From positions 186,001 to 250,000 of the forward strand of contig JAFQYG010000002.1 in assembly GCA_017406565.1 (NCBI GenBank): a DNA stretch of 64,000 bases, in the 5' to 3' direction. The position numbers were made by a program, and so were the translations under genes. Below are positions 1-64,000 of the stretch, piece by piece (within the stretch, counting starts at the first letter, position 1; each line of letters begins with the position of its first letter). Below the pieces are notes generated by a model. The model had not been told where the DNA came from. It was given only the letters and a program-made list of their open reading frames with translations, and did no database searches. The DNA is from Candidatus Saccharimonadota bacterium (GTDB taxonomy: Bacteria > Patescibacteriota > Saccharimonadia > Saccharimonadales > Saccharimonadaceae).

Positions 1-19
1 TATATGGTATAATTTGGGT

Positions 20-901
20 ATGATTAGAACAGGTAAGAAGTTTAGCAAACCGGAGATGTCACGCGTGATTAATGGTGACGTGGTGCTTTCTGATACACCT
101 GAAGTCCCTGAGAAAAAACGCCTTGACCATATGATGGTCGAGATTTTTAAGAGCTATAATCGTTCGACATTGCAAAAATTTATTGAGAGTGGATTTGTAA
201 AGGTTGATGGTGTAGTTGCAAAAAAGCCCAATCAGAAATTCGTTGAAGGTGCATATATCGAATTAGATGTGCCTGAAGACATGAAGAATGCTGATGTTGA
301 ACCTGACGTAATTTATGAAGATGATGATGTTATTGTAATGAATAAACCAGCCGGACTTCTCAGTGAACCGAGAGGACAATATTGTCCAGAGAAGACATTA
401 GCTGATTTTGGGTATATTGCCCATCGTTTGGATCGTGATACCTCTGGAGTGGTAATTTTAGCAAAGACAGAGGGAATCCAAAAATTCTTAAAAAAACAAT
501 TTCAAGATAGGACGGTACATAAGACCTATGTGGCAGTGGTATCTGGACGACCAAAATTAGATGAAGCCAGGATAGATTTGCCTCTTATTCGAGATTTGAA
601 ACGTCCAACTACTTTTCGAGTAGATGCTAATGGTAAAGAAGCTGAGACTTTTTATAAAGTGTTGAAAGTGAATGATAAGTATTCGATGGTAGAGCTAAAA
701 CCAACTACTGGTCGAACTCATCAACTTAGAGTACATATGAAATATCTTGGTCATCCAATTTTAGGTGATCCGGTTTACGGTGAAGAGAAAGCTGATAGAC
801 TATATCTACATGCAAGGGAACTTGAGATTACTTTGCCGAGTGGCGAGAGAAGGATATTTAAGGCGCAAGTACCGCGAGAATTTAATAATGTTTTTCGATA
901 A
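20..901 (+). CDS. RluA-family pseudouridine synthase with S4 domain
   Basis: Converts uridine to pseudouridine in rRNA or tRNA; the target base cannot be told from sequence. An S4-like RNA-binding domain spans about residues 25-80, followed by the catalytic domain with the family motif HRLDRDTSG (catalytic Asp about 138) and a C-terminal GRTHQLRVHM motif. The 293-aa length is normal for S4-containing RluD/RluB-like enzymes. I chose ATG 20 over TTG 14 because a TATAAT box at 8-13 ends six bases before it, leaving no room for a leader. The 3' end overlaps the next gene by 14 nt, so the two are probably cotranscribed and translationally coupled. Confidence 0.9.
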   Translation: MIRTGKKFSKPEMSRVINGDVVLSDTPEVPEKKRLDHMMVEIFKSYNRSTLQKFIESGFVKVDGVVAKKPNQKFVEGAYIELDVPEDMKNADVEPDVIYEDDDVIVMNKPAGLLSEPRGQYCPEKTLADFGYIAHRLDRDTSGVVILAKTEGIQKFLKKQFQDRTVHKTYVAVVSGRPKLDEARIDLPLIRDLKRPTTFRVDANGKEAETFYKVLKVNDKYSMVELKPTTGRTHQLRVHMKYLGHPILGDPVYGEEKADRLYLHARELEITLPSGERRIFKAQVPREFNNVFR

Positions 902-1544
902 TATCAGTGATATCTCTAAGATAGCTAACCAATGCGGGACTTCTGTGTTTGTTGTGCCTAAATCGCAGACGATTGAGATAAAAAATGCTATTTTGCTTCA
1001 ACCCGAAGAAAAATCCGTAATTACAATTGAGCAAGTGCGTGATTTGATTAGCAAATTAAATGTTAAACAGCGTAAAGACCAGTTTATAATAATTCGTCCT
1101 GCTGAATTATTGCAACCTGAAGCAGCTAATGCTCTACTTAAAAGTTTGGAAGAGCCAAAGGACAAAATCCATTTTATTTTGGTAACAGATGTTCCCTCAC
1201 AGGTTTTACCTACTATCCTAAGTCGTTCGTCTATTTATATATTAAGAAATAAGGATTGGAATAAGATAGATGCAGATGATAAAATTAAAGATTTGGCGAA
1301 AAAATTGATGGTTGCTCATGGGGCAGATTTGGTGGATATTGCGGAAGAAATTGCTAAGAAAAAAGATGGCGTTAGAAATTATGCTATGGAAATTCTTCGA
1401 GTTGCAATTGAAATGACGTATAAAACATATTTTTTAACTAATAAGAAGGTGTTCATAGAAAAACTACCAAAATTTTTACGGGCTTATGAGGGGATCGCAC
1501 GGAACGGTAATGTAAAATTGCAAATAGTAGCAAACTTATGTTAA
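888..1544 (+). CDS. DNA polymerase III delta'-like clamp-loader subunit
   Basis: Resembles the middle part of DNA polymerase III delta'/gamma subunits, which help load the sliding clamp. The motif NALLKSLEEP (residues 81-90), followed by a hydrophobic strand and an LPTILSRS segment (about 108-114), is typical of the delta'/tau AAA+ core. At 218 aa it is shorter than most HolB proteins (about 300) and shows no clear N-terminal Walker A, as expected of the non-hydrolysing delta' subunit. The start at ATG 888 lies inside the end of the upstream pseudouridine synthase gene. A reading frame continues upstream, but in a non-family sequence. Confidence 0.75.
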   Translation: MFFDNISDISKIANQCGTSVFVVPKSQTIEIKNAILLQPEEKSVITIEQVRDLISKLNVKQRKDQFIIIRPAELLQPEAANALLKSLEEPKDKIHFILVTDVPSQVLPTILSRSSIYILRNKDWNKIDADDKIKDLAKKLMVAHGADLVDIAEEIAKKKDGVRNYAMEILRVAIEMTYKTYFLTNKKVFIEKLPKFLRAYEGIARNGNVKLQIVANLC

Positions 1545-1553
1545 AATAGAGAT

Positions 1554-2393
1554 ATGATTGCAGTTATTGCTATTTTGATTTTTACGGGTTATCTATGTTT
1601 CTTTTTCCCTCTGGAAGCAAAGGAGAAAAAAGAGGAAGAAAAATCCGCAAAATATTCTCCACAAATGAAAAAGCTATGGCAGGTTGCGCAGACTTCGATG
1701 AAAGAGCGTAAACCATTTCGAGCTGAGAAAGCGTTGCTAACTATTTTGAAGTTTGATGAAAAAAATGCAGCAGCCTATAACAGGTTAGGCATTTTGTATG
1801 CTAAAGGCCAAAAATACGATGAAGCTGTAGAGTGTTTTGAGATTGCTCAATCACTTGACAATAATCCAGCTTCGATTCATAATGCTGGTTTGATTTACTT
1901 AGAAACAGGTGCTTATGAGAAAGCTGCGATGGCTTTTAGACAAGCGATTGCATTGGAGGGTGATGTCCCATCGCGTCATATTGCGCTTGCAAAAGCAGAA
2001 GAAAAAATGGGCAACACTAAAAAAGCGATTGAAGCACTTGAAAGTTCTTTTGAATTAGATCCAAAAGTTTCAACTCTCCGTCAAATTTTAGCTATATATG
2101 AAGATAATGGTGATACTGAAGCAGCTACGGCTACTGCTGCAAGAATCGAAGAGCAAATCACCAGAGATAATGCTGCTAAAAAACGTGGGATTTCTAAAAC
2201 TATTGAAAAAAGACCATTATCTTCTGCTCGTGCAAATATAAAGAGTGCTAAGAGAGCTCAGCGAACTGGTTCTAATGTGATAACGAAGAATGTTCAACAA
2301 AAAGGTGTAGCTACCCATAAGACAGTTCCAACTTCAAAAACTAAACAAAATCGAAGAACTATAAAATCTCATATTGGTAGAAAACGTATTTAG
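1554..2393 (+). CDS. Tetratricopeptide-repeat protein, N-terminally anchored
   Basis: A 279-aa protein with a hydrophobic N-terminal segment (about residues 2-19) and a short Lys/Glu-rich linker. At least three to four TPR motifs follow (about residues 45-190, with signature patterns such as AAAYNRLGILYAKGQKYDEA), then a very basic, Ser/Thr/Lys-rich tail of about 85 residues. It is probably a membrane-tethered scaffold; no enzymatic role is visible. A TAAAAT box (1542-1547) ends six bases before the ATG, implying a leaderless transcript. The tail could bind nucleic acid or cell-wall polymer, which is inference. Confidence 0.75.
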   Translation: MIAVIAILIFTGYLCFFFPLEAKEKKEEEKSAKYSPQMKKLWQVAQTSMKERKPFRAEKALLTILKFDEKNAAAYNRLGILYAKGQKYDEAVECFEIAQSLDNNPASIHNAGLIYLETGAYEKAAMAFRQAIALEGDVPSRHIALAKAEEKMGNTKKAIEALESSFELDPKVSTLRQILAIYEDNGDTEAATATAARIEEQITRDNAAKKRGISKTIEKRPLSSARANIKSAKRAQRTGSNVITKNVQQKGVATHKTVPTSKTKQNRRTIKSHIGRKRI

Positions 2394-2398
2394 TACAC

Positions 2399-3373
2399 TT
2401 ATTCTGGCATAAGAATAAGTGTATCTTGGTTTTTATCGAAGTAATAAGTATATTTATATTCTATGCCTGAATCATCTGTAATGGCAAAATGATAATGAGT
2501 ATCGTTCTTGAACCCAGTTATTTTTAAAGTATATTTACCTTCGTCTGCGTTAATAATTTCAACACTACCTTCTCCACCTTCACTGGACCAAAAACTGACG
2601 TAAGGATTTTCGTCGAAATTTAATTCGATGAGTTTACCATCGGTTGTGTCATAAGCATTGCGATAGACTTCGAACTCTTCTGGGGTAGCTGTAGTTATAG
2701 TGAGAATAATTGCTGCGATGATAGCTACAATAAAACTAATGATACGAGGTTCTCGTTTGCGGAAGATCCCGAAAATAAAGATCGGAATAATTCCGATGCA
2801 GTAGATTACTGTGATTAGATGATTTGGGAAACTGTTTTCGAAGCTATGGATATATGTGAGGGCAGTAAAAATGAGCAAGATAGTCATTGCTGATAGAATT
2901 AGGCCAGAGTACCATTTGTCTTTTTTCATATACCAACCGATAAAGCCTGCTGGAAGAGTACAGAGAGTAATTTTGAACCAGTAAGGATAGTAACCGAAGA
3001 GGCTCCACCCCATATTGTTGAATGGTACTTGAATAAGGTAAACGAGTGGTTGTGAAATTAAGAAGAATACAAATACTTTGAGTGCGGCTTCGATCGGCTT
3101 TTTGCAATTCATAATGATGATGATTGCAGGTAATACCCACCATTCTGGAGTGACGGCTATATCATGAAATGAATTTCCATCTGGAACTAGTAAAGCCATA
3201 AGTGCAGTGTAAATACCCATTATTACTGCGAAAATTATTACCACGGGCCAAGACATATTGAGCCCACCGAAAAACTTATGAAGAAGATTTGGTTTTTTAG
3301 TTACTTTATTTTGCTTCTTGATTTTTACGGCTTTAGTTTTTAAGTTTGTTGAATCTTTCTTTTCCTTCGACAT
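2399..3373 (-). CDS. Polytopic membrane protein with C-terminal extracytoplasmic domain
   Basis: Function not recognised. The N-terminus (about 35 residues) is Lys-rich and cytoplasmic. About six hydrophobic helices follow between residues 40 and 225, then a soluble domain of about 90 residues ending in a Tyr-rich beta-like segment. The pattern WWVLPAIIII...FFLISQPLVYLIQVPF recalls small uncharacterised DUF6518-like membrane families, but the match is weak. I chose ATG 3373 because a TATAAT box on this strand (3385-3380) ends six bases upstream. The gene converges on the TPR gene with five bases between their stops. Confidence 0.55.
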   Translation of the reverse strand: MSKEKKDSTNLKTKAVKIKKQNKVTKKPNLLHKFFGGLNMSWPVVIIFAVIMGIYTALMALLVPDGNSFHDIAVTPEWWVLPAIIIIMNCKKPIEAALKVFVFFLISQPLVYLIQVPFNNMGWSLFGYYPYWFKITLCTLPAGFIGWYMKKDKWYSGLILSAMTILLIFTALTYIHSFENSFPNHLITVIYCIGIIPIFIFGIFRKREPRIISFIVAIIAAIILTITTATPEEFEVYRNAYDTTDGKLIELNFDENPYVSFWSSEGGEGSVEIINADEGKYTLKITGFKNDTHYHFAITDDSGIEYKYTYYFDKNQDTLILMPE

Positions 3374-3471
3374 ATTCACATTATATCACTAATGCATATA
3401 TAAACCATTTTCTTCTCCGTTATTTCTTTAAAAAAATACTAAAAAGCTATTGTTTTTATGAATTGTAATTG

Positions 3472-3478
3472 TTATAAT
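3472..3478 (+). promoter_or_regulatory. Predicted -10 box of the Hint surface-protein gene
   Basis: A TATAAT-like hexamer lies about 25-30 nt before the GTG/ATG start region, leaving a short leader with a purine-rich GGGAG at about 3495. This contrasts with the leaderless genes nearby. Confidence 0.45.
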
Positions 3479-3503
3479 TAAATATAAGCATATTTGGGAG
3501 AAT

Positions 3504-6500
3504 GTGCTAAAAAGGTCAAAAATGTATAAATTTAAATATACCAAATATTTAGGTGCGATACTATTTTTGGTATTGTCTGTCTATGGTTGTGGTGATGTTT
3601 TTGCTACAATTAATCCGAATAATTATTCGATTAATTTCAGTATTCAAAACCAGGATCAGGGCGTCAGTGTGCCAGGTTCTTTTGATGGAGAGCGTTATGT
3701 TTTGATTCCGCGTACTTTGTCGGTTTCGACTAATGCTCCTTCCGGATATAGGATTTATGTTGATGTACCTAGCAATGAAGAGTCTCAAGGAGATTTGGTT
3801 TTGGTGGGCGGTACTTCGTCTAGCCCTAGTATTGATTTAGTAAATACAACTCCTGCTACCGCAAGTACGCTCAGCACTGACTCTTGGGGTTTTGGTGTCC
3901 CAAATTCTACTACTGGACTTCCTACAAATACTTTTAGCCCTACGTATAATGTTGCAAATCCATCTTCGAGCAATACTTTTTCAGGCATTCAGATTAATCC
4001 AGGCTATACTTTAGTTCGTAATGTACAATCTGCCGTATCTGGTACTGATAGCTTTGATTTGTATTATGGTTTGAGACTTGGGTCTGATGTTCTTTCAACG
4101 CCTGGCACGTATGAAACACATGTTTCATACCATGCTTTAATTGAGGCAACTGATGTTGCAGGCGGTGAGGCAACTATTACTCCATCTTCTGGGCCAAAGA
4201 CTGGGAATGATAGTGTAACTATAACAACATCCCTTAAAACTGACTTTGTGCCTGATGATCTTGATGTCACAGTCGGCGGATTAGATTGTAATAATCCTAG
4301 GGGTAATATTAGCACGGGCACACTTATAATTACTTGCACAACTCAAGCCCATACTCCAGGGCAGACTGATGTAGCGATAAATATAAATTCTTTAGGTATT
4401 AATTATACGATAGAAGATGGATATGAGTATTTAGAAACGGGGGATGTAAAGATTTCTAGTATTAGTTATATTTCTGGTACTAATGTTTATGGAACTCCGC
4501 ATCCAACAGTGACTGGGGACAACGATGTTGATTTTGATTTAACTTTTAAATCTGGTGTGACACAGGATGATAATACATTCACAGCAAGATATCGCATGAC
4601 AATCACTAATTCAACATCTAGCGATTACATCTTTACAGCTCCTGTATCAAATCTTGTTCTTAGACTATCTTCTACAACGACTAGCGAAGTATATTATGAA
4701 TTAAGTGGTATTTCGGCTGGCGACACAATTCCGGCTAATAGCTCAGTGACTTTTGATATAATTTTGTCGGCTGATTATGTGTCAGGCACACACGGAGTAG
4801 AAGGTGATATGGAAGTTAATCCGGTAGAGGATAAAACAGGTTCTTTAACTGGCACCATTAATGGTTCAGATGAAGGAGACCTTACCGGGAATCATGATTT
4901 GGCAATGTTCCAGATTAACGTGAATAATACTTATTCATCGGATAAAGTTTTCACAATTGATATTTTAGGGAATGATTTTGAGATTGCTGATTCTTCTGGA
5001 CAGTATTTAGGGACCCAAACTATTGCTGCTAATACTACATCGACTTATACATTTTATGTTAAGAAAGCAAATGGAGCTACTTATGGCAGTGATTATGTTA
5101 ACCGTGCAATAGCGATCAATTATGATGGCTTACAATCTAGTGTTGGTACCCTTAAACTAGCCGTAGATAAAGATTCATCTTATGTAGATAATGAAGCTCC
5201 TATTATTAATAATGTAACTATTGTACGCAATGATACGATTGGCTCTGCAACCGTTACCTGGAGCGGTACCGATAACGTAGGTGTGGCAAGCTACGCTATC
5301 TATCCATGCACTAAGGCTAATGATATTTATACATGCGGTAACCCCGTGACTGGGATTAGTGGTGACGCTACTTCTTATACATTGACTGGACTATCAGATG
5401 GTTTATATGGAGTGGTTGTAGTTGGATATGATGATGAGGGCAATACTGCTACGCAACAAGAGATTGATGAGGCTACGGTCGATTCGGGTCCTGCTTGCCG
5501 AAGTGCAGATACCGAAATAAGATGGACGTTCAATATTACTGGAAGGATTACTAATGGCTCACTAAGTAATAATGGTGGTACGATTCAGATGGGTGCCACC
5601 TATACTGGTACTATCAACCCTAATAGTGGATATAATACACCGAGTTCTATTACTGTTTCGATGAATGGTAGAAATCTAACCACTAGCGAATATCGATACG
5701 TAAATGGTTCGATTACTATTCAAATTCCAGTCGATGGCGATATTATAGTTACGGCAAGCTGTCCTTGGGATTGGTGTTTGATTGAAGGTACTATGATTGC
5801 GCTCGCTGACGGTACTTCTGTGCCGATTGAGGAGGTGACTTATGATACTTTGCTTAAAGTCTGGAATTATGAAACTGGTAGTGTGGGCGCAGAATACCCT
5901 GCTTGGATTGAAAAGAGGGGCACTACTGTTTCTTATCAATTGACCAAATTTAGTGACGGTACGGAACTAAAGACTTCTGGTTGGCATGGTGTATTTGATG
6001 TAGATAAAAACGCATTTATTTCAATCGATGATTCAGAGTTTGTAGTTGGTACTAGGATTTACAAAGTTAATGAAAACAACGAACTTGAAGCTATAACTGC
6101 GGTTAGTATTGAAAGAGTTCAGGAAGAAGTACACTATTATCATGTCGTTTCAAGTCAGTATTATAATATTATTGCCAATAACATTATAACTACAGATGGA
6201 GCAGTATATCTTTCGAACTTATACGGATTTGATGAGAATATTAAGTGGCCTGCCATACGTGAAGAAATTATGTCAGATCCGAACAATCTGTATACTTTTG
6301 AAGATTTTGAAGACATTGGGATGCCACGTAAGATGTTTGATGATTTGCGCGTACGTGAAGGTAAATATTTGGCGACTAAATATGGTATTACGCTCGAAGC
6401 ATTTAAGGGATATCTGTTAAGTAATCAGCTTAACACAGATATTTGGTTGCACTATTGTGATGGCTCGGAGAGATTAAAAGAAGAGTTTTGTCCGGTAATC

Positions 6501-6794
6501 CCTGAGCCTGATGATTCGATAAATAATACAAATGTTTCGACTAAGAATGTAACTCCTGTTTTAAATAGTACTTCATCTTCTTCTGAAGACGATGATGACG
6601 ACTATGAGAATTCTGAAATAGGTAAAGATGTTGAACCGCAGTTAGAAGTTCACGGCTCGACTGACGGTAAGATTGGCTCTAACAATGCTTTAGTTGATGC
6701 AATTATCGCTGGTTCAATCGTTACTGCGACTGGGTTAGCTTCTGCGATACTCTTGTCGAAGGAAAAGGAAGAGGAAGAGCAGGAAGAAGAGTAG
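3504..6794 (+). CDS. Large surface protein with TIG-like domain, Hint autoprocessing domain and C-terminal membrane anchor
   Basis: A 1096-aa exported protein. A signal segment (about residues 12-36) is followed by a Saccharibacteria-type beta domain (to about 215) and an IPT/TIG-like domain (about 220-310). Repeated beta domains with many Asn/Thr follow, then a fibronectin-like module (about 570-660). A Hint (hedgehog/intein) domain begins at Cys758 in the context CLIEGTMIALADG and has a TxxH block at TSGWHG (His828). After it come about 115 residues, a Ser/Asp-rich linker, a hydrophobic helix (about 1065-1085) and a Glu-rich cytoplasmic tail. Hint domains cut or rearrange the peptide bond before the Cys, so the exposed N-terminal part may be released or transferred; that is inference. 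No LPxTG motif is present. GTG 3504 and ATG 3522 are both plausible starts. Confidence 0.8.
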   Translation: MLKRSKMYKFKYTKYLGAILFLVLSVYGCGDVFATINPNNYSINFSIQNQDQGVSVPGSFDGERYVLIPRTLSVSTNAPSGYRIYVDVPSNEESQGDLVLVGGTSSSPSIDLVNTTPATASTLSTDSWGFGVPNSTTGLPTNTFSPTYNVANPSSSNTFSGIQINPGYTLVRNVQSAVSGTDSFDLYYGLRLGSDVLSTPGTYETHVSYHALIEATDVAGGEATITPSSGPKTGNDSVTITTSLKTDFVPDDLDVTVGGLDCNNPRGNISTGTLIITCTTQAHTPGQTDVAININSLGINYTIEDGYEYLETGDVKISSISYISGTNVYGTPHPTVTGDNDVDFDLTFKSGVTQDDNTFTARYRMTITNSTSSDYIFTAPVSNLVLRLSSTTTSEVYYELSGISAGDTIPANSSVTFDIILSADYVSGTHGVEGDMEVNPVEDKTGSLTGTINGSDEGDLTGNHDLAMFQINVNNTYSSDKVFTIDILGNDFEIADSSGQYLGTQTIAANTTSTYTFYVKKANGATYGSDYVNRAIAINYDGLQSSVGTLKLAVDKDSSYVDNEAPIINNVTIVRNDTIGSATVTWSGTDNVGVASYAIYPCTKANDIYTCGNPVTGISGDATSYTLTGLSDGLYGVVVVGYDDEGNTATQQEIDEATVDSGPACRSADTEIRWTFNITGRITNGSLSNNGGTIQMGATYTGTINPNSGYNTPSSITVSMNGRNLTTSEYRYVNGSITIQIPVDGDIIVTASCPWDWCLIEGTMIALADGTSVPIEEVTYDTLLKVWNYETGSVGAEYPAWIEKRGTTVSYQLTKFSDGTELKTSGWHGVFDVDKNAFISIDDSEFVVGTRIYKVNENNELEAITAVSIERVQEEVHYYHVVSSQYYNIIANNIITTDGAVYLSNLYGFDENIKWPAIREEIMSDPNNLYTFEDFEDIGMPRKMFDDLRVREGKYLATKYGITLEAFKGYLLSNQLNTDIWLHYCDGSERLKEEFCPVIPEPDDSINNTNVSTKNVTPVLNSTSSSSEDDDDDYENSEIGKDVEPQLEVHGSTDGKIGSNNALVDAIIAGSIVTATGLASAILLSKEKEEEEQEEE

Positions 6795-7186
6795 TGCACA
6801 AAAAAAGAGCCCCTGAAGGACTTTTGGTGCTGGAGGTTGGACTCGATTTGTTAGAACGAGTTTGAGAAAAACTGACTCTTAAGCCATGGTATATCATAGT
6901 TAATGAAGTTTCAACTATGTTCAAGGAAGATTTGATGGATAAAACTGTTCATCGTACCTTTTATCCTTTCATTATAGTAAGATTATATTATACTGTTTCT
7001 GTAGGGAAAGGGCTATATCGGCAAAACCCTAAAAATATGTTCGAAAAAATAAATACTTTTGTAGAAGTACTATGGAGGTAATTCCTATTATGCGTTTGAT
7101 AGTGGTAAGACTCCCAAAATCTATATCTATAACTTCTGCGAAGCTGTAGGTTGATTATGGGTATTATTTTGATATATAATACGTTT
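6795..7186. other. Intergenic region with tRNA-Tyr 3' remnant
   Basis: No gene seen in 392 nt. It holds a degenerate terminator-like hairpin (about 6803-6825), the 25-bp tRNA-Tyr remnant (6822-6846), and a block (6836-6893) that resembles 8863-8915 at roughly three quarters of positions. The promoter of the following gene lies at its right end. Confidence 0.7.
6822..6846 (-). repeat. Detached copy of the tRNA-Tyr 3' end (att-like)
   Basis: These 25 bases are identical to 9091-9115. That covers the CCA, the 3' acceptor strand and part of the T arm of the intact tRNA-Tyr gene, plus one or two flanking T residues. Similarity stops inside the T loop. This is the footprint expected at the far end of an element integrated into a tRNA 3' end. 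Confidence 0.75.
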
Positions 7187-8851
7187 ATGAATAATCCTGA
7201 AAAAACAAAAAATCTAGAGTGGCTAGGTGATGAAGACGAAAGAAATAGAAGACTTGGTCAATTGGGGCTGTCTAAGAGTCAAAAATATTCCGAATTATCA
7301 CAAGAAGAAAAGCAATTTTTAGATATGGATTATACTGAACGGAGAATGATAGAATATAGCTATAGTTTATTTCATCGTAATAAAGATTTGTCGACTAGAG
7401 ATTATAACGATAATAAGAGATCTTATATAAATACTTTTATAAGTTGGTATAATTTATTATCAAGTGTGATTATTTCGCCAGATAAACAATACACGCAACA
7501 ATTAAATCTGGCTTTGACGGACTCTGTCTTGAATCTTAATATTTCGGATGATAATATTCGAAAAATCGTTTTAATGATGAGTGAAGTTGATACTCCGAAT
7601 TTTGCAAAACAAATGGCAGTATTTAAGATTCAGCATCCTATTAATAAATTATCTGATGAATTTAGAGACCCTGACAGTAAATTGTCTCTTTCTACAGGGT
7701 TTGGGACTGATGGACGCCAGATACAAAGTCCAATTCTAAGAAAAACGATTTTCGACGATCATAAACTTGAGGGTAAATATGGCAGATACGGTACCGAAGA
7801 AGTAATATATAGAGATATAATAAAATGTGCATTTAACTCTGGCGGGAAAAACATTGAGCAATTCTTAGACAAGTTATCCAATGGTAATTTTATGATGCGC
7901 GCAATCATGCGTTGGCCTGATAGTAATGAACTGATTAGCAGATACTATTCCCAAAAAGACCTGAATAGTTTTCAAACATTGATTAGACAGTTGCATTCTA
8001 TGCATTATCAAACTAAGAGAGGCGAGGAAGAAGAATATGACTCATCGTTACATAACAAATATTATGATTATGGAAAAAGAACGATAACTGAGGTTAAGAC
8101 AGAGATACAAACCATTTATGATGAATATCGGCTGGACGAAAGAGATGATTTGGGGGATAAAGTCGTGCAAAGTTTCTGTTATCCACTTGGGATAAAAAGT
8201 GTTTCGGAGGCATATGATTATATTCAAGATGCTAGAATGAATTCATTTTTCAGACATCGTCAGTTAATGGAAAATGGTCAAGTCGGGCGAATTCGTAAAG
8301 GAGATTTGATAAAATCAGTAGTTAATGCAGATTACTTGCCGTTCCTACTAGAAAATGGTGTGATATCAAAGGAGTATTTAGGAGTAGGTGAGGCCAGTGA
8401 TTGTACCCCACTGGACACAGACGTATCGATGATTTTAGAGGAACCTTTAGGTTTGCGAAACGCTATTTCAAAAACTAGTGCTGCAGTATTTTCTGCTATG
8501 GGAGAATCAGACAACAATGATAATGTATTTTTAATATTTCGTAACGACGAAAGGTTTGAAAAATATGATGATGATGTTACCTCTTTTGATGAAGATAAAT
8601 ATGAAATATGTGGATATGGTGGCGGTAGTGTTATAAAAAACAAGGATGCTGATGAGTTTGAACATCCGGAAGAATACTGGTATATGGATGACCGTGGAAT
8701 TCGAACAGGTATCCCATCGTCTGAAATTGACTATATTGCAACCGATGAGAAGAGCGTAGAAAAAGTTATTGAGTCAGTTAAAGAAAGTAGACTTTTTATT
8801 CCGGTTACCAATCTAGATGGTATTATGATCTTTGATCCGTTTAAATTATAA
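7187..8851 (+). CDS. Unknown 554-aa protein, possible cargo of a tRNA-Tyr island
   Basis: Function not recognised. The protein is soluble and acidic, with no signal peptide or membrane helix. The N-terminal two thirds is mostly helical. The C-terminal part (about residues 365-554) is richer in beta structure. It contains the segments LPFLLENGVISKEYLG and SDCTPLDTDVS, then YEICGYGGG and RGIRTGIPSSEIDYI. The spacing of the last block faintly recalls ADP-ribosyltransferase-like folds, but no R-S-E or H-Y-E triad can be assigned. TATAAT at 7175-7180 ends six bases before ATG 7187, so the mRNA should be leaderless. Longer in-frame starts would place this promoter inside the coding region. Confidence 0.65.
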   Translation: MNNPEKTKNLEWLGDEDERNRRLGQLGLSKSQKYSELSQEEKQFLDMDYTERRMIEYSYSLFHRNKDLSTRDYNDNKRSYINTFISWYNLLSSVIISPDKQYTQQLNLALTDSVLNLNISDDNIRKIVLMMSEVDTPNFAKQMAVFKIQHPINKLSDEFRDPDSKLSLSTGFGTDGRQIQSPILRKTIFDDHKLEGKYGRYGTEEVIYRDIIKCAFNSGGKNIEQFLDKLSNGNFMMRAIMRWPDSNELISRYYSQKDLNSFQTLIRQLHSMHYQTKRGEEEEYDSSLHNKYYDYGKRTITEVKTEIQTIYDEYRLDERDDLGDKVVQSFCYPLGIKSVSEAYDYIQDARMNSFFRHRQLMENGQVGRIRKGDLIKSVVNADYLPFLLENGVISKEYLGVGEASDCTPLDTDVSMILEEPLGLRNAISKTSAAVFSAMGESDNNDNVFLIFRNDERFEKYDDDVTSFDEDKYEICGYGGGSVIKNKDADEFEHPEEYWYMDDRGIRTGIPSSEIDYIATDEKSVEKVIESVKESRLFIPVTNLDGIMIFDPFKL

Positions 8852-8913
8852 ACAATTGGTGGTTGAATCCAATTTGCTAAAACGAGTTTAAACAAAAATA
8901 GCCTTTAAGGCCA

Positions 8914-8931
8914 TGGTGCTGGAGGTTGGAC
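8914..8931 (-). repeat. Second detached copy of the tRNA-Tyr 3' end
   Basis: Eighteen bases match 9094-9111, the CCA end, acceptor strand and start of the T arm of tRNA-Tyr. The copy follows the block 8863-8915 that resembles 6836-6893. It suggests a second, nested integration or a tandem duplication. Confidence 0.65.
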
Positions 8932-8932
8932 A

Positions 8933-8956
8933 GTCATTTCGCTAAAGCGAAATGAC
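8933..8956. repeat. Perfect 11-bp inverted repeat with 2-nt loop
   Basis: GTCATTTCGCT is followed two bases later by its exact reverse complement. It lies downstream of the tRNA-Tyr fragment on the minus strand. It has no long T-run, so a transcription terminator is only one option. Confidence 0.7.
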
Positions 8957-8976
8957 AACGTCGGGCGTCGGTTCGG

Positions 8977-9002
8977 AATATAACAAACAAGTTTGTTATA
9001 TT
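8977..9002. repeat. Perfect 12-bp inverted repeat with 2-nt loop
   Basis: AATATAACAAAC pairs with GTTTGTTATATT across AA. It is enclosed by a second pair of arms (about 8966-8977 and 9021-9032, 11 of 12 bases complementary), so the region can form a long nested stem. Confidence 0.65.
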
Positions 9003-9056
9003 TACTCACCTCCTACGACGTCCGAACCTACGGTTCTCGTCCCACCTCACAATGTC

Positions 9057-9093
9057 AAAATTAAAATAAGACCCTTCGGGTCTATTTTAATTT
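9057..9093 (-). terminator. Strong hairpin immediately 3' of tRNA-Tyr
   Basis: A stem of about 17 bp with one bulged base and a short loop (the core GACCC-TTC-GGGTC) adjoins the CCA end of tRNA-Tyr on the minus strand, with an A/T-rich outer stem. This is its likely transcription terminator. Confidence 0.7.
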
Positions 9094-9179
9094 TGGTGCT
9101 GGAGGTTGGACTCGAACCAACGAAGCGCGAAGCGCGAGAGATTTACAGTCTCTTGTCATTGCCACTAGACGACTCCAGC
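9094..9179 (-). tRNA. tRNA-Tyr (GTA)
   Basis: Class II tRNA with an encoded CCA. The acceptor arms GCTGGAG/CTCCAGC pair fully. The anticodon stem AGAGA/TCTCT carries the loop CTGTAAA (anticodon GTA), and there is a long variable arm rich in GCG. The T arm GTTGG/CCAAC encloses TTCGAGT. Its 3' end is copied at 6822-6846 and 8914-8931. Confidence 0.95.
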
Positions 9180-9259
9180 GTACGTATATATTATATATTA
9201 TTTATTTGGTAAAAGCAACCTTTTTACAAAAATATTATTATATGATACAATTAACTCAC

Positions 9260-9334
<75 letters not shown>

Positions 9335-9397
9335 TAGTAATCTCTTTTGAGATTGTTTTTTGTTTAACTGTATCGAAAATGAATGTATAATAGATTT

Positions 9398-10759
9398 ATG
9401 GGGAAGGTCTATATTGCAATTGATTTGAAATCTTTTTATGCTTCTGTTGAATGTGTTGAGCGTGGACTTGATCCATTAAAAGCTAAACTTGTGGTGGCAG
9501 ATGAATCTCGCACTGAAAAGACAATTTGTCTTGCGGTTTCTCCTGCTTTGAAAGAACTAGGTATTTCAGGTCGAGCAAGATTATATGAAGTTTTACAAAA
9601 AGTCCCGCGGGATAGTTTTATTATCGCCAAACCTCGGATGCGTAAATATATGGAAATCTCGGCGAAAATATTTGAAATTTACGCAAGTTTTGTAGCGACT
9701 CGTGACATGCATGTTTATTCTGTAGATGAAGTTTTTATAGACGCTACGAGCTATCTTAAAAATTATCAGATTACGGCGCATGAGTTTGCTAGGATAATGA
9801 TTAATGAAGTTTTGAAGCAAACTGGTATTACTGCTACAGCGGGGATTGGCAGTAATATGTATCTTGCAAAAATTGCAATGGATATTGAAGCTAAACACAT
9901 GAAACCGGATAAAAATGGAGTGAGAATAGCAGAGTTAGATGAAAAATCGTATCGTAAAAAGCTGTGGGATTATCAACCGATTACAGATTTTTGGCGTATA
10001 GGTCATGGATATAAAAAGCGACTCCTTGATCTCGGTATATATACGATGGGCGAATTAGCACGCTATTCTTTGACTGGTTCAGATAAACTATATGCAACGT
10101 TTGGTAAAAATGCGGAGCTTCTGATTGATCATGCTTGGGGGTATGAACCTGTAGAAATGAAAGATATTAAAAGTTATGTAGCAGAGAATCACAGTGTTTC
10201 TTTGGGCCAAGTATTATCAGAACCGTATGATTTTGATAAAGCGCGTAATATTATGTTAGAAATGGTCGACGCCTTGGTACTTGATCTTGTAAACAAAAAT
10301 TTGGTTACAGATCAGATTGTTCTTACTGTTGTTTATGATATTTCTACTATGAAAAAGTATTTTGGAGAGACACAAAAAGATTATTATGGTCGGACAATAC
10401 CAAAGCATGCACACGGAACAGCTAATCTAGGTTTTTTTAATGCATCCTTTAAAACTATAGCTAAAAAAACTTCGGAGCTATTTGATATGATTGTTAACCC
10501 TGAATTATCGATTAGGCGTATTTATGTAGTGGCAAATCATGTGCGTTATGATGCCGTAAAACCTTATCCTATGCAATTAGGACTATTTGATGATCCTATT
10601 GAACGCGAGAAAGAATTAAAAAAGGAATTAAATCGGCAAAAAGCAATTTTAAAAATAAAGCATCGTTATGGTAAAAACGCGATTCTTAGAGGTATTAACT
10701 TTGAAGAAGGAGCAACGATGCGTGAGCGTAATCAGCAAGTTGGAGGACATAAAGCATGA
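9398..10759 (+). CDS. Y-family DNA polymerase (DinB/UmuC-like)
   Basis: A lesion-bypass DNA polymerase of 453 aa. The metal-binding residues are visible: Asp9 in AIDLKSFYASVE, and Asp110-Glu111 in YSVDEVFID. The little-finger region follows. The length and the early FYASVE motif fit the UmuC/UvrX branch common in Firmicutes and mobile elements. ATG 9398 is chosen because TATAAT (9386-9391) ends six bases upstream; an in-frame ATG at 9383 would put the promoter in the coding sequence. The 3' end overlaps a YolD-like gene by 4 nt (ATGA), a known pairing in Firmicutes that supports a shared DNA-damage role. Confidence 0.92.
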   Translation: MGKVYIAIDLKSFYASVECVERGLDPLKAKLVVADESRTEKTICLAVSPALKELGISGRARLYEVLQKVPRDSFIIAKPRMRKYMEISAKIFEIYASFVATRDMHVYSVDEVFIDATSYLKNYQITAHEFARIMINEVLKQTGITATAGIGSNMYLAKIAMDIEAKHMKPDKNGVRIAELDEKSYRKKLWDYQPITDFWRIGHGYKKRLLDLGIYTMGELARYSLTGSDKLYATFGKNAELLIDHAWGYEPVEMKDIKSYVAENHSVSLGQVLSEPYDFDKARNIMLEMVDALVLDLVNKNLVTDQIVLTVVYDISTMKKYFGETQKDYYGRTIPKHAHGTANLGFFNASFKTIAKKTSELFDMIVNPELSIRRIYVVANHVRYDAVKPYPMQLGLFDDPIEREKELKKELNRQKAILKIKHRYGKNAILRGINFEEGATMRERNQQVGGHKA

Positions 10760-10974
10760 ATATAATTGATATGCCTCATTTTCATGACCCTAAACGTCCA
10801 TTTATGAGTATGCATGATCGGGCGGGACAATTTATGCCGTTTAAATCGCTAAGAGGTTTTGACGATGATATTAATGATAAAACCAATAATCTGCTCGATC
10901 AGGAATGGGAGAAAATTATTTATGATGAAGAGTATGATCTGGATTATTCTCTAGATGATGATGGTGATGTTTAG
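10756..10974 (+). CDS. YolD-like small protein
   Basis: A 72-aa acidic protein with the motif HDRAGQFMPFKSLRGFDDDI, closely resembling the core of YolD-like proteins (HDRAAQF.PF.AL.GFD). These are typically encoded beside Y-family polymerases and are thought to be UmuD-like partners. It overlaps the polymerase gene by 4 nt. Its last 59 nt also overlap the 3' end of the convergent CDF transporter gene, so the Asp-rich tail here and the His-rich tail there come from the same DNA. Confidence 0.75.
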   Translation: MNIIDMPHFHDPKRPFMSMHDRAGQFMPFKSLRGFDDDINDKTNNLLDQEWEKIIYDEEYDLDYSLDDDGDV

Positions 10975-11572
10975 AAATATGGGGGAAGATAAATTCGAGA
11001 CCAATTTTAATAATGATTAAAGCAATTAAAATACTTGCGTATGATTCAATATTAATATTAAAGATTAGATAAATAATAATTGAAGCTAATACGACGATGG
11101 AAATCCAGGTGTCATTCATTGTTTCAGCGCCAGAGGCGATTAAAACATTAGATTTAATACTTTTGCCAGTGTTTTTAAGGTATTGTGCTAACAAGAATTT
11201 TGCAGCGATTGAGGCTACTAAGATAATGATTGTTGCGACGGAATAGTTGAGTTCTTCGGGCGTAATGATGTTTTTGATAGAATCAATTATCAATTCAATA
11301 CCTAGTGCGATTATTATTAAAGCAATAATTATCGTAGTAATACGTTCAATTTTTTCACGTTTTTCGGTAAATTTTTTATGATTTGCAATTTTTTCACTGA
11401 TAATTATTAAGAATCCTGAAATTGAATCAATTAGACTATGGATAGCATCAGAAACGATTGCTAGTGAATTTGCAAAAATACCAACTACAATATTGAATAC
11501 TGCAAGCAGGAAATTTGTAAATATAAAAATATAACCAGATTTTTGGATAATCTTGCTACGTGAATTTTTCAT
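10916..11572 (-). CDS. Cation diffusion facilitator (CDF) family transporter
   Basis: A 218-aa inner-membrane protein with six hydrophobic helices. It probably exports a divalent metal by proton exchange. Helix 2 carries SDAIHSLID (HxxxD metal site). The partner site in helix 5 reads AETMNDTW (ExxxD), where Zn-type members usually have HxxxD, so the metal preference is uncertain. The cytoplasmic C-terminal domain is almost absent and is replaced by a His-rich tail with five consecutive His, a plausible metal sensor or chelator. That tail is encoded in the region overlapping the YolD-like gene. Confidence 0.8.
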   Translation of the reverse strand: MKNSRSKIIQKSGYIFIFTNFLLAVFNIVVGIFANSLAIVSDAIHSLIDSISGFLIIISEKIANHKKFTEKREKIERITTIIIALIIIALGIELIIDSIKNIITPEELNYSVATIIILVASIAAKFLLAQYLKNTGKSIKSNVLIASGAETMNDTWISIVVLASIIIYLIFNINIESYASILIALIIIKIGLEFIFPHISKHHHHHLENNPDHTLHHK

Positions 11573-11594
11573 ACTATTATTTTAACATAGGTTT

Positions 11595-11600
11595 GTTATA
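11595..11600 (+). promoter_or_regulatory. -10 box of the SDR gene
   Basis: TATAAT lies 25 nt before the ATG, with a clear AAAGGAG ribosome-binding site between. This is a conventional leader, unlike the leaderless neighbours. Confidence 0.6.
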
Positions 11601-11625
11601 ATAGTATCAACGGAAAGGAGATAAT

Positions 11626-12387
11626 ATGTTTAATTTAAAAGGGAGAGTTGCGGTTGTTTCGGGTGCATCTTCTGGTCTTGGTCAACAAATGGCCTTGGCT
11701 TTTGCAAAACAAGGTGCTTCGCTTGTTATTTTGGCACGTCGAATTGAACGTTTGGAAGAGTTTAAGCCAAAGCTTTTAAAGGCGGGGGCAAAAGATGTCC
11801 TAGCAATTAAGTGTGATGTTACTTCTACAGATGACATCAATCGAGCTGCGAAGGCTACTGAGAAAAAATTCGGTAAGGTTGATATATTGCTTAATTGCGC
11901 TGGTTCGTCGAAGGATAAAGGTGTGATTGATATGTCAGATGAAGAATGGGATTTCACGATTGCTACAGATGAAACTTCTGTTTTTAAAATGACACGAGCG
12001 TTTGCTGCAATTATGAAGAAGAATAAATATGGTCGAATTATTAACATTGCCTCAATGTATGGCTTAGTTGGGAACACTGAGATTCATACTATTGCTTACC
12101 ATACGTCTAAGGGTGCAGTAGTAAATTTTACGAGGGCTGTTGCAGCAGAGCTTGCTACTGATGGTATCACATGCAATGCGATCTGCCCTGGCTATTTTGA
12201 AACAGAGCTCACCAAGGATGTTCTTGATACTCCACGATTTCAGGATTTTGCAAAAACCCATGTGCCGATGCAACGTTATGGCAAACCTGGTGAATTAGAT
12301 GCTGCAGCGGTATTTTTGGCGTCTGAAGAGGCGTCGTATGTGACGGGCCTAATTATGCCAGTTGATGGTGGATATACTTGTATATAA
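11626..12387 (+). CDS. Short-chain dehydrogenase/reductase (SDR), FabG-like
   Basis: A 253-aa classical SDR that uses NAD(P)(H) to oxidise or reduce a hydroxyl/keto group. The cofactor motif GASSGLG (13-19), the structural NCAG (90-93) and the catalytic Ser143, Tyr158 and Lys162 are all present. The C-terminal pattern YVTGLIMPVDGGYTCI is typical. The substrate cannot be assigned; 3-oxoacyl-ACP reductase or gluconate 5-dehydrogenase-like activity are the usual candidates. An AAAGGAG site precedes the start. The rubrerythrin gene follows after 20 nt with its own GAGGAG site, so the two may be cotranscribed. Confidence 0.88.
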   Translation: MFNLKGRVAVVSGASSGLGQQMALAFAKQGASLVILARRIERLEEFKPKLLKAGAKDVLAIKCDVTSTDDINRAAKATEKKFGKVDILLNCAGSSKDKGVIDMSDEEWDFTIATDETSVFKMTRAFAAIMKKNKYGRIINIASMYGLVGNTEIHTIAYHTSKGAVVNFTRAVAAELATDGITCNAICPGYFETELTKDVLDTPRFQDFAKTHVPMQRYGKPGELDAAAVFLASEEASYVTGLIMPVDGGYTCI

Positions 12388-12407
12388 TTAAATAAGAGGA
12401 GATTGTG

Positions 12408-12953
12408 ATGAAAACAAAATATGAAGGAACGAAGACTGAGGAAAACCTTAAGAAAGCATTTGCTGGTGAATCCGAAGCACGTAATAAATATACTTATTTT
12501 GCGTCAAAAGCTAAAAAAGATGGGTATGAGCAAATTGCTGCAATTTTCTTGGAGACAGCTGACAATGAAAAAGAACATGCTAAGATGTGGTATAAAGAGC
12601 TTCATGGTGGAGCTGTAGAAGATACGGTCACAAATCTTGAGGCGGCGGCTGATGGTGAGAATTATGAATGGACCGATATGTATGCTGAATTTGCTAAAAC
12701 AGCGAGAGAAGAAGGTTTTGAGGAGTTAGCGAAAAAATTTGAAGGTGTAGCCGAGATTGAGAAACACCATGAAGAGCGTTATCGCAAGCTATTGAAGAAT
12801 ATTAACGATAAAAAAGTTTTCTCGCGTGATGGTGAATCTATTTGGATTTGTCGTAATTGTGGGCATATTGTAGTCGGGAAAGAGGCGCCTGAGGTTTGTC
12901 CGGTCTGTGCGCATCCTAGAGCATATTTCGAAATCAAGGCAGAAAACTATTAA
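12408..12953 (+). CDS. Rubrerythrin
   Basis: A non-heme iron peroxidase that reduces hydrogen peroxide. It has 181 aa. A ferritin-like four-helix domain (about 1-135) carries Glu and His ligands in [19 protein letters not shown] and [11 protein letters not shown] rubredoxin-like Fe(SCys)4 domain follows with Cys148, 151, 164 and 167. The gene suits an anaerobic or host-associated lifestyle with oxygen exposure. ATG 12408 fits the upstream AAGAGGAG site; a GTG at 12405 is less likely. A strong terminator follows directly. Confidence 0.93.
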
Positions 12954-12964
12954 TATTGAAAAAT

Positions 12965-12985
12965 GCCCCTTCGGGGGCCTTTTTT
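12965..12985 (+). terminator. Rho-independent terminator after rubrerythrin
   Basis: GCCCC-TTCG-GGGGC stem-loop followed by CTTTTTT. Confidence 0.85.
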
Positions 12986-12987
12986 GA

Positions 12988-13063
12988 TGGAGCCGTGAGC
13001 CAGGCTTGAACTGGCGACCTGCCGCTTACAAGGCGGCTGCTCTACCAACTGAGCTATCACGGC
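12988..13063 (-). tRNA. tRNA-Thr (TGT)
   Basis: The acceptor GCCGTGA pairs with TCACGGC. The anticodon stem GCCGC/GCGGC carries the loop CTTGTAA (anticodon TGT). CCA is encoded. It converges on the rubrerythrin terminator. Confidence 0.95.
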
Positions 13064-13183
13064 CTAGAGTAATTATAACACATTTTTATTGAATTTTACA
13101 AGAGTTAAAGCACTTGCATTATTGAGGATAGTCTATATAATAATAAGTATAAGTTTAATACATGCGAGGTGTTGTAGAGGTAG

Positions 13184-16100
13184 ATGTTGGGTATATCAAA
13201 CAGGAATGGTGTGCGTTTGCGATTTAGTCTTGTTTGCCTTTTGTTTGTAGGCGTTACTGTTTTTTGTAGCTTAGTTTCTTCCCATAGTGTTTTTGCAGCA
13301 GCAAAGCAAAGTACTATTACAGTGAATATGACTCAAGGTATACTTGATATTTCATTGACTCCTGATATTGATGGTAGGTTTGGTAAATCTGCAAACTCAA
13401 CAATCGACGTTAACACTGATAATTATACTGGTTATTCCATGAAGATAGTTTCAACGGGGTCCACTAGCTTAGTGGATACTAACGATGATGAAATTCAATC
13501 TATTAATTCCGCAATAAATGAATCAACCTTTGTTTCTGATAATAACTATGTTAATAAATGGGGGTATGTTCCTAGTCAATACATCGACGAAAACACTATT
13601 GTGAGTAATACTAATTATTTACCAGCACCTTCTTTAGAGGGGGATTTACTAGCAAAAACTAATGTGGCAAACAGTGCTGATGATACATATACTCTGTCTT
13701 TCGGTGCGAAGGTTGATCACCAATTACCTCCTGGGACATATCAATATACTTTTGTTTTACAGATTGTGGCTAATCCAATTGTATACAATATTACTTATGA
13801 CGATAATACTTCTGATAATGTTACTAATATGCCCACTCCAAATCCGCAAATTGTTAATATAGATGGTGGTACTCCGGTTCAGGACAGCTATGCTACTCTG
13901 AGTGAAAATACACCGATTAGAGATGGGAAGAGATTTGCTGGATGGTGTGACGTGGCTACGACCATAGACCCTGACACGGGTGATGATTTATGTTCGGGTG
14001 TGACATATTCTGCCAGTTCAGATTTGCCAATTGATCAGACCGCAGGCCCGAATATTACACTTTATGCTATTTGGAGAGAAGAAGCATATGTGTGTAAGAT
14101 TGCGGCCGCATTGCATACAGAAACTTGTGGTTGGGGCGCTTCGGATTCTTCGAAAGGATGTCGTGCTGCTGGTTTTTCATCGGGAGACACCATTGTTTAT
14201 GGTAATATAGTCGAATCGAATACTAAAGTTTATGGTGATGCTTATAACTGCGATATTAATTATGATGGGGTTTTTGATGAGAATACAGAGAGATTCTATT
14301 ATATCGGAGAAGATGGGACTAATGCTTCTTTAGTATATTATATGAACGAACCAGATGATGATAATTATGCGTGGGATGCAGCTTTAGAAGTTATGCCGGA
14401 TAGTACTTTATGGTCGAACCCAAATTTGATTTCGCAAGGTACCAAGGTTGCTAGATTTATGACTGTAAATGAAATATCTACAATATGTAATGGGACAAAT
14501 AGAATTGTACGAAGAATCGATAATACTTCAAAAGCTAACTGTGGCTATATTGCGGAACAGTCTTCTTATGCATTCCCAAGTGGTAAACATGATACGATTT
14601 GGCTTGATCGAGTGAATAATACAAATAGACGTATTCATCTTAGAGATGGCCAAACTATTGGAACTCCTGGTAGCACCAGTAAAAATGGTGTTCGCCCTGT
14701 GATTGGCGTTCCGCTAGATAAAATAGAACCATATTCTGCAGCGTATATTATCAGCTTTGATGCACATAATGAAACTGATGCAACTATTGTAAGAATAAAA
14801 CAAGGCGCTGCTCTCGGCTCAAATATTCCGGTAAATCCTACTTACACTAATCATTTGTTCCAAGGTTGGTTTACGGCAGATACTGGTGGTACTCAGATAA
14901 ATGCTTTGACTATACCTTCTAGCGATACGACTTATCATGCGCATTGGTTGAAGACTACATCTTTAGCTATACTTGCGAGGGACACTATTGCAGTAGAGCC
15001 TGAAGATAGTGTAACAATAAACGTCACAAACTCTGCCGAGCTTGAACCATATACCTTCTCTTCAAGTAATACATCAATTGCAACTGTGGATTCGTCTACA
15101 GGTGAAGTATCTGGTGTTGCCGAAGGAACCACTACTATTATTATGACGGGTTCTATTTCTGGGGCCACTAAGACAATTACTGTTAATGTAACTGAGGAAA
15201 TACTGCCGGTAACTCAAGCAATCATTGAAAATGATGACTTGACAATATATGTAGGCGAACAGACCTCTGTGGCCATCGATAATCTTGATGAACTAGAGCC
15301 CTATATTTTCTCGTCAGATAACTCTTCGATAGCCACAGTAGATACATACACTGGAGTAATTACTGGTGTAGGAATAGGTGTCACTAATATTATTATGACT
15401 GGTGAAAAATCTGGTTTAACTAAAAGTTTAGAGGTGAATGTTGTCGCGGTGCCTGCAATAATGCACACTGTTACTTTCAATGCGAATGGCGGTTCGTTTA
15501 ACGATCCAAGTGACGGTTCAAAACAAGTTGAGGAAAGCACTGCTGTAGGTGTTATGCCCACTCCAACAAGATCTGACTATATGTTCTTCGGCTGGTATAA
15601 GGACGACGGTACTTTTTATCAAGAAGTTTATCCAGAGGAAGAAATCAATGATGACGTGACTTATTATGCTAAATGGATAGAAAACTCTGGAAATTTCCAG
15701 ATTAAATTCGCCGAAACTAATGTTTGTAACTTTACAGGAACGGCAGTATCTGGAGATTACTGTAGCCATATTTCTGACTCTTCGTATTACATAGATACAA
15801 ATATTAAATTGCTTAATGACGCTAATTATGAAAAAGACTTTGAAATTGGGTTTAATATTGTAGAGTACTCTCCTTCCAGTCAAATACCTACTTCTGGAAA
15901 TGCTGGCGGATCTCAAGCGACATTTGTTAGTTCAAAAGCAGAGGACAGTGCCAATGATTATCCTGGGTTTGTACTTCGTCGAAGTGGCACAAGTCTTCAA
16001 CTTACTGCTAGATGGAAAGGCGATACTAACAATGCGGTAACATTCTCTTCTGCAGCGCATTCAGTCAAGATATCTAGACGTAAAGAAGAAGCTACTCCAG

Positions 16101-16291
16101 GAAATATAACTTATAAAATTTATTACACAGTTGATGGTGTTGAAAGATTATTCCAAGATGTTACGGATAAGACTAAGCTTCCAATTGAAACGAAAGTTTG
16201 GTTTGGTGGGGCAGTTAATGCTGATGGTATTTCACCGATGCGGCCACTTGTAGCAAAACTCACTGATATGTATGTAAAACTCGAGGAATAA
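13184..16291 (+). CDS. Secreted surface protein with InlB-type repeats, Big2 domains and C-terminal lectin-like domain
   Basis: A 1035-aa exported protein. A signal peptide (about residues 1-39, ending ...VFAAAK) precedes the beta domain also found in the 3504 and 59848 proteins (about 40-200). A first InlB/Listeria-Bacteroides repeat (about 205-295, ending LYAIW) and a Cys-containing module (about 300-505) follow. Next come a second InlB repeat (to about 595), two Big2-like Ig domains (about 600-765) and a third InlB repeat (about 770-850). The last domain, about 180 residues, is LamG/concanavalin-like. No C-terminal membrane helix or sorting motif is visible. It is likely an adhesin for the bacterial host or animal mucosa, by inference from domains. 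TATAAT at 13136-13141 gives a leader of roughly 40 nt. Confidence 0.8.
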   Translation: MLGISNRNGVRLRFSLVCLLFVGVTVFCSLVSSHSVFAAAKQSTITVNMTQGILDISLTPDIDGRFGKSANSTIDVNTDNYTGYSMKIVSTGSTSLVDTNDDEIQSINSAINESTFVSDNNYVNKWGYVPSQYIDENTIVSNTNYLPAPSLEGDLLAKTNVANSADDTYTLSFGAKVDHQLPPGTYQYTFVLQIVANPIVYNITYDDNTSDNVTNMPTPNPQIVNIDGGTPVQDSYATLSENTPIRDGKRFAGWCDVATTIDPDTGDDLCSGVTYSASSDLPIDQTAGPNITLYAIWREEAYVCKIAAALHTETCGWGASDSSKGCRAAGFSSGDTIVYGNIVESNTKVYGDAYNCDINYDGVFDENTERFYYIGEDGTNASLVYYMNEPDDDNYAWDAALEVMPDSTLWSNPNLISQGTKVARFMTVNEISTICNGTNRIVRRIDNTSKANCGYIAEQSSYAFPSGKHDTIWLDRVNNTNRRIHLRDGQTIGTPGSTSKNGVRPVIGVPLDKIEPYSAAYIISFDAHNETDATIVRIKQGAALGSNIPVNPTYTNHLFQGWFTADTGGTQINALTIPSSDTTYHAHWLKTTSLAILARDTIAVEPEDSVTINVTNSAELEPYTFSSSNTSIATVDSSTGEVSGVAEGTTTIIMTGSISGATKTITVNVTEEILPVTQAIIENDDLTIYVGEQTSVAIDNLDELEPYIFSSDNSSIATVDTYTGVITGVGIGVTNIIMTGEKSGLTKSLEVNVVAVPAIMHTVTFNANGGSFNDPSDGSKQVEESTAVGVMPTPTRSDYMFFGWYKDDGTFYQEVYPEEEINDDVTYYAKWIENSGNFQIKFAETNVCNFTGTAVSGDYCSHISDSSYYIDTNIKLLNDANYEKDFEIGFNIVEYSPSSQIPTSGNAGGSQATFVSSKAEDSANDYPGFVLRRSGTSLQLTARWKGDTNNAVTFSSAAHSVKISRRKEEATPGNITYKIYYTVDGVERLFQDVTDKTKLPIETKVWFGGAVNADGISPMRPLVAKLTDMYVKLEE

Positions 16292-16335
16292 GTAAACTAA
16301 TTAATTAGCGGTAAGGTTGTGCTATAATATTCTTT

Positions 16336-17502
16336 ATGGATATAGTGTTTATGATAATCGGCGGGGTGATAATTATTTTGCTTGCAATTGTAATTGCGCT
16401 TCTTCTTCGTAAAAATAATAATAGTGCCGAATTGGCTAATTATAAGGCCATGGAAGAGCGTTTAATACGCATGGAGGGTGAAGTTGGTAAAATTAATCCA
16501 TCGATTGATCGGAATTTTCGTGAGAATCGTAAAGAAATCTCAGAAAATCTAGAGCGGATGCAAAATAGTAATGCCAAGAGTATTGAGCAACTTCGAACTG
16601 GGAACGAAAAGAAATTAGAAGAAATGCGTGAAACTGTAGATGAAAAACTAAAAGCATCCGTAGAGAAACGATTTAATGAAAGTTTTAAGTCGATATCAAC
16701 ACAGCTGACACAGGTATATCAAGGTCTTGGTGAAGTTAAAACGATGACCTCGGAAGTCGGAAGTTTGAAGAAGGTGATGGAGGGTGTGAAAACGCGTGGA
16801 ATCTATGGTGAGGTACAACTTGGTGCAATTATTGAGGATATATTGAATAAGTCTCAATATGAAGAAAATGTAATTACTAAAAAAGGTAGCGGTGATCGTG
16901 TCGAGTTCGCTATTAAAATGCCAGGGAAGGATGTCGACAATGTCGTATATCTTCCAATTGATTCAAAATTTCCAGTTGAGAACTATTCAAGATTATTGGC
17001 GGCTTATGATAATGGAGAAAAATCTGAAATCGATAAGTATTCAAAAGCTTTGGCATCCGATGTAAAAGAACAAGCAAAAAAAATTTCGACAAAATATTTA
17101 GATCCGCCAATGACGACTGATTTTGGGATGATGTTTGTGCCTACAGAATCGTTATACGCTGAAATATTGCGAATCCCAGGTCTTTCGGACGAGATTAGAC
17201 AGAAATACCATGTTTCCGTAACCAGCCCTTCGACTTTACCGGTTGCTTTGAATGGGCTTTTGATGGGCTTTAAAACTGTTGCAATTGAAAAACGTTCTGC
17301 TGAAGTTTGGCAAACGCTTGGGGCAGTCAAAACACAATTCGGTAAATTTTCAGAATTGTTGGAGGGAGTACAGAAAAAGTTACAAGAATCTGCTAATAAA
17401 ATTGAATCTGCTAAAACAACTTCTCGTACAATTGAACGGAAACTCAAAAATGTTGAAGAATTACCGGAGAGTGAATCTGTAAAACTGATTGGTGAGGTGT
17501 AG
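16336..17502 (+). CDS. rmuC: RmuC-family DNA recombination protein
   Basis: A 388-aa homologue of RmuC, a membrane-anchored nuclease-fold protein that limits recombination at inverted repeats in E. coli. It has an N-terminal membrane helix (about 2-24), a coiled coil (about 30-145) and the RmuC core with GIYGEVQLGAIIEDIL, VYLPIDSKFP and MMFVPTESLYAE. TATAAT at 16323-16328 ends seven bases before ATG, predicting a leaderless mRNA. The next gene starts directly after the stop, so the two form an operon. Confidence 0.92.
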   Translation: MDIVFMIIGGVIIILLAIVIALLLRKNNNSAELANYKAMEERLIRMEGEVGKINPSIDRNFRENRKEISENLERMQNSNAKSIEQLRTGNEKKLEEMRETVDEKLKASVEKRFNESFKSISTQLTQVYQGLGEVKTMTSEVGSLKKVMEGVKTRGIYGEVQLGAIIEDILNKSQYEENVITKKGSGDRVEFAIKMPGKDVDNVVYLPIDSKFPVENYSRLLAAYDNGEKSEIDKYSKALASDVKEQAKKISTKYLDPPMTTDFGMMFVPTESLYAEILRIPGLSDEIRQKYHVSVTSPSTLPVALNGLLMGFKTVAIEKRSAEVWQTLGAVKTQFGKFSELLEGVQKKLQESANKIESAKTTSRTIERKLKNVEELPESESVKLIGEV

Positions 17503-19002
17503 ATGAAAAAAATTATGAAGGTTATTAATGATAATTGCGATTATGTTGCTCTATTTTTGCTTGATGTAGTGGGAATGATCTTAGAATTAGTTGCTGCTAG
17601 ATTAATGTCTCCTATTTTTGGTAATAGTAATTACGTCTGGACTGCTATTATTGGGATAATACTACTTGCTGGTAGTTTAGGTAACATCATTGGCGGAAAA
17701 ATTGCTTCAATTAAGCATCCGAGATATGTTCTTGGTTTAATGTTGTTATTTGCGGCCTTCTATGTAGCAATTATTCCTGTCGTAGATAAAGATTGGCTCC
17801 AATCTATCAAGGATATGAATTTTCCGACGCAATTTTCTGCCACTTTGGGTAGTATTATGTTTTTCTTAATCCCGTCGATAATTTTGAGTGTCTTTCCACC
17901 GATTTTAATGAAAGAAAAAATTGGCGCCGCTAAGGATAAAGGCAAAGAGTCCGGTAAGATTACGGCTGTTATTGCAATTGGTAGTTTAGTTGGTACTTTT
18001 ATTGGTGGGTTTTGGTTGATTCCTGCGCTCGGTACTAGAATGATTTTTGCATTGATTGCTCTAACTATCTTGTTAATATCATTTGTTGTTAAACCTTTAA
18101 CAAAAGTGGAAGATTCAAAGCGTACACCATATATAATTGTTTCAATCATCACTGTTGTAGTGGTTCTATCATCAATGATTACTGTCTGGAAAAGCAATAA
18201 AAATGAAGATATCATTAGTATTGATACAGAATATGGTCGTATAATAATCGAGTCAGAAGACGATGGCGTCCTATATTACAAACAAAGTGGGGCCTACTCT
18301 TCGGCAACCTATACTGATGAAAATCTTAAATATGAATTGGTTTTTAAGTACTTAAAAAAATATGACGATATGTTTAAGTATCGAGACGTAAAAAATGCTC
18401 TGATGATTGGTGGTGCGGCATATCAATACCCTAAGTATTATATATCCCATTACACTGATAAAAAAATGGATGTGGTAGAGATAGATCCTATGTCAACTGA
18501 GATTGCTAAGAAATATTTTTACTTAGACGATCTTTTGGCTGATTATGGTGATGACAGACTGGGATTATATAATGATGATGGTAGATTATTTATGTCGAAT
18601 TGCGATAATAAATATGATGCGATATTGAATGATGCTTTTTCTGGCTCCGTACCCGTTTCAACTATGACTACAATTGAGGCGGCTAAGATTGTTCATAAAT
18701 GCTTAAAAAACGATGGAGTATATATGTCTAACGTATTGGGGGTGGTTAGTGGTCAAAAAGGTCGTTTCTTAAGATCTGAAGCAAAAACTTTAATGAAAGT
18801 TTTTGAACATGTTTATGTTCTTCCTATCAGAAAAGTTTCTAAAGACGATGAGTATGCGAATTGGATGTTGATTGCCACTGATAGTGAAAAATATTCGCCG
18901 GATGATGCGGTTAAATTAGAGTTCTCGGATGATGATATTGTATTGACTGATGATTATAACCCTATTGATAGTATGACTTCTACTGATTATTTCGATCGAT
19001 AA
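17503..19002 (+). CDS. Membrane-fused spermidine-synthase-like protein
   Basis: A 499-aa two-part protein. An N-terminal region with about seven hydrophobic helices (residues 15-235) resembles the transporter-like half of fused MFS/spermidine synthase proteins. The cytoplasmic C-terminal half has a Rossmann methyltransferase/aminopropyltransferase fold, with ALMIGGAAYQYPK as the glycine-rich loop, DVVEIDP as the acidic cofactor strand, and a following DAILNDAF strand. Whether it makes polyamines is not shown; related proteins often lack synthase activity. The ATG follows the rmuC stop codon with no gap, and a GGTGAGGTG ribosome site lies in the rmuC end. Confidence 0.82.
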   Translation: MKKIMKVINDNCDYVALFLLDVVGMILELVAARLMSPIFGNSNYVWTAIIGIILLAGSLGNIIGGKIASIKHPRYVLGLMLLFAAFYVAIIPVVDKDWLQSIKDMNFPTQFSATLGSIMFFLIPSIILSVFPPILMKEKIGAAKDKGKESGKITAVIAIGSLVGTFIGGFWLIPALGTRMIFALIALTILLISFVVKPLTKVEDSKRTPYIIVSIITVVVVLSSMITVWKSNKNEDIISIDTEYGRIIIESEDDGVLYYKQSGAYSSATYTDENLKYELVFKYLKKYDDMFKYRDVKNALMIGGAAYQYPKYYISHYTDKKMDVVEIDPMSTEIAKKYFYLDDLLADYGDDRLGLYNDDGRLFMSNCDNKYDAILNDAFSGSVPVSTMTTIEAAKIVHKCLKNDGVYMSNVLGVVSGQKGRFLRSEAKTLMKVFEHVYVLPIRKVSKDDEYANWMLIATDSEKYSPDDAVKLEFSDDDIVLTDDYNPIDSMTSTDYFDR

Positions 19003-19026
19003 TTTTAGCATGGTATAATTATAATT

Positions 19027-19794
19027 ATGAAAATAGCTATTCTGGGTGCGGGAGCCTTTGGCACGGCTCTTGGCGGTATTTTAGCCGATAATGGGTATGA
19101 TATAGATTATTATGACCCTAAAATTGAAAAAGAAAATTTTTCTAGTGTGATAGAAGGCGCAAAATATATTCTACTTGTTTCTCCTTCAGAGGCAGTACCG
19201 CATTTATTACCACATATCCCCAAAAGTGTTCCTTTGATTATTGCAACTAAGGGTTTATTCGGCAATAAACAGTTTTCAGCGTTTAAGGATTATATGGCGG
19301 TTTCTGGGCCCGGTTTTGCTGATGATATCAAACAGGGAAAGAAGACATATTTTACCATTACAGATGAAAGACTTTTAGAATTATTTAAAGCCGATTATAT
19401 TGAATTTGATAAAACTACCGATGTAAATGGAGTTTTGATGTGTGGTGCGTTGAAGAATATTTATGCAATTCAAGCTGGATATCTTGGACTTAAACGCGAC
19501 ACTTTAGCATGGAAAGAGTATATCGTGAATGCTGCGGGCGAGATGAAAAGTATCCTAGCATTAAACAGTGCAGAAGCAAGTACGGTCGATTTATACTGTG
19601 GTATATCTGATTTGGAACTTACTTGTGGTTATCCTTCACGAAATTACGAATATGGTGATTTATTACGCCAGGATATTAATTATAAGCCACAGAAGACCGT
19701 TGAAGGTCTTTCTGCTCTAAAAAGGGTTAAAAGGGGTGATATTAATGTACCAGACGATGCGTTTATAATGAAGGATTTAATGGAGAGGTTATAA
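19027..19794 (+). CDS. gpsA: NAD(P)-dependent glycerol-3-phosphate dehydrogenase
   Basis: Reduces dihydroxyacetone phosphate to sn-glycerol 3-phosphate for phospholipid synthesis. The Rossmann motif GAGAFGTALG (7-16), ATKGL with Lys75, SGPGFADDI and the catalytic Lys143 in GALKNIYAIQAG are all present. At 255 aa it is about 70 residues shorter than typical GpsA, with shortened linkers and C-terminus, as often seen in reduced genomes. TATAAT at 19014-19019 ends seven bases before the ATG (leaderless). The helicase gene starts two bases after its stop. Confidence 0.88.
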   Translation: MKIAILGAGAFGTALGGILADNGYDIDYYDPKIEKENFSSVIEGAKYILLVSPSEAVPHLLPHIPKSVPLIIATKGLFGNKQFSAFKDYMAVSGPGFADDIKQGKKTYFTITDERLLELFKADYIEFDKTTDVNGVLMCGALKNIYAIQAGYLGLKRDTLAWKEYIVNAAGEMKSILALNSAEASTVDLYCGISDLELTCGYPSRNYEYGDLLRQDINYKPQKTVEGLSALKRVKRGDINVPDDAFIMKDLMERL

Positions 19795-19796
19795 TC

Positions 19797-22700
19797 ATGA
19801 GATTAAATCAGAAGCAAAAAGAGGCAGTTGAATACCTTGATGGACCTTTGTTGGTGCTTGCCGGTCCTGGTACTGGTAAGACGCAACTTTTGTCTGAAAA
19901 AGTAGCTTATATATTGAAAAATACTGACACAAACCCTGAGAATATTCTCTGTATGACATTCACTGAATCTGGCGCTTCGAATATGCGTGAACGTTTGAAA
20001 ACCATAGTTGGTAAAGATGGGACCAAAGTTAATATTAATACTTACCATGCTTTTGGCTCTGATATTTTAGCACAATATAAGAATTATTCTGATGAATATG
20101 ATCGGAAGTTAGATAATGCGATTGATGAGGTTACTCAGTATAAAATAGTCAAAGATATTCAGGATAATCTGCATGGTCGTGATATTTTACGCGGAGATAA
20201 TGTTAAAGATATCATTGCGGTAATTTCTGCCGCTAAATCTGCAGGTTTAAGTGCCGAAGATTTGAAAACTATTGCTGAGACAAATATTGCTGATTCAGAG
20301 GCTTTATCTAAAGCTATTTCACCTTTACTTAAAAATATTGTGCCACGCGCCTACAAAGAATCATATGAGAATGCTTATCTCCCTATTTATGAGATCCTTA
20401 AAGACTATACTACTGCGGATACGATTGTAAGGAATGTTGAGCGCTCCATCGGCGGTATGGCGAGAGACTTGAAGGATGCGATAGTCGTTGCTGAACAAGA
20501 ACAAAAGATCAAACCGCTTTCTGGTTGGAAGGATACGTATTTCGAGAAGGACAATAAGAATAACTATAGATTGCGCGACAGAATTGCTAATAAAAAGTTA
20601 CTGTCTATGTCGCACGTAATGGCCGAGTACGATAAAAAGCTACACGATGAAGGACTGTTTGATTTTGATGATATGATTCAAGAAGCTCTAAAAATCCTTA
20701 AAAAAGATGCGGGGTTTAAGGCGACATTGATGGAGAGATTCCAGGTAATAATGCTGGATGAGTTTCAGGATACTAACCCTTCTCAATTTGCTATCATCAA
20801 GGAGCTTTCTGATTATGAAAAACCATTAGTAATGGCAGTAGGCGATGATGATCAGGCTATTTATGAATTTCAAGGAGCGTTATCTACTAATTTAGTTGAT
20901 TTTCAAAAGCATTATCATGCCCATGTGATTCCTTTGATTGATAATTATAGGAGCACGCAAGAAATTTTGGATTTTTCGAGAAAAATTATCAATCAAGCAC
21001 CAGATAGGTTTGCTGATAAAGAATTGATTGCTCATAAAGAACTCCCTGCATCATCACAAATATCGAGACATGAATTTTTGTCTTCTGATATGGAATATGC
21101 ATTCGTAGCTAAACAGATTTCCGACTTGATTAAAAATGGTGTGTCTCAAAATGAAATTGCAATCATTTCCTATAAAACGAAGTACTTCTTACCACTTCTC
21201 CCTTATTTAAAGGAATATCCTGAAATAAAGATTGCGTACGAGAAAAAAGATAATTTATTAGAAGACGAAAAAATCCATGAACTACTTACTTTAGCTAGGT
21301 ATGTTGATGAGTTAGCTAATGATAAAAGACCGACTACTTCTATTTTGGAAATACTTTCTTATCCATTTTTCGAATTGCCCGCTATTGATGTAGTGAGACT
21401 TGTTTCTCAGGCTAGATATGAGAAAAAAGCCATCTATGACGTGATAGCAAGCTCTGATAATCCTGCGATTCATAATGTTGCAGAATTAATTGCGAATCTC
21501 GTTACTAAGGCATTGAACGAACCATTAGAGATATTCTTGGATTATTTGATAGGTGTTGCTGGTTTTGATAATTTACGCTCACCTTTCCTTGAATACTATA
21601 CTACTAAAGATGAATATACAGCTTTTTCGTTGTATGAGAAGATTGCTTCTCTCAGAGGCAAGTTGAAGAAACATTTTGGTGATAAATCACTTAAATTATC
21701 TGATTTGATTCAGATGTTGGACGATTATGAACAGGCTGACATGCCAATTAATATGAATTCACCTTATCGTGATGCTGATGAAGCGGTTTCGATTCTATCT
21801 GCGCATAAGGCTAAGGGATTGGAATTTTCGCATGTATTTATTATTTCAGCAGATCATATGGCTTGGGGTAAGGGTAAGGGTAACAATAACTTACTTAGTT
21901 TGCCAAAGAATTTGATGCAAATTAGGCATACTGGTACAACTGATGGGGAAAAATTACGGATTTTATATGTAGCATTAACGAGAGCTAAAGATTCTATCAC
22001 TGTTACGAATTCTCTTCATGATTTCAATGGGAAAAGTCCAGAAAGATTAGAATATTTTGAAGAGTATGTAGAAGGAGATGAAGTGTTTTCTCCTCTAATA
22101 CCGTCAGCTAAAGTCGTTACACATTATGAAGCAAGCGCGCAAGTTTGTTCCGAAAACAATCTTAAATATTGGCTGATGCCATACGTTAAGGCTACACCAG
22201 ATATGCGTGCTATTTATAAAGAACGGGTCTCAAAATGGAAGATGTCAGCTTCGGCTCTTACTTCGTTTATAGATATCGTTTATGCAGGTCCCGAAGCATT
22301 TTTCAGGTCATATATATTGCAAGCTCCACGAGAGCCTGAGACAGAGGCTCTGGCTTTTGGTGATTTAATCCATAAAACCTTCGAGAAAGTAACGAATGCG
22401 GGGTTGTCAAACGAAAAAGCGGTTGAGTATTTCCTTGAAGAATTAAATAAAAAAGAACTACCAACCGATGTTTTACAGAAAATCCGCGAACGTGGTGTCG
22501 ATGATTTACTGGTTTCGCTTAGCAGTTTTGGTGATGTTTTGCGGCAAGGTAAAGCTGAAGTTGATCTTGGCCCAGAAAAACTCACCATTGACGGCGTACC
22601 AGTGACAGGGAAGATTGATCATATTCTAGTTGATGAAAAGAATAAAACTATCGAGATATTTGATTTTAAAACTGGCGGATACCATAAAGAAAAATGGCAA

Positions 22701-23033
22701 TCCCATGCGACACTCTATAAATATATGTTGCAACTGGAGTTCTATAAATTATTGCTAAATAATTCACCAACTTACAAAAAATATAAGGTTGAAAAAGCGC
22801 ATATTCTATTTGTGGTGCCTGATCGCGATGGAGAAGTGTATGATAAGATTTATGAATATAATGAAAAAGATGAGTCTGAAATTCGTACTTTGATCAAAGC
22901 CGTATATGATTCTGTGGTCTCTTTGGAATTCCTTGATGATCCCGAAATATTTGTTTCTGCTGATAATTCTTTAGGCATTAAAGATATTAAGAATTTTATC
23001 GCACTCTTGCTTGCAAAAAATACTGAAAAATAG
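19797..23033 (+). CDS. UvrD/AddA-type superfamily 1 helicase fused to PD-(D/E)XK nuclease
   Basis: A 1078-aa ATP-dependent 3'-5' helicase for DNA repair or recombination. Helicase motifs seen are AGPGTGKTQ (Walker A, 22-30), TFTESGASNMRERL (Ia), DEFQDTNPSQ (about 321), VGDDDQAIYEFQGA (III), HKAKGLEFSHVFI (V) and YVALTRAKD (VI). The C-terminal 230 residues form a RecB/AddB-like nuclease with GDLIHKTFE and IEIFDFKTGG (Asp and Lys at about 954-957). This suits a one-protein replacement for AddAB/RecBCD; no partner subunit is visible. A purine-rich GGAGAGG lies in the gpsA end. The TATAAT one base before the ATG is too close to be its promoter. Confidence 0.9.
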   Translation: MRLNQKQKEAVEYLDGPLLVLAGPGTGKTQLLSEKVAYILKNTDTNPENILCMTFTESGASNMRERLKTIVGKDGTKVNINTYHAFGSDILAQYKNYSDEYDRKLDNAIDEVTQYKIVKDIQDNLHGRDILRGDNVKDIIAVISAAKSAGLSAEDLKTIAETNIADSEALSKAISPLLKNIVPRAYKESYENAYLPIYEILKDYTTADTIVRNVERSIGGMARDLKDAIVVAEQEQKIKPLSGWKDTYFEKDNKNNYRLRDRIANKKLLSMSHVMAEYDKKLHDEGLFDFDDMIQEALKILKKDAGFKATLMERFQVIMLDEFQDTNPSQFAIIKELSDYEKPLVMAVGDDDQAIYEFQGALSTNLVDFQKHYHAHVIPLIDNYRSTQEILDFSRKIINQAPDRFADKELIAHKELPASSQISRHEFLSSDMEYAFVAKQISDLIKNGVSQNEIAIISYKTKYFLPLLPYLKEYPEIKIAYEKKDNLLEDEKIHELLTLARYVDELANDKRPTTSILEILSYPFFELPAIDVVRLVSQARYEKKAIYDVIASSDNPAIHNVAELIANLVTKALNEPLEIFLDYLIGVAGFDNLRSPFLEYYTTKDEYTAFSLYEKIASLRGKLKKHFGDKSLKLSDLIQMLDDYEQADMPINMNSPYRDADEAVSILSAHKAKGLEFSHVFIISADHMAWGKGKGNNNLLSLPKNLMQIRHTGTTDGEKLRILYVALTRAKDSITVTNSLHDFNGKSPERLEYFEEYVEGDEVFSPLIPSAKVVTHYEASAQVCSENNLKYWLMPYVKATPDMRAIYKERVSKWKMSASALTSFIDIVYAGPEAFFRSYILQAPREPETEALAFGDLIHKTFEKVTNAGLSNEKAVEYFLEELNKKELPTDVLQKIRERGVDDLLVSLSSFGDVLRQGKAEVDLGPEKLTIDGVPVTGKIDHILVDEKNKTIEIFDFKTGGYHKEKWQSHATLYKYMLQLEFYKLLLNNSPTYKKYKVEKAHILFVVPDRDGEVYDKIYEYNEKDESEIRTLIKAVYDSVVSLEFLDDPEIFVSADNSLGIKDIKNFIALLLAKNTEK

Positions 23034-23094
23034 TATTTTAATGAAGTAAGTTATAGCAATACTACAACTAGAACCTTAGAAAGGGGGTGGTTGA

Positions 23095-23217
23095 ATGGCG
23101 GTAAGAGAAATATGGATGAAAAGAATCCATAGTATCACATGGAGCTGCCCACGTTGTGGCAGACCTTTTACGACTGAAATAGCTCGTAATTTACATTATC
23201 TTTCATGTGGTTCATAA
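23095..23217 (+). CDS. 40-aa zinc-finger-like small protein
   Basis: A short basic protein with CPRCGRPF and a later HYLSCG, giving a possible CxxC...HxxxC zinc-binding set. The product is unrecognised. It has a very strong G-rich ribosome site (AAGGGGGTGG) seven bases before the ATG, the main reason to believe it is translated. It lies alone between the helicase gene and rpmG and could be a small nucleic-acid-binding protein. Confidence 0.6.
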   Translation: MAVREIWMKRIHSITWSCPRCGRPFTTEIARNLHYLSCGS

Positions 23218-23300
23218 AAAACAATTTAACCCCTATCTCAACCTATGGCAAGGCTTAGTCCTTGCCATTTGTTTATCTCTGTGATATAATAATAGGAATT

Positions 23301-23510
23301 ATGGCAAAGAAGAATAATACTAAAAGAAAGCTTGTTGGACTCGTTTCGGAAGAGTCTGGTGTTCGTGCTTACTATACTAAGAAAAACACTATGAACACTC
23401 CAGATAAACTTTCACTTCGAAAGTATGATCCAGTGCTTCGTAAGCATGTAGTTTTCACTGAGACCAAGAAAAACTTAGGTCGAAACGAAGTCAAAGAGAA
23501 GAAGCGTTAA
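23301..23510 (+). CDS. rpmG: Ribosomal protein L33
   Basis: A 69-aa large-subunit ribosomal protein. The family pattern is clear: [34 protein letters not shown]. The Cys pairs of zinc-binding L33 are absent, so this is the Cys-free form. TATAAT at 23285-23290 ends ten bases before ATG, leaving essentially no leader; an upstream in-frame ATG at 23262 would precede the promoter and is rejected. Confidence 0.93.
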
Positions 23511-23511
23511 A

Positions 23512-23539
23512 ATAATCCCTCTCAAGGGGATTATTTTTT
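23512..23539. terminator. Terminator between rpmG and the GH57 gene
   Basis: AATAATCCC and GGGGATTATT form a stem followed by TTTTTT. The arms contain the last codons of the convergent GH57 gene, and A-runs on the other side suggest it works in both directions. Confidence 0.8.
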
Positions 23540-24724
23540 CATGCGATATTCTATATCTCGCAGTACATTCATAAAATACATAAATGATTCGTATGGAGAA
23601 GCATAGGCTGAGAAGTAGGCATGTACGTCGCCATCATTCCAGTACTTAGTACACATAGAATAAGGATGATCTGATGTAGTGAGGTAGCGCCAATCGGCAA
23701 TTAACTGCCCATCATTGGTCGCCAAGATGTCACTTCTGAGATTATATAGTTCTTGCATGGCAGAAACTTGCATTTTATTGGATAGCCAGGCGGATAAATC
23801 ACGTTCGGTGTCAGCCCAAGTTACAGTATCTGGCATTGAGATTTCATCAGCTGGCTCTTCTAAATCACAGGCTTCAGAAACAGTCACAAATCTATTTTCA
23901 TATTCTGAAAGCCAGATTGAAATTAAGCTATCCATAAAGTTGAATATGCCGGTATCTTCCCACTGGTGTTCACCGAAAGTTTCGAAATCCATAAATAGAT
24001 TAACTAAATTGCCGCGTAGACAATCCATATTCAGCCAGTTGATGTATTTTGGCACAGTAAGTGGCCACTCACTCCAAGCACGATTAGAGAAACGGAAAGC
24101 AATATCATCAGATAATCTATAGTTTTTTAATAGTAGCTTAATGTTTTGTGTGCCTGCGGGGCGATAAACATAATTTGGGCTACGCCAACCTAAGATTTTG
24201 TCCCAGCCCTCTGCTAAGATCCCTTTGTAGCCCTTTTCATCTGCCCATTTTGCTAAGCTATCGTTATATGCAAGCTCAGTATTACGAAAAACTTGAGGTT
24301 TGACACCGAATAATCTTTCGATTAACTGAGAGTGCATTAATACTTGATCATTGAATTCATCAAGATTGTAGAAATAGGCTAGTGAATGGTAATATGTTTC
24401 ACCGACGATTTCGGCTTGGCCGCGTTCGACCATTCGTCTAATTTGATCAATTAATTCAGGCGCCCATTTCTGTGCTTGTTCTAACCATGTGCCGGTAATA
24501 GAGAAGGACACTTTGAAGTCAGGATGAGATTGCATATTTCTTTCCAGTAGACTAAGCATAGGGCGGTAGCTTTTGTTGGCTACTTTTTTGAAGATACGCT
24601 CATTGGATTGACGGCTGTCATAATGGTCATAATAATAATTTGAATCATTTGCAACATCAAAAATGGAATATTCGCGATAGCGAATTGGCTGATGGATATG
24701 CAAATAGAGACAAATTGCGCGCAC
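23531..24724 (-). CDS. Glycoside hydrolase family 57 (alpha-amylase-like)
   Basis: A 397-aa GH57 enzyme, probably cleaving alpha-1,4-glucans such as glycogen or starch. The N-terminal ICLYLHIHQPIRYREY contains the conserved HQP. Further conserved strands include SFSITGTWLEQ, AEIVGETYYHSLAYF (GETYYHS block), FRNTELAYND and FMDFETFGEHQW, which carries the acidic catalytic region. No signal peptide is seen, so it should act in the cytoplasm. It starts one base after the GT4 stop, forming a two-gene operon for making and breaking a glucan. Confidence 0.88.
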   Translation of the reverse strand: MRAICLYLHIHQPIRYREYSIFDVANDSNYYYDHYDSRQSNERIFKKVANKSYRPMLSLLERNMQSHPDFKVSFSITGTWLEQAQKWAPELIDQIRRMVERGQAEIVGETYYHSLAYFYNLDEFNDQVLMHSQLIERLFGVKPQVFRNTELAYNDSLAKWADEKGYKGILAEGWDKILGWRSPNYVYRPAGTQNIKLLLKNYRLSDDIAFRFSNRAWSEWPLTVPKYINWLNMDCLRGNLVNLFMDFETFGEHQWEDTGIFNFMDSLISIWLSEYENRFVTVSEACDLEEPADEISMPDTVTWADTERDLSAWLSNKMQVSAMQELYNLRSDILATNDGQLIADWRYLTTSDHPYSMCTKYWNDGDVHAYFSAYASPYESFMYFMNVLRDIEYRMKK

Positions 24725-24725
24725 G

Positions 24726-25952
24726 TTATCTATTCCTCTTATGTTTTATGATTCTATTATAAATCTTCATACATTTTTTTGCAACTTGATTCCATGAGAT
24801 TTTTCTATATTCGTTTTGCACATTTTCCTGGAGTGATTCTTTTAGGGCAGGATTATTTGCAACTGCTAATATTTCGTCAGCGAGCTTTTGTTTATCCCAA
24901 AAATCATATTTTAACGCAGACCAAATAATTTCTGACACACCAGATTGGTTTGTAAGAATTAACACGTCTCCATGGTGGGCGGCTTCGAGTGCAGTGAGGC
25001 CAAATGGCTCTGAAACCGAACTCATGACAAAAATATCTGCAAGTGTATAAATATCGCGCAATCTTTTGCCGCGGATAAACCCCGTGAAGATGACGTTTTT
25101 TGCTATACCAAGTTCGGCGGCTAAGCTAATTAATTCATTTCGTTCTTCGCCATCTCCAGCGAAGATAAATATTAGTTTCGGATTCTTGGAAATCGCTAAG
25201 GCTGCGGCACGCATAAGATTTGGCAAGCCTTTTTGGATAGTAAATCGACCGACTGTAGAGACAATGGTGTGACCGGATTGTTTGAGGCTTTCTACATAGC
25301 GATAAGTTTTTTCGTCAAAATGATATTCTTTTTTGTCGTAGTTTTCATCAAGCGAGTTGTATACAACATCAATTTTGGATAGTGGAATACGATATTTATC
25401 GTGGATGATTCGCTTAGTAGCTTCGGAGACTGCGATGATGCGATCAGCCATCATTAAGCCTTCATATTCGATTTCGTGGATTAACGGATTGCCAGTATGC
25501 ATGCCAGCACGATCAAATTCTGTAGCGTGAACATGAGCGACGAGCGGTATATTATAATCTTTTTTGGCGATCACGCCTGCTTCGTATGTAAGCCAGTCAT
25601 GTGCATGAACCGCATCTGGATGATGATGTTTTAAATAATCTTTAATATATTTACAATATTCCTTTTGCACTTCGCGCATTGATATTAGAGTTTTTTTGTC
25701 GACAGTTGGAATTATTTCTTCAAATATCTGCAATGATGCATATGAGCCGCCACCATAACGAAAAATTGGATCTAAATGCGTAGCTGGTAATACCTTCATG
25801 AAATCGATATCAGGATGTTCAGCTTCGTAGGGAACCACAAACTCGATATTGACGCCTTGGCGTGCTAAGGCTTTTGCCATATTAAAACAAGCGACACCAA
25901 GACCTCCGCTGTTGTGCGGTGGAAGTTCCCAACCTAACATAAGTATTTTCAT
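24726..25952 (-). CDS. GT4-family glycosyltransferase (glycogen/starch synthase-like)
   Basis: A 408-aa GT-B fold glycosyltransferase. The N-terminal MKILMLGWELPPHNSGGLGVACFNMAKAL matches the GGL.V loop of nucleotide-sugar-dependent GT4/GT5 enzymes. The C-terminal domain has VGRFTIQKGLPNLMRA, FAGDGEE and the donor-site EPFGLTALEAAHHG (ExxxxxxxE motif). It probably builds an alpha-glucan that the downstream GH57 enzyme trims. A TAAAAT box (25965-25960 on this strand) ends seven bases before the ATG, so the operon mRNA should be leaderless. Confidence 0.87.
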   Translation of the reverse strand: MKILMLGWELPPHNSGGLGVACFNMAKALARQGVNIEFVVPYEAEHPDIDFMKVLPATHLDPIFRYGGGSYASLQIFEEIIPTVDKKTLISMREVQKEYCKYIKDYLKHHHPDAVHAHDWLTYEAGVIAKKDYNIPLVAHVHATEFDRAGMHTGNPLIHEIEYEGLMMADRIIAVSEATKRIIHDKYRIPLSKIDVVYNSLDENYDKKEYHFDEKTYRYVESLKQSGHTIVSTVGRFTIQKGLPNLMRAAALAISKNPKLIFIFAGDGEERNELISLAAELGIAKNVIFTGFIRGKRLRDIYTLADIFVMSSVSEPFGLTALEAAHHGDVLILTNQSGVSEIIWSALKYDFWDKQKLADEILAVANNPALKESLQENVQNEYRKISWNQVAKKCMKIYNRIIKHKRNR

Positions 25953-26022
25953 CCATTCTATTTTAGCATAAATATTATATTTTGTGCAAGAAATATGATA
26001 AAATTATTTAAGAACTTTATGT

Positions 26023-26098
26023 AGGGGTATAGCTCAGTTGGTAGAGCACTGGTCTCCAAAACCAGGTGTCGGGGGTTCAAGTCCCTCTGCCCCTGCCA
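26023..26098 (+). tRNA. tRNA-Trp (CCA)
   Basis: The acceptor AGGGGTA pairs with TGCCCCT. The anticodon stem CTGGT/ACCAG carries the loop CTCCAAA (anticodon CCA). The 3' CCA is encoded. Confidence 0.95.
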
Positions 26099-26107
26099 TA
26101 TATAATC

Positions 26108-26133
26108 AACTCCAATTTATGATGGAGTTTTTT
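26108..26133 (+). terminator. Terminator after tRNA-Trp
   Basis: AACTCCA and TGGAGTT form a 7-bp stem across an 8-nt loop, followed by a T-run. Confidence 0.75.
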
Positions 26134-26164
26134 GTTTACAAATTGCATATGTTATAATGAATTT

Positions 26165-27085
26165 ATGGATTTTAGTGCTGTTGAGAATTCGCGTATAGCT
26201 TACGCAAAAAAGCTTAAGAAGACAATTATTATTTGTGCAGTTATATTTATTGCACTGGCGATCTCAGGCATATCTTTTTTTGGACCTGAAGGCGTATTTA
26301 GTGTAATATTTATGGTGTCTTTTGCAATTGTTTTTGTGTATACTTTTGTAAGCGCTCTTTTTTATAAAACTGAACATAATAACTATCGAAAAGCATATAA
26401 ATCTTACTTCGTAGAACAAAACATGAAGAAACTATTCGATAATTTGTCCTACAACCACAATCTCGGAATTAGTCAAAGTGTACTTGATTCTACTGGTATG
26501 ATTAATACTGGTGATTTGTACTCTTCGAATGATTACACTACGGGAGAATACCACGAAGTCGATTTTGCTCAAGCTGATGTCACTATAAAAGAGGAACACA
26601 CCGATTCGGATGGTGACACTTATTATGTGACCATTTTTAGAGGGCGCTGGATGACTTTTGAATTTCCTAAGAAATTTGCATACCGAATTGAAGTAGTTCA
26701 AAAAGGCTTTCCGGCTAAAAGAGTTCCAAAGACGGGCACGAATGGTCGTAAATTTGAAAAACAAACTATTGAGTCGTCTACATTCCACAAACAATTTAAG
26801 ATTTATGCTGAAGATGGTTTTGAAACATTTTATGTCTTAGATCCTGCTTTAATTGATCATATAGAAACTTTAAGTAATAATTGCACTGGCAAACTATTAC
26901 TTTGTTTTGTTGATAATAAACTCCATGTTGGCTTGCATGATAATAAGGATTCATTTGAGCCACCTTCTCCGTTTAAAAAAATTGACGAGAATAAAGAAAA
27001 CGATAAAGTGAATCGTGAATTGAAAACAATTACTGATTTTGTTGATTATCTAAAATTAGATAAGAATATCTTTACTAATAATTAA
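26165..27085 (+). CDS. DUF3137-like membrane protein
   Basis: A 306-aa protein with two hydrophobic helices near the N-terminus (about 21-42 and 46-68) and a large cytoplasmic domain. It includes a conserved-looking segment in which an acidic YHEVDFAQADV is followed by FRGRWMTFEFPK. This arrangement matches DUF3137 proteins, whose function is unknown. ATG 26165 is preferred: TATAAT at 26153-26158 ends six bases before it. An upstream in-frame ATG at 26132 falls within the tRNA-Trp terminator. Confidence 0.7.
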   Translation: MDFSAVENSRIAYAKKLKKTIIICAVIFIALAISGISFFGPEGVFSVIFMVSFAIVFVYTFVSALFYKTEHNNYRKAYKSYFVEQNMKKLFDNLSYNHNLGISQSVLDSTGMINTGDLYSSNDYTTGEYHEVDFAQADVTIKEEHTDSDGDTYYVTIFRGRWMTFEFPKKFAYRIEVVQKGFPAKRVPKTGTNGRKFEKQTIESSTFHKQFKIYAEDGFETFYVLDPALIDHIETLSNNCTGKLLLCFVDNKLHVGLHDNKDSFEPPSPFKKIDENKENDKVNRELKTITDFVDYLKLDKNIFTNN

Positions 27086-27109
27086 AATATATGTTACAAT
27101 TAAGTTATT

Positions 27110-27601
27110 ATGGAAGGTAAGAGAAGAAACAGACCGCGTGCGCTTTTGGTTTTTGGTGCGCCAGCGAGCGGCAAAACTACTTTCGCTGAAAAATTTGCGA
27201 AGAAATTCGGGTTGGCATATTATAATTTTGCTGATTTGATGGATGAACATGATTTTTCTTACGATGCAATATTGGTTATTCTTTCAGAAATATTAAAAAC
27301 TGGACAAACAATCGTGATTGAAGGGTGTTTGGATACTGAAGCTAATAGAGCTGAGGTGCGAAATATTATCAGGAAATCTGGCTATGAACCAGCTCTCATC
27401 TGGGTGCAGACGGATATTGCTACGATACGCCAACGTTTGAAAACACGTTACAAGAGTGTTGCTAAAGCCAAAGAGGCTTACGATAAAGCTGTAGCTGATA
27501 TGGAAGCTCCTGCGGATATCGAAAAGCCAATTATACTTTCTGGTAAGCATACTTTTGAAACTCAAGCAAAACACGTTATTTCTGGTTTAGCGGATTTATA
27601 A
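27110..27601 (+). CDS. Small P-loop kinase-like NTPase
   Basis: A 163-aa AAA/zeta-toxin-like P-loop protein with Walker A GAPASGKTT (16-24) and an early basic N-terminus. The strand TIVIEGCLD is a candidate Walker B region, and RQRLKTRYKS could be a lid with Arg residues. It probably phosphorylates a small molecule or acts as a nucleotide-dependent switch; the substrate is unknown. TACAAT at 27095-27100 ends nine bases before ATG. The following YgjP-like gene begins one base after its stop. Confidence 0.72.
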   Translation: MEGKRRNRPRALLVFGAPASGKTTFAEKFAKKFGLAYYNFADLMDEHDFSYDAILVILSEILKTGQTIVIEGCLDTEANRAEVRNIIRKSGYEPALIWVQTDIATIRQRLKTRYKSVAKAKEAYDKAVADMEAPADIEKPIILSGKHTFETQAKHVISGLADL

Positions 27602-27602
27602 A

Positions 27603-28148
27603 GTGATTATTAACGATAAAGAATTTGGGGAAGTAATTGTCCGACGTAGCCCTTTGGCTCGTGGGGTTAAGTTTACGGTTTCGACTTCAGGTAGATTGGC
27701 AATGTCGGTACCAAAACATACTTCTGATTTTTTGGCTAAACGTTTTTTAAACTCAAATCGCAAAGCCATCCGTGAAAAATTACCCATTAAAGATCCTAAC
27801 GAGCAACGAGCAAGAGATTATCAAAAGAAAGTCTTGATGAAAAAAGCGCGTGAATATCTTCCGTATAGGTTAGAATACTATGCAAAACGTTACGGGTATA
27901 CTTATTCAAAATGTCGATTAACGCATGCAAATACTAGGTGGGGGAGCTGTTCATCGAATAGGACGATTTCTTTGAATATTGGTCTAATGAAGGTTCCTGA
28001 ACCTTTGCGTGATTATGTGATACTACACGAACTGGCTCATTTGAATCACATGGATCACTCTAAAGCTTTCTGGGCTGAGGTGGGCTCACATGACAAAAAC
28101 TATCGTTCGCACGAAAAGAAGCTCAAAATGTTTAATCCTGGCGTTTAA
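27603..28148 (+). CDS. YgjP-like (M48-related) metallopeptidase
   Basis: A 181-aa zinc-metallopeptidase-like protein of the YgjP/DUF45 family. The zinc motif HELAH (142-146) is followed by a further His in NHMDHS (about 149-152), and the family signature RWGSCSSNRTISLN precedes it. Family members are poorly characterised. The start is GTG 27603, directly after the stop of the P-loop gene, so translation is likely coupled. Confidence 0.85.
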   Translation: MIINDKEFGEVIVRRSPLARGVKFTVSTSGRLAMSVPKHTSDFLAKRFLNSNRKAIREKLPIKDPNEQRARDYQKKVLMKKAREYLPYRLEYYAKRYGYTYSKCRLTHANTRWGSCSSNRTISLNIGLMKVPEPLRDYVILHELAHLNHMDHSKAFWAEVGSHDKNYRSHEKKLKMFNPGV

Positions 28149-28175
28149 AATATTATAAAAATATATTGGTTATGT

Positions 28176-28199
28176 TATAATTGTTCTAAGGAGGAGAGT
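28176..28199 (+). promoter_or_regulatory. Promoter and strong ribosome site of sortase gene
   Basis: TATAAT at 28176-28181 is followed by AAGGAGGA at about 28189-28196, just before GTG 28200. Confidence 0.6.
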
Positions 28200-28691
28200 G
28201 TGGAATTAAGAAAACGTCTAGACTCGAGAATTGTTTTCGTTATTATATATTTTTCTGCACTTCTTGCATATATAATATATGGGCTGCAACCAGCAGGCGC
28301 TATCGATTATGTTGTTTCTTCTACACTTTCTATACCAAAAATTGACCTTTACTCTGATGTAACAAACCTTGAATTAAATAATAGGGAACTAAAAACTCCC
28401 GAAAGTATCGTGGGCAGTTTTTCAAATCAACCAAATAAAACACTTTTAATTGGTCACTCTACGACTGTTTTTCAACGTTTGAATGAACTCGATTTATTTG
28501 ACAGTATTAAATATGGTGACAGTGATTATAAAGTCGTTAAAATTAGTTTAATACCTAAGCCGAAAATAATAATGCGTGACTTACTCAAAAAAGCTGACAA
28601 AGATACTCTTGTATTGATGACTTGTGCCGGGACTTTGTTAGATAACCATGATGCTACTCATAGATTAATCATCACTGCTGTTAAACAATAG
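28200..28691 (+). CDS. Sortase-family transpeptidase
   Basis: A short (163-aa) membrane-anchored sortase. An N-terminal helix (about 10-28) precedes the beta-barrel. The catalytic His86 (LLIGHST), Cys142 (LVLMTCAG) and Arg155 (THRLIITA) are in the usual order. Sortases attach proteins to the cell wall or to each other. No canonical LPxTG substrate occurs in this window, and the 3504 protein has a C-terminal helix without an obvious motif, so the substrate is unknown. It ends next to the stop of the convergent GH97 gene. Confidence 0.85.
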   Translation: MELRKRLDSRIVFVIIYFSALLAYIIYGLQPAGAIDYVVSSTLSIPKIDLYSDVTNLELNNRELKTPESIVGSFSNQPNKTLLIGHSTTVFQRLNELDLFDSIKYGDSDYKVVKISLIPKPKIIMRDLLKKADKDTLVLMTCAGTLLDNHDATHRLIITAVKQ

Positions 28692-30662
28692 TTAATTTTG
28701 TTTGTATTTCAGTTTAATTGCAAATCCACCGCCTGGTGCCATAAATATGTTGAGCGAATCGCTATTACCGACGTGTTTGGTTTGCTTGACTATAGCAAAT
28801 GGATTTTCGCGATAATGAGCGTTTTCGGCATCAGCGTAAATCATTGCTTCATAAACGCCGCCCTGTTCAAGAAAATCTAAATTAATATGAATGTTGCGTC
28901 CGTTTTCATCTGATACGCCACCGATATACCAATCTTTAGAATTGCGGTCCTGTCTTGCTACTACATAATATTCACCCACTTCTCCGGCTAGCGGAATGGT
29001 AGTGTTAAAGCTAGTTGGAACATCACGAATAAAATTGAATTCTTCTTGGAACCTTTGTTCATAAATGAATGGACGATCAGCTGCCATTTGCATTCCAGAA
29101 TAAATCGTGACGAAGTACGCTAATTGACGAGATAAAGTGGTCGCCATACGTTTTACACTGTTAGCTAGGTCTAAAATACCAGATGTATAATCCATACCGC
29201 CAGCTAGTAATCTAGTATATGGCAAAAAGCAAGCGTGCGAAGGGCTAAGTGCGCCACCTTCATATTCTTGACCACGAGCACCCTCGCGAGACAATAGATT
29301 CGGCCATGTACGCTCAATCCCGGTACCTTTTATTGGTTCATGAATATCTAAGCAGATATGTTTTTTGGCGGCTAATTCAACAGTTTTTTGATAATGTCTT
29401 ACGCCAACTTGTGAATGATGAAATTCGCGCCGCCCGTTAATCATCATCATACTGCCTGCATACCCTGTTTTAATATAATGTACACCTCTTGCAGCGTAAT
29501 AGTTGTAGGCCTCTTCTAGCTGTTTTTCATAATTATCGACAAAGCCTACTGTCTCATGGTGACCAACTATTTCTATATTATGCATCTTGGCATAACGTGC
29601 TACTTCATCCATATCAAAATCAGGTGTTGAAACTGTGAATTTATTATTAATACCGTTTTCTAGCCAATCACCTTCCCAACCTTCATTCCATCCTTCAATC
29701 AGAAGACCTGAGATACCGAGGCGTACGGCAGCGTCAATGTATTCTTTTGCATGTTCCGTAGTGGCACCATGTCGTTCTCCTGGGGCCCACGTCCATTCAC
29801 CGACAAACATTGCCCACCAAATGCCAATAAATTTTAAGGTTTTAACCCAGCTAAAATCTCCGATTGGGGCTTCGTTTAAGGCATACATTGTTCGATTCGT
29901 AGTTAATTCAATAGCAGAATCGGCAACCATAATTAAACGCCATGGGGTCTGAAACGGGAGTAATACGTGGGCTTTTGTTCCATCGGAGAGAGGAGTAATA
30001 TCGGTCTTTAGTATATTATTTTGGCTTAATTTAAGCGTAATAGACCCATAGTCGTACAGTGCTGCTTCGTGGATGGCAAGGTATTGGCCAGTAGGAGTTT
30101 TTAGAGTAAGGGGAGTATGGACTGATTTTTTGAGCTGATGAACCATAGTTTTTTCGTAATTATATTCATAGCGGTCTGGCTGGTAAGCAGGAATTTTCCA
30201 TGCAATCGTATTGAGATCAACATTAAACTCAGTAAGCTCATCTTTGATGGTAATCTGGCGAAATTTAGGTTGTGGTGGAATTTCATAACGGAAAGCAATA
30301 GCATTATTAAACACTCTGAACCTTAAAGTAAAAATACGTTTTTGCTCTTTTTCTTCTGATAAATAGAAAGATGTTTCGTTGTAATTATTATTAATATAGC
30401 GGTCTTCGCCCCATTGTAATTCGATTGTTTCTTCGTGCTTCTTTTTTTGTTCTCTAATAATTTTGAGATCATTAATGAGCGGCGTTTCACCACAAATCAA
30501 AAAACCCAATCTAGATGGTTTAATAATGCGTTTATCATTTTTGTAAGCTGAATAAAATAGTTGGCCCGCTCTTAGTTCCAAAACACATCGGATGGATTTA
30601 TCTGGGGAATAGATATCATTTTCCGTGTTCTTTTTACCAAAAAGATTTGCCCACTTGAACAT
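28692..30662 (-). CDS. Glycoside hydrolase family 97 (alpha-glucosidase/galactosidase-like)
   Basis: A 656-aa GH97 enzyme: an N-terminal beta-sandwich (about 5-260), a (beta/alpha)8 barrel with WWAMFVGEWTWAPGERHGATTEHAKEYI and GLLIEGWNEGWEG, and a C-terminal beta domain. GH97 members hydrolyse terminal alpha-glucosides or galactosides. No signal peptide is visible. ATG 30662 is preferred over ATG 30782 because TATAAT (30674-30669 on this strand) ends six bases before it. The longer form would also overlap the divergent gene. Confidence 0.88.
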   Translation of the reverse strand: MFKWANLFGKKNTENDIYSPDKSIRCVLELRAGQLFYSAYKNDKRIIKPSRLGFLICGETPLINDLKIIREQKKKHEETIELQWGEDRYINNNYNETSFYLSEEKEQKRIFTLRFRVFNNAIAFRYEIPPQPKFRQITIKDELTEFNVDLNTIAWKIPAYQPDRYEYNYEKTMVHQLKKSVHTPLTLKTPTGQYLAIHEAALYDYGSITLKLSQNNILKTDITPLSDGTKAHVLLPFQTPWRLIMVADSAIELTTNRTMYALNEAPIGDFSWVKTLKFIGIWWAMFVGEWTWAPGERHGATTEHAKEYIDAAVRLGISGLLIEGWNEGWEGDWLENGINNKFTVSTPDFDMDEVARYAKMHNIEIVGHHETVGFVDNYEKQLEEAYNYYAARGVHYIKTGYAGSMMMINGRREFHHSQVGVRHYQKTVELAAKKHICLDIHEPIKGTGIERTWPNLLSREGARGQEYEGGALSPSHACFLPYTRLLAGGMDYTSGILDLANSVKRMATTLSRQLAYFVTIYSGMQMAADRPFIYEQRFQEEFNFIRDVPTSFNTTIPLAGEVGEYYVVARQDRNSKDWYIGGVSDENGRNIHINLDFLEQGGVYEAMIYADAENAHYRENPFAIVKQTKHVGNSDSLNIFMAPGGGFAIKLKYKQN

Positions 30663-30668
30663 AACATT

Positions 30669-30683
30669 ATTATAGCATATAAT
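30669..30683. promoter_or_regulatory. Back-to-back divergent -10 boxes
   Basis: ATTATA-GCA-TATAAT: a minus-strand -10 (for GH97) and a plus-strand -10 (for the CapA-like gene) are separated by 3 bp. Each ends six bases from its own ATG, so 27 bp hold both leaderless promoters. Confidence 0.7.
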
Positions 30684-30689
30684 ATTAAT

Positions 30690-32183
30690 ATGGCTCGGAA
30701 GAAGCGAAATAGAGTTAAATATTTCTTGGTGGCTATCATATTGTTTGTGGTGATGTTTGGTGGAGCTTTTTTCGGAATACAATTCTTCACTAAGACTGGT
30801 GTTTTCAGGATTCCTGGTGTAGTGTATTATGATGAAAGTTTATCGGAGGACGAAATCCAGCTTCTTAAAAATATTTTTACCGAGGAAGTTGATTTAGATA
30901 AAGATGTGACTATTTCTGCAAAATATAGCCTAGAAAAACCCACATTATCTGATGGAGAATATTTATATCGTACTGAAGTTCCCGTTACCGATTTTTACAG
31001 CTTAGACACTAATATTACTGTTGAGGATCCCACATCTTTGTTTGTTGATGGCAGTCAATCCGAGATTGATTTTTCGATGATTGATATAAATGAACTTGAC
31101 GCCTCTAAAAAATTGCTTAGCATAAATGATAAGTATTATTTAGATGATTTTAATTCAGGCGCAATCTTTAGAACAATTAAATTCGATTCAGAAAAATTTG
31201 ATGATGAAATAAAACCTTTGGTAGATGAGACTTTTACTAAGACATTTCCTGAAAAATCTTCGGTTCTTTCTTTTGCGCAAACTGGTGTAACTGCACTAAG
31301 TCGCGACATGAATGCAAAGTTGGTCGCAGTGGGTGGCGATGCAAAATATTTCGCTGAAAACATCAAAGATTTCTTATCTAGTTTTGATTTGACACATACG
31401 TCTAATGAGTCATCTTTTACGACATTTGCTAATTCATCGAACATCTGTTCTGACACTCGTTTCATTGACACTTTGACCGCGATTGGGTTAGATATCGTTG
31501 AACTTACTGGTAATCATAACCAAGATTGTGGTATTGATGCGGCTTTAAATACGATAGATATCTATGAACAGAATAGTATAAAAATGGTTGGCGGTGGACG
31601 CAACGCTGAAGAAGCAGCAAAACCTTTAAACATTTCTGAAAAAGGCACTAATATTACTTTTCTAGCTTACAACCAGTCTACAGGTGGCGCAACTTATGGT
31701 AATACTCCTGGCGCTAATCAATATTACGAGGAAAACGCAGTTGCCGAAATTAATGCCGCTAAAGAACGGGGTGATTTTGTAATAGTGGACGTGCAATACT
31801 ACGAATGTAGTGCCTATGCTTCAGAATATGAAGATCCGATTTGTGATAAAGCTAATTCTTCTGCAGGTGATCAAATAGGTTTCTTTCGACATTTGATTGA
31901 CCTTGGAGCAGACGTAGTAGTCGGGACGAGCGCGCATCAACCACAAACATTTGAATTATACGGTAATGGCGCTATCTATTATGGGCTTGGCAATCTTTTC
32001 TTTGACCAAGTCTGGTGGCCGGGGACTACTCGGAGTTTAGTATTAGCGCATTATTTCTACAATGGTAAACTCCTTCAGACGAAGATTGTTCCTACCGTAT
32101 ATGATAAAACGATGCAAACAAAACTACTTGACGAGGAGACTACGAAATGGTTTCTAGGAAGACTAATAAGCGTAAAACCATAA
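30690..32183 (+). CDS. CapA-like (PGA_cap) metallophosphatase-fold protein
   Basis: A 497-aa membrane-anchored protein. A basic N-terminus and one helix (about 10-33) precede an unrelated region of about 170 residues. The CapA/PgsA-type domain follows, with VELTGNHNQDCG, IKMVGGGRNAEEA and DVVVGTSAHQPQTFELYGNGAIYYGLGN, as in proteins of poly-gamma-glutamate capsule synthesis. It may process or anchor an extracellular polymer, which is inference. The mRNA is predicted leaderless (TATAAT 30678-30683). Its last 37 nt overlap the next gene. Confidence 0.82.
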   Translation: MARKKRNRVKYFLVAIILFVVMFGGAFFGIQFFTKTGVFRIPGVVYYDESLSEDEIQLLKNIFTEEVDLDKDVTISAKYSLEKPTLSDGEYLYRTEVPVTDFYSLDTNITVEDPTSLFVDGSQSEIDFSMIDINELDASKKLLSINDKYYLDDFNSGAIFRTIKFDSEKFDDEIKPLVDETFTKTFPEKSSVLSFAQTGVTALSRDMNAKLVAVGGDAKYFAENIKDFLSSFDLTHTSNESSFTTFANSSNICSDTRFIDTLTAIGLDIVELTGNHNQDCGIDAALNTIDIYEQNSIKMVGGGRNAEEAAKPLNISEKGTNITFLAYNQSTGGATYGNTPGANQYYEENAVAEINAAKERGDFVIVDVQYYECSAYASEYEDPICDKANSSAGDQIGFFRHLIDLGADVVVGTSAHQPQTFELYGNGAIYYGLGNLFFDQVWWPGTTRSLVLAHYFYNGKLLQTKIVPTVYDKTMQTKLLDEETTKWFLGRLISVKP

Positions 32184-33133
32184 AATCTAAATCTGGGTTA
32201 GAATTGAACTCTAAAAATAAGTCAAAGATTTCTTTTAAATTTATTTTTTGTTTTGTGTTAATTGGCATAGCAATTGCTGGATTAGTTTTTCTTGCTCTTT
32301 CTTTTATATTTAAAAAAGATACTGAAATCATAGCTGATAATACGGAAATTGTTGAGAAAAAAGATGAAGAGCCTGAGGAAGAAATTGTTGTTTTGCCTCC
32401 CAAAATTGATTTTCAATCAATAGTTGATGATTGGGCTAATACTACTGGAGGTGTAAAAAGCGTTTTAATTTATGATTTAGAACGTGATGAGATAGTAGGG
32501 GAATACAACCCTGGAGAATCGTATAATACCGCTTCTTTGTATAAACTATTCGTCGTTTATGAAGGTTATCGTAGAATACAAGTTGGAGAATGGCAGCCAG
32601 ACGAAATGGCTGGTTCGACTGGCTGTACAGTTCTAAAATGCTTAGATTTGGCGATACGTGAATCATATTCTCCTTGCGCTGAAACATTGTGGTCTAAGAT
32701 AGGTCGGGTTGAGCTAGATAATATTATTACTAATGATTTTCATATCACTGATTCTAGTATTTCCAATCTCATTTCTAATCCGCGAGATATCCTTTCTATG
32801 TTGAAAATATTTTATTCGCATGACGACATCAAGGACGAGTCTTTAATTACTCAAATGAAAGATTCATTCTTAATCCAACCTCCTACTACTTATAACTGGC
32901 GACAAGGTTTGCCAAGTGGATTTACACAGGCTAAAGTGTACAATAAAGTCGGTTGGGATTATAATCCTGATGGAAAATATTGGAATATTTATCATGATGC
33001 AGCGATAGTAGAATTTCCAGACTCTAATCGTCATTATATTGTAGTTGTGATGTCAAATCGTCTCCCATTCCAAAATATAAGACAGCTTGGAGCGAATATA
33101 GAAAAACATTTTATAGCAAATTATAATCAATAA
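32147..33133 (+). CDS. Membrane-anchored serine beta-lactamase-fold hydrolase
   Basis: A 328-aa protein with a Lys-rich N-terminus, one helix (about 32-55), an acidic linker and a class A beta-lactamase-like domain. The catalytic SxxK is Ser130-Leu-Tyr-Lys133 in NTASLYKLF. ESYSPCAE could be the second (SxN-like) motif. KVGW in VYNKVGWDYN takes the KTG place, followed by HDAAIVEFP. The degenerate second motif suggests a cell-wall peptidase or esterase rather than a true beta-lactamase. It overlaps the CapA-like gene by 37 nt in another frame, and its stop overlaps the convergent CAP gene by 7 nt. Confidence 0.8.
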   Translation: MVSRKTNKRKTIKSKSGLELNSKNKSKISFKFIFCFVLIGIAIAGLVFLALSFIFKKDTEIIADNTEIVEKKDEEPEEEIVVLPPKIDFQSIVDDWANTTGGVKSVLIYDLERDEIVGEYNPGESYNTASLYKLFVVYEGYRRIQVGEWQPDEMAGSTGCTVLKCLDLAIRESYSPCAETLWSKIGRVELDNIITNDFHITDSSISNLISNPRDILSMLKIFYSHDDIKDESLITQMKDSFLIQPPTTYNWRQGLPSGFTQAKVYNKVGWDYNPDGKYWNIYHDAAIVEFPDSNRHYIVVVMSNRLPFQNIRQLGANIEKHFIANYNQ

Positions 33134-34089
33134 GTACTAAAGAATTGCGACCAATAAGTCTTGTAGTCTGAATTCAAATCAAAATCAAATCCTACAGCTA
33201 ATTTGGTGAAGTCTGGATTGAGGATGTTAGCACGGTGAGTTTCGCTACCCATCCATAGGGCTACAGTCGTAGCAGGAGAGACAGCAGCATTGCCAATGGC
33301 AAGGTTTTCACCGCTTACACCACCTGAGTTTGGCACCGGACAAGCTGTTGACCAACTGCTTCCATCTGGACGAACGTGAGCATATTTTATGGTAGTTTCT
33401 TTGGCACGAATATCGGCGGCTTCTTCACATGTGTACCCCCAGGTGAGTTGTTCAAGATTGTTTTTAGTGCGGATTTTATTGACTAATGACAGCACTTCAT
33501 GTTTCCATTGATCGGCGGGTGGGGCAATCACAGTGACCGTGATAGAATCTTTGCGTTTACCATCATATGTGCCCGCTGTAATAGTAGTAGTGCCAGTGCC
33601 TTTGATTACTGGATAACGACAAGTATCATTATCGTAGCCCAACCAGGTGCGTGCAGAATTATAAAATCCTGAGATAACATTCGCATCTGAAGTCTGCCAA
33701 TACATTTCGCCTAGGTCTGACAGACCACCACCAGTGCACAGATCAATATCTGGGGTTGCGTAAATCGTGATAGCTTTTTCATTCCAAAGCTCGCCGGCAG
33801 GGACTTCAGTGTTATCAAACTCATGACTTGAGGTAGATACATAATCATCGTTACCGATAGTATAAACACTGGATGCCTTAGCATCAGAATCAGAAACTGA
33901 TTCAAGCAGTTCCATTTCTCCAATAGTATCTTCAACGATATCTGAGCGTTCGTCAACGGCGCGGAATGTGAGACCACCGTTAAGCCAAATCGCACTAGAG
34001 ATTAACACGCCTGCTATTAAAATTGCAGCAGCATTAACTGACAACAGTATTGTTGTCTTGTTATTTTTGGGAGGACGAGGCTCCTCCAT
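33127..34089 (-). CDS. CAP-domain (SCP/CRISP-like) secreted protein
   Basis: A 320-aa protein with an N-terminal membrane helix (about 13-35) and a variable Ser/Asp-rich region. A middle module (about 100-190) with Cys may form disulfides. A CAP domain (about 195-320) follows, with YAHVRPDGSSW, GENLAIGN and SETHRANILNPDF. Bacterial CAP proteins are extracellular and of mostly unknown function. The gene lies 2 nt downstream of the 7TM gene stop, so the two probably form an operon. Confidence 0.85.
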   Translation of the reverse strand: MEEPRPPKNNKTTILLSVNAAAILIAGVLISSAIWLNGGLTFRAVDERSDIVEDTIGEMELLESVSDSDAKASSVYTIGNDDYVSTSSHEFDNTEVPAGELWNEKAITIYATPDIDLCTGGGLSDLGEMYWQTSDANVISGFYNSARTWLGYDNDTCRYPVIKGTGTTTITAGTYDGKRKDSITVTVIAPPADQWKHEVLSLVNKIRTKNNLEQLTWGYTCEEAADIRAKETTIKYAHVRPDGSSWSTACPVPNSGGVSGENLAIGNAAVSPATTVALWMGSETHRANILNPDFTKLAVGFDFDLNSDYKTYWSQFFSTY

Positions 34090-34091
34090 GA

Positions 34092-35024
34092 CTATTTCTT
34101 CTCCTTGTGCTTATTATCAAGCGTTAAGGATTTCACAAATATCAAAGCTTCATTTAAGGCTGGCATTAAGGCGATAAAGATTAGCACCATAATGAAGTTT
34201 AGAACAATTACTTCGATTGACGGTGTAGAACCACGGAACAAAGCTGCAAAGATGATTGAGAAAATTACCATATAGAGAATTGCAACCGAAGCAACAATAA
34301 CTACATACGATAATATGCGTAGCCATGCTGAAGATAGATTAAGCATACGATAGCGTAGGATAGTATAATAAACAGCAATAATAGTGACCGCTAGAGCTAG
34401 TGGGCCAAGCCAGACTAATGACCAGTTGTTGAATAATGGTAGAATCAAATTGAAAATTAAAACCATTGTACTAGATGCGCCGAAGCTTAACATAGTGACA
34501 ATATCGCCGCCCTGCTTGCGTTTGGAACGAGTTTTGAAAAATTGGTAAGCAAATACCCCGACAATGACTGGCACAATTGCGCCAAAAAAGGCAATATAGC
34601 TAAAATACATTGGGCCAATGTTCATTTTAACACTGTTACCGGTGTTACTTAAAATAATCTCTGAGTACAATGAACTTGGATTAAGCATAATAATACCGCC
34701 GACAATAAGGCCTAGAATTAAGAATAATAGAGTGACAGTCTTGCCGTATTTTTTGTTCCATGCTCCGTAGCCTAGGAATGATACATCAATAAGTATAGCG
34801 CTAACAAAAGTCCAAATCACATGCCAATCAATAGTTTCTGTTTCGTTTGGACGCGCTACAAGGAAGATCGAAATTGACGCCATCCAAACTGTGGCGAATA
34901 CTGCGGCTGCAAAATACCAAGCTGAACGTATGCGATCGCCTTTACTCGAGCCGAAGAAAACAATCGCGCCAGACAAAAATGTCAAAATCGACACCGTGGC
35001 TAATAATATAACAATTAGTTGCAT
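34092..35024 (-). CDS. 7TM membrane protein resembling histidine-kinase N-terminal sensor region
   Basis: A 310-aa protein with seven to eight hydrophobic helices. The arrangement and the segment LGPLALAVTIIAVYYTILRYRMLN match the N-terminal 7TM region found in some histidine kinases. No kinase, HAMP or PAS domain follows, so it may be a stand-alone receptor or partner. A normal promoter (TATAAT) and an AAGGAGG site lie upstream in the intergenic region at 35025-35050. Confidence 0.7.
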   Translation of the reverse strand: MQLIVILLATVSILTFLSGAIVFFGSSKGDRIRSAWYFAAAVFATVWMASISIFLVARPNETETIDWHVIWTFVSAILIDVSFLGYGAWNKKYGKTVTLLFLILGLIVGGIIMLNPSSLYSEIILSNTGNSVKMNIGPMYFSYIAFFGAIVPVIVGVFAYQFFKTRSKRKQGGDIVTMLSFGASSTMVLIFNLILPLFNNWSLVWLGPLALAVTIIAVYYTILRYRMLNLSSAWLRILSYVVIVASVAILYMVIFSIIFAALFRGSTPSIEVIVLNFIMVLIFIALMPALNEALIFVKSLTLDNKHKEKK

Positions 35025-35061
35025 CTACCTCCTTTTTAAGTATTATAGCACAGTTTGTCGT

Positions 35062-36675
35062 TTATTTTCTAAAGTTGTTACGGTTATTGCCAACAATGGT
35101 TGTAATGTCTGAAATTATAAAATCTTTTACTTTTTGATCATTCAAATATAGGGAATAGGTGCCCCCAAGTTTGAGCTGATTACTACCTGCGGTAATACTG
35201 GAAAACTTTTTTGCGGAGGTGTGTTCTATGATAGTTTCTCCTGCATCATCTTTAATGGAGACTTTAGTATCTGCTGGGCGTTCGTTATCTAAATATATAC
35301 TGATATTGTTGATTTTTGAATTGTTACCAAACGACTCTACCATTCCACTTGAGCCGACAGCAATAGCATCACCTCCATTAATAATGATACCTAAGCCAGA
35401 ATCTAGTGCGCCATTACCATTATTGGTAGGTCCATCTACGACTATATGGCCACCATTAATATTGACCCACCCGTTGCTATCGATACCGTCACCAGATGAA
35501 TTTATATATATATCACCATCATTAATATCTATTACACACTCTTCGTCGGCATCAAACGGATTAGCGCCTGGTCGATTAGTAGAAGACGCATCGGCACCGC
35601 CTCCGGCATTAATACCATCATCATTAGTAGTGAGGCTGATTACACCTTGATTGATAGTAATTTTTTGAGCTTCTAAACCTTCATAGGCCCTAAAGACTGT
35701 GATATCACCTCCATCAATAATTAAATTACTATTGGCATGGATGGCATCATCGCCAGAATTAATATTTATATCACTACCTTTGATTGCTATATAATTATCT
35801 GAATGGATTGCATCATCGTGCGATTCGATGACGATTTTGCCGTCAGATATTAAAACAGTTTTTGTTGATTTAATACCTTTGGCGTCAGTCTTAATGTTAA
35901 AATTACCGTTTTCTATATATACGAATCCTTTAGTGGCATCAATATCGTTAGTGGATTTTATGGCATCTGCAGTCGATTTAATGATAAAATTGCCACTTAC
36001 GACATATACTGAGTCAGTACCACGAATCGCATCATCTTTTGACACGATATCGTATGTGCCCCCATTAAATTTCAAATCATCTTTAGAAACGATACCGTCT
36101 TGATAATTAGCATCTACAGTGAGCTTCCCATCGCCCTGGAAAGTCAAATCAGATTGAGTATATATTGCAGCACCTACTTCTTCATCATATTCAGTATCAT
36201 ATGATTCGCCATCCGAAATTGAATTGTCGCCGACGAGCTCTATAACTAAATCGTTTGCGGAATCGCAATATATTACTGGCCCATCGTCGTGATTGATACT
36301 TACATTATCTAAGATTAATCTGACGATTCCATCTCCTGCACTTATCTTGATTAATCCATTTTCAAGAGCACCAGTTAGATGATATGTCCCGGATTTTTGA
36401 ATGGTCAACGATTTCTCAAGTTCAATTTCTGTGGTCGGATAACGTTGCCAGTTTATTTTAAGATCACCGTTATCAATATTCATTGATTCTTTGACATCGC
36501 CAATAGACTCATCGTTTCTTAGTGGGTTGAGCGGTAAAGCAACTGCGATAGCTGCGACTAAAGCTAAGAATGCAATAAACGGACGGAAATCTAATTTTTC
36601 TTTTTGGCGGACATTTTTATCATTCGGTATATTCTTTGACGTTGCCTCACCCTTTTTAGCCTTCTTGTCTGGCAT
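35062..36675 (-). CDS. Cthe_2159-type carbohydrate-binding beta-helix protein
   Basis: A 537-aa protein with a Lys-rich cytoplasmic start, one helix (about 32-50) and a long run of short degenerate repeats (DDAIHSDNYIAIKGSD, GDDAIHANSNLIIDGG, DDGINAGGG) typical of right-handed beta-helix Cthe_2159 domains. Characterised members bind polysaccharides and calcium. Homologues are often encoded with VTC-domain and DUF4956 genes, exactly as here. ATG 36675 has a GAGGAG site seven bases upstream and overlaps the DUF4956 stop codon by one base. It is probably displayed at the cell surface. Confidence 0.85.
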   Translation of the reverse strand: MPDKKAKKGEATSKNIPNDKNVRQKEKLDFRPFIAFLALVAAIAVALPLNPLRNDESIGDVKESMNIDNGDLKINWQRYPTTEIELEKSLTIQKSGTYHLTGALENGLIKISAGDGIVRLILDNVSINHDDGPVIYCDSANDLVIELVGDNSISDGESYDTEYDEEVGAAIYTQSDLTFQGDGKLTVDANYQDGIVSKDDLKFNGGTYDIVSKDDAIRGTDSVYVVSGNFIIKSTADAIKSTNDIDATKGFVYIENGNFNIKTDAKGIKSTKTVLISDGKIVIESHDDAIHSDNYIAIKGSDININSGDDAIHANSNLIIDGGDITVFRAYEGLEAQKITINQGVISLTTNDDGINAGGGADASSTNRPGANPFDADEECVIDINDGDIYINSSGDGIDSNGWVNINGGHIVVDGPTNNGNGALDSGLGIIINGGDAIAVGSSGMVESFGNNSKINNISIYLDNERPADTKVSIKDDAGETIIEHTSAKKFSSITAGSNQLKLGGTYSLYLNDQKVKDFIISDITTIVGNNRNNFRK

Positions 36676-37346
36676 TATATCTCCTCCTCGCAGCATGGCT
36701 CGGAGAGCAGGACTTTGAGGTTGCAGTTTTTGACGCGAATTTCATCTAAGAATTCTTTTTCCTTAACACCGTGTCGGAGTTTAACGTCATAAGTTAGCTT
36801 ATATAGGCTGCCCATGTTCATAGTTTTCATCCGAACTAATTTTGAACGGGAAGTATACTTTTTAAACACTTCTTCAAAAACATCCTCATAATCTAAGTCT
36901 TCAGGGATTACAACCTTAAGTACACGCTCATGTTGATCTGGTTCTAGTAGGCGTGTATAAGTGAGAATTATAATAGCAACTATTGCTATGGCAGTTATTA
37001 CTGTAGCAAATAGAGCATGCCCCATGCCAAGCGCTAACCCTACCATCATAGAGAAAAATACTGAAAGCAAATCTTTAGCATGGCCTTGGATAGAACGGAA
37101 ACGGATGAGCGAAAACGCACCGAGAATGGCAATCGATGTACCAAGATTACCATTGATCATAATCATAACAGCCATAACTAACAATGGTAAGACAGCTAGG
37201 GTAATCAAAAACCCTTTAGTGGTCTGCGTAGTTTTCATATGAGTGATTGCAATAGCAATACCTAGCAGTAAAGATACTCCTGCGCAGATTAATGCAGTTT
37301 TGATATCGAGCCCTGTCGCTGCATTATTAAATAAACTATTAAACAT
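36675..37346 (-). CDS. DUF4956 membrane protein
   Basis: A 223-aa protein with about four hydrophobic helices (residues 14-145) and a cytoplasmic C-terminal domain of about 80 residues. The central GTSIAILGAFSLIRFRSIQGHAKDLLSVFFSMMVGLALGMG region is characteristic of DUF4956. It belongs to the VTC-DUF4956-Cthe_2159 cassette and overlaps both neighbours (8 nt upstream, 1 nt downstream), so the three proteins are likely made together. The role is unknown; a transport or assembly function for a surface polymer is inference. Confidence 0.88.
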   Translation of the reverse strand: MFNSLFNNAATGLDIKTALICAGVSLLLGIAIAITHMKTTQTTKGFLITLAVLPLLVMAVMIMINGNLGTSIAILGAFSLIRFRSIQGHAKDLLSVFFSMMVGLALGMGHALFATVITAIAIVAIIILTYTRLLEPDQHERVLKVVIPEDLDYEDVFEEVFKKYTSRSKLVRMKTMNMGSLYKLTYDVKLRHGVKEKEFLDEIRVKNCNLKVLLSEPCCEEEI

Positions 37347-38064
37347 TTTGCTCCTTTATTATTTTTTGATAAATCTTTCCTACTTTACTAAATTGCTGTG
37401 GATAAATCTTAAGCTTGGTCAGTTCGTCAGTCAACCAAAGTGGTAGAACACCATGCGCTTTGATTTCCAATATGACATTTTGTTTGTCCTTAAAGTAAAT
37501 TTTATCACGTTTTCCTTTCAAAAAATAGAGATTCTTCGTACGATACCTAAGTCTCTCATCAAAAGTAATGCGTAGGTTATCTTCGCCTTTGTAAGATTCG
37601 CGATTATATGTCACTAAGATTCTTGGTTCTAAATCAAAATGCTTTATAAGATAGTCTACTTCTTTCGCGATTTGCATATCATGCTTAGTTCTACCTGGTG
37701 CTTCGGCCAATTCAAGCAAAGTTGTCTTTTTATCCACGAGGTCTTTAAATTCGTCATTAGTGATCATAATCCGACGTTTATAACCTGGATTTAAATCTGG
37801 ACAGCGAAGCTTTGTTTTAATTTCAAGAAAAACCCGGTCATAACCACCATAACTTCTGGCCCGCAATTTGTGCTTAAACACAGGTTGATCAATAGATTGG
37901 ATAATCAAATCATAATTATCGGTATCAAAATAAAGATTAAACACCTCAGACTTAAAATAGCCATCTTTGTGCATATTTTTCTTAATGACTTTCAATAGCT
38001 CTTTTCTGTCTGCTCTGGTTATTAAATACTTTTTCTCGATACGATCAAAAACTTTACCATCCAT
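37339..38064 (-). CDS. VTC-domain (polyphosphate polymerase-like) protein
   Basis: A 241-aa VTC/triphosphate-tunnel fold protein. Conserved basic and acidic strands include FDRIEKKYLI, FNLYFDTDNYDLI, KHKLRARSYG, VFLEIKTK and GYKRRIMI, and a late DNLRITFDERLRYRT. In yeast the VTC domain makes polyphosphate; the bacterial proteins are unproven. ATG 38064 is favoured because TATAAT (38076-38071 on this strand) ends six bases before it. The open frame continues upstream to 38322, but that part does not resemble the family. It starts the three-gene cassette. Confidence 0.88.
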   Translation of the reverse strand: MDGKVFDRIEKKYLITRADRKELLKVIKKNMHKDGYFKSEVFNLYFDTDNYDLIIQSIDQPVFKHKLRARSYGGYDRVFLEIKTKLRCPDLNPGYKRRIMITNDEFKDLVDKKTTLLELAEAPGRTKHDMQIAKEVDYLIKHFDLEPRILVTYNRESYKGEDNLRITFDERLRYRTKNLYFLKGKRDKIYFKDKQNVILEIKAHGVLPLWLTDELTKLKIYPQQFSKVGKIYQKIIKEQNV

Positions 38065-38122
38065 ATATATATTATAATACGATACAGCTGAAAATATGCT
38101 GTAAAAGGTACCCCTATTTACA

Positions 38123-38151
38123 TTGACAAAAATGCTTAAGTATGATATAAT
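38123..38151 (+). promoter_or_regulatory. Near-perfect sigma-70-type promoter
   Basis: TTGACA (38123-38128) and TATAAT (38146-38151) are separated by exactly 17 bp. The predicted leader to ATG 38213 is about 55 nt. Confidence 0.8.
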
Positions 38152-38212
38152 GTAAGAATAGGTCTTAATGTGGCTCGCACTTTTAAAATCTATGGTCTTA
38201 AGGGGGAATGAG

Positions 38213-38692
38213 ATGAAAGATATGAATAAACGTGAAAAATTTCTTTTGGTGATGGTTATTGCTCTTACCGTTTGCCTGGTTTTTATAATTTCAATATTTG
38301 ATGCCACTAAGTCACAACGCAATAACCTGGCTGCCCAGAACTGTACTTTACAGGAGGAAAAGAATGCTATTTGTGATACGAATATGAGGCTACTTGAAGC
38401 ATTAAGACGCGAACATCGGATTGCGCTGGCCGCAGATACGAAGCTACTGGTTGCTGACCTCGCTTGGTTAGATCGTGAAAATGATACATTCTATATGGAT
38501 GCATTTATTGATCTTGATAATGGGGAAGGGAATTGCTTTAAAAGGCTCAAAAAACTATTCGACGAAGACGAAGAGGCTCGTGCTAGAGCTGTGAATATCG
38601 TATGCTATCACTTAGATAATATGTGTCTATATGACATAACCAGTGATTATTACAATCAACTTGTTGCCGAAAGCGAGACCGCAGAAGGATAA
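38213..38692 (+). CDS. Small single-pass membrane protein with coiled coil
   Basis: Unrecognised, 159 aa. A basic N-terminus and one helix (about 10-30) are followed by a probable coiled coil (about 35-70) and an acidic C-terminal half with three Cys. The consensus promoter and the AAGGGGGAATGAG ribosome site before ATG 38213 suggest high expression. A terminator follows the stop. With the similarly built gene at 42054 it flanks the ABC transporter, but no functional link is shown. Confidence 0.6.
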   Translation: MKDMNKREKFLLVMVIALTVCLVFIISIFDATKSQRNNLAAQNCTLQEEKNAICDTNMRLLEALRREHRIALAADTKLLVADLAWLDRENDTFYMDAFIDLDNGEGNCFKRLKKLFDEDEEARARAVNIVCYHLDNMCLYDITSDYYNQLVAESETAEG

Positions 38693-38701
38693 GACCATAT
38701 A

Positions 38702-38728
38702 ATACCCGCAATTTTTGCGGGTATTTTT
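38702..38728 (+). terminator. Rho-independent terminator
   Basis: ATACCCGCA and TGCGGGTAT form a 9-bp stem followed by TTTT. Confidence 0.85.
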
Positions 38729-38754
38729 AATGTTTATGCTATAATTGTTTATAT

Positions 38755-41700
38755 ATGCTAGAGATTCGGAGTGTGTCGAAGGTCTATCAGACTGCGGGTG
38801 TTAGTCGTACTGTTTTAAATAAAGTACGGATTAATTTCCGTGAATCTGAATTTGTGTCGATTTTGGGCCCGTCTGGTTCTGGCAAGACCACGCTTCTTAA
38901 TATTATTGGTGGCTTAGACCAATACACTACTGGTGATTTGATAATCAATGAAAAATCGACCAAAAAATTCCGCGATAAAGATTGGGATTCTTACCGTAAT
39001 CATCGGGTGGGTTTTGTTTTTCAGTCGTATAATCTAATTCCGCACCAAACTGTACTAAATAACGTGCGACTAGCTTTGACTTTGTCTGGTATTTCTAAAC
39101 GTGAGTCAGTTAGACGAGCTAAAAAAGCCTTAAAAGACGTAGGGCTTTCTGACCATATTTATAAACGTCCAGCTCAATTATCAGGTGGGCAAATGCAACG
39201 TGTTGCGATTGCGCGTGCATTAGTGAACGATCCCGATATTTTACTAGCGGATGAACCGACAGGTGCGCTAGATTCTGAAACTTCGATTCAAGTGATGAAA
39301 ATTCTAAAGGACATCGCAAAAGACAAATTAGTCGTGATGGTAACACATAACCCTGAGCTTGCCAATAAGTACTCTACAAGAATAATCACATTGAAAGATG
39401 GAAAAATTACTTCCGACTCTAATCCATATGATGGCAAAATCAAAACTGATTTAGACGCAAAGGAGGCTGGACAAAAGGCTAAAAAGACTAAAATGTCATT
39501 TATCACAGCACTATCTTTGTCTTTGAATAATCTGTTAACTAAAAAAGCCCGTACAATACTAGTTGCGATGGCTGGTTCGATCGGTATTATTGGTATTGCG
39601 TTGATTTCGGCAGTATCGTCTGGTTTCCAAAATTACATCGACAAAATTGAGGAGGACACTCTTACATCTTATCCTTTGGCATTACAAAAAGAATCAGCAG
39701 ACGTTTCTGGAATGCTACTTAGCCTTTCTGGTGGAGAAACAGTAGAAACATTGGACAATAAAATCCGTGAAAACCAAATGCTGACTTCTACACTTGGCAG
39801 TGTTTCAAATAATGATTTACCGAGTTTTGTGGATTATTTGAATGCCCACTCTACAGAAATCAAAGATGATATCAGGTTAATGGAATATGAGTACAATGTA
39901 GATCCTGTAATATATACAGTAGATGCTACCAATAAGGTAGCTAAAATGAATCCGAGTAATATGTTTTCGACTTTAATTGGAGATAATTCGTTACTTCGAA
40001 ATTATTCAACAATGACGTCGGTATTTAGACAATTTGACCCTGATAATCTAAAGAACGATACGGAGTTATTGGCTGGTCGTTATCCTGAAGAATACAATGA
40101 AATGGTGGTAGTTTTAAGCAAAAAATCTGAAATTTCGGAGCTTTTGACATATTCTTTAGGTTTTCATGACTCGCAAGAATTAAATGAAATTGTTTCAAAA
40201 ATTCTTAGTGGTGAGAAAGTTGAAATTAATAATGAACCATTAGAATTGACCTACGATGATTTAATGAATGTTGATCTTAGATTAATATTGCCGGCAGATT
40301 ACTATAAATACAATTCAAAATACGAAGTGTATGAAGATATGTCTAGCGACGAAGGATTTATGAAAAACATTTATAATGAAGCTGAAAAGTTACATATTGT
40401 GGGTGTAGTAGTGACGGATACGGAAATGATGTCGGCTGGTAGTGGTGTTGCGTATTTACCATCATTAATAACTCATATTATTGACGAATCCGGCAAAACA
40501 GAAATTGTGAAAAAGCAACTAGCGAACCCAGAGATCGATATTTTCTCCAACACGAAGTTTGGCGAGGAAGGGAATGATTTTAATTTTGAATTCTCTGATT
40601 TGGTATCTATAGATGAGGCGAAATTAAAGCAGGCTTTTGGTGTGACGATTGACCAAAATGCAATTACCAACAAAACAAAAGAATACATCAACCAAATATC
40701 AGCGGATATTTCAGCGGATACTTCACCAGTAAAAAATGCTCTGATTGATAGGTTCAAATCTTTAGTCGATGGCTTAAAATCACATATAGTTGGGGAATCG
40801 GGAGCTGGGACTATTATGACAGCCGATATCGAAACTACTGTAGCTGAATTCATGTCGTCACAAAATTTTTCTGATTTGGAAGCCAGCTATTATATTCCAG
40901 CGGATAAGTTTGCTGATATGTATAAGGGACTTTTGAATGGTTTCTTAAGCACTTATTCTGGCGCATACGCTATGGCGATGCAAATGAGGGGAATCCCATT
41001 TAATCCCGAAACTGATCCGATGATGATTATTCCTGATGTCTATAATCAAGTTATTGAATCATACCTGGGGATGACTCAAATTGATGCTGTATTTAATGCT
41101 GTAGCTACACCTGTAGTAGAAATCAGCATGAAAAAAGAAATACTTGCTAAAGTAGGTGAACTTACTTCTTATCTATCGAGTAGTTTTGCTAATGCTTTCC
41201 ACGTTGATCAAAATGCGATAATCGGAGCATTTAAACTTAATTTTACCGAAGATGAATTATCACGTGTAGTCACGGCGATGTTTACCAAAAAGAAAACTAC
41301 GCTTGCAACTAATTTGTCAGCGTTGGGATACCAAGATTTGGATGATCCGACTATGCTTTCCTTCTATTTTTGGTCATTCGACGGAAAAACACGTTTTATG
41401 AATTTCTTGGACGGTTATAACGATTTGATGAAAGAAACAGGGAATGAAGATAAGGTAATTGAATATACTGATGCAACTGGAATACTTATGTCTTCTGTTA
41501 AGACTATTGTTGATGCAGTTTCTTATGTATTGATTGCCTTCGTGTCGATTTCGTTGATCGTGTCTTCTATTATGATTGGCGTGATTACATACATTTCTGT
41601 ATATGAACGTACTAAAGAGATTGGGATTTTGCGGGCAATCGGCGCATCGAAGCATAATATTTCGTCAATATTTAACGCTGAGACATTTATAGTAGGGTTC

Positions 41701-41922
41701 CTAGCTGGTTTGTTTGGCGTGGGGATTTCATATCTATTGATCCCGATAATTAATTTGATACTACATCACTACACGGGTGATATCCCATTATCCGCGTACC
41801 TAGATATCCGCACAGCTGGACTTTTGATTGTACTCTCGGTAATTCTTACCTTAATTGCTGGTTTGATTCCGTCGCGGTCTGCATCGAAGAAAGACCCAGT
41901 AGAAGCTCTTAGAAGCGAATAA
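38755..41922 (+). CDS. ABC transporter, ATPase fused to FtsX-like permease (MacB-type)
   Basis: A 1055-aa exporter-like protein. The N-terminal ATPase (1-225) has Walker A GPSGSGKTT (38-46), the signature LSGGQMQR and Walker B ILLADEPTGALD. A transmembrane helix (about 268-290) leads to an extracellular domain of about 590 residues, then three helices with the FtsX signature (VYERTKEIGILRAIGASK). MacB-like proteins use ATP to move substrates or signals across the envelope without a classical channel. The extracellular part is unusually large. TATAAT at 38740-38745 ends nine bases before ATG, so the mRNA is almost leaderless. Confidence 0.9.
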   Translation: MLEIRSVSKVYQTAGVSRTVLNKVRINFRESEFVSILGPSGSGKTTLLNIIGGLDQYTTGDLIINEKSTKKFRDKDWDSYRNHRVGFVFQSYNLIPHQTVLNNVRLALTLSGISKRESVRRAKKALKDVGLSDHIYKRPAQLSGGQMQRVAIARALVNDPDILLADEPTGALDSETSIQVMKILKDIAKDKLVVMVTHNPELANKYSTRIITLKDGKITSDSNPYDGKIKTDLDAKEAGQKAKKTKMSFITALSLSLNNLLTKKARTILVAMAGSIGIIGIALISAVSSGFQNYIDKIEEDTLTSYPLALQKESADVSGMLLSLSGGETVETLDNKIRENQMLTSTLGSVSNNDLPSFVDYLNAHSTEIKDDIRLMEYEYNVDPVIYTVDATNKVAKMNPSNMFSTLIGDNSLLRNYSTMTSVFRQFDPDNLKNDTELLAGRYPEEYNEMVVVLSKKSEISELLTYSLGFHDSQELNEIVSKILSGEKVEINNEPLELTYDDLMNVDLRLILPADYYKYNSKYEVYEDMSSDEGFMKNIYNEAEKLHIVGVVVTDTEMMSAGSGVAYLPSLITHIIDESGKTEIVKKQLANPEIDIFSNTKFGEEGNDFNFEFSDLVSIDEAKLKQAFGVTIDQNAITNKTKEYINQISADISADTSPVKNALIDRFKSLVDGLKSHIVGESGAGTIMTADIETTVAEFMSSQNFSDLEASYYIPADKFADMYKGLLNGFLSTYSGAYAMAMQMRGIPFNPETDPMMIIPDVYNQVIESYLGMTQIDAVFNAVATPVVEISMKKEILAKVGELTSYLSSSFANAFHVDQNAIIGAFKLNFTEDELSRVVTAMFTKKKTTLATNLSALGYQDLDDPTMLSFYFWSFDGKTRFMNFLDGYNDLMKETGNEDKVIEYTDATGILMSSVKTIVDAVSYVLIAFVSISLIVSSIMIGVITYISVYERTKEIGILRAIGASKHNISSIFNAETFIVGFLAGLFGVGISYLLIPIINLILHHYTGDIPLSAYLDIRTAGLLIVLSVILTLIAGLIPSRSASKKDPVEALRSE

Positions 41923-41944
41923 CAGAGAAAAAAGATAAGAACTA

Positions 41945-41973
41945 TTGACTTTTTAGTATAAGTGTGATATAAT
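41945..41973 (+). promoter_or_regulatory. Near-consensus promoter upstream of the 113-aa gene
   Basis: TTGACT (41945-41950) and TATAAT (41968-41973) are separated by 17 bp. The leader to ATG 42054 is about 75 nt and includes an ATAAGC...GCTTAT inverted repeat. Confidence 0.75.
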
Positions 41974-42053
41974 ATAAGCATAAGCTTGATTATTATCGAT
42001 CGCTTATCGTTATTTAATATAAAAGAAAAGAGATTATTATAGGGGGGTGCAAT

Positions 42054-42395
42054 ATGAAAAAGATTTCTTTTGTAAGGGTGGCAATTATAACCGTAGTTTG
42101 CGTGTTTGTCGTTCTCGGATTATTCTATTTTAATTCGTTCCAGTTTATGGGCGAGAAATTCATCGATTCAGCATATGGTGCGCATACATATGTCATGCCG
42201 AATCAGCTTACAGGTGAGGATATGATAGCGGCTGGTTATGAACATAATATTCAGGTACATGATTATGTGTTGACCAAATATCATATAGACGATAATAGCT
42301 GGAAGATCGATTTTGAAGGACCTACTGAAGTAACCCCTCCATGCGATGAGATCGCAAATGATCCTCCTGGAGAATACTTTGACGAAACTATATAG
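42054..42395 (+). CDS. Small N-terminally anchored protein
   Basis: Unrecognised, 113 aa. One N-terminal helix (about 8-26) is followed by an acidic extracytoplasmic domain with Pro-rich TPPCDEIANDPPGEY near the end. The ribosome site is G-rich (AGGGGGGTG). It has its own near-consensus promoter and a terminator, so it is a single-gene unit. It resembles the 38213 gene in layout but not clearly in sequence. Confidence 0.6.
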   Translation: MKKISFVRVAIITVVCVFVVLGLFYFNSFQFMGEKFIDSAYGAHTYVMPNQLTGEDMIAAGYEHNIQVHDYVLTKYHIDDNSWKIDFEGPTEVTPPCDEIANDPPGEYFDETI

Positions 42396-42408
42396 AATTG
42401 TTGCCTAG

Positions 42409-42438
42409 AACCCGGAACTCAATGTTTCGGGTTTTTTA
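42409..42438 (+). terminator. Rho-independent terminator
   Basis: AACCCGGAAC and GTTTCGGGTT form a stem followed by a T-run, 32 nt before tRNA-Gln. Confidence 0.8.
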
Positions 42439-42470
42439 TTTAGACTATTTATGATATAATTATAGAACAC

Positions 42471-42545
42471 TGGGGATTCGCCAAGTGGTAAGGCAGTGGG
42501 TTCTGGTCCCACCATTCGGGGGTTCGAATCCCTCATCCCCAGCCA
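42471..42545 (+). tRNA. tRNA-Gln (CTG), integration target
   Basis: The acceptor TGGGGAT pairs with ATCCCCA. The anticodon stem GTGGG/CCCAC carries the loop TTCTGGT (anticodon CTG). CCA is encoded. The serine recombinase gene on the other strand ends inside its 3' end (stop at 42533-42535). Confidence 0.95.
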
Positions 42546-44113
42546 TTTTTTGTTTTTGAGTCCAAAAGGTTCCGAGCGAACGGTCCTGACCCCTGTAATA
42601 TCAGTCCGCTAGGTCCTAAAGTTCGGTTCGAGCACGTGATGAGACCAATGAGGTCTCTTTTTTCGGCCGTTGTGGCTACATCGAACAATTTGTCGGCATA
42701 TTTAAAGACTTTTAAGATATAACCGGCATTTGTATAGAAGTTGTCGTCGGCTCGATCTAGCGCGACTTCTTGCGCCTGAATCTCAGCTAGTTCGTTGCGA
42801 TATCGCTCGTTATTTTGGTTATAAAGTTCCAGAGTAATACTCTTGTCCATTAGCATATCGTAAGCTTCCTGCTGTCTCGCTTCTAGTTTCTTGCGCTTTT
42901 GAGATAAACTTCGGCGTTGCTCGCGATAGAAATCTATCTTTCCGGCATGCGCTTCGGCTAATGCCTTTCTTATCTCGTCTAATTCGGTTTCAGTTAGTTT
43001 TAAACCTCGTAGGAATTCTTTTACCTTATCATCAAGATATTCTTCGGTGTAGCTCTTCATGCTCTTATGCACTCCTCGTCGGTTCGTGCAGTGGTAGTAT
43101 TTGTGGTGATTATAACCACCGTGTCGTAGCTTACGCTTCTTAAATTCTGGCGTTATTGTGCATCCACACTCTTCGCAGCGAATTAGTCCACGATAAGCCG
43201 ATTCTATGCCACCATACTTCGGTACCTGATCGTCACCCTTAAGATTTCTCTTGTCTAATATCTGATTAACCATATCAAACAGCTCTCGATCTATTATCTT
43301 CTCGTAATTATGCGGATATTTCTTTCCGCCTTTTTTATCGATAATAAATCCGACATAAAACTCACATCTTAGGAATTTATGGATGATTCCTTGGGAGAAT
43401 TTAGTGCCGTATTTCTTGTTCATTAGTCTTGCTAAGGTTCTACATGAATAAGTTCCGGTCGAGAAGAGCAAGAATACTTCTTTTACGATCGACGCGGCCG
43501 GTTCTACCGGAACGACGTTTTTAACCTTCGGCCTGACGCTGATAGTTCTAAATTCATAGCCATAAGGCGCGCTCCATGGTAGCTCGCCGCGCGACAGTTT
43601 ATTGATCTTCGTATTAAGGCCGTCTTCCTTAATGCGGTTCAGGTATTCCTGGCCCACAAAAACCTTCACATTCCAAGATGTGAGGTCGGTCGCGCGGCTA
43701 TTCTCTGAGAGAATCAGCCTTTCGTCAACGCAGTGGATGCGCTTGCCGTATTTAATGCGTAAATCTTCAATCGTTACTGCGTCGCGGAAGTTCCTCGTAA
43801 TACGATCTACGCGGAATGCGATAATATCCGTTACGTCCGGATTATCCTTTAAGAATTGGATCATCTCGTTGAAGCGTTTGCGCTCTTTATAGCTACCGCC
43901 AGTTTCGCCAATAGCGTATTCGCGCACGATCTTTAAGTTTTGCTCGATCGCGTAATCGCGCATACGCGGTAGCTGAATTTCATCGAGAGATAAGCCTTCT
44001 TTTTCTTGTCGCGCCGTTGATACGCGAGCGAATAGAACGGCTTTTCTGGTTAGTTGCGGCTCATTAGTTTTGCCGGTATTTACAGGGGTAGAGTTTCCCA
44101 TGTTATCAAACAT
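42533..44113 (-). CDS. Large serine recombinase (integrase)
   Basis: A 526-aa site-specific recombinase that joins DNA through a serine-phosphate intermediate. The resolvase domain (about 22-170) has LFARVSTARQEKEG with catalytic Ser32 and an AFRVDRITRNFRDA arginine region. A recombinase domain (about 180-290), a zinc ribbon with RCEECGCTI...YHC (about 310-340) and a coiled-coil tail follow. Its last codons, GWG-stop, are read from the tRNA-Gln 3' end, as expected if integration created the 3' end of the gene. The surrounding DNA is richer in GC than the flanks. It marks the left edge of the integrated element. Confidence 0.92.
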   Translation of the reverse strand: MFDNMGNSTPVNTGKTNEPQLTRKAVLFARVSTARQEKEGLSLDEIQLPRMRDYAIEQNLKIVREYAIGETGGSYKERKRFNEMIQFLKDNPDVTDIIAFRVDRITRNFRDAVTIEDLRIKYGKRIHCVDERLILSENSRATDLTSWNVKVFVGQEYLNRIKEDGLNTKINKLSRGELPWSAPYGYEFRTISVRPKVKNVVPVEPAASIVKEVFLLFSTGTYSCRTLARLMNKKYGTKFSQGIIHKFLRCEFYVGFIIDKKGGKKYPHNYEKIIDRELFDMVNQILDKRNLKGDDQVPKYGGIESAYRGLIRCEECGCTITPEFKKRKLRHGGYNHHKYYHCTNRRGVHKSMKSYTEEYLDDKVKEFLRGLKLTETELDEIRKALAEAHAGKIDFYREQRRSLSQKRKKLEARQQEAYDMLMDKSITLELYNQNNERYRNELAEIQAQEVALDRADDNFYTNAGYILKVFKYADKLFDVATTAEKRDLIGLITCSNRTLGPSGLILQGSGPFARNLLDSKTKNGWG

Positions 44114-44211
44114 AATACCCTAAACCTTTCATAAGTCCATATCATAAATGGACCTTTGGAGTTGGGCTATTTGCAACTAAAATAGCCGTAAAGAACCACC
44201 CTACATTTGCG

Positions 44212-45423
44212 CTAGTTTGGCCCAGCGCGCACCTTGTTTAATTCTGTAAAGTATTCAAGTAATCGTACTGGCTTGAACTCGGCCAGTTTATCTTCTATGT
44301 AGCTAGTAGAGCTACTCTTTCTCGTTCTAAAGTAGATCTTTGATATTTTCTTCGTAAGTCTAGACCACTGCGCCGAATTGGCGCCGGTCATCTTCCGCAC
44401 GTCTCGGCTTCCGGTTTCGCGCATTAGGCTCCATATCGCCAAAGTCTCTAGCCGTTGCGCTAAGGTCGCTTTTGGATTTAATGTATTTATCTCATGAAGA
44501 AAGCTGGTAGCTGTATTCGTAATTGTTTCATTAAGGTCTAGATTCTTCGCCTCGATCTGCATGAATTCGTATTTTAGTAGCGTCTTCGCTAATTCTTCAT
44601 TGAAGATATCTATAAATACAAGCTTTTGCTTCGTAGCTAGTCTTGCGACACTGTCGCTCGCTTTAGCCTTCTCGAGAGCGTGTTTCAGCGCTGTACTGAA
44701 CGCACGTTTCGTGTTGTATCGCGCTTCAACACGCACCACTTCAAAAGGCTTCTTGCTACGGATATTATCAAATAGCGTAAGTTGGCAGTAATTATCTTTC
44801 TCGAGTAGTCCGCGCTCGCTGACGCGAGACTTAGCTAGTTCTCTTCTCTTATCATAAATCGCTATGGCCTGGCTTGCGCTGTAAAAGTGCAGAGCTTCGC
44901 CATCGTTCCGATAAACACGCATATCGGCTTGTTTTCTGGTCGATACATTTGCTTTTGCTATATCGCCAATTACACTTGCCGCAGTCCGGTAATCATCAAA
45001 AATGATATTCTTGCCAAAGTGAACAGTTTTAACTTCGGCTCTTTCTATCTGGTTTCTTTTAATCTCAATTCCGAGCTTATATAGTTTGCGATAGAGCTCT
45101 GCGCAGACAGCCTTAAAGTCACCACTACCAAGCTCATCGAAGTTATTGTTGTAAAGAATCTTTGGTGCTGAAAATTCGATATGCAAGAATACAGAAACGC
45201 CGCCGGCTCGTACTGCTTTCATGAGTGTAACGCGTGGCTGATATACGCCTAGCTTCTTATCTTTCGCTTTTAGCTGTAATACGCATTTAATAACTTTGCC
45301 GGATCCAAAAGAATAGTATGGCGGCCCAAAGATGCCATGAGCAGAAGGAGAGAACTTACGATAAACGCTCGGGCTAATCCTGAAATTGGGGTAGTTCACT
45401 CGGAGAATCACAGTATCGATCAT
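44212..45423 (-). CDS. Phage/plasmid replication protein, II/X-like (putative)
   Basis: A 403-aa protein resembling gene II/X-type replication initiators. It starts MIDTVILRV, has a VFLHIEFSAPKILY strand, an ERAEVKTVHFG block and a late VVRVEARYNTKRAF block. These follow the order and spacing recalled from filamentous-phage and plasmid initiators (MID..., SPAKVL, DATFS, RFEARIKTRYL). Such proteins nick a replication origin to start rolling-circle replication. The catalytic Tyr cannot be fixed by eye. It sits next to the integrase, so the element may replicate when excised. Its first 50 nt overlap the SpoVG-like gene. Confidence 0.6.
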   Translation of the reverse strand: MIDTVILRVNYPNFRISPSVYRKFSPSAHGIFGPPYYSFGSGKVIKCVLQLKAKDKKLGVYQPRVTLMKAVRAGGVSVFLHIEFSAPKILYNNNFDELGSGDFKAVCAELYRKLYKLGIEIKRNQIERAEVKTVHFGKNIIFDDYRTAASVIGDIAKANVSTRKQADMRVYRNDGEALHFYSASQAIAIYDKRRELAKSRVSERGLLEKDNYCQLTLFDNIRSKKPFEVVRVEARYNTKRAFSTALKHALEKAKASDSVARLATKQKLVFIDIFNEELAKTLLKYEFMQIEAKNLDLNETITNTATSFLHEINTLNPKATLAQRLETLAIWSLMRETGSRDVRKMTGANSAQWSRLTKKISKIYFRTRKSSSTSYIEDKLAEFKPVRLLEYFTELNKVRAGPN

Positions 45424-45691
45424 CGCTAGCTCTCATTACATCTTCATATTTACTAATCACTGCTTCTTCTATTTCTTGCCCGACATATCTGTCTATCGGG
45501 TAGAATATTCCGAAACTATTCAGTCCAACCTTTTTAGTTGGAAAGGTGAGTCTGTATGAGCCATCTAGTCGCGTCATAATGCCAACGGAACTGCAGTAGA
45601 TCGTTCCGTATAGCACGAAGCTTGCGAAGGCTACCAGTCCGCCATGCGGCTTTACTGGAATTATTTCAATTTCCGATATAAAGCTATTCAT
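45374..45691 (-). CDS. SpoVG-family-like protein
   Basis: A 105-aa protein. FISEIEIIPVKPHGGLVAFASFVLYG, FPTKKV and YPIDRYVGQEIEEAVISKYE follow the SpoVG layout (IR.I...GRLKA.ASV.LDD, MPSRK, HPI..E.R..IE.AV...Y). SpoVG proteins are site-specific nucleic-acid-binding regulators, and relatives are common on mobile elements. ATG 45691 is favoured because an AAGGA site lies eight bases upstream. An in-frame ATG at 45715 is also possible. Its 3' end overlaps the replication-protein gene by 50 nt. Confidence 0.65.
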   Translation of the reverse strand: MNSFISEIEIIPVKPHGGLVAFASFVLYGTIYCSSVGIMTRLDGSYRLTFPTKKVGLNSFGIFYPIDRYVGQEIEEAVISKYEDVMRASDDRYCDSPSELPQFQD

Positions 45692-45870
45692 CGTCGTCAT
45701 CCTTATTAACGACATGCTCGCGCTTGTCTATATCGATTAATATTTCTAGAAACTTTACGAGCGCTTGTTGCTCTAGTTTCTTGTCTTTCTGATACGTTAT
45801 ATTACCTCTTCATTCCATATCCCAAGGATACAAAAAGAGAGTTCAGCGTTATTATTGCAATAATATTGCG

Positions 45871-46632
45871 CTATTTTAAGTATTTAGGATTGATTCTGAC
45901 CGATTTTGTATTGAGTTCAAAAAGATCATCTATTCCGGCGATATTACGGATGCGTTCGTTAAGGCGTTTTAAGACCTCGTAGACGCGGTGCCAGTCCGAA
46001 GGGCGTTCGTTGCCTATGTAATCGTATAAATCATCCCAGACGGTCTGAAAATCGCGTAATTCGTAAAGTTTTGTTGGGTCCTTAAACATGATTTCACAAA
46101 GAGCAGGAGTGAATGGCGCGTCTTCACGGAAACGTACGACTTTGTTGCCGACATGGATTGTGCGAGTCTTTGGGTCGTAGTTTACATTAATGTCTTTATC
46201 GTCGTCGTAGAAGAGTAGTTTGTGCCCGTCTTCGTATTCGCGCTCGATTTCTGGAATTATCTCGGCCAATGTCCTCACTTCAGCATCAAAGCTTAATGCG
46301 ATTTTCTCGTAGTAATCTGTGTCATTCGGAATTTGGGCTTTTGAATTCATATATTTGAAGATGAATCGTTGTGGCACGATATTGCAGAGCAGGTCTAGGC
46401 ATTTAAAACCCCAATCGTCGTAATACCTTTTGGCTTTTTCTTTGGGATTAGTTATATCTTCATGCCTGTCGCTGAGATAAATAAGTTCATAGTCGATATG
46501 TTCTAAGATGGATTGGTCGTCTTTGCCCGATTTTGAGAGTTCGGAAGTTTCATGGAATAAATTAGCAAAGTCGACTCCTTCGCGGTGAAGTTCGATCAAG
46601 TCGGTTACTAACTTTGTTACATTTTCAGGCAT
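45871..46632 (-). CDS. Unknown protein with C-terminal winged-helix-like domain
   Basis: A 253-aa acidic protein. The N-terminal 150 residues are helical and not recognised. The last 100 (IHVGNKVVRFREDAPFTPALCEIMFKDPTKLYELRDFQTVWDDLYDYI and on) look like a winged-helix DNA-binding domain of the response-regulator type. It may regulate genes on the element. ATG 46632 follows an in-frame ATG at 46644; both are possible. No ribosome site is strong. Confidence 0.55.
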   Translation of the reverse strand: MPENVTKLVTDLIELHREGVDFANLFHETSELSKSGKDDQSILEHIDYELIYLSDRHEDITNPKEKAKRYYDDWGFKCLDLLCNIVPQRFIFKYMNSKAQIPNDTDYYEKIALSFDAEVRTLAEIIPEIEREYEDGHKLLFYDDDKDINVNYDPKTRTIHVGNKVVRFREDAPFTPALCEIMFKDPTKLYELRDFQTVWDDLYDYIGNERPSDWHRVYEVLKRLNERIRNIAGIDDLFELNTKSVRINPKYLK

Positions 46633-46732
46633 TACAACTTCCAATTAGTTATCTATATTATACCATATCTTCTTGGGGTCGTAAGGTGTTAGGATGACTT
46701 GTAAAATATCTCAAAGTAAGGTTAAATTGGAC

Positions 46733-46838
46733 AACCCTGCAAAGGGATGCCGCAATTTTAACTAACCCACAACTGAATATTAACTTTAATCTAAAGTTGC
46801 TCTTTAATGGTCGGTGTTAGAAAAGACCTTGCAGGGTT
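46733..46838 (+). ncRNA. Candidate structured 5' leader
   Basis: AACCCTGCAAAGG (46733-46745) pairs with CCTTGCAGGGTT (46827-46838) with one bulge, closing about 80 nt. Inside are hairpins AACTTTA/TAAAGTT (about 46782-46798) and GGTC/GACC (46809-46828). The outer stem ends three bases before the AGGAG ribosome site of the next gene, a good position for translational control. Confidence 0.4.
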
Positions 46839-46852
46839 TAAGGAGTATTTAT

Positions 46853-47203
46853 ATGAGTAATATTGGTATATGTGAATACGTTATCGGCGTAATTCACGAT
46901 AAAGATATCTGGTGCTATGTCGGCAGATACGACGCCAATGGCATGAAACTTAAGCCGAACGAGCAATATTCTTCGTTTTTAGTTGATGCTAAGCGTTACA
47001 ATGACGAAGATATTCTGCGAGAGGAGCTTGAATCTTTGCCTAAGACATTGACATATAAGATTCTAGAGCTTCAGCGTTGTCCGAAATGTACGAAAGAGTT
47101 TACGGAGCACCCTGCCTTATCTCGCGAGGATAACGAGACGGAGATTTGTCCGGAGTGCGGAGTTCGCGAGGCCGTAGAAGCATATCAAAAAGCCACCCGG
47201 TGA
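46853..47203 (+). CDS. Zinc-ribbon protein, element-encoded
   Basis: Unrecognised, 116 aa. The N-terminal half begins GICEYVIGVIHDKDIWCYVGRYD. The C-terminal half has CPKC and CPEC (about 75-105), a four-Cys zinc ribbon. It is probably a small DNA-, RNA- or protein-binding accessory factor. ATG 46853 is preceded by AGGAG at a proper distance. The candidate structured leader lies directly upstream, and a two-way terminator overlaps its stop. Confidence 0.6.
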   Translation: MSNIGICEYVIGVIHDKDIWCYVGRYDANGMKLKPNEQYSSFLVDAKRYNDEDILREELESLPKTLTYKILELQRCPKCTKEFTEHPALSREDNETEICPECGVREAVEAYQKATR

Positions 47204-47216
47204 GGGTGGTCTTTTT
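47191..47216. terminator. Bidirectional terminator
   Basis: GCCACCC and GGGTGGT form a 7-bp stem with A-run and T-run on either side, between the zinc-ribbon gene and the convergent hsdR. Confidence 0.8.
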
Positions 47217-50200
47217 ATGCGGTAATTGCGTCATGAAGAATTGAAACGGTGTATTTAATTGGTTCTACGTCGCCGCCAAACAATTCATTCCAATCGATAG
47301 ATTTAAATGGGTCTGTCTTTAGTAGATCGGCGAGTTCAATATCGCCGTTCTTTTGGACATATTTGACAATAACATTAATGAATTCTTGTTGTTTCGAATT
47401 AAGTTGATGAGCATTAAGGTATTCACCAAACTTTTTATTTACAGCATCCTGATCTATGCCTATCAAGCTACGCACAAATGCGGCAAGACTTTTACCATTT
47501 GCGTTCTCGTTATACTCGTCCTCTGAGCCTAAATCGAACCAAAGCAATTGCTTGAGTTTTTCGGCATCTTTTTGATCTAGTTTTTCGAGGTTGCGAATCT
47601 TTTCAATAGTTGCATCGTCGCCATTCTTCGTCAAGTAGTCAATTACGCGTTCCTTGTATGTGCGAATATCGATGACTGTACCATCTGGCTGGAAGTCTGG
47701 ATCTACGAGTTCATCGCTTACATCGATGTCGATCAATCTGAGTTCATCTCCGGTAATATACTTGATTAGTTCGCGTACGGAATCGCGTAGACGCTCTAAG
47801 TCTTTTACTTGTGGCTCGTTCCAGCTAGATTCATCATACAGCTCTTTAAGATCGTCTTTCTTGGCTTCAACTTGCGGAATAGTCATCTTATTTTGAAGAA
47901 GATATTGCGCTATTTCGCGTACTTTCTTTACATCGGCAGTCGCATAAGCTGGGGTATTCTTCAATATTGCTCTCTGAATTCTCATCATTCTAATATCAAA
48001 TGATAAGGCCTTAAAATCAGAGTCGGAACCGCCCTCAATGAGTGGTGCCACAAAAGTCTTCAGCTCATGAACGTTTACTGGAGTTAGAGCAAGCCATGCT
48101 TTATCATTGTTGTATTTATCGACATATTTCAAATTTTGACGCACAGCAATACGGTTGGTGCTTTTCTTCAAATCCTTAACAATATCGAGAAGTATACGTA
48201 CGGTTTTGTTGCGGTAGTCGCTGAGAAATTCATCTTCTTGGCTCTCGAAATCTTGAAGGCTATATGCGATTTCAGATCGGAGTGCGAAGATTCTTTGAGA
48301 AAGCGAAACCTTATCGCCAGCGCTAACTACTTCATTATGCTCAACTTGGAAATACTCAAAGTTATCACAATAATCAAAAATGAGGAATTTCTTTTTGTCG
48401 TTGCCTGGGCCAAATAAATCTGGGCAGAGACGCGTTCCGCGGCCGATCATCTGGACAAACTTGATCTTTGAACGTACTGGCTTAAAGAACATAAGGTTGG
48501 AAACGGCAGGAACATCAATACCTGTGTCAAGCATATCAACGGAAACAGCAATCCTAAACTCGTCATCGGTATCAAACTTAACTACTAGATCTTCGGCGTA
48601 GTTTACGGAATAGTCGACTAATTGGCAGGTGTTTGATGGAAGGTGAGGGTAAAGCTTCTTGAACTCATTAACGATCATCTCGGCGTGTTTGTGGTTGTAT
48701 GCGAAAATGATTGTTTTTCCAATTGTTTCGCCACCATTTACGCGGATGCCTTTTTCCATTAAATCTTCGAGCACACTACGGCAAGTATCTTCGTTAAAGA
48801 TGGAGCGGAAAATAGCATTTGCCGGAATTGTTAAGTCTGGCGTTTCGCGGTCGCCTTCAAGAAAATCGTCCAGCTGTTCGAGCTGATCTTCGTCTAACTC
48901 TTCGCGCTTAATACCTTGCGTCATAATACGAGAATGACGATTAATAACTTCATAGCCGACAAGGTAATGCTCTTTAATTGCGTCTTCTAGTGGATAGTCA
49001 AAAGTCGGCTCTCCAGATTCGCATTCGAATATTCCATATGTGCTACTTCCAACTTCGTCGCGCGGTGTAGCAGTAAAGCCGACAAGCAAGCTATCGAAAT
49101 ATGCGAAAATCGAAGCGTAGCGGTTAAAGATTGAGCGGTGCGCCTCATCAACAATAATCAAGTCGAAGCGTCCGGTCGAGAAATCTTTGTCTTCAGCGTC
49201 GATATAATTAATCATCGTTTGATAGGTGCAAAACATCAAACGGGCATTCATGTCTTTGTTCGCGTTTCCGCCTTCAGAAAGCTCGCAGATTGTCATATCA
49301 GGCAGAAGCTTTGCGTAGTTTCGTTTTGCCTGTTTAACGAGAGAAGTACGATCGGCTAAGAATAGAACATTCTTGATCCAGCCGTTTCTTGCCAAAATAT
49401 CCGTCAAAGCGATCGATACGCGCGTTTTACCGGTGCCAGTAGCCATGACTACTAGTCCGCGGCGATGATGCGCGTTAAAACGCTCACACATGCGCGTAAG
49501 GGCCATCTTTTGATATGGACGGCCAGCAATTTCGTCTTTTGCGGCCATATCGGTTATATTACCGCGATTTCGGCGCTGAATCATGCGCTCTAGTTCTTCA
49601 AGTGTATGGAAAGCCGTAACTTTACGATCTGGATAAACACCATCGATGACATGAGTTTCGTAACCGTTTGTATAGTAGATCACCGGTTTATAGCCGAACT
49701 TTTCCTTTAATGATTCGGCATAAAGGTCTGCCTGATGGCGGCCAATTTGCGGATCCTTTGAAGTCTTTTTCGCTTCGACAACAGCAAGTGGCTTGCCGGC
49801 GCGGTCGTAAAGCACGTAATCACAGTAACCAACACCTGCGTTGTTTGGCATATTGCCGACTTCTATTTCGATGCCAGCCTTGCCAGGAAGGGCAACGCCT
49901 TTTTGCGTTAGTACATCCCAACCGGCCTCGCGCAAATACATGTCGATATATGCCGCCCTAGTTTCAGCTTCCGAGAAATATTCTGGAGACTTCGTTGGCT
50001 CTTCAAAAGTGTTATTCTTGTTGTCCAAGAACTTTATGAAGTATTCCAGGTTATCTACGGCAATTTTTACATCTTTCTCACGAACTGGCTGATTATGTTC
50101 AGCACGAATACCTATAATACGAATAAAGTGAAGCGATTCAGTAACCTGATCGTCGTTTACATAGTTTCTTATTGGGGAGCAGTCAATCAGCTCAAGAAGA

Positions 50201-50349
50201 GAGTATTTTTTCTTTTTCTTAGCTGATTTCTCTGGAAAGATTTGTTCGAGTACTTCACGAAGAACTAGGCGTGACGCCTTAGCTTTCTCTTCCTTCGTAG
50301 GAAGTGCTCGAATTAGCTCGAGTCTTCCCATATAGCCGCTCGAAAACAT
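47215..50349 (-). CDS. hsdR: Type I restriction endonuclease subunit HsdR
   Basis: The 1044-aa motor and nuclease subunit. A DUF4145-like N-terminus (about 1-115) precedes the HsdR_N PD-(D/E)XK nuclease, with Asp177 (GYCDYVLY) and Glu192-x-Lys194 (VVEAK). The helicase follows with MATGTGKTR (301-309), DEAH (400-403), FTATPRDE and MIGRGTRLC, then an EcoEI-type C-terminal region. ATG 50349 (MFSSGYMG) gives a normal HsdR length and has TATAAT (50364-50359) nine bases upstream on this strand. The same frame is open upstream through hsdS3, so an HsdS-HsdR fusion of about 1400 aa is also possible. Confidence 0.88.
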   Translation of the reverse strand: MFSSGYMGRLELIRALPTKEEKAKASRLVLREVLEQIFPEKSAKKKKKYSLLELIDCSPIRNYVNDDQVTESLHFIRIIGIRAEHNQPVREKDVKIAVDNLEYFIKFLDNKNNTFEEPTKSPEYFSEAETRAAYIDMYLREAGWDVLTQKGVALPGKAGIEIEVGNMPNNAGVGYCDYVLYDRAGKPLAVVEAKKTSKDPQIGRHQADLYAESLKEKFGYKPVIYYTNGYETHVIDGVYPDRKVTAFHTLEELERMIQRRNRGNITDMAAKDEIAGRPYQKMALTRMCERFNAHHRRGLVVMATGTGKTRVSIALTDILARNGWIKNVLFLADRTSLVKQAKRNYAKLLPDMTICELSEGGNANKDMNARLMFCTYQTMINYIDAEDKDFSTGRFDLIIVDEAHRSIFNRYASIFAYFDSLLVGFTATPRDEVGSSTYGIFECESGEPTFDYPLEDAIKEHYLVGYEVINRHSRIMTQGIKREELDEDQLEQLDDFLEGDRETPDLTIPANAIFRSIFNEDTCRSVLEDLMEKGIRVNGGETIGKTIIFAYNHKHAEMIVNEFKKLYPHLPSNTCQLVDYSVNYAEDLVVKFDTDDEFRIAVSVDMLDTGIDVPAVSNLMFFKPVRSKIKFVQMIGRGTRLCPDLFGPGNDKKKFLIFDYCDNFEYFQVEHNEVVSAGDKVSLSQRIFALRSEIAYSLQDFESQEDEFLSDYRNKTVRILLDIVKDLKKSTNRIAVRQNLKYVDKYNNDKAWLALTPVNVHELKTFVAPLIEGGSDSDFKALSFDIRMMRIQRAILKNTPAYATADVKKVREIAQYLLQNKMTIPQVEAKKDDLKELYDESSWNEPQVKDLERLRDSVRELIKYITGDELRLIDIDVSDELVDPDFQPDGTVIDIRTYKERVIDYLTKNGDDATIEKIRNLEKLDQKDAEKLKQLLWFDLGSEDEYNENANGKSLAAFVRSLIGIDQDAVNKKFGEYLNAHQLNSKQQEFINVIVKYVQKNGDIELADLLKTDPFKSIDWNELFGGDVEPIKYTVSILHDAITA

Positions 50350-51408
50350 ATTACTTATATTATACCATAAACTGCATAAATTCATAAGGCTTATGATGGA
50401 TTTTTGAAGCGCAAATTTTGATTTGTCGACCTGAGCAACAAAGGCGGCGAACACATCAATGCTCGCTTTATCAGGAACTGGAAGTTTAACCTTATCGAGC
50501 ATATATCGAGTTATCTGGTTAATTGTTGTGGTTCCTGTAGATATTTGCGAACGAAATTCTGGCAACTGAAAATAAGTCATGAGATATGGGTAATAATCGC
50601 TTCGTATAATCATCATGAACGCGCCGAAGCTCATTTGTTCCTGAAGGTCGGGAATGAGTGCAACTTTCCCGACAAGCTTAGCACTACCGTTCCTTGAGCA
50701 CATCAGAATATCATTTTTCTTCACCATCTTTTTGTCGCCGATGTCGCATTTTACGCGGACAATGTCATTAAGATCTAACCGCATGCTTTGTATGTTGCTT
50801 GAACGCAAAACAATAGTTCCGTCATTTGACACGTCTGTCGGTTTATAAGTTAGCCCGTTCCAATATTCAGCTATGTCTGAAAGTGGTTTAATTGGGTATG
50901 TTTTTGAGTCGTTAAGCATCTCGACAAATCGGGCTTTGATGAGATTATCTAGATAGGAGATTTGTGCTTCTTTTTCGTCAATAATATTCTTAATCTTTTC
51001 AAGTTTTTCGCACGCGTCTTTTTGTTCTTTGATGCTAGGAAGTGTTATTTCCGCATCGGTAAGATTACCGAGCTTTATATACTTAATGACTCCGCCAATC
51101 GATAGCTTTCTCAGTTCTTGAATATATCGCGTCATGAAATGGTAGAGGTATGGAAGATGAAGTCTTCCGTCACCATTAGATTCAATAATGTATGTTCGCT
51201 GATATGCGTCAAATTTTCCGTTGTAATATTTAGCATTTAGATCGCCATTTCCAGCAACTAATACACATTCGCAATCATACGAATATGTCGATATTCGCAA
51301 CGGCTCTTTCGAACATGTAAAGAAAGGATATTCGCCATTTTCAGAAGCCGCATTAGCATCTAGTTTGCCGGTTCTAATCTTTGTTAACTCGCCAAGCTTA
51401 ACTTTCAT
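50350..51408 (-). CDS. HsdS3 specificity cassette, open into hsdR (no stop codon)
   Basis: About 353 residues of a type I specificity subunit: TRD1 with VKLGELTKIRTGKL, the central repeat KARFVEM (encoded at 50917-50940), TRD2 with KPLSDIAEYWNGLTY, and the 3' conserved VDKSKFALQKS. There is no stop; the frame continues into HsdR. The start is ATG 51408 with GAGGAAG upstream, inside the palindrome shared with hsdS2. It may be a silent TRD donor or a true fused HsdS-HsdR protein. It runs in the same direction as hsdS1. Confidence 0.8.
50411..50430 (-). repeat. Shufflon repeat C (in hsdS3)
   Basis: GCAAATTTTGATTTGTCGAC, identical at 53603-53622 (same orientation) and present as the reverse complement at 52494-52513. 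It encodes VDKSKFA. Confidence 0.85.
50917..50940 (-). repeat. Shufflon repeat B (in hsdS3)
   Basis: A 24-bp copy of the KARFVEM-coding repeat (core CGACAAATCGGGCTTTGAT), shared with 54055-54083 and inverted at 51973-52001. Confidence 0.85.
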
Positions 51409-51410
51409 AC

Positions 51411-51440
51411 TTCCTCTACAAATTCGAATTTGTAGAGGAA
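51411..51440. repeat. 30-bp perfect palindrome, shufflon repeat A
   Basis: A perfect inverted repeat centred on TTCGAA, between the divergent starts of hsdS2 and hsdS3. Its core ACAAATTCGAATTTGT (51418-51433) recurs at 54661-54676. Each arm carries a GAGGAA ribosome site for one of the two genes. Confidence 0.9.
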
Positions 51441-51443
51441 AAT

Positions 51444-52595
51444 ATGCAATATAAAACTCTAGATTCGTTATGTAAAGTCGCATCAGGCGGTACGCCATCA
51501 CGCTCAAAGAAAGAATACTGGGATGGCGGAGATATTCCTTGGATCAAGATTGGCAATATTAAAAGCAAAGTAGTCTCCAACGCTGACGAGTACATAACTG
51601 AAGCTGGCTTAAATAATTCATCGGCTAAATTATTTAAGAAAGGCACAATCCTGTATACGATTTTTGCCACATTGGGCGAAGTGGGCATCTTGGATTTTGA
51701 CGCTTGCACCAATCAGGCAATAGCTGGGATATCTATAGAAAAAACTGAAGAAATAACTACGGATTATCTGTATTATTACCTGAAGTCGAAAAAGGCCGAA
51801 GTCAACCAAATTGGTAGAGGCGTTGCTCAGAATAACATCAACCTATCGATCCTGCGCAAGTTCTCAATTCCGATGAGGGATATCGATGAGCAGAAGACTA
51901 TCGTCGATTCTCTTAATAAAGCAGAGTCAATTATCGAAAAACAGAAGCGACAATTAGAACAATTAGACGAGCTAATCAAAGCCCGATTTGTCGAGATGTT
52001 TAATAGAAATTTCAACAATACCGTTGAACTTGGTAATGTCTGTGATGTGCGCGACGGTACCCATGATTCGCCAAAGTATCACGACGAAGGCTACCCATTA
52101 GTAACGTCAAAGAATATTTGCGATGGGGAGATCGATTTTTCCACTTGTAATTTAATCCAGAAGGAAGATTACGACAAGATCAACAAGAGATCCAAGGTTG
52201 ATATTGGCGATATCTTAATGCCAATGATAGGCACCGTTGGTAATCCTATTATCGTAAATACCGACAAAGAATTTGCTATAAAAAACGTAGCATTAATTAA
52301 GTTCAAGGATGATACAGTAGCTCTTAATTCATTTATAAAAGCTCTACTTGAGTCTGACTATTTTGACAGAGCCGTACTTAGCAAAACAAAAGGCGGAACG
52401 CAAAAATTCATTTCGCTTGGTGACATTAGGAAATTAGAGTTTAATTTGCCGCCAATTGAATTACAAAAACAATTCGCCACCTTCGTCACACAGGTCGACA
52501 AATCAAAATTTGCGCTAAGCAATGAACTTGCGATGTGCAACTTTTACGTTCGTCTGGTTCACGATTGCGTAATGCATGGTTGTATCAATTTGTGA
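51444..52595 (+). CDS. HsdS2 specificity subunit in inverted (likely silent) orientation
   Basis: A 383-aa type I specificity subunit on the strand opposite to hsdM. TRD1 begins YKTLDSLCKVASGGTPSRSKK. The central coiled coil contains LIKARFVEMF, TRD2 begins ELGNVCDVRDGTHDSPKY, and the 3' block is TQVDKSKFAL. After that block the tail differs from HsdS1 and is read antisense through the last 81 nt of the tyrosine recombinase gene. No promoter is seen upstream other than the palindrome, so it should be expressed only after inversion places it behind hsdM. Confidence 0.88.
   Translation: MQYKTLDSLCKVASGGTPSRSKKEYWDGGDIPWIKIGNIKSKVVSNADEYITEAGLNNSSAKLFKKGTILYTIFATLGEVGILDFDACTNQAIAGISIEKTEEITTDYLYYYLKSKKAEVNQIGRGVAQNNINLSILRKFSIPMRDIDEQKTIVDSLNKAESIIEKQKRQLEQLDELIKARFVEMFNRNFNNTVELGNVCDVRDGTHDSPKYHDEGYPLVTSKNICDGEIDFSTCNLIQKEDYDKINKRSKVDIGDILMPMIGTVGNPIIVNTDKEFAIKNVALIKFKDDTVALNSFIKALLESDYFDRAVLSKTKGGTQKFISLGDIRKLEFNLPPIELQKQFATFVTQVDKSKFALSNELAMCNFYVRLVHDCVMHGCINL
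51973..52001 (+). repeat. Shufflon repeat B (in hsdS2)
   Basis: A 29-bp exact reverse complement of 54055-54083 in hsdS1; 24 bp of it also match 50917-50940. Confidence 0.88.
52494..52513 (+). repeat. Shufflon repeat C (in hsdS2)
   Basis: Reverse complement of GCAAATTTTGATTTGTCGAC. With hsdS3 the match extends to 26 bp. It lies one base from the recombinase stop codon. Confidence 0.85.
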
Positions 52596-53483
52596 ATGAC
52601 CTAGCAGTTTCTGAACTTGCTCGATTGGCATCCCTTTGTCGATTGCACGTGTCGCCATAGTCCGGCGGAATTTATGAGGGTGAACTTTATTTATGCCTAA
52701 TTCGCGTCCTAAGCGCCTCAGACGGATTTCTACGCCAGATATCTGTAATCTATCGTAAGGCGCGTCAAGCGTCACAAAAAGGGCAGGATTTGCGTCAGAG
52801 CGGCTATTTATGTAGCCCATTAGGTGTATCTTGGTTTTAGCATCGAAATATACGCGCCGCTCTTTGTCGCCTTTGCCGAAAACTATGCATTCGCGTTCTT
52901 CAAAGTCTATGTCGTCAATATTAAGTCTTACGAGCTCACCAATTCTAATTCCGGTCGAGTAGAGAAGGTCAATAATTGCCAGGTCGCGTAAGCTGCTGCA
53001 TCTGTCGCGCATTTTTTCGATTTCTTCGTCCGAGATTATTTCTTTCACGGTTTTTGTGGTTTTGATTTTATGGATCCTACGCATTGGGCTTTTAATGATA
53101 TAATCTTCTTCCTCAAGCCAAGTAAAGAAGCTCGAGATATTGCGGCGGATATTATCGATCGTGGTTTTGCTACAATCATTTAGACCTTGATAGTTCGCAA
53201 GGTAATCACGTATGTCGTCGGTGGTTACTTTACGTATCGGATCATCTATCTCGTCTAATAGCTTTTCTATGGTGGTCTTATAGTAGGATAAGGTCCGCTC
53301 GGAACATCCTTCAATCTTTTTGGCATTCAGAAACATCGACAGATAATTGTCGTTTGAAATGCCATTTATCGACCTCGTTTCTTTCGTTAGGCGCGAAACG
53401 AGCACACGTTGTAGTTTTTGTGACTGATTTGCGGTGAGATATTCGTCCATATCCACCAAAATATATTTAATGGTATCTTCCAT
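52515..53483 (-). CDS. Tyrosine recombinase of the hsdS shufflon
   Basis: A 322-aa XerC/D-like integrase. A SAM-like core-binding domain (about 40-140) precedes the catalytic domain with Arg180 (TGIRIGE), Lys204 (FGKGDKER), His270-x-x-Arg273 (HPHKFRR), His296 (LLGHSQ) and the nucleophile Tyr305 (TMHYA). Enzymes of this kind invert hsdS segments in phase-variable type I systems of Streptococcus and Bacteroides. It lies between oppositely directed hsdS genes bounded by inverted repeats, which strongly suggests the same role. Its 3' end overlaps hsdS2 antisense by 81 nt. Confidence 0.9.
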   Translation of the reverse strand: MEDTIKYILVDMDEYLTANQSQKLQRVLVSRLTKETRSINGISNDNYLSMFLNAKKIEGCSERTLSYYKTTIEKLLDEIDDPIRKVTTDDIRDYLANYQGLNDCSKTTIDNIRRNISSFFTWLEEEDYIIKSPMRRIHKIKTTKTVKEIISDEEIEKMRDRCSSLRDLAIIDLLYSTGIRIGELVRLNIDDIDFEERECIVFGKGDKERRVYFDAKTKIHLMGYINSRSDANPALFVTLDAPYDRLQISGVEIRLRRLGRELGINKVHPHKFRRTMATRAIDKGMPIEQVQKLLGHSQIDTTMHYAIVNQTNVKVAHRKFIA

Positions 53484-53535
53484 TAATAACTCCTTTTGTT
53501 AGATTAGAACCTCCACTAACAAAAGGAGATGCTTT

Positions 53536-54654
53536 CTAGCCAAAATACTCCTGCATCAAGCTATCGAATAATTGTTGAGTCTTTTCGAGAGACTTCTGTA
53601 CGGCAAATTTTGATTTGTCGACTTGGGCAACAAAGGTTGCAAATTGATTCTGTATATCGATTGGTGGTACTTGCATCTCTATGTTCAATAAATCTGCTTT
53701 AGTAGTGCTAGGAAGGACTGCCTGTTTATTGAGCCTAGAAAAATCAAACATCTTGCAAAACCAAAAGAAGTATAAATAATGGAGCTTATCACCAGGAATA
53801 ACACCAAAGGCGGTATCGACATTCCAAAATTTTTCTCTGACAAGCATGGGATTATTAATGGTACCTTTTCGGCCTACGATTATAGTATTCTCCGGGCATA
53901 AAAACTCGCTTGCTCTGGCCATCTCTCCACCAGTGCCATATACGGGATAGCCGCCACCTTTAACGGATACTTTCTTGTAATCCTTTCCATTCCTAATCGT
54001 AACAATATCGTTCCACTTTTGCTTTGGGTATATTGTTGATTTGTATATATCGCCAAACATCTCGACAAATCGGGCTTTGATTAATTCGTCATACTTCCCG
54101 ATGGACTCATTTTTCTTATCCATTATCCGAACTAGATAATCTAGTTTATTAACTAAATCGTTCTGACTTTTAATATCTATCAATGGAAATGTCATCTGCT
54201 TTAGGTGACTAGGACCATAATTTAATTGTGCGGAACCTGTAATTTGTTTGGCTAACTGTCTCTTAAAAGCATTCGATTTAAGGAAATACATGAAGTATCT
54301 AATATTTAATTTAGAATCATCTAGAGCTTTAAATCGAATCGTACTCGTATTCATGCATAGGGGTAACATTTCCTTTGTAATGAACCCCATTTTCTTATCA
54401 ATATAGTCAACCTTAATTCCCGAGCTCGCTACAATAAAATCGCCTTCATCACATAAGAAGTGTCTATATTTTCCATATGCCTCATCTTCGGAAATATATC
54501 TATCCGATGTAGACAAATCCACTTTCCCGTCAACTAAATTCGCAACATTCAAAAGTTTTACGCCCGATGTAGTGTATTGCGTATTCCTTACGCCAGGACC
54601 TTCCTGGAAGAATAGCATTTCTGGTATTTTGACTTCTTCTTTCTCGGCCATCAT
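53536..54654 (-). CDS. hsdS: HsdS1, expressed type I specificity subunit
   Basis: A 372-aa specificity subunit that selects the two halves of the DNA target. TRD1 (about 8-150) starts IPEMLFFQEGPGVRNTQY. The central conserved helix contains LIKARFVEMFGD (about 197-208). TRD2 (about 215-340) contains YPVYGTGG, and the C-terminal conserved helix is VDKSKFAVQKSLEKTQQLFDSLMQ. It starts four bases after the hsdM stop (GTG-type context ATGATGGCC), so it is the member expressed with HsdM in this orientation. All three shufflon repeats are present at its 5' end, middle and 3' end. Confidence 0.9.
   Translation of the reverse strand: MMAEKEEVKIPEMLFFQEGPGVRNTQYTTSGVKLLNVANLVDGKVDLSTSDRYISEDEAYGKYRHFLCDEGDFIVASSGIKVDYIDKKMGFITKEMLPLCMNTSTIRFKALDDSKLNIRYFMYFLKSNAFKRQLAKQITGSAQLNYGPSHLKQMTFPLIDIKSQNDLVNKLDYLVRIMDKKNESIGKYDELIKARFVEMFGDIYKSTIYPKQKWNDIVTIRNGKDYKKVSVKGGGYPVYGTGGEMARASEFLCPENTIIVGRKGTINNPMLVREKFWNVDTAFGVIPGDKLHYLYFFWFCKMFDFSRLNKQAVLPSTTKADLLNIEMQVPPIDIQNQFATFVAQVDKSKFAVQKSLEKTQQLFDSLMQEYFG
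53603..53622 (-). repeat. Shufflon repeat C (in hsdS1)
   Basis: GCAAATTTTGATTTGTCGAC, inverted relative to 52494-52513. Confidence 0.85.
54055..54083 (-). repeat. Shufflon repeat B (in hsdS1)
   Basis: 29 bp, exact inverted match to 51973-52001; codes for the IKARFVEMF stretch. Confidence 0.88.
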
Positions 54655-54658
54655 ATAC

Positions 54659-56164
54659 CTACAAATTCGAATTTGTTTCGGTTAATAATTTCTTTAATTC
54701 GGCAAGGTTATCGGCCACTTCCTTGTCTAATTTCTCGATATCGGCAAGAATTTCGGATGTTGGTGGATACTCGACTTTCTCGTATTCTACTTCTTTGTAC
54801 TTGTTGATAGAAAGGTCGTAACCGTTCTTTGCGATTTCTTCTTTAGGCACAAAGAATGACTGGTCGGTACGCTTGCGATCTCCTTCGTTATTCAAATTGT
54901 GGAAGCGTTTGATAATATCTGGAATATCGTTTTCTTTCACTGCGGCACGTTTGTCATCAAGGCTAAAGCCATCAGCTTTCATGTCATAGAACCAGACTTT
55001 ATCGGTTCCGCCAGTATTGGTCTTTGTGAAGATAAGAATTGCCGTAGAAACACCTGCGTATGGCTTAAATACGCCCGAAGGCATAGAGATTACGGCAGTA
55101 AGCTTCTGATTCTCGACAAGTTCCTTGCGGAGTGCTTTGTGGGCCGTACTACTACCAAATAAGACGCCGTCCGGAACGATTGATGCACAACGGCCACCAA
55201 TCTTTAGGGTTTTGATGAATAGAGCAACGAATAGAAGCTCCGTTTTCTTTGTATTAGCTAGCGAAAGGAGGTCTTTTGATACCTGATCTGGGAATAGACT
55301 ACCAGCAAATGGTGGGTTAGCCATGATCATCGAGTAGGCTTCGCGTTCTGTATTATCGTTTGAAAGTGAATCTTGATACTTGATGTTTGGACTATCAACA
55401 CCATGGAGCATCAAGTTCATTGCTCCAATACGAAGCATAGATTGGTCAGTATCAAAACCGGTCACAAGCTTAGAGCGGTAGTAGTCGCGCTTTTCTGGCA
55501 CCATAAGATCGTCTTCTTGGTGCTCGCCAACATAGCGGATGGTTGAGAGCAAGAATCCGGCGCTACCCATAGCTGGATCTAGAATATTATCGTTAAGTGT
55601 TGGTTGCATGAGCTCCACAATCATATTGATGATGTGGCGTGGCGTGCGGAACTGGCCGTTCTGGCCGGAAGCGGCAATCTTACTAAGAAGATATTCGTAG
55701 ACATCACCCATGATATCTTTGTTATTCATGTCCATGGCGTCGATGCCGTCCACGATCTTAGAGAGAACTAGTGGCGTTGGGATCAAGAATGTTGCGCTAT
55801 CCATGTATTTACTAAATGTGGAGTCGCCAATCGTCTTAATGAACGGGAAGACGTAGTCCTTTACGGTATTAAACATAGTCTCTGGATCGAAGTTATGGAA
55901 AACGTGCCAGCGCATGTCTTCATAATTAGCTTCAAGGCGTGGATTTTCGGAGATTACGCAGACACCTTCGCCGAAGATTTTGCGCTCTAGTGGAATACCG
56001 AGGGAATTGGCTTTCGATTCGTCCTTCTGCTGATTGTCATCAAGTAACTTAATGAACATTAAATAAGTAATCTGCTCAACGGCGGTAATCGGGTTAGTGA
56101 TGCCACCAGTCCAAATCGTATCCCAGATGGAATCTACTTTGTTGCGTAAGTCTCCGACAATCAT
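54659..56164 (-). CDS. hsdM: Type I DNA methyltransferase subunit HsdM
   Basis: A 501-aa N6-adenine methyltransferase subunit. An N-terminal HsdM_N helical domain (about 5-150) precedes the SAM-binding motif DPAMGSAGF (196-204) and the catalytic NPPF (283-286). It works with HsdS for methylation and with HsdR for restriction. Its last six codons are formed by shufflon repeat A, so inversion leaves HsdM intact while exchanging the following hsdS. TATAAT (56208-56203 on this strand) and GGAGATA before the ATG give a normal leader. Confidence 0.95.
   Translation of the reverse strand: MIVGDLRNKVDSIWDTIWTGGITNPITAVEQITYLMFIKLLDDNQQKDESKANSLGIPLERKIFGEGVCVISENPRLEANYEDMRWHVFHNFDPETMFNTVKDYVFPFIKTIGDSTFSKYMDSATFLIPTPLVLSKIVDGIDAMDMNNKDIMGDVYEYLLSKIAASGQNGQFRTPRHIINMIVELMQPTLNDNILDPAMGSAGFLLSTIRYVGEHQEDDLMVPEKRDYYRSKLVTGFDTDQSMLRIGAMNLMLHGVDSPNIKYQDSLSNDNTEREAYSMIMANPPFAGSLFPDQVSKDLLSLANTKKTELLFVALFIKTLKIGGRCASIVPDGVLFGSSTAHKALRKELVENQKLTAVISMPSGVFKPYAGVSTAILIFTKTNTGGTDKVWFYDMKADGFSLDDKRAAVKENDIPDIIKRFHNLNNEGDRKRTDQSFFVPKEEIAKNGYDLSINKYKEVEYEKVEYPPTSEILADIEKLDKEVADNLAELKKLLTETNSNL
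54661..54676. repeat. Shufflon repeat A at the hsdM/hsdS1 junction
   Basis: ACAAATTCGAATTTGT, itself a perfect palindrome and identical to 51418-51433. It overlaps the last hsdM codons and stop. Confidence 0.85.
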
Positions 56165-56246
56165 GTTATCTCCACATTAAATTTATAATTATCCTTAGTC
56201 TAATTATATCATGAAACGCACTCTTTTCGGCGCCTGCGGCCGGCTT

Positions 56247-56275
56247 TTCACGCGCATATTTCACAATATTTCACG
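56247..56275. promoter_or_regulatory. Three TTCAC(G/A) motifs upstream of hsdM
   Basis: TTCACG at 56247, TTCACA at 56260 and TTCACG at 56270 lie 40-70 bp upstream of the hsdM -10 box. The same hexamer (as CGTGAA) recurs in the XRE promoter at 57427 and 57446. A possible operator of the XRE protein. Confidence 0.4.
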
Positions 56276-56382
56276 ATTCAAGGTCAAGAAAAATCTTTAT
56301 CCCTGTTTTCTGCACGAAAAAGGTCAAAAGTCCGATTGTGATCAAGTGGACGCTATCTATTGACTTTCCGGCGCTTTATTTT

Positions 56383-56823
56383 CTAGAATTCGCGACCGTA
56401 GCTTGGCGAAATATCAACCGGTTCAGCCCAAAGCCAGAGTTTCGTTACCGTCCAGCGTCGTACGAAATACATGCGCAGGATCGCTTCGTTTACATCGCGG
56501 TCATTTAAGGCGCGTGGAATGTAGGCGAGAGAGAAGAAGTATTTATCCTTATCTTCGCCATCGTAATGGATATAGACGCGTTTTCCGTAGCCAAAGCGCA
56601 TCTCTTTATCCCAAGTTCCGAGTAGCGTTTCGTCATCAAACTCTCTAAGCGCCCATTTGGCGTCTCTGATATTTGAGTCTACCAACTCCATATTCTTTAG
56701 GTCGCCATATTCGCGCGAAGTAAGAATACCTTCGTGCTTAACGTAAAGTTGATGAAGTTGTCTGGCGGTCACCTTGATAGGTTCGCCATTCTTTGACTGC
56801 TTGTATATGCGGCGTTTTGCCAT
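56383..56823 (-). CDS. Unknown 146-aa protein
   Basis: Unrecognised and soluble. The basic N-terminus (MAKRRIYKQSKNGEPIKV) is followed by a region rich in Tyr, Trp and Arg, ending TVTKLWLWAEPVDISPSYGREF. It lies between hsdM and the XRE gene in the same direction, so it may be cotranscribed with the regulator. It could be an accessory or anti-restriction factor, with no direct evidence. Confidence 0.5.
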   Translation of the reverse strand: MAKRRIYKQSKNGEPIKVTARQLHQLYVKHEGILTSREYGDLKNMELVDSNIRDAKWALREFDDETLLGTWDKEMRFGYGKRVYIHYDGEDKDKYFFSLAYIPRALNDRDVNEAILRMYFVRRWTVTKLWLWAEPVDISPSYGREF

Positions 56824-56867
56824 AATAACCTCGTTTCTTTAGAGGTTGCGCCATTAGGCGGTATGAG

Positions 56868-57380
56868 CTATTTCTTTTTGTTATTTTTATTTATCTCGTT
56901 AGCAACGGATTTTTTTGTTTGCTCAAGATATGAAGCGGGATCCGGATATGTAGAAAAGTTCCGTTTGTATTCTTCGAGATTCGATAGCAGGCGCTTTATC
57001 GCCCAGGCGTCTTTCCAGAGATTAATGTGAGGTTGTACGCTACCCATTCCAAAATCAGCTTCGTCCTGTACGTCGCTTATTACTTCTAATAGATACAATA
57101 ATGTGAAACAATTAACAATTCTCATCCCGACATCAGGGGCGCTATTAGCGACTTCGTTGCTTTCGTCACCAAAATACAACTTATCCATCGACGTATTAAG
57201 TGCATGAGCGATTTTGGCTAAATTAGCAGTGCTTGGTTCGCGTACGCCGCGCTCAAAATCGCTAATCATGCTATCTTTGATTTTTGTTTTATCGTATAAG
57301 TCTTTTTGGCTTAATTTAAGGCTTTCGCGAGCCGCGCGTATCCTTTTTCCGAGAGCTTCTTTGCGCCATTTATCATCCAT
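56868..57380 (-). CDS. XRE-family helix-turn-helix regulator
   Basis: A 170-aa DNA-binding protein. The HTH (about 10-65) is clear: IRAARESLKLSQKDLYDKTKIKDSMISDFERGVREPSTANLAKIA. The C-terminal 100 residues are helical and end in a basic tail. GGAGG lies before the ATG and TATAAT at 57419-57414. Two CGTGAA motifs (57427-57432, 57446-57451) overlap its own promoter, suggesting autoregulation. It is a candidate controller of the restriction locus. Confidence 0.85.
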   Translation of the reverse strand: MDDKWRKEALGKRIRAARESLKLSQKDLYDKTKIKDSMISDFERGVREPSTANLAKIAHALNTSMDKLYFGDESNEVANSAPDVGMRIVNCFTLLYLLEVISDVQDEADFGMGSVQPHINLWKDAWAIKRLLSNLEEYKRNFSTYPDPASYLEQTKKSVANEINKNNKKK

Positions 57381-57424
57381 TTCTGGAACCTCCGTTATCT
57401 AATTGTTGAAGATATTATAACGCA

Positions 57425-57451
57425 TTCGTGAAGATTTTACTATATCGTGAA
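57425..57451. promoter_or_regulatory. CGTGAA pair in the XRE promoter
   Basis: TTCGTGAA (57425-57432, a palindrome) and ATCGTGAA (57444-57451), 19 bp apart, sit just upstream of the -10 box at the -35 region, as expected of a repressor site. Confidence 0.4.
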
Positions 57452-57593
57452 GGCAACTTAACGGTCTAATGTATGCCTTTTAGCATTAGTGCGTTCATAT
57501 TTAACTATTTTTCACCCCTATAAATAGAGGTATTTAACTTTGGATTTTTGGGCGAAAATGTAGGTAATATTAATTTTAAACGGAGCTACATAT

Positions 57594-58250
57594 ATGGACC
57601 AAACTCATATTATAAAGCTAAGGCCGTTCAAGTATTACGACTACCTGAACGGCGCAAATCTCGTTGGCTCAGAACGCTATCCCGAGCTCCAACCTACTTA
57701 TATTATACCAGATAAAGTAGTTGGCTTTAACGAGAAGAACAGTATAAAAAGTCCTGGCGAATATTACCTGGATCATTTTATTGACGATTACCACTTCGAG
57801 CCAGTCTGGGGTAATTGTGATAAGTATTTAGATAAGTACCGCCAATTTAAGGGCGTAGTTACGACCGATTTCTCAGTTTACAGAGATATGCCGCTTTGGG
57901 TGCGTAAATATAATGTAGGTCGGAATCGCACCATCGCATATTACTTACAGAAGAACGGTATCAATATCGTACCCGTCGCATCCTGGGCTTACTTAGAGGA
58001 CTTTGAATGGTGTCTAGATGGCCTACCAAAAGAGTCTTCTATTGCAATCTCTACGAATGGCTGTATGGCGAGCTTCGTTAGTAAAACTGCTTTTCTAGAG
58101 GGCGTGGATAAACTGCAAGAGATACTACATCCAAAATATCTTATTATTGCAGGTGGCCCACTACCCGAACTTGACGCCAAATACGATAATATTCGCTACT
58201 ATAAGAATTTCTCACAGCGTCTTGCCGAAAGGAGAAAGCATGGGAAGTAG
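57594..58250 (+). CDS. DUF4417 protein
   Basis: A 218-aa protein of the DUF4417 type often found on phages and plasmids. Conserved-looking parts are GVVTTDFSVYRDMPLWVRKYNVGRNRTIAYYLQKNGINIVPVASWA and ISTNGCM. The function is unknown. CGGAG precedes the ATG by eight bases. Its stop overlaps the start of the next gene by 11 nt, forming the first gene of a three-gene operon. Confidence 0.75.
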   Translation: MDQTHIIKLRPFKYYDYLNGANLVGSERYPELQPTYIIPDKVVGFNEKNSIKSPGEYYLDHFIDDYHFEPVWGNCDKYLDKYRQFKGVVTTDFSVYRDMPLWVRKYNVGRNRTIAYYLQKNGINIVPVASWAYLEDFEWCLDGLPKESSIAISTNGCMASFVSKTAFLEGVDKLQEILHPKYLIIAGGPLPELDAKYDNIRYYKNFSQRLAERRKHGK

Positions 58251-58641
58251 TGGATCGTATTTAAAAAGCGGCGGCTTTACTCATCAGGAGTGGGAACAAG
58301 TCGGCTCTATTAAAGGCGTAAAAGTTTTGAAGAAAAATGGTACAAAAGAAGGAATAAAAGGCGGTTTGCCACTATATAGTAACACTCCAGGAACCGCATA
58401 TATCTTACTCGATGCCGATGGTAAATTTAGTCAATTTCGGCAATATAGCGAAGATCGAAAGATGAAATTTGATATAGATTACGGACGCCACAATAGCAGC
58501 TATGAATATCTTCATATCCATTATTATGACAAGAACGGCCATAAGAAGAAGACCGAAGTGATAGCCTTACCAAATAATGTTATAATTAATAAGAACCTAT
58601 ATGAAAAATATAAGGGTTTCTTGAAAGGAATAAATCTATGA
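58240..58641 (+). CDS. Unknown 133-aa protein, second gene of the DUF4417 operon
   Basis: Unrecognised. It starts with Gly/Ser-rich MGSSGSYLKSGGF, then has GGLPLYSNTPGTAYILLDADGKFSQFRQY and a YEYLHIHYYDKNGH block with several His. Similar Gly-Ser starts and beta-rich cores occur in small phage or toxin-like proteins. ATG 58240 has AAAGGAG upstream. It overlaps the next gene by 4 nt (ATGA), so translation is coupled. A toxin/immunity-type pair with the next gene is possible but unproven. Confidence 0.6.
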   Translation: MGSSGSYLKSGGFTHQEWEQVGSIKGVKVLKKNGTKEGIKGGLPLYSNTPGTAYILLDADGKFSQFRQYSEDRKMKFDIDYGRHNSSYEYLHIHYYDKNGHKKKTEVIALPNNVIINKNLYEKYKGFLKGINL

Positions 58642-58922
58642 CAGACGCTCAAGAAAAAGCAAAAGAAGAATACCTTGAAGTCTTTGGCCATGATGGCGAA
58701 ATAGAGTTTATGCACAATGGCTCTTTTTATCATATTGAGCCTATCGAAGATGAGGGTAATTACGACACTTATGGTATTTGGAAATACCCAAATAAGCACA
58801 CTGGCGAAGGCGAGATTATTGCTCGATGTAAGCCAGCAGAAGCCGTTTTGGAAGAGAAAGCTTTTGACGGAAAAACTATCCTCGAGATTGAGGATGAGAT
58901 GACGGATTGTATTCTTCGCTAA
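58638..58922 (+). CDS. Unknown 94-aa acidic protein, third gene of the DUF4417 operon
   Basis: Unrecognised. A small acidic protein (MTDAQEKAKEEYLEVFGHDGEIEF..., ending EIEDEMTDCILR), with AAAGGAA upstream. Its acidity and 4-nt overlap with the preceding gene would suit an antitoxin or immunity partner. Confidence 0.55.
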   Translation: MTDAQEKAKEEYLEVFGHDGEIEFMHNGSFYHIEPIEDEGNYDTYGIWKYPNKHTGEGEIIARCKPAEAVLEEKAFDGKTILEIEDEMTDCILR

Positions 58923-58959
58923 AGGCTTTCAGTTTTTAATAGCTTCGTTAATAACGGGG

Positions 58960-59082
58960 CTATTTTTTATTATCACCAGATTTCTCAGCCTGCCTTAGCT
59001 CTTTATCTGTTTCCCAGAGCAGCTTAAAGAACTTAGCTAGGCGTTCTATTTCTTCGTGGGTTAATTCGCGTCTCTTTTCCAT
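58960..59082 (-). CDS. 40-aa charged helical peptide
   Basis: MEKRRELTHEEIERLAKFFK begins a helical protein ending in GDNKK. GGAGAG precedes the ATG. It lies 14 nt downstream of the 62-aa gene and has a similar charged helical pattern, so the two may be related and cotranscribed. Confidence 0.5.
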   Translation of the reverse strand: MEKRRELTHEEIERLAKFFKLLWETDKELRQAEKSGDNKK

Positions 59083-59096
59083 GATTTTTTCTCTCC

Positions 59097-59285
59097 TTAA
59101 TACTTATATAGCATCTCGTCGCCATCCCAGGCCGCCCACTCGTTGCGCTTCTTTTCTTCTGGCGTCATCTTAGCTTGTTCTTTTTCAAACTTCTTCAGCG
59201 TGCGTAAAAGGCTTATTAAGTTTTCTGCAGCTTCTATACGTATTTGCCTTTCTTCATCTTCGTTAAGTTGATTCTTGTCACTCAT
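59097..59285 (-). CDS. 62-aa charged helical protein
   Basis: Unrecognised. Mostly charged helix (EERQIRIEAAENLISLLRTL) ending WDGDEMLYKY. AGGAG precedes the ATG. Likely an element accessory gene. Confidence 0.5.
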   Translation of the reverse strand: MSDKNQLNEDEERQIRIEAAENLISLLRTLKKFEKEQAKMTPEEKKRNEWAAWDGDEMLYKY

Positions 59286-59847
59286 ATCGACTCCTTATTT
59301 AGTTATGACTATTAGAACGCGGTTCGAGCATAAAGTCAAAAAACGGCCCTACAGGGGTCGTAAAATCGTCTATTTTTCGCCAAAATCGCCAAGGGCTAGC
59401 GTTTGTAATCCGGCTCCAGCCAAAGCCATGGATTCCATGGATTTAGCTTTTGCGCGTCGCACCTCTGTAATAACGGTTTAAGGATCGTAATTCGCGACTT
59501 AATTATGCAGAATTTGTCATCTTCTTCGGTTCCTATCAATGTACTTAAGTTCCAGCCAGGTTATGTTGCTTTTGTGGAGCGTCACAAATAATCCCCAATT
59601 ACAGGGGTGTTTTTTGTGTTTTGAAACAATATCGGTTCAATGTATTGTATATTGGAGGTTCGTTAATTATTGCTGTCAGAGAGAAATGTGTGCAAGCGAC
59701 CAGCGATGCGACATTTGTAGGAGCACAGCTCACCTTTTACATAAATATTAATGCACAGCTTTATTCAAAACTAATTTAGTGAGGATATTATAATAGCCTG
59801 AAAAATAAGGTATGCCTAGGATTGTTTTTTCATTATCGTAAAAATTT
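59286..59847. other. Right-end region of the integrated element
   Basis: Mostly noncoding. It holds the 28-aa candidate peptide, a weak terminator-like CCCC/GGGG hairpin with T-run (59593-59615), and ATCCCCA (59591-59597), which matches the tRNA-Gln acceptor end and is followed by a T-rich tract like that at 42545. A frame after GGAGG at 59654 has only an ATT or TTG start, so I do not call it. Confidence 0.5.
59505..59591 (+). CDS. Candidate 28-aa peptide
   Basis: ATG-initiated MQNLSSSSVPINVLKFQPGY and a basic end (VAFVERHK), followed at once by a terminator-like hairpin. No strong ribosome site, so translation is doubtful. Confidence 0.25.
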   Translation: MQNLSSSSVPINVLKFQPGYVAFVERHK

Positions 59848-62631
59848 TTAATTTGCAAGCGTAAATGATCTACCTGAAGGTGGAGTAGCAGTAACTGAAG
59901 TAGAATTACCATAGAGATTAGCCGTTGTGTTAGTGATTGGGCCGGTAGTGGTGCCATTGTTAGTCTTTGGAATAGTGACAGACCAGGTAGTAGCTCTGTA
60001 GCCGGCAGAAGCGAACATGTTAGACATACTCGTTACACTAGAAGTATCCCAAGATGAAAGATTTAATGTGAAGGTAGTGGCACTGCTGCCTGCAGAGCTG
60101 AACATGCTATTCATATTCGTTACACTAGAAGTATCCCAGGAAGAAAGGTCGCCTACGGACCAGGTGGTGGCATTGCTGCCGGTCATGTAAAACATGTTAT
60201 TCATACTTGTCACGCTAGAAGTATCCCAGGAGGAGAGGTTTAGGATAAAGGTGGTGGCATTGCCGCAAGCAGCGTAGAACATACCAGACATATTCGTCAC
60301 GCTAGAGGTATTCCAGGAGGAGAGGTCGCCTACGGACCAAGTGTTGGCATTGCGGCCGGCAGTGGAGAACATGTTAGACATATTCGTCACGTTAGAAGTA
60401 TTCCAAGAAGAGAGGTCGCCTACAGACCAGGTGGTGGCATTGTAGCCGGCATAGTAGAACATACTACTCATATCCGTCACGCTAGAAGTATCCCAGGAAG
60501 AAAGGTCGCCTACGGACCAAGTGTTGGCATTGTGGCCGGCAGAGCTGAACATTTGAGACATACTCTTCACACTAGAAGTATCCCAGGAAGAGAGGTTTAG
60601 GTTGAAGGTGGTGGCGCTGTAGCCGGCAAAGTAGAGCATTTGAGACATGCTCGTCACGCTAGAAGTATCCCAGGAAGAAAGGTCGCCTACGGACCAGGTA
60701 GTAGCATTATAGCCGGCGTAGAGGAACATTTGAGACATACTTGTCACACTAGAAGTATCCCAGGAAGAGAGGTCTAGACTAAAGACAGAGGCATTGTAGC
60801 CGGCATAATGGAACATGTAAGACATATTCGTTACGCTAGAAGTATCCCAGGAAGAGAGGTCTCCTACAGACCAGGTGGTAGCATTGCGGCCGGCAGTGGA
60901 GAACATGTTAGACATATTCGTCACGCTAGAAGTATCCCAAGAGGAGAGGTTTAGGTTGAAGGTGGTAGCACTGTAACCGGCAGAGGTAAACATGCTAATC
61001 ATATTCGTCACACTAGAAGTGTCCCAAGAGGAGAGGTTTAGGTTGAAGGTGGTAGCACTGTAACCGGCAGAGGTGAACATCTGATGCATATCCGTCACTT
61101 TAGAAGTATCCCAGGAGGAGATGTCGCCTAGGGACCAATCAGTAGTATTGTAGCCGGCAGAGGAGAACATGTTAGACATATTCGTCACGCTAGAAGTATT
61201 CCAGGAAGAAAGATCGCCTATAGACCAGGTAGTAGCATTGTAGCCGGCATAGTAGAACATACTACTCATATCCGTCACGCTAGAAGTATTCCAGGAGGAG
61301 AGGTTTAGGTTGAAGGTGGTGGCGCTGCGGCCGGCAGAGGAGAACATACTAGACATACTTGTCACGCTAGAAGTATTCCAGGAATAAATAGTAGATAGAT
61401 CGGATAGAGCTCGCATGTTGTAGAAGAAAAAGCTAGAACTTCGATTCATCATAATGGTAGAAACGACAGAATAATAGTAGATGGTACCAGAGTCAAACCA
61501 AGCATAAATGGGGCTTATAGAAGTACTGGTAGAGATAGTATTATTGGAAGTAGGCGTAAAGCCACTAGGTAAAGAGTTAGCGCGAACTAAAGCGGTAATT
61601 GCGTTGTCCTCAGTTGAATAGGTAGCTGAACTATTACCAGCTAGTCTTTTCAGCTTTTGGTTTACGTTTAAACCAGTATCTAGAAGAGCAGCTTTCTCCC
61701 ACACAGCATGAAGGGTGATGGTATTAGAAGCTTTAGTATGGTCTATAGGTATGGCAAGGTTAGTTCGTCTTCCATCAGGATTATAGGTGGTACCAGTACA
61801 GGTAGCATCATCTGCTACTTCTGTTGTACACCAACCTTTAAAGGCATAGCCATTACGGGCTGGTAGATTATCAAAGATATCTACAGTATCTTCAGAAGTC
61901 ATACCAACTTGAGGGTTAGAGGAAGGTAGGTTGCTTACTGTAGCAATAGTATTCTTGTTGTAATTAATAGTATAGGGAATAGCGGGTCTCTTATCTACTG
62001 GATGGACTAGAGTGTATAAGACTTTACCAGTATAGGTACCAGCTGGTTGAGTTAGACTGACAAATGCTGCATAGGTAGAAGTGAGAGTAGAGCCTTCTGC
62101 AGTATTACCAATATCAGTAGCAGAATCTCTATGGGCTACTTTAGTATGATTACTTGGTACTATATGATAAGAAGTGAAGCTACCATTAGTATCAGAATCT
62201 ATAGTTAATGGATAAGTTGGAGTAGGAGAAGTAGGAGTAGATAGTTTCATGGCCCAGTTAGATGTATCGCCCGATGTAGCAGTACCGGTAGCGATATTAT
62301 AAGTAGGATCTGCTGAGCTACTTAGATGAGTCTCACCATAAGTATCATCAGAATAGCCTATCGCATAAATAGAAAAGCCATTGTTATCATTACAGAATGC
62401 TTTCATGGTAGTAGTACCTATATTATTCTGATAGGTACCATTCATCATATTTGCATTATGTGAAGTCATACCAGTACCTTCTAATGAACAAGATACTGGT
62501 ACTGTGATATTAATGTTGTCTACCGTAGAATCATCTGCATGAGAATAAGAAGACATTAAAAAGGCTCCAGAAAGGACTGTAAGACTTAGTAGTCCTAGCG
62601 GAGCGATTAATAGACTTTTCTTTAAAAGCAT
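59848..62631 (-). CDS. BspA/DUF285-type repeat surface protein
   Basis: A 927-aa secreted protein. A signal peptide (about 1-33, ...SYSHADD) precedes the Saccharibacteria-type beta domain (about 35-230) and an InlB repeat (about 230-320, ending LHAVW). A short linker leads to sixteen DUF285/BspA-like repeats of 29 or 30 residues with the core [19 protein letters not shown] (about 400-880), then a Thr/Asn-rich tail. Two unit types differ in their ending: TWSVGD (30) or TFNLN (29). Such repeats form leucine-rich-repeat-like solenoids in adhesins. No C-terminal anchor is seen. The coding DNA is a near-exact tandem repeat, so copy number may vary between strains. Confidence 0.88.
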
Positions 62632-62783
62632 TAAATATATTCCAGTATTACCTTTACATAACCATTATAGCATATATAATAAAAAACCTGAAAAATAGTT
62701 TTTACAAAAAAACAGGAATAAAAATTTTTCGCTTTAAGGCGCACGACAAAAAACAACATCTCCTAAAATTTACACGGTAGCAA

Positions 62784-62903
62784 ATGACACTCACATATGA
62801 GAGGAATTGGCGTAAGAATCTACATGAGAAGAAACTAGGGAAGCAAAGCTCTCCGATTGGTGCTATGAATATAAGTTATCTAGAGCTACAAGCTATTATT
62901 TAA
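62784..62903 (+). CDS. Candidate 39-aa peptide upstream of the radical SAM gene
   Basis: MTLTYERNWRKNLHEKKLGK then QSSPIGAMNISYLELQAII. A basic leader-like half is followed by an uncharged half without Cys. TAAAAT at 62764-62769 lies 14 bases before the ATG; there is no ribosome site. Its position before a radical SAM/SPASM enzyme makes a modified-peptide precursor possible. It could equally be chance. Confidence 0.3.
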   Translation: MTLTYERNWRKNLHEKKLGKQSSPIGAMNISYLELQAII

Positions 62904-62935
62904 TAATAATTCTATGTATTTTTTTATAATTACCC

Positions 62936-62964
62936 TTGATTTTTTTAATAAAATAGTATATAAT
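62936..62964 (+). promoter_or_regulatory. Promoter of the radical SAM gene
   Basis: TTGATT (62936-62941) and TATAAT (62959-62964) with a 17-bp spacer. The leader is about 60 nt, with GGAGG at about 63022. Confidence 0.65.
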
Positions 62965-63032
62965 ATTTTCGATAATTTATTATCGTACTTTTCTAATATG
63001 TTGTAGAGCTTTATGAGGTATGGAGGTACAAT

Positions 63033-64000
63033 ATGAGTGTATTAAGATTCCCACCGAATATCCAATGGGAGTTAACTTCGGAATGTAATCATGATTGCAT
63101 TCATTGTTATAACTATTGGCGAAAGGATTTTGAGAAAATCGCTGGTATGCCAACGGCTAAATCCGAAGATGAATACCTTGCCATTGCTAGAAAAATCATC
63201 GAGCAAAAACCAGTTTCCGTGATTTTAACTGGGGGTGAGCCGTTGTATGCTTTCGATAAAATCAAATCTTCAATCCTTCTTTTGAAAAATGAGGGTATTG
63301 TAGTCACATTCAATACAAATGCCGTATTATTAAATGACGCTATCTGTGAATTCTTAAAACAGTATCATATTTCTTTGTTTGTTTCATTGCCATGCGCAGA
63401 GCCAGATGTTTGTGATTTGATTACGAACACCAAGGGCTCTTTTATACGTATCGTAAAAGGACTTGATTTGGCTTTTAACTATGGGATTAAGTTCTCTAAT
63501 AACATTGTTGTTTCAAAAAAGAATATTGACTACGTCGATATGACAGTAAGATTTTTGAAAGAGAGGTATGATGCAAAATACGTGTCAATAACCCGCGTGA
63601 GCAAGCCTATCAATTCAGATGAGAGTTTTAATTCTTGGCTGCTCGGCGAGGATGGAATTAAAAAACTGCAGGATATTTCTGTGATGGTACACGATAAGTA
63701 TCAGATTGAAGTTGGTACTGCTTGTCCTTATACTCCTTGTAGTATCTATACACAAGATGCTTTTGACTTATTTGGGTTCAAAAAACTTTGCACGGCTGGT
63801 AAAACTAGCTATACGATAGATACTAATGGAAATATTAAGGCTTGCCCAAGAGATAGCCGTTTATATGGTAATATCTTGACAGAAGATTTTGCAGAAATTT
63901 GGGAACGAATGTCTGAGTGGAGAAATACTACTTTTATCCCTGATGACTGCAAGCAGTGTAAGGAGCTGCCAAGATGTCTTGGAGGATGTCGAGTCGATTC
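63033..64000 (+). CDS. Radical SAM/SPASM-domain protein (3' end cut by window)
   Basis: At least 322 residues. The [4Fe-4S] motif is Cys18-x3-Cys22-x2-Cys25 in SECNHDCIHC. ILTGGEPLY (GGE motif) and a SAM-binding strand follow. The C-terminal SPASM-like region has CPRDSRLYGNI, then CKQCKELPRCLGGCR, binding extra clusters. Such enzymes modify peptides (RiPP maturases) or activate sulfatases (anSME). No sulfatase is near. The gene has a conventional promoter and a GGAGG site. It continues beyond base 64000. Confidence 0.88.
   Translation, partial: MSVLRFPPNIQWELTSECNHDCIHCYNYWRKDFEKIAGMPTAKSEDEYLAIARKIIEQKPVSVILTGGEPLYAFDKIKSSILLLKNEGIVVTFNTNAVLLNDAICEFLKQYHISLFVSLPCAEPDVCDLITNTKGSFIRIVKGLDLAFNYGIKFSNNIVVSKKNIDYVDMTVRFLKERYDAKYVSITRVSKPINSDESFNSWLLGEDGIKKLQDISVMVHDKYQIEVGTACPYTPCSIYTQDAFDLFGFKKLCTAGKTSYTIDTNGNIKACPRDSRLYGNILTEDFAEIWERMSEWRNTTFIPDDCKQCKELPRCLGGCRVD

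Follow-up and report, generated by a model that had tools for sequence, protein, structure and literature searches.

Hairpin units ending in copies of the adjacent tRNA 3' end in Saccharibacteria, and a probable stack of them behind a tRNA-Tyr gene

To our knowledge, the repeats of the Escherichia coli tyrT locus have no accepted origin or function. Two further systems are close in form to the units described below. Integron attC sites and CALIN consist of imperfect hairpins in which one strand is the recombination core, and form arrays with or without genes and without a local integrase. Tycheposon-like islands are mobilised in trans, sit at tRNA 3' ends and have partial tRNA repeats, variable cargo and no integrase of their own. 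The E. coli RtT unit (RF00391) ends in the exact terminal 19 nt of its tRNA and forms 178-bp units at tyrTV, and the 156-bp unit at E. coli lysV has an exact 18-nt copy and terminators on both sides; many of the units described below likewise end in a copy of the 3' end of their tRNA. According to PMC4986893, RtT RNAs derive from tyrT and from numerous further tRNA operons of E. coli; in gammaproteobacteria, a link to more than one tRNA is thus no novelty. In PMC2965389, some E. coli BIMEs are reported to be similar to the rtT transcript.

The window analysed here is the whole 64,000-nt stretch of Saccharibacterial DNA, in which the 3' end of a tRNA-Tyr gene recurs twice (Table 1). The 25-mer TTTTGGTGCTGGAGGTTGGACTCGA, composed of 22 nt of tRNA and 3 nt of flank, is found exactly at 6822-6846 and 9091-9115, and the last 18 nt of the tRNA (nt 59-76) recur exactly at 8914-8931; by chance, any one 18-mer would be expected about 2e-6 times on the two strands of 64 kb. 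The initial annotation had reported both recurrences, and both are confirmed as exact. Its degenerate terminator at the first copy is also real and is one of three, since terminator-like hairpins follow all three tRNA-end copies on the tRNA strand (stems 9083-9069, 8914-8898 and 6822-6808). The hairpin next to the tRNA lies in a palindrome with perfect 13-nt arms (9056-9068 and 9083-9095). The likeness previously seen between blocks 6836-6893 and 8863-8915 holds up as well: 6836-6893 and about 8857-8915 are identical at 45 of 61 positions by BLASTN, and their local alignment score of 35 is reached by 0 of 2000 shuffles, while the decayed tRNA-end copy of the second block falls short of significance when taken by itself (shuffle P 0.34). 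The distal repeat is part of a class of smaller hairpins that is found behind other tRNAs too, and two such smaller hairpins flank the 554-aa gene. This gene is the only open reading frame between the repeats, which enclose no integrase, as had been claimed.

Table 1. Features at the tRNA-Tyr locus, in window coordinates
Feature	Position	Strand	Description	Basis
tRNA-Tyr (gta)	9094..9179	minus	intact, encoded CCA, anchor of array	ARAGORN, Rfam tRNA
Terminator-like hairpin directly 3' of tRNA-Tyr	9069..9083	minus	core of palindrome 9056-9095	
RtT-like structured unit	8914..9052	minus	closing stem P1 and 3 inner arms	134-nt model R1
Middle copy, tRNA-Tyr nt 59-76, exact	8914..8931	minus	3' strand of closing stem of RtT-like unit	
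Terminator-like hairpin directly after middle copy	8898..8914	minus		
Type-B unit B1	8857..8913	minus	tRNA-end copy decayed	alignment to B2
554-aa gene (cargo)	7187..8851	plus	C-terminal ADP-ribosyltransferase-like fold (tentative), residues about 369-546	
Arm of type-B unit B2	6836..6893	minus	ACTCGTTCT...CGAGT hairpin and upstream arm	
Distal copy of tRNA-Tyr 3' end	6822..6846	minus	22 nt of tRNA and 3 nt of flank	
Terminator-like hairpin directly after distal copy	6808..6822	minus	presumably oldest tRNA-Tyr terminator, from an inferred insertion order	

The segment at 8914-9052, overlooked in the initial annotation, is a conserved folded element (fold z -6.7) that lies about 40 nt downstream of tRNA-Tyr. 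It belongs to a dispersed, covarying family of RtT-like units that are located behind many tRNA isotypes and end in the last 17-20 nt of the adjacent tRNA. The family is represented by R1, a 134-nt covariance model built from 12 tRNA-Tyr units without E. coli, which scores the window unit at 138.6 bits and has matches in 65 of 80 genomes of the genus, with a maximum of 16 per genome. Compensatory change is present in 25 of the unit's 45 base pairs. Both sides have changed in 70 cells, against 21.1 in shuffles, with 0 of 500 shuffles reaching 70, and slid structures used as a control give 7-13 such cells. A same-strand tRNA lies within 300 nt of 59 of 69 elements, at a median gap of 44 nt and with 12 isotypes represented (the Pro case is doubtful); the other 10 have no tRNA within this distance. 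At least 17 nt (17-20) of the 3' end of the element's own tRNA form the unit terminus in 30 of the 59, the copy being shorter than 17 nt in 29, and the other-tRNA null gives a maximum of 10 nt in 3082 comparisons. In the window's own genome, five further tRNAs, namely Arg(gcg), Ala(cgc), Ser(tga), Glu(ctc) and Thr(cgt), are each followed after 62-64 nt by an 18-nt copy of their own end; across the 184 tRNA contexts surveyed, the upstream control for tRNA-end copies was 0 of 181. The non-Tyr examples exclude Gln(ctg) calls without CCA (locus L074) and a Thr(ggt) match inside tRNA-like sequence (L137).

Unit orders vary among loci, with two type-B units (L103, L106, L120), C then B (L155) or B then C (L163). 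Outside the genus, units with exact 18-19 nt copies occur at Ala, Gly and Arg tRNAs in one genome of the same family (G220) and one of another family (G631); a third genome (G541) has nine weak matches, and none of the seven examined is at a tRNA. The exact type-B pattern is present in 14 of 392 genomes of the order, all 14 within the genus, and its absence elsewhere says little because tRNA-Tyr may end differently in other genera. No earlier description of such units in Saccharibacteria or Patescibacteria was found in the open-access papers searched.

Judged by sequence, the Saccharibacterial units appear to resemble the E. coli tyrT (RtT) repeats. In both, the closing stem is built by the tRNA-end copy and a GAGAACC...GGTTCG hairpin is present, whereas the inner arms are unlike. 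In 103.5 kb of E. coli, R1 has only two matches, both of them tyrT units (20.8 and 18.7 bits, E 0.0037 and 0.013); in the 3.5-kb tyrT locus it matches all four units, and it has no match on the lysV unit. The Rfam model RF00391 has no match at E<=5 on 19 Saccharibacterial loci and none at E<=1 in the window's own genome, where its gathering score of 45 bits is not reached; over 14 control genomes it matched E. coli alone. The units are therefore termed RtT-like and are not filed as RtT members. They share with BIME/REP sequences the character of dispersed palindromic elements and differ in standing behind tRNA genes with an end derived from the target. With attC sites and CALIN they have in common a core, here putative, on one strand of a hairpin, the mixed arrays and the lack of a local integrase; they differ in that this core varies from site to site, being taken from the 3' end of the neighbouring tRNA. 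Tycheposon-like islands are similar in sitting at a tRNA 3' end, in repeating part of the tRNA and in having variable cargo but no integrase of their own; in contrast to these, most units are gene-free and one unit family serves many tRNAs.

The region is read here, with a probability of about 0.72, as a stack of hairpin units that copy the tRNA 3' end, located behind tRNA-Tyr and holding a captured gene. The stacked arrangement supports the earlier suggestion of more than one insertion. In the sense of the tRNA, the array would consist of tRNA-Tyr with its terminator, the RtT-like unit ending in the second copy, a terminator with the decayed type-B unit, the 554-aa gene on the opposite strand, the type-B unit ending in the third copy and an old terminator. 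Each unit would insert with precision at the tRNA gene's 3' end, leaving the tRNA whole and displacing the previous 3' end outward, so that copies would accumulate. A terminator follows the copy in 12 of 30 cases, compared with 127 of 286 for all tRNA contexts and 158 of 2000 random positions, which is in keeping with this reading. Mobilisation would take place in trans by a putative enzyme, probably one that recognises a folded strand, since the core is always one strand of a hairpin, and cargo would come and go between units.

For several units, relatives show the corresponding site unoccupied, namely at tRNA-Ile (L226 and L209 versus L311) and tRNA-Tyr (L162 versus L121, L152 versus L025 and L144 versus L134). 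Flank matches at the same anticodon reach a score of at least 60 in 14 of 68 cases, versus 3 of 68 in the null; at L207, a counter-case, the better match is still that of the flank behind the tRNA. A first count, in which this flank came out ahead (41 versus 23 of 68), contradicted the insertion reading because decayed units had been included as empty, and the anticodon control was used in its place. The nearest inner sequence is at the same tRNA of another genome for 17 of 59 units (shuffle mean 4.0, maximum 12) and in the same genome for 8 of 59 (shuffle mean 3.8, maximum 11). Inner sequences are therefore closer across genomes at the same tRNA, which gives no clear sign of recent spread.

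By analogy with E. coli rtT RNA, the units might instead be trailers processed from tRNA transcripts, with mobility incidental and the identity of copy and tRNA kept by the needs of RNA processing or by competition. The strong covariation would fit such a functional RNA, as would copies that track the local tRNA variant, the annotation of homologous-looking E. coli units as the sRNA rttR and the tie between RtT and the stringent response described in PMC4986893. This alternative is nonetheless rated somewhat unlikely. A terminator-like hairpin separates tRNA from unit in 26 of 30 and 26 of 29 cases. G-U pairs are barely above A-C (36 versus 22) and few in the inner stems, which are 97% Watson-Crick, so there is no clear RNA-strand signature. 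The presence of units at orthologous tRNAs is, in addition, patchy.

The initial annotation took the repeats for the bounds of a minimal mobilisable or decayed island. In classical terms this would be a tyrosine-integrase element that inserted in tRNA-Tyr and lost its integrase, with the repeats as attL and attR. Direct repeats of the tRNA 3' end are indeed present at both borders, run from T-loop to CCA and match the strand of the tRNA, and the variable cargo and present absence of an integrase inside the element could follow from such a history. However, the same copies are found behind 12 isotypes in cargo-free units that measure about 60-260 bp, every copy corresponding to its own tRNA, and the middle copy is part of a structured unit. 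The genome-wide search for an integrase acting in trans returned only two PF00589 genes, both outside the repeats: one XerC/D-like (XerD/XerC best named) and present genus-wide, and one XerA-like by best name between two hsdS-like genes. No integron integrase was found in this genome, the integron models staying below cut-off. The unit-richest genomes (G061, G084, G077 and G087) have one PF00589 match each, so a high unit number does not go with additional tyrosine recombinases. Among the matches listed for the genus sample, none is an extra tyrosine recombinase in the tRNA-Tyr region; one near TPR in G094 lies on the opposite side from the tRNA 3' end. Small folded units account better for the repeats, the single island being distinctly improbable, and short copies of tRNA 3' ends need not signal an integrase island. 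Tandem duplication or slippage at the tRNA locus with later divergence, and without movement between tRNAs, would suit the tandem 178-bp units of E. coli tyrT and some tandem Saccharibacterial arrays, but it is very improbable, because 12 isotypes, and further families of the phylum as well, share the folded interior, an outcome beyond the reach of local duplication, and because there are precise single insertions with empty sites.

A bolder version of the unit reading, which is considered quite unlikely, is a mobile element that settles behind almost any tRNA gene and uses the target to re-template its closing stem. Every copy would then hold a fresh duplicate of tRNA nt 58/59-76 with a matching complementary arm, made either with folded single-stranded DNA as the recombination substrate, as for attC, or by tRNA-primed copying that halts, as in tRNA-primed retroelements, when it reaches the modified adenosine of the T-loop. 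If this were so, E. coli and Patescibacteria would have one family in common, of which the tyrT repeats would be a living member or a fossil.

The large and diverse Saccharibacterial family of similar units extends comparative data beyond the single E. coli locus, in that the tRNA-end copy goes with the local tRNA, unoccupied sites are found and the structure covaries. It makes testable the questions of whether such units move and what holds the copy identical to the tRNA.

The cargo gene has 554 codons from the first ATG and 566 from a TTG, and its position between the hairpin units suggests capture by them. Comparison of relatives at tRNA-Tyr reveals a variable slot; the closest relative (G126, L132) has a 326-aa gene in it, with the structured unit on one side and the distal copy on the other. 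The 554-aa gene is rare in the genus, a strong homologue (67%) being present in only 1 of 35 other genus genomes searched, away from tRNA-Tyr. The structure of the protein was modelled with 22 relatives, one per locus from 22 of 34 loci (pLDDT 77.7), and an earlier model from 4 sequences was discarded (pLDDT 50). In a VIA-align search with the C-terminal domain, the top six rows all have the ADP-ribosyltransferase fold (Z 5.9-7.3, rmsd 3.3-4.3, 111-139 residues aligned), and Foldseek gave no match to the model at E<=0.001. The product is tentatively regarded as an ADP-ribosyltransferase-fold protein with a predicted C-terminus like that of DarT/Tpt1. Matches to Cas9 in PADLOC (E 0.001) and to Pfam DUF6843 (E 0.033) were taken as chance. 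A viral origin was rejected, as no relatives of the protein were found in viral contigs and the pattern TCGAGTCCWACYTCCAGCACCA occurs in 4 IMG/VR contigs, always within a tRNA gene. A further feature that the initial annotation did not mention is the orientation of tRNA-Tyr, which is on the TPR strand in 30 of 42 comparable loci and inverted in 12, as in the window.

The tRNA-Tyr gene of the window is followed by two copies of its 3' end, and a terminator-like hairpin lies directly behind all three ends on the tRNA strand. Such copies close units, short folded DNA elements behind a tRNA gene, which are labeled here, in our own scheme, as type A (the Ala/Arg/Glu/Ser form), type B (the short Tyr/Thr/Leu form, GGACTCG-loop-CGAGTCC) or type C (resembling RtT, the E. 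coli tyrT repeats, Rfam RF00391). The tRNA-Tyr end repeats described in the initial annotation (25 bp at 6822-6846 and 18 bp at 8914-8931) are exact, and the two blocks that it found to resemble each other do so because both are type B, one being the arm of the distal copy and the other a second, decayed unit. Among 46 loci compared for orientation, four lack tRNA-Tyr; in the other 42 the gene lies on the same strand as the TPR gene in 30 and is inverted in 12, with the window in the inverted group.

Features of the tRNA-Tyr site, in window positions
Feature	Position	Strand	Description
tRNA-Tyr	9094-9179	minus	
Type C unit	8914-9052	minus	139 nt
Middle copy	8914-8931		last 18 nt of tRNA-Tyr, positions 59-76
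Decayed type-B unit	8857-8913		
Sole gene between outer repeats	7187-8851	plus	554 aa
Distal copy	6825-6846		last 22 nt of tRNA-Tyr; 25 bp identical with 3 nt of flank

The type C unit represents a structured family with tRNA-specific copies. The window unit folds at -57.4 kcal/mol relative to -34.5 in shuffled sequences (z -6.7, 0/200). Eleven comparable sequences from relatives were aligned with it; ten lie at tRNA-Tyr and one (L066) lies at a contig end. In the consensus fold, the closing stem, whose 3' strand is the tRNA-end copy, encloses three arms: a 5-bp hairpin, then a long arm, then a final hairpin. Compensatory changes occur in 25 of 45 pairs; shuffling gives 12.7 and sliding the structure gives 4-8. 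The inner stems are 97% Watson-Crick (13 G-U and 4 A-C pairs) and the closing stem contains 23 G-U and 18 A-C pairs; these counts do not separate DNA from RNA as the acting form.

R1, a 134-nt covariance model built from these 12 sequences, has matches in 65 of 80 genomes of the genus, with up to 16 per genome and two in the window's own genome, where the second copy (contig C1, 125-247) has no tRNA beside it within the 1.5 kb of sequence there. The 30 best loci include 28 behind a same-strand tRNA of one of eight isotypes, and the remaining two end at contig edges. Adding 41 units from six genomes chosen for many or strong copies gave 69 distinct elements, of which 59 have a tRNA of one of 12 isotypes no more than 300 nt upstream, at a median gap of 44 nt; the Pro case lacks a convincing copy. 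The longest identical run between a unit and the last 22 nt of its own tRNA is 17-20 nt in 30 of these 59 and at least 12 nt in 36, and it never exceeds 10 nt in 3082 comparisons with tRNAs of other isotypes. The interiors cluster weakly by anticodon (17/59 nearest neighbors; maximum of 200 shuffles, 12); clustering by genome is not clear (8/59; shuffle maximum 11). The copies therefore track the local tRNA even if the unit is perhaps inherited, a pattern which suggests that tRNA and copy are continually homogenized. A second model, R2, whose alignment also included two E. coli units and some weak reverse-strand matches, has matches in 9 of 286 genomes of the phylum. These include five units in another genus of the same family (G220; two with exact copies of 18-19 nt, at Ala and Gly, and two with partial ones) and one unit in another family (G631; Arg, 19 nt). 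Nine weak matches in G541 are probably something other than units, with no tRNA near any of the seven examined.

Smaller units were sought behind 47 distinct predicted tRNA sequences of the own genome (46 tRNAs found), with differing downstream lengths. Besides Tyr, the final 18 nt of five tRNAs (Arg gcg, Ala cgc, Ser tga, Glu ctc and Thr cgt) recur exactly at 62-64 nt downstream of the respective tRNA, forming units of 80-82 bp. Scanning 184 tRNA contexts from the collected loci revealed a copy within 8 kb downstream in 25 of the 47 Tyr contexts that had 150 nt or more of downstream sequence and in seven non-Tyr contexts, one Thr(ggt) case having been dropped; the upstream control gave none in 181 contexts. 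Unit order varies by genome, being B,B at loci L103, L106 and L120, C then B at L155, and B then C at L163.

Some units were inserted at tRNA 3' ends. Insertion there predicts that the flank after the copy matches the one directly behind the tRNA in a relative that lacks the unit, and these flanks were compared. Clear pairs were obtained at tRNA-Ile (L226, with a 179-bp unit, and L209, both versus L311) and at tRNA-Tyr (L162, 183 bp, versus L121; L152 versus L025; L144 versus L134), with further tRNA-Tyr pairs in L022 and L141 versus L025. Flanks matched with a score of at least 60 in 14 of 68 cases for the same anticodon and in 3 of 68 for other anticodons. A cruder count opposed the expectation (23 versus 41 of 68) because it took contexts with decayed units as empty. 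At L207 the flank after the tRNA remains the better match. Terminators are about as frequent behind copies (12/30) as behind tRNAs in general (127/286); at random positions the count is 158/2000.

In anatomy these units are like RtT of E. coli K-12, where copies of the last 19 nt of tRNA-Tyr lie behind tyrV at intervals of 178 bp, with one more copy ahead of tyrV. The Rfam model recognizes four units in the tyrT locus, and R1, built without E. coli, ranks the same four at the top of the 3.5-kb locus (20.7 to 15.3 bits); its only two matches over 103.5 kb of E. coli are both RtT units (E 0.0037 and 0.013). At lysV, an exact 18-nt copy of the tRNA-Lys end closes a 156-bp unit downstream (L334, 21254-21519), both the tRNA and the copy being followed by the same terminator, and Rfam calls this unit RtT too (47.3 bits, cut-off 45). 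The Saccharibacterial units and RtT are probably homologous. Membership is not claimed, since the Rfam model finds none of the Saccharibacterial units and R1 does not find the lysV unit. Published work places RtT sRNAs of Actinobacillus near tRNAs for Asn and Lys, relates rtT to BIMEs (PMC2965389) and notes a covarying tandem-GA motif (PMC7657543).

The units may be moved in trans. A folded strand would fit as the substrate, because in every unit class the core forms one side of a hairpin. The 18-19 nt copies start at tRNA position 58/59, a start reminiscent of tRNA-primed reverse transcription.

Among 60 genomes, G017 alone encodes a 67% homologue of the 554-aa protein, and its gene is next to tRNA-Val rather than at tRNA-Tyr; G009 and G008 have distant homologues (27-29%), and three further matches are too weak to count (E 0.006-0.06). 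Relatives occur at 34 loci on GTDB contigs from Saccharibacteria, other Patescibacteria and mostly gut Bacilli and Clostridia. Of 22 loci examined, 21 encode 310-389 extra residues following the shared part, an extension that is absent from the window protein and its G017 homologue. Of two long proteins tested, one has an extension with a weak match to CBASS cyclases (E 9e-4). In proteins of 900-1850 aa from gut Bacilli, Clostridia and Saccharibacteria (L068 8293-12312 and relatives), the shared domain is combined with a nucleotidyltransferase-like part at the C-terminus. The predicted structure (23 sequences, pLDDT 77.7) gave no significant Foldseek match, and its six best VIA-align rows are enzymes of the DarT, Tpt1 and CteC type (Z 5.9-7.3); residues about 369-546 are tentatively predicted to adopt an ADP-ribosyltransferase-like fold.

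The closest relative, G126, has a 326-aa gene in place of the 554-aa gene between its structured unit and type-B copy; the window homologue of that 326-aa gene (2399-3379) lies beyond a gene for a probably secreted 1096-aa protein (3504-6794). The latter adjoins the distal copy, is acidic at its C-terminus and gives a weak intein/Hint-like match; it has a 78% homologue at the same place in G126. A protein of 1035 aa (13184-16291), which carries List_Bact_rpt and Big_2 repeats, varies strongly in length, relatives at this locus reaching about 2300 aa. A contig called viral (L185, IMGVR_UViG_3300031555_005592) encodes two large serine recombinases and ends in a tRNA-Tyr of Saccharibacterial type (10599-10683), representing an inserted element or an assembly chimera. 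A 322-aa XerA-like tyrosine recombinase (52515-53483, minus strand), located between two hsdS-like genes, is probably a type I specificity-switching invertase.

Follow-up and report, generated by a model that had tools for sequence, protein, structure and literature searches.

The stretch of DNA analysed here (64,000 nucleotides from a Candidatus Saccharimonadota bacterium, GCA_017406565.1, JAFQYG010000002.1:186001-250000; the window hereafter) carries a type I restriction-modification locus in which one specificity gene, hsdS3, reads into hsdR without a stop, and this raises the question of whether specificity and restriction subunits are made as one protein or as two. On the minus strand, the order is hsdM, hsdS1, a tyrosine recombinase gene, the inverted hsdS2 (plus strand), hsdS3 and hsdR. 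The stop-free frame extends from TTG 51507 to the stop at 47215 (1430 amino acids), or over 1397 amino acids when counted from ATG 51408, and Pfam finds two Methylase_S stretches in the 1397 amino acid chain, followed by DUF4145, HSDR_N, ResIII, Helicase_C and EcoEI_R_C. A previous interpretation of this DNA (the sequence-only reading) had described a complete two-TRD HsdS and a full HsdR in one frame: the frame (47215-51408) and the full HsdR are present, but the HsdS is not complete, because the C-terminal segment ...LFDSLMQEYFG is missing, although both TRDs and the central and distal repeats can be seen.

Very probably, the type I locus is of the inverting (phase-variable) kind, with S and R as separate proteins and with hsdS3 as a silent store that is open into hsdR. 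The hsdS1 gene behind hsdM would be the expressed specificity gene, hsdS2 and hsdS3 would be stores, and the linked recombinase would swap TRD1 and TRD2 by inversion between matching 5', middle and 3' repeats. hsdS3 would end as an hsdS at the 3' repeat and the promoter region of hsdR would come next, by chance stop-free in that frame; hsdR would then be transcribed from its own extended -10 box, and translation of this leaderless or nearly leaderless mRNA would begin at ATG 50349.

Table 1. Features of the type I locus (positions counted from the first letter of the window)
Feature	Position	Strand	Remarks
hsdM, 501 aa	54659..56164	-	HsdM_N and N6_Mtase; final codons and stop within the 5' recombination repeat
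5' repeat, shorter copy, hsdM/hsdS1 joint	54659..54676		I6; 100% complementary to 51418-51435
hsdS1, 372 aa, putative expressed position	53536..54654	-	Methylase_S x2; own stop
Tyrosine recombinase (XerA-like), 322 aa, candidate invertase	52515..53483	-	Phage_integrase; NF040815 over cut-off
hsdS2, putative inverted store cassette, 383 aa	51444..52595	+	Methylase_S
5' recombination repeat, perfect palindrome TTCCTCTACAAATTC/GAATTTGTAGAGGAA	51411..51440		I11; common to the back-to-back starts of hsdS2 and hsdS3
hsdS3, putative store cassette, two TRDs	50350..51408	-	no native C-terminal tail; no stop before hsdR
TRD1 block of hsdS3	50917..51435	-	blastn 97.3% identical to L036 6345-6863
Central repeat (LIKARFVEM), hsdS3	50912..50951		I3, I4; partners 51964-52003, 54055-54090
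3' repeat FAAFVAQVDKSKFA, hsdS3	50408..50451		I1, I2, D2; partners 52473-52516, 53603-53643
63-nt junction, 3' repeat end to hsdR start	50350..50412	-	kept as DNA, not protein
Extended -10 of the proposed hsdR promoter, TGGTATAAT	50359..50367	-	ATG 50349 follows after 9 nt; unchanged across five sequences
hsdR, 1044 aa from ATG 50349	47215..50349	-	domains; PADLOC REase_I; start aligned to L058

Cassette ends, repeats and TRD movement

Among the cassettes, the conserved tail ...LFDSLMQEYFG is found in hsdS1 only: after DKSKF, hsdS1 runs on as AVQKSLEKTQQLFDSLMQEYFG up to its stop, and similar ends are found where relatives have a single hsdS (L038, L039, L044, L048, L050 and L058). Both hsdS2 and hsdS3 are without an ending of this type after DKSKF; the tail of hsdS2 runs past the 3' repeat antisense into the recombinase gene, and hsdS3 continues with 21 codons of other sequence until ATG 50349. 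The suggestion that the stop of hsdS3 was lost holds in so far as there is no stop, but not as a loss: the native 3' end of the gene is seemingly absent altogether, cut just after the 3' repeat (the repeat at the 3' end of the hsdS cassettes reads FAAFVAQVDKSKF). The same anatomy is seen in five other lineages (L037, L040, L042, L045 and L053), in which the store immediately ahead of hsdR breaks off after DKSK; each of these five store tails is different, terminated by a stop and out of frame with hsdR.

Movement of TRDs is visible in the comparison with L036, which has the same gene order as the window and is 80-82% identical on the DNA level in hsdM, recombinase and hsdR. A 519-bp TRD1 block that lies in hsdS3 in the window lies in hsdS2 in L036, inverted relative to hsdR and with flanks at 80-82% identity; the block ends within the central repeat on one side and within the 5' palindrome on the other. 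The encoded TRD1 domains (window hsdS3 and L036 hsdS2) are 97% identical, the TRD2 domains of the two hsdS1 proteins are 90% identical and all remaining TRD1-TRD1 and TRD2-TRD2 pairs between window and L036 are 18-30% identical, indicating that TRDs move between cassettes and lineages. The recombinase, with a 90% identical copy in L036, may be the active enzyme.

L036 is a different species, and the moved TRD1 block is no proof of switching within one clone. In three further relatives, contig ends coincide with repeats: the L033 contig begins at the 5' palindrome, and the L034 and L035 contigs begin at the 3' repeat or a few bases before it. Such ends would be expected from reads of mixed isomers, but are only suggestive. 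An order-wide genome search found the 18-mer of the 5' repeat in two genomes and a close HsdR in four of 393 genomes, its own included, with the matches in the same genus or family.

The start of hsdS3 adjoins the 5' palindrome, and in a read-through transcript from the hsdS2 side a hairpin is predicted over both the start codon and the SD-like sequence (-22.3 kcal/mol, z -5.7; equivalent in L036: -21.4, z -4.3). Folding at the hsdM/hsdS1 joint is weaker (-9.6, z -1.2), where ribosomes that reach the end of hsdM would in addition unfold the repeat. These folding predictions suggest how one and the same 5' repeat could allow expression behind hsdM and yet prevent it in the store, and the hairpin may contribute to keeping hsdS3 silent. 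The SD-like GAGGA before ATG 51408 is retained in hsdS3. There is also a promoter-like match upstream of the gene (51476-51448, within the exchangeable TRD1 of hsdS2), but it carries little weight, because a sigma-70 scan returned fewer sites than in shuffled sequence (15 versus 26.7).

The junction and the start of hsdR

If the 63 nucleotides between the 3' repeat and hsdR encoded a protein linker, they should differ between relatives mainly at silent sites, as the body of HsdR does. Between the window and L033, the junction differs at 1 of 11.2 synonymous (S) sites and 8 of 51.8 non-synonymous (N) sites, as opposed to 490 of 640 S sites and 61 of 2369 N sites in the HsdR body (Fisher 3e-7). 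In the L034-L036 comparison, the 63 nucleotides have no differences, versus 213 differences in about 2226 nucleotides of the body (p = 0.003). The first 40 codons of hsdR have silent changes only between the window and L033 (S 9, N 0); changes relative to L034 and L036 include five to six amino acids. The tail of hsdS1 has a protein-like pattern between the window and L036 (S 9.5, N 3.5), and the contrast to the hsdS3 tail in this pair has the same direction but is not significant, with small counts (p = 0.11). The substitution pattern thus indicates conservation of the junction at the DNA level, as expected of a promoter rather than a linker, and on these grounds an explanation of the conserved open frame at the level of protein was rejected.

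The sequence-only reading had placed a TATAAT box (50364-50359) and ATG 50349 at the junction; both positions are correct and the box is part of the extended -10 TGGTATAAT. That hsdR starts at this ATG is supported by L058, a relative without array, in which hsdM is followed by one stop-terminated hsdS and then by hsdR, and the HsdR is 70% identical: its N-terminus (MNLDKHLHELELIK) aligns without gaps to the window protein read from ATG 50349 (MFSSGYMGRLELIR), and the L058 hsdR has TATAAT 6 nucleotides ahead of its ATG. In more distant relatives hsdR starts at nearly the same point, and a ribosome-binding site can be recognised in about half of these.

No ribosome-binding site was found before ATG 50349 (the preceding sequence is TATAATATAAGTAAT), and there is no good -35 box, with TTATGA as the hexamer at a spacing of 17 bp. 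Across 345 kb of this genome, 54 of 161 TGNTATAAT sites lie 6-7 nucleotides ahead of an ATG, with about three sites at each other distance, and leaderless mRNAs are therefore evidently common. The hsdR box has a spacing of 9 nucleotides, 3 longer than the favoured one, and this distance is not enriched (four sites versus about three), which weakens the case for the promoter; at this spacing a leader of two or three bases is probable for the hsdR mRNA. Known leaderless genes (PMC3160421, PMC12340547) likewise have a TATAAT near the start and no ribosome-binding site, but these studies cover other phyla; a literature search for leaderless genes in this phylum returned no paper treating them. Measured at its second base, the -10 box of leaderless genes has a published range of -14 to -8 (PMC3160421), and the hsdR box, whose second base is 14 nucleotides from the start, is at the edge of this range. 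Cassette anatomy, TRD shuffling and the substitution pattern give good support to the proposal of an hsdR with its own near-leaderless promoter next to an hsdS3 that serves as a silent store of TRDs.

One protein or two

By itself, the open frame is no strong departure from chance. An open junction has a chance of about 6-15%, the product of being in the same frame (1/3) and of 17 codons without a stop (probability 0.19 in shuffled junctions and 0.44 in genome windows). One of six lineages is open, which is compatible with chance: the four close Saccharibacteria relatives that have the open frame, two of them with a complete view, have the junction from common ancestry and are not independent cases. 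Homologues in which a stop separates the two parts, named in the sequence-only reading as an argument against a fusion, are found outside the lineage but not within it, where the four close relatives are open. Among the more distant homologues examined, no fused frame was found beyond the close lineage.

The locus could make both products: separate HsdR from the internal promoter and a little fusion protein from transcription that reads through hsdS3. Such read-through from the hsdM transcript is conceivable, since no convincing minus-strand terminator was found between the recombinase gene and hsdS3, and the frame is open; however, the predicted hairpin would cover the start of hsdS3 in a read-through transcript and the linker has no sign of selection at the protein level. 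We consider this unlikely, and still more so that such through-transcripts yield a minor HsdS-HsdR fusion with a specificity half that changes by inversion. If true, the R subunit in a few restriction complexes would bear a second pair of TRDs that is variable.

That the 1397 amino acid fusion is the main product, a restriction subunit carrying its own specificity half, is very improbable. The frame is open in the window and the four close relatives, with different TRDs upstream, and there is an SD-like sequence ahead of ATG 51408, but the linker is not conserved as protein, the HsdS half lacks the conserved C-terminal tail, hsdR begins at a position homologous to its start in unfused relatives, none of the homologues examined outside the lineage is fused and the start codon of hsdS3 is within the predicted hairpin. 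A structure prediction of residues 1-853 of the fused chain points the same way, but counts as weak evidence because of its low confidence (mean pLDDT 63.7): the HsdS half is modelled poorly and a confident fold starts only from about residue 360, just past ATG 50349 (residue 354). An S-R fusion that alters subunit stoichiometry, as had been considered, is unsupported.

An assembly artefact of the inverted-repeat array can practically be dismissed as the cause of the missing stop: the genome (815 kb) is a draft in seven contigs and such arrays are hard to assemble, but the junction is unique sequence outside the repeats and four other assemblies, with different upstream TRDs, are open across it.

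Relation to known type I systems

In known inverting type I systems (PMC4948785, PMC7394358), the only complete hsdS is the one behind hsdM. The window has hsdM, hsdR, several hsdS with distinct TRDs, at least one of them inverted, inverted repeats in conserved hsdS parts, a recombinase, a single complete hsdS and TRDs that are relocated in relatives. It thereby resembles both the pneumococcal cod/SpnIII locus (PMC4948785) and the group surveyed in REBASE (PMC7394358): these too have hsdM with one expressed hsdS, extra hsdS cassettes with other TRDs, one of them inverted, repeats within conserved hsdS regions, a recombinase gene in the locus and an hsdS that is complete only behind hsdM. It differs from them in its Saccharibacteria host, in the 5' repeat that overlaps the end of hsdM, in store start codons beside a palindrome and in its last store, which adjoins hsdR on the upstream side and reads into it without a stop.

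The closest HsdR relatives of the window are from Candidatus Saccharibacteria. The HsdR is 53-56% identical to those of array-bearing Lachnospiraceae/Clostridia MAGs (L040 and L053, with stores also in L037 and L045) and the recombinase is 69% identical to those of L040 and L053, whose store is likewise cut after DKSK directly upstream of hsdR; in contrast to the window, the store tails of these arrays terminate in a stop outside the hsdR frame, and a ribosome-binding site is present at several of their hsdR genes. Type I subunit fusions, engineered or natural, also have subunits joined in one frame (PMC3510504, PMC6158711), but join HsdM to HsdS, or the nuclease domain of HsdR to HsdM; none found in the literature was S to R.

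A literature search of limited breadth found no shuffling type I switch in this phylum, and the locus is apparently such a switch in a reduced Saccharibacteria genome. Most likely, the joint is simply compact, with the hsdR promoter directly following the cut end of a store, and the open frame would be no more than a side effect of a switch of known type. For annotation this is a warning: a store beside hsdR can be called as a fusion gene of about 1400 amino acids, probably wrongly.

Surroundings of the locus and its relatives

On the hsdR side of the putative inverting type I restriction-modification locus lie genes for a large serine recombinase and for a 403-aa protein, the latter without a family match, and a serine recombinase gene is also present downstream of hsdR in the Saccharibacteria relative L033: the restriction-modification system may be located on a mobile island. 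The 927-aa protein with PARCEL repeats is likely a surface protein.

Features at and around the locus and in two relatives
Feature	Coordinates	Strand	Position or content
Large serine recombinase	42533-44113	minus	hsdR side
403-aa protein	44212-45423	minus	hsdR side
Back-to-back hsdS2 and hsdS3 start codons	51408-51446		flank a perfect palindrome
927-aa protein	59848-62631	minus	14 PARCEL repeats (TIGR02167)
L033 serine recombinase	5100-6020		downstream of hsdR
L047 (Akkermansiaceae) recombinase and further hsdS	11171-13236		downstream of hsdR

The Akkermansiaceae relative L047 has a similar recombinase (68%) and one more hsdS downstream of its hsdR, a different layout of such an array. L034 and L035, two MAGs whose matching genomes are assigned to different genera, have identical hsdR genes, reflecting either recent transfer or a binning error.

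Possible store silencing and probable leaderless mRNAs

In a read-through transcript, the palindrome is predicted to fold over the store's start codon, a possible way of keeping the spare hsdS cassettes silent. Across 345 kb of this Saccharibacteria genome, 54 of the 161 TGNTATAAT sites are followed by an ATG 6-7 nt further on, a spacing which suggests that leaderless mRNAs are widespread in it.
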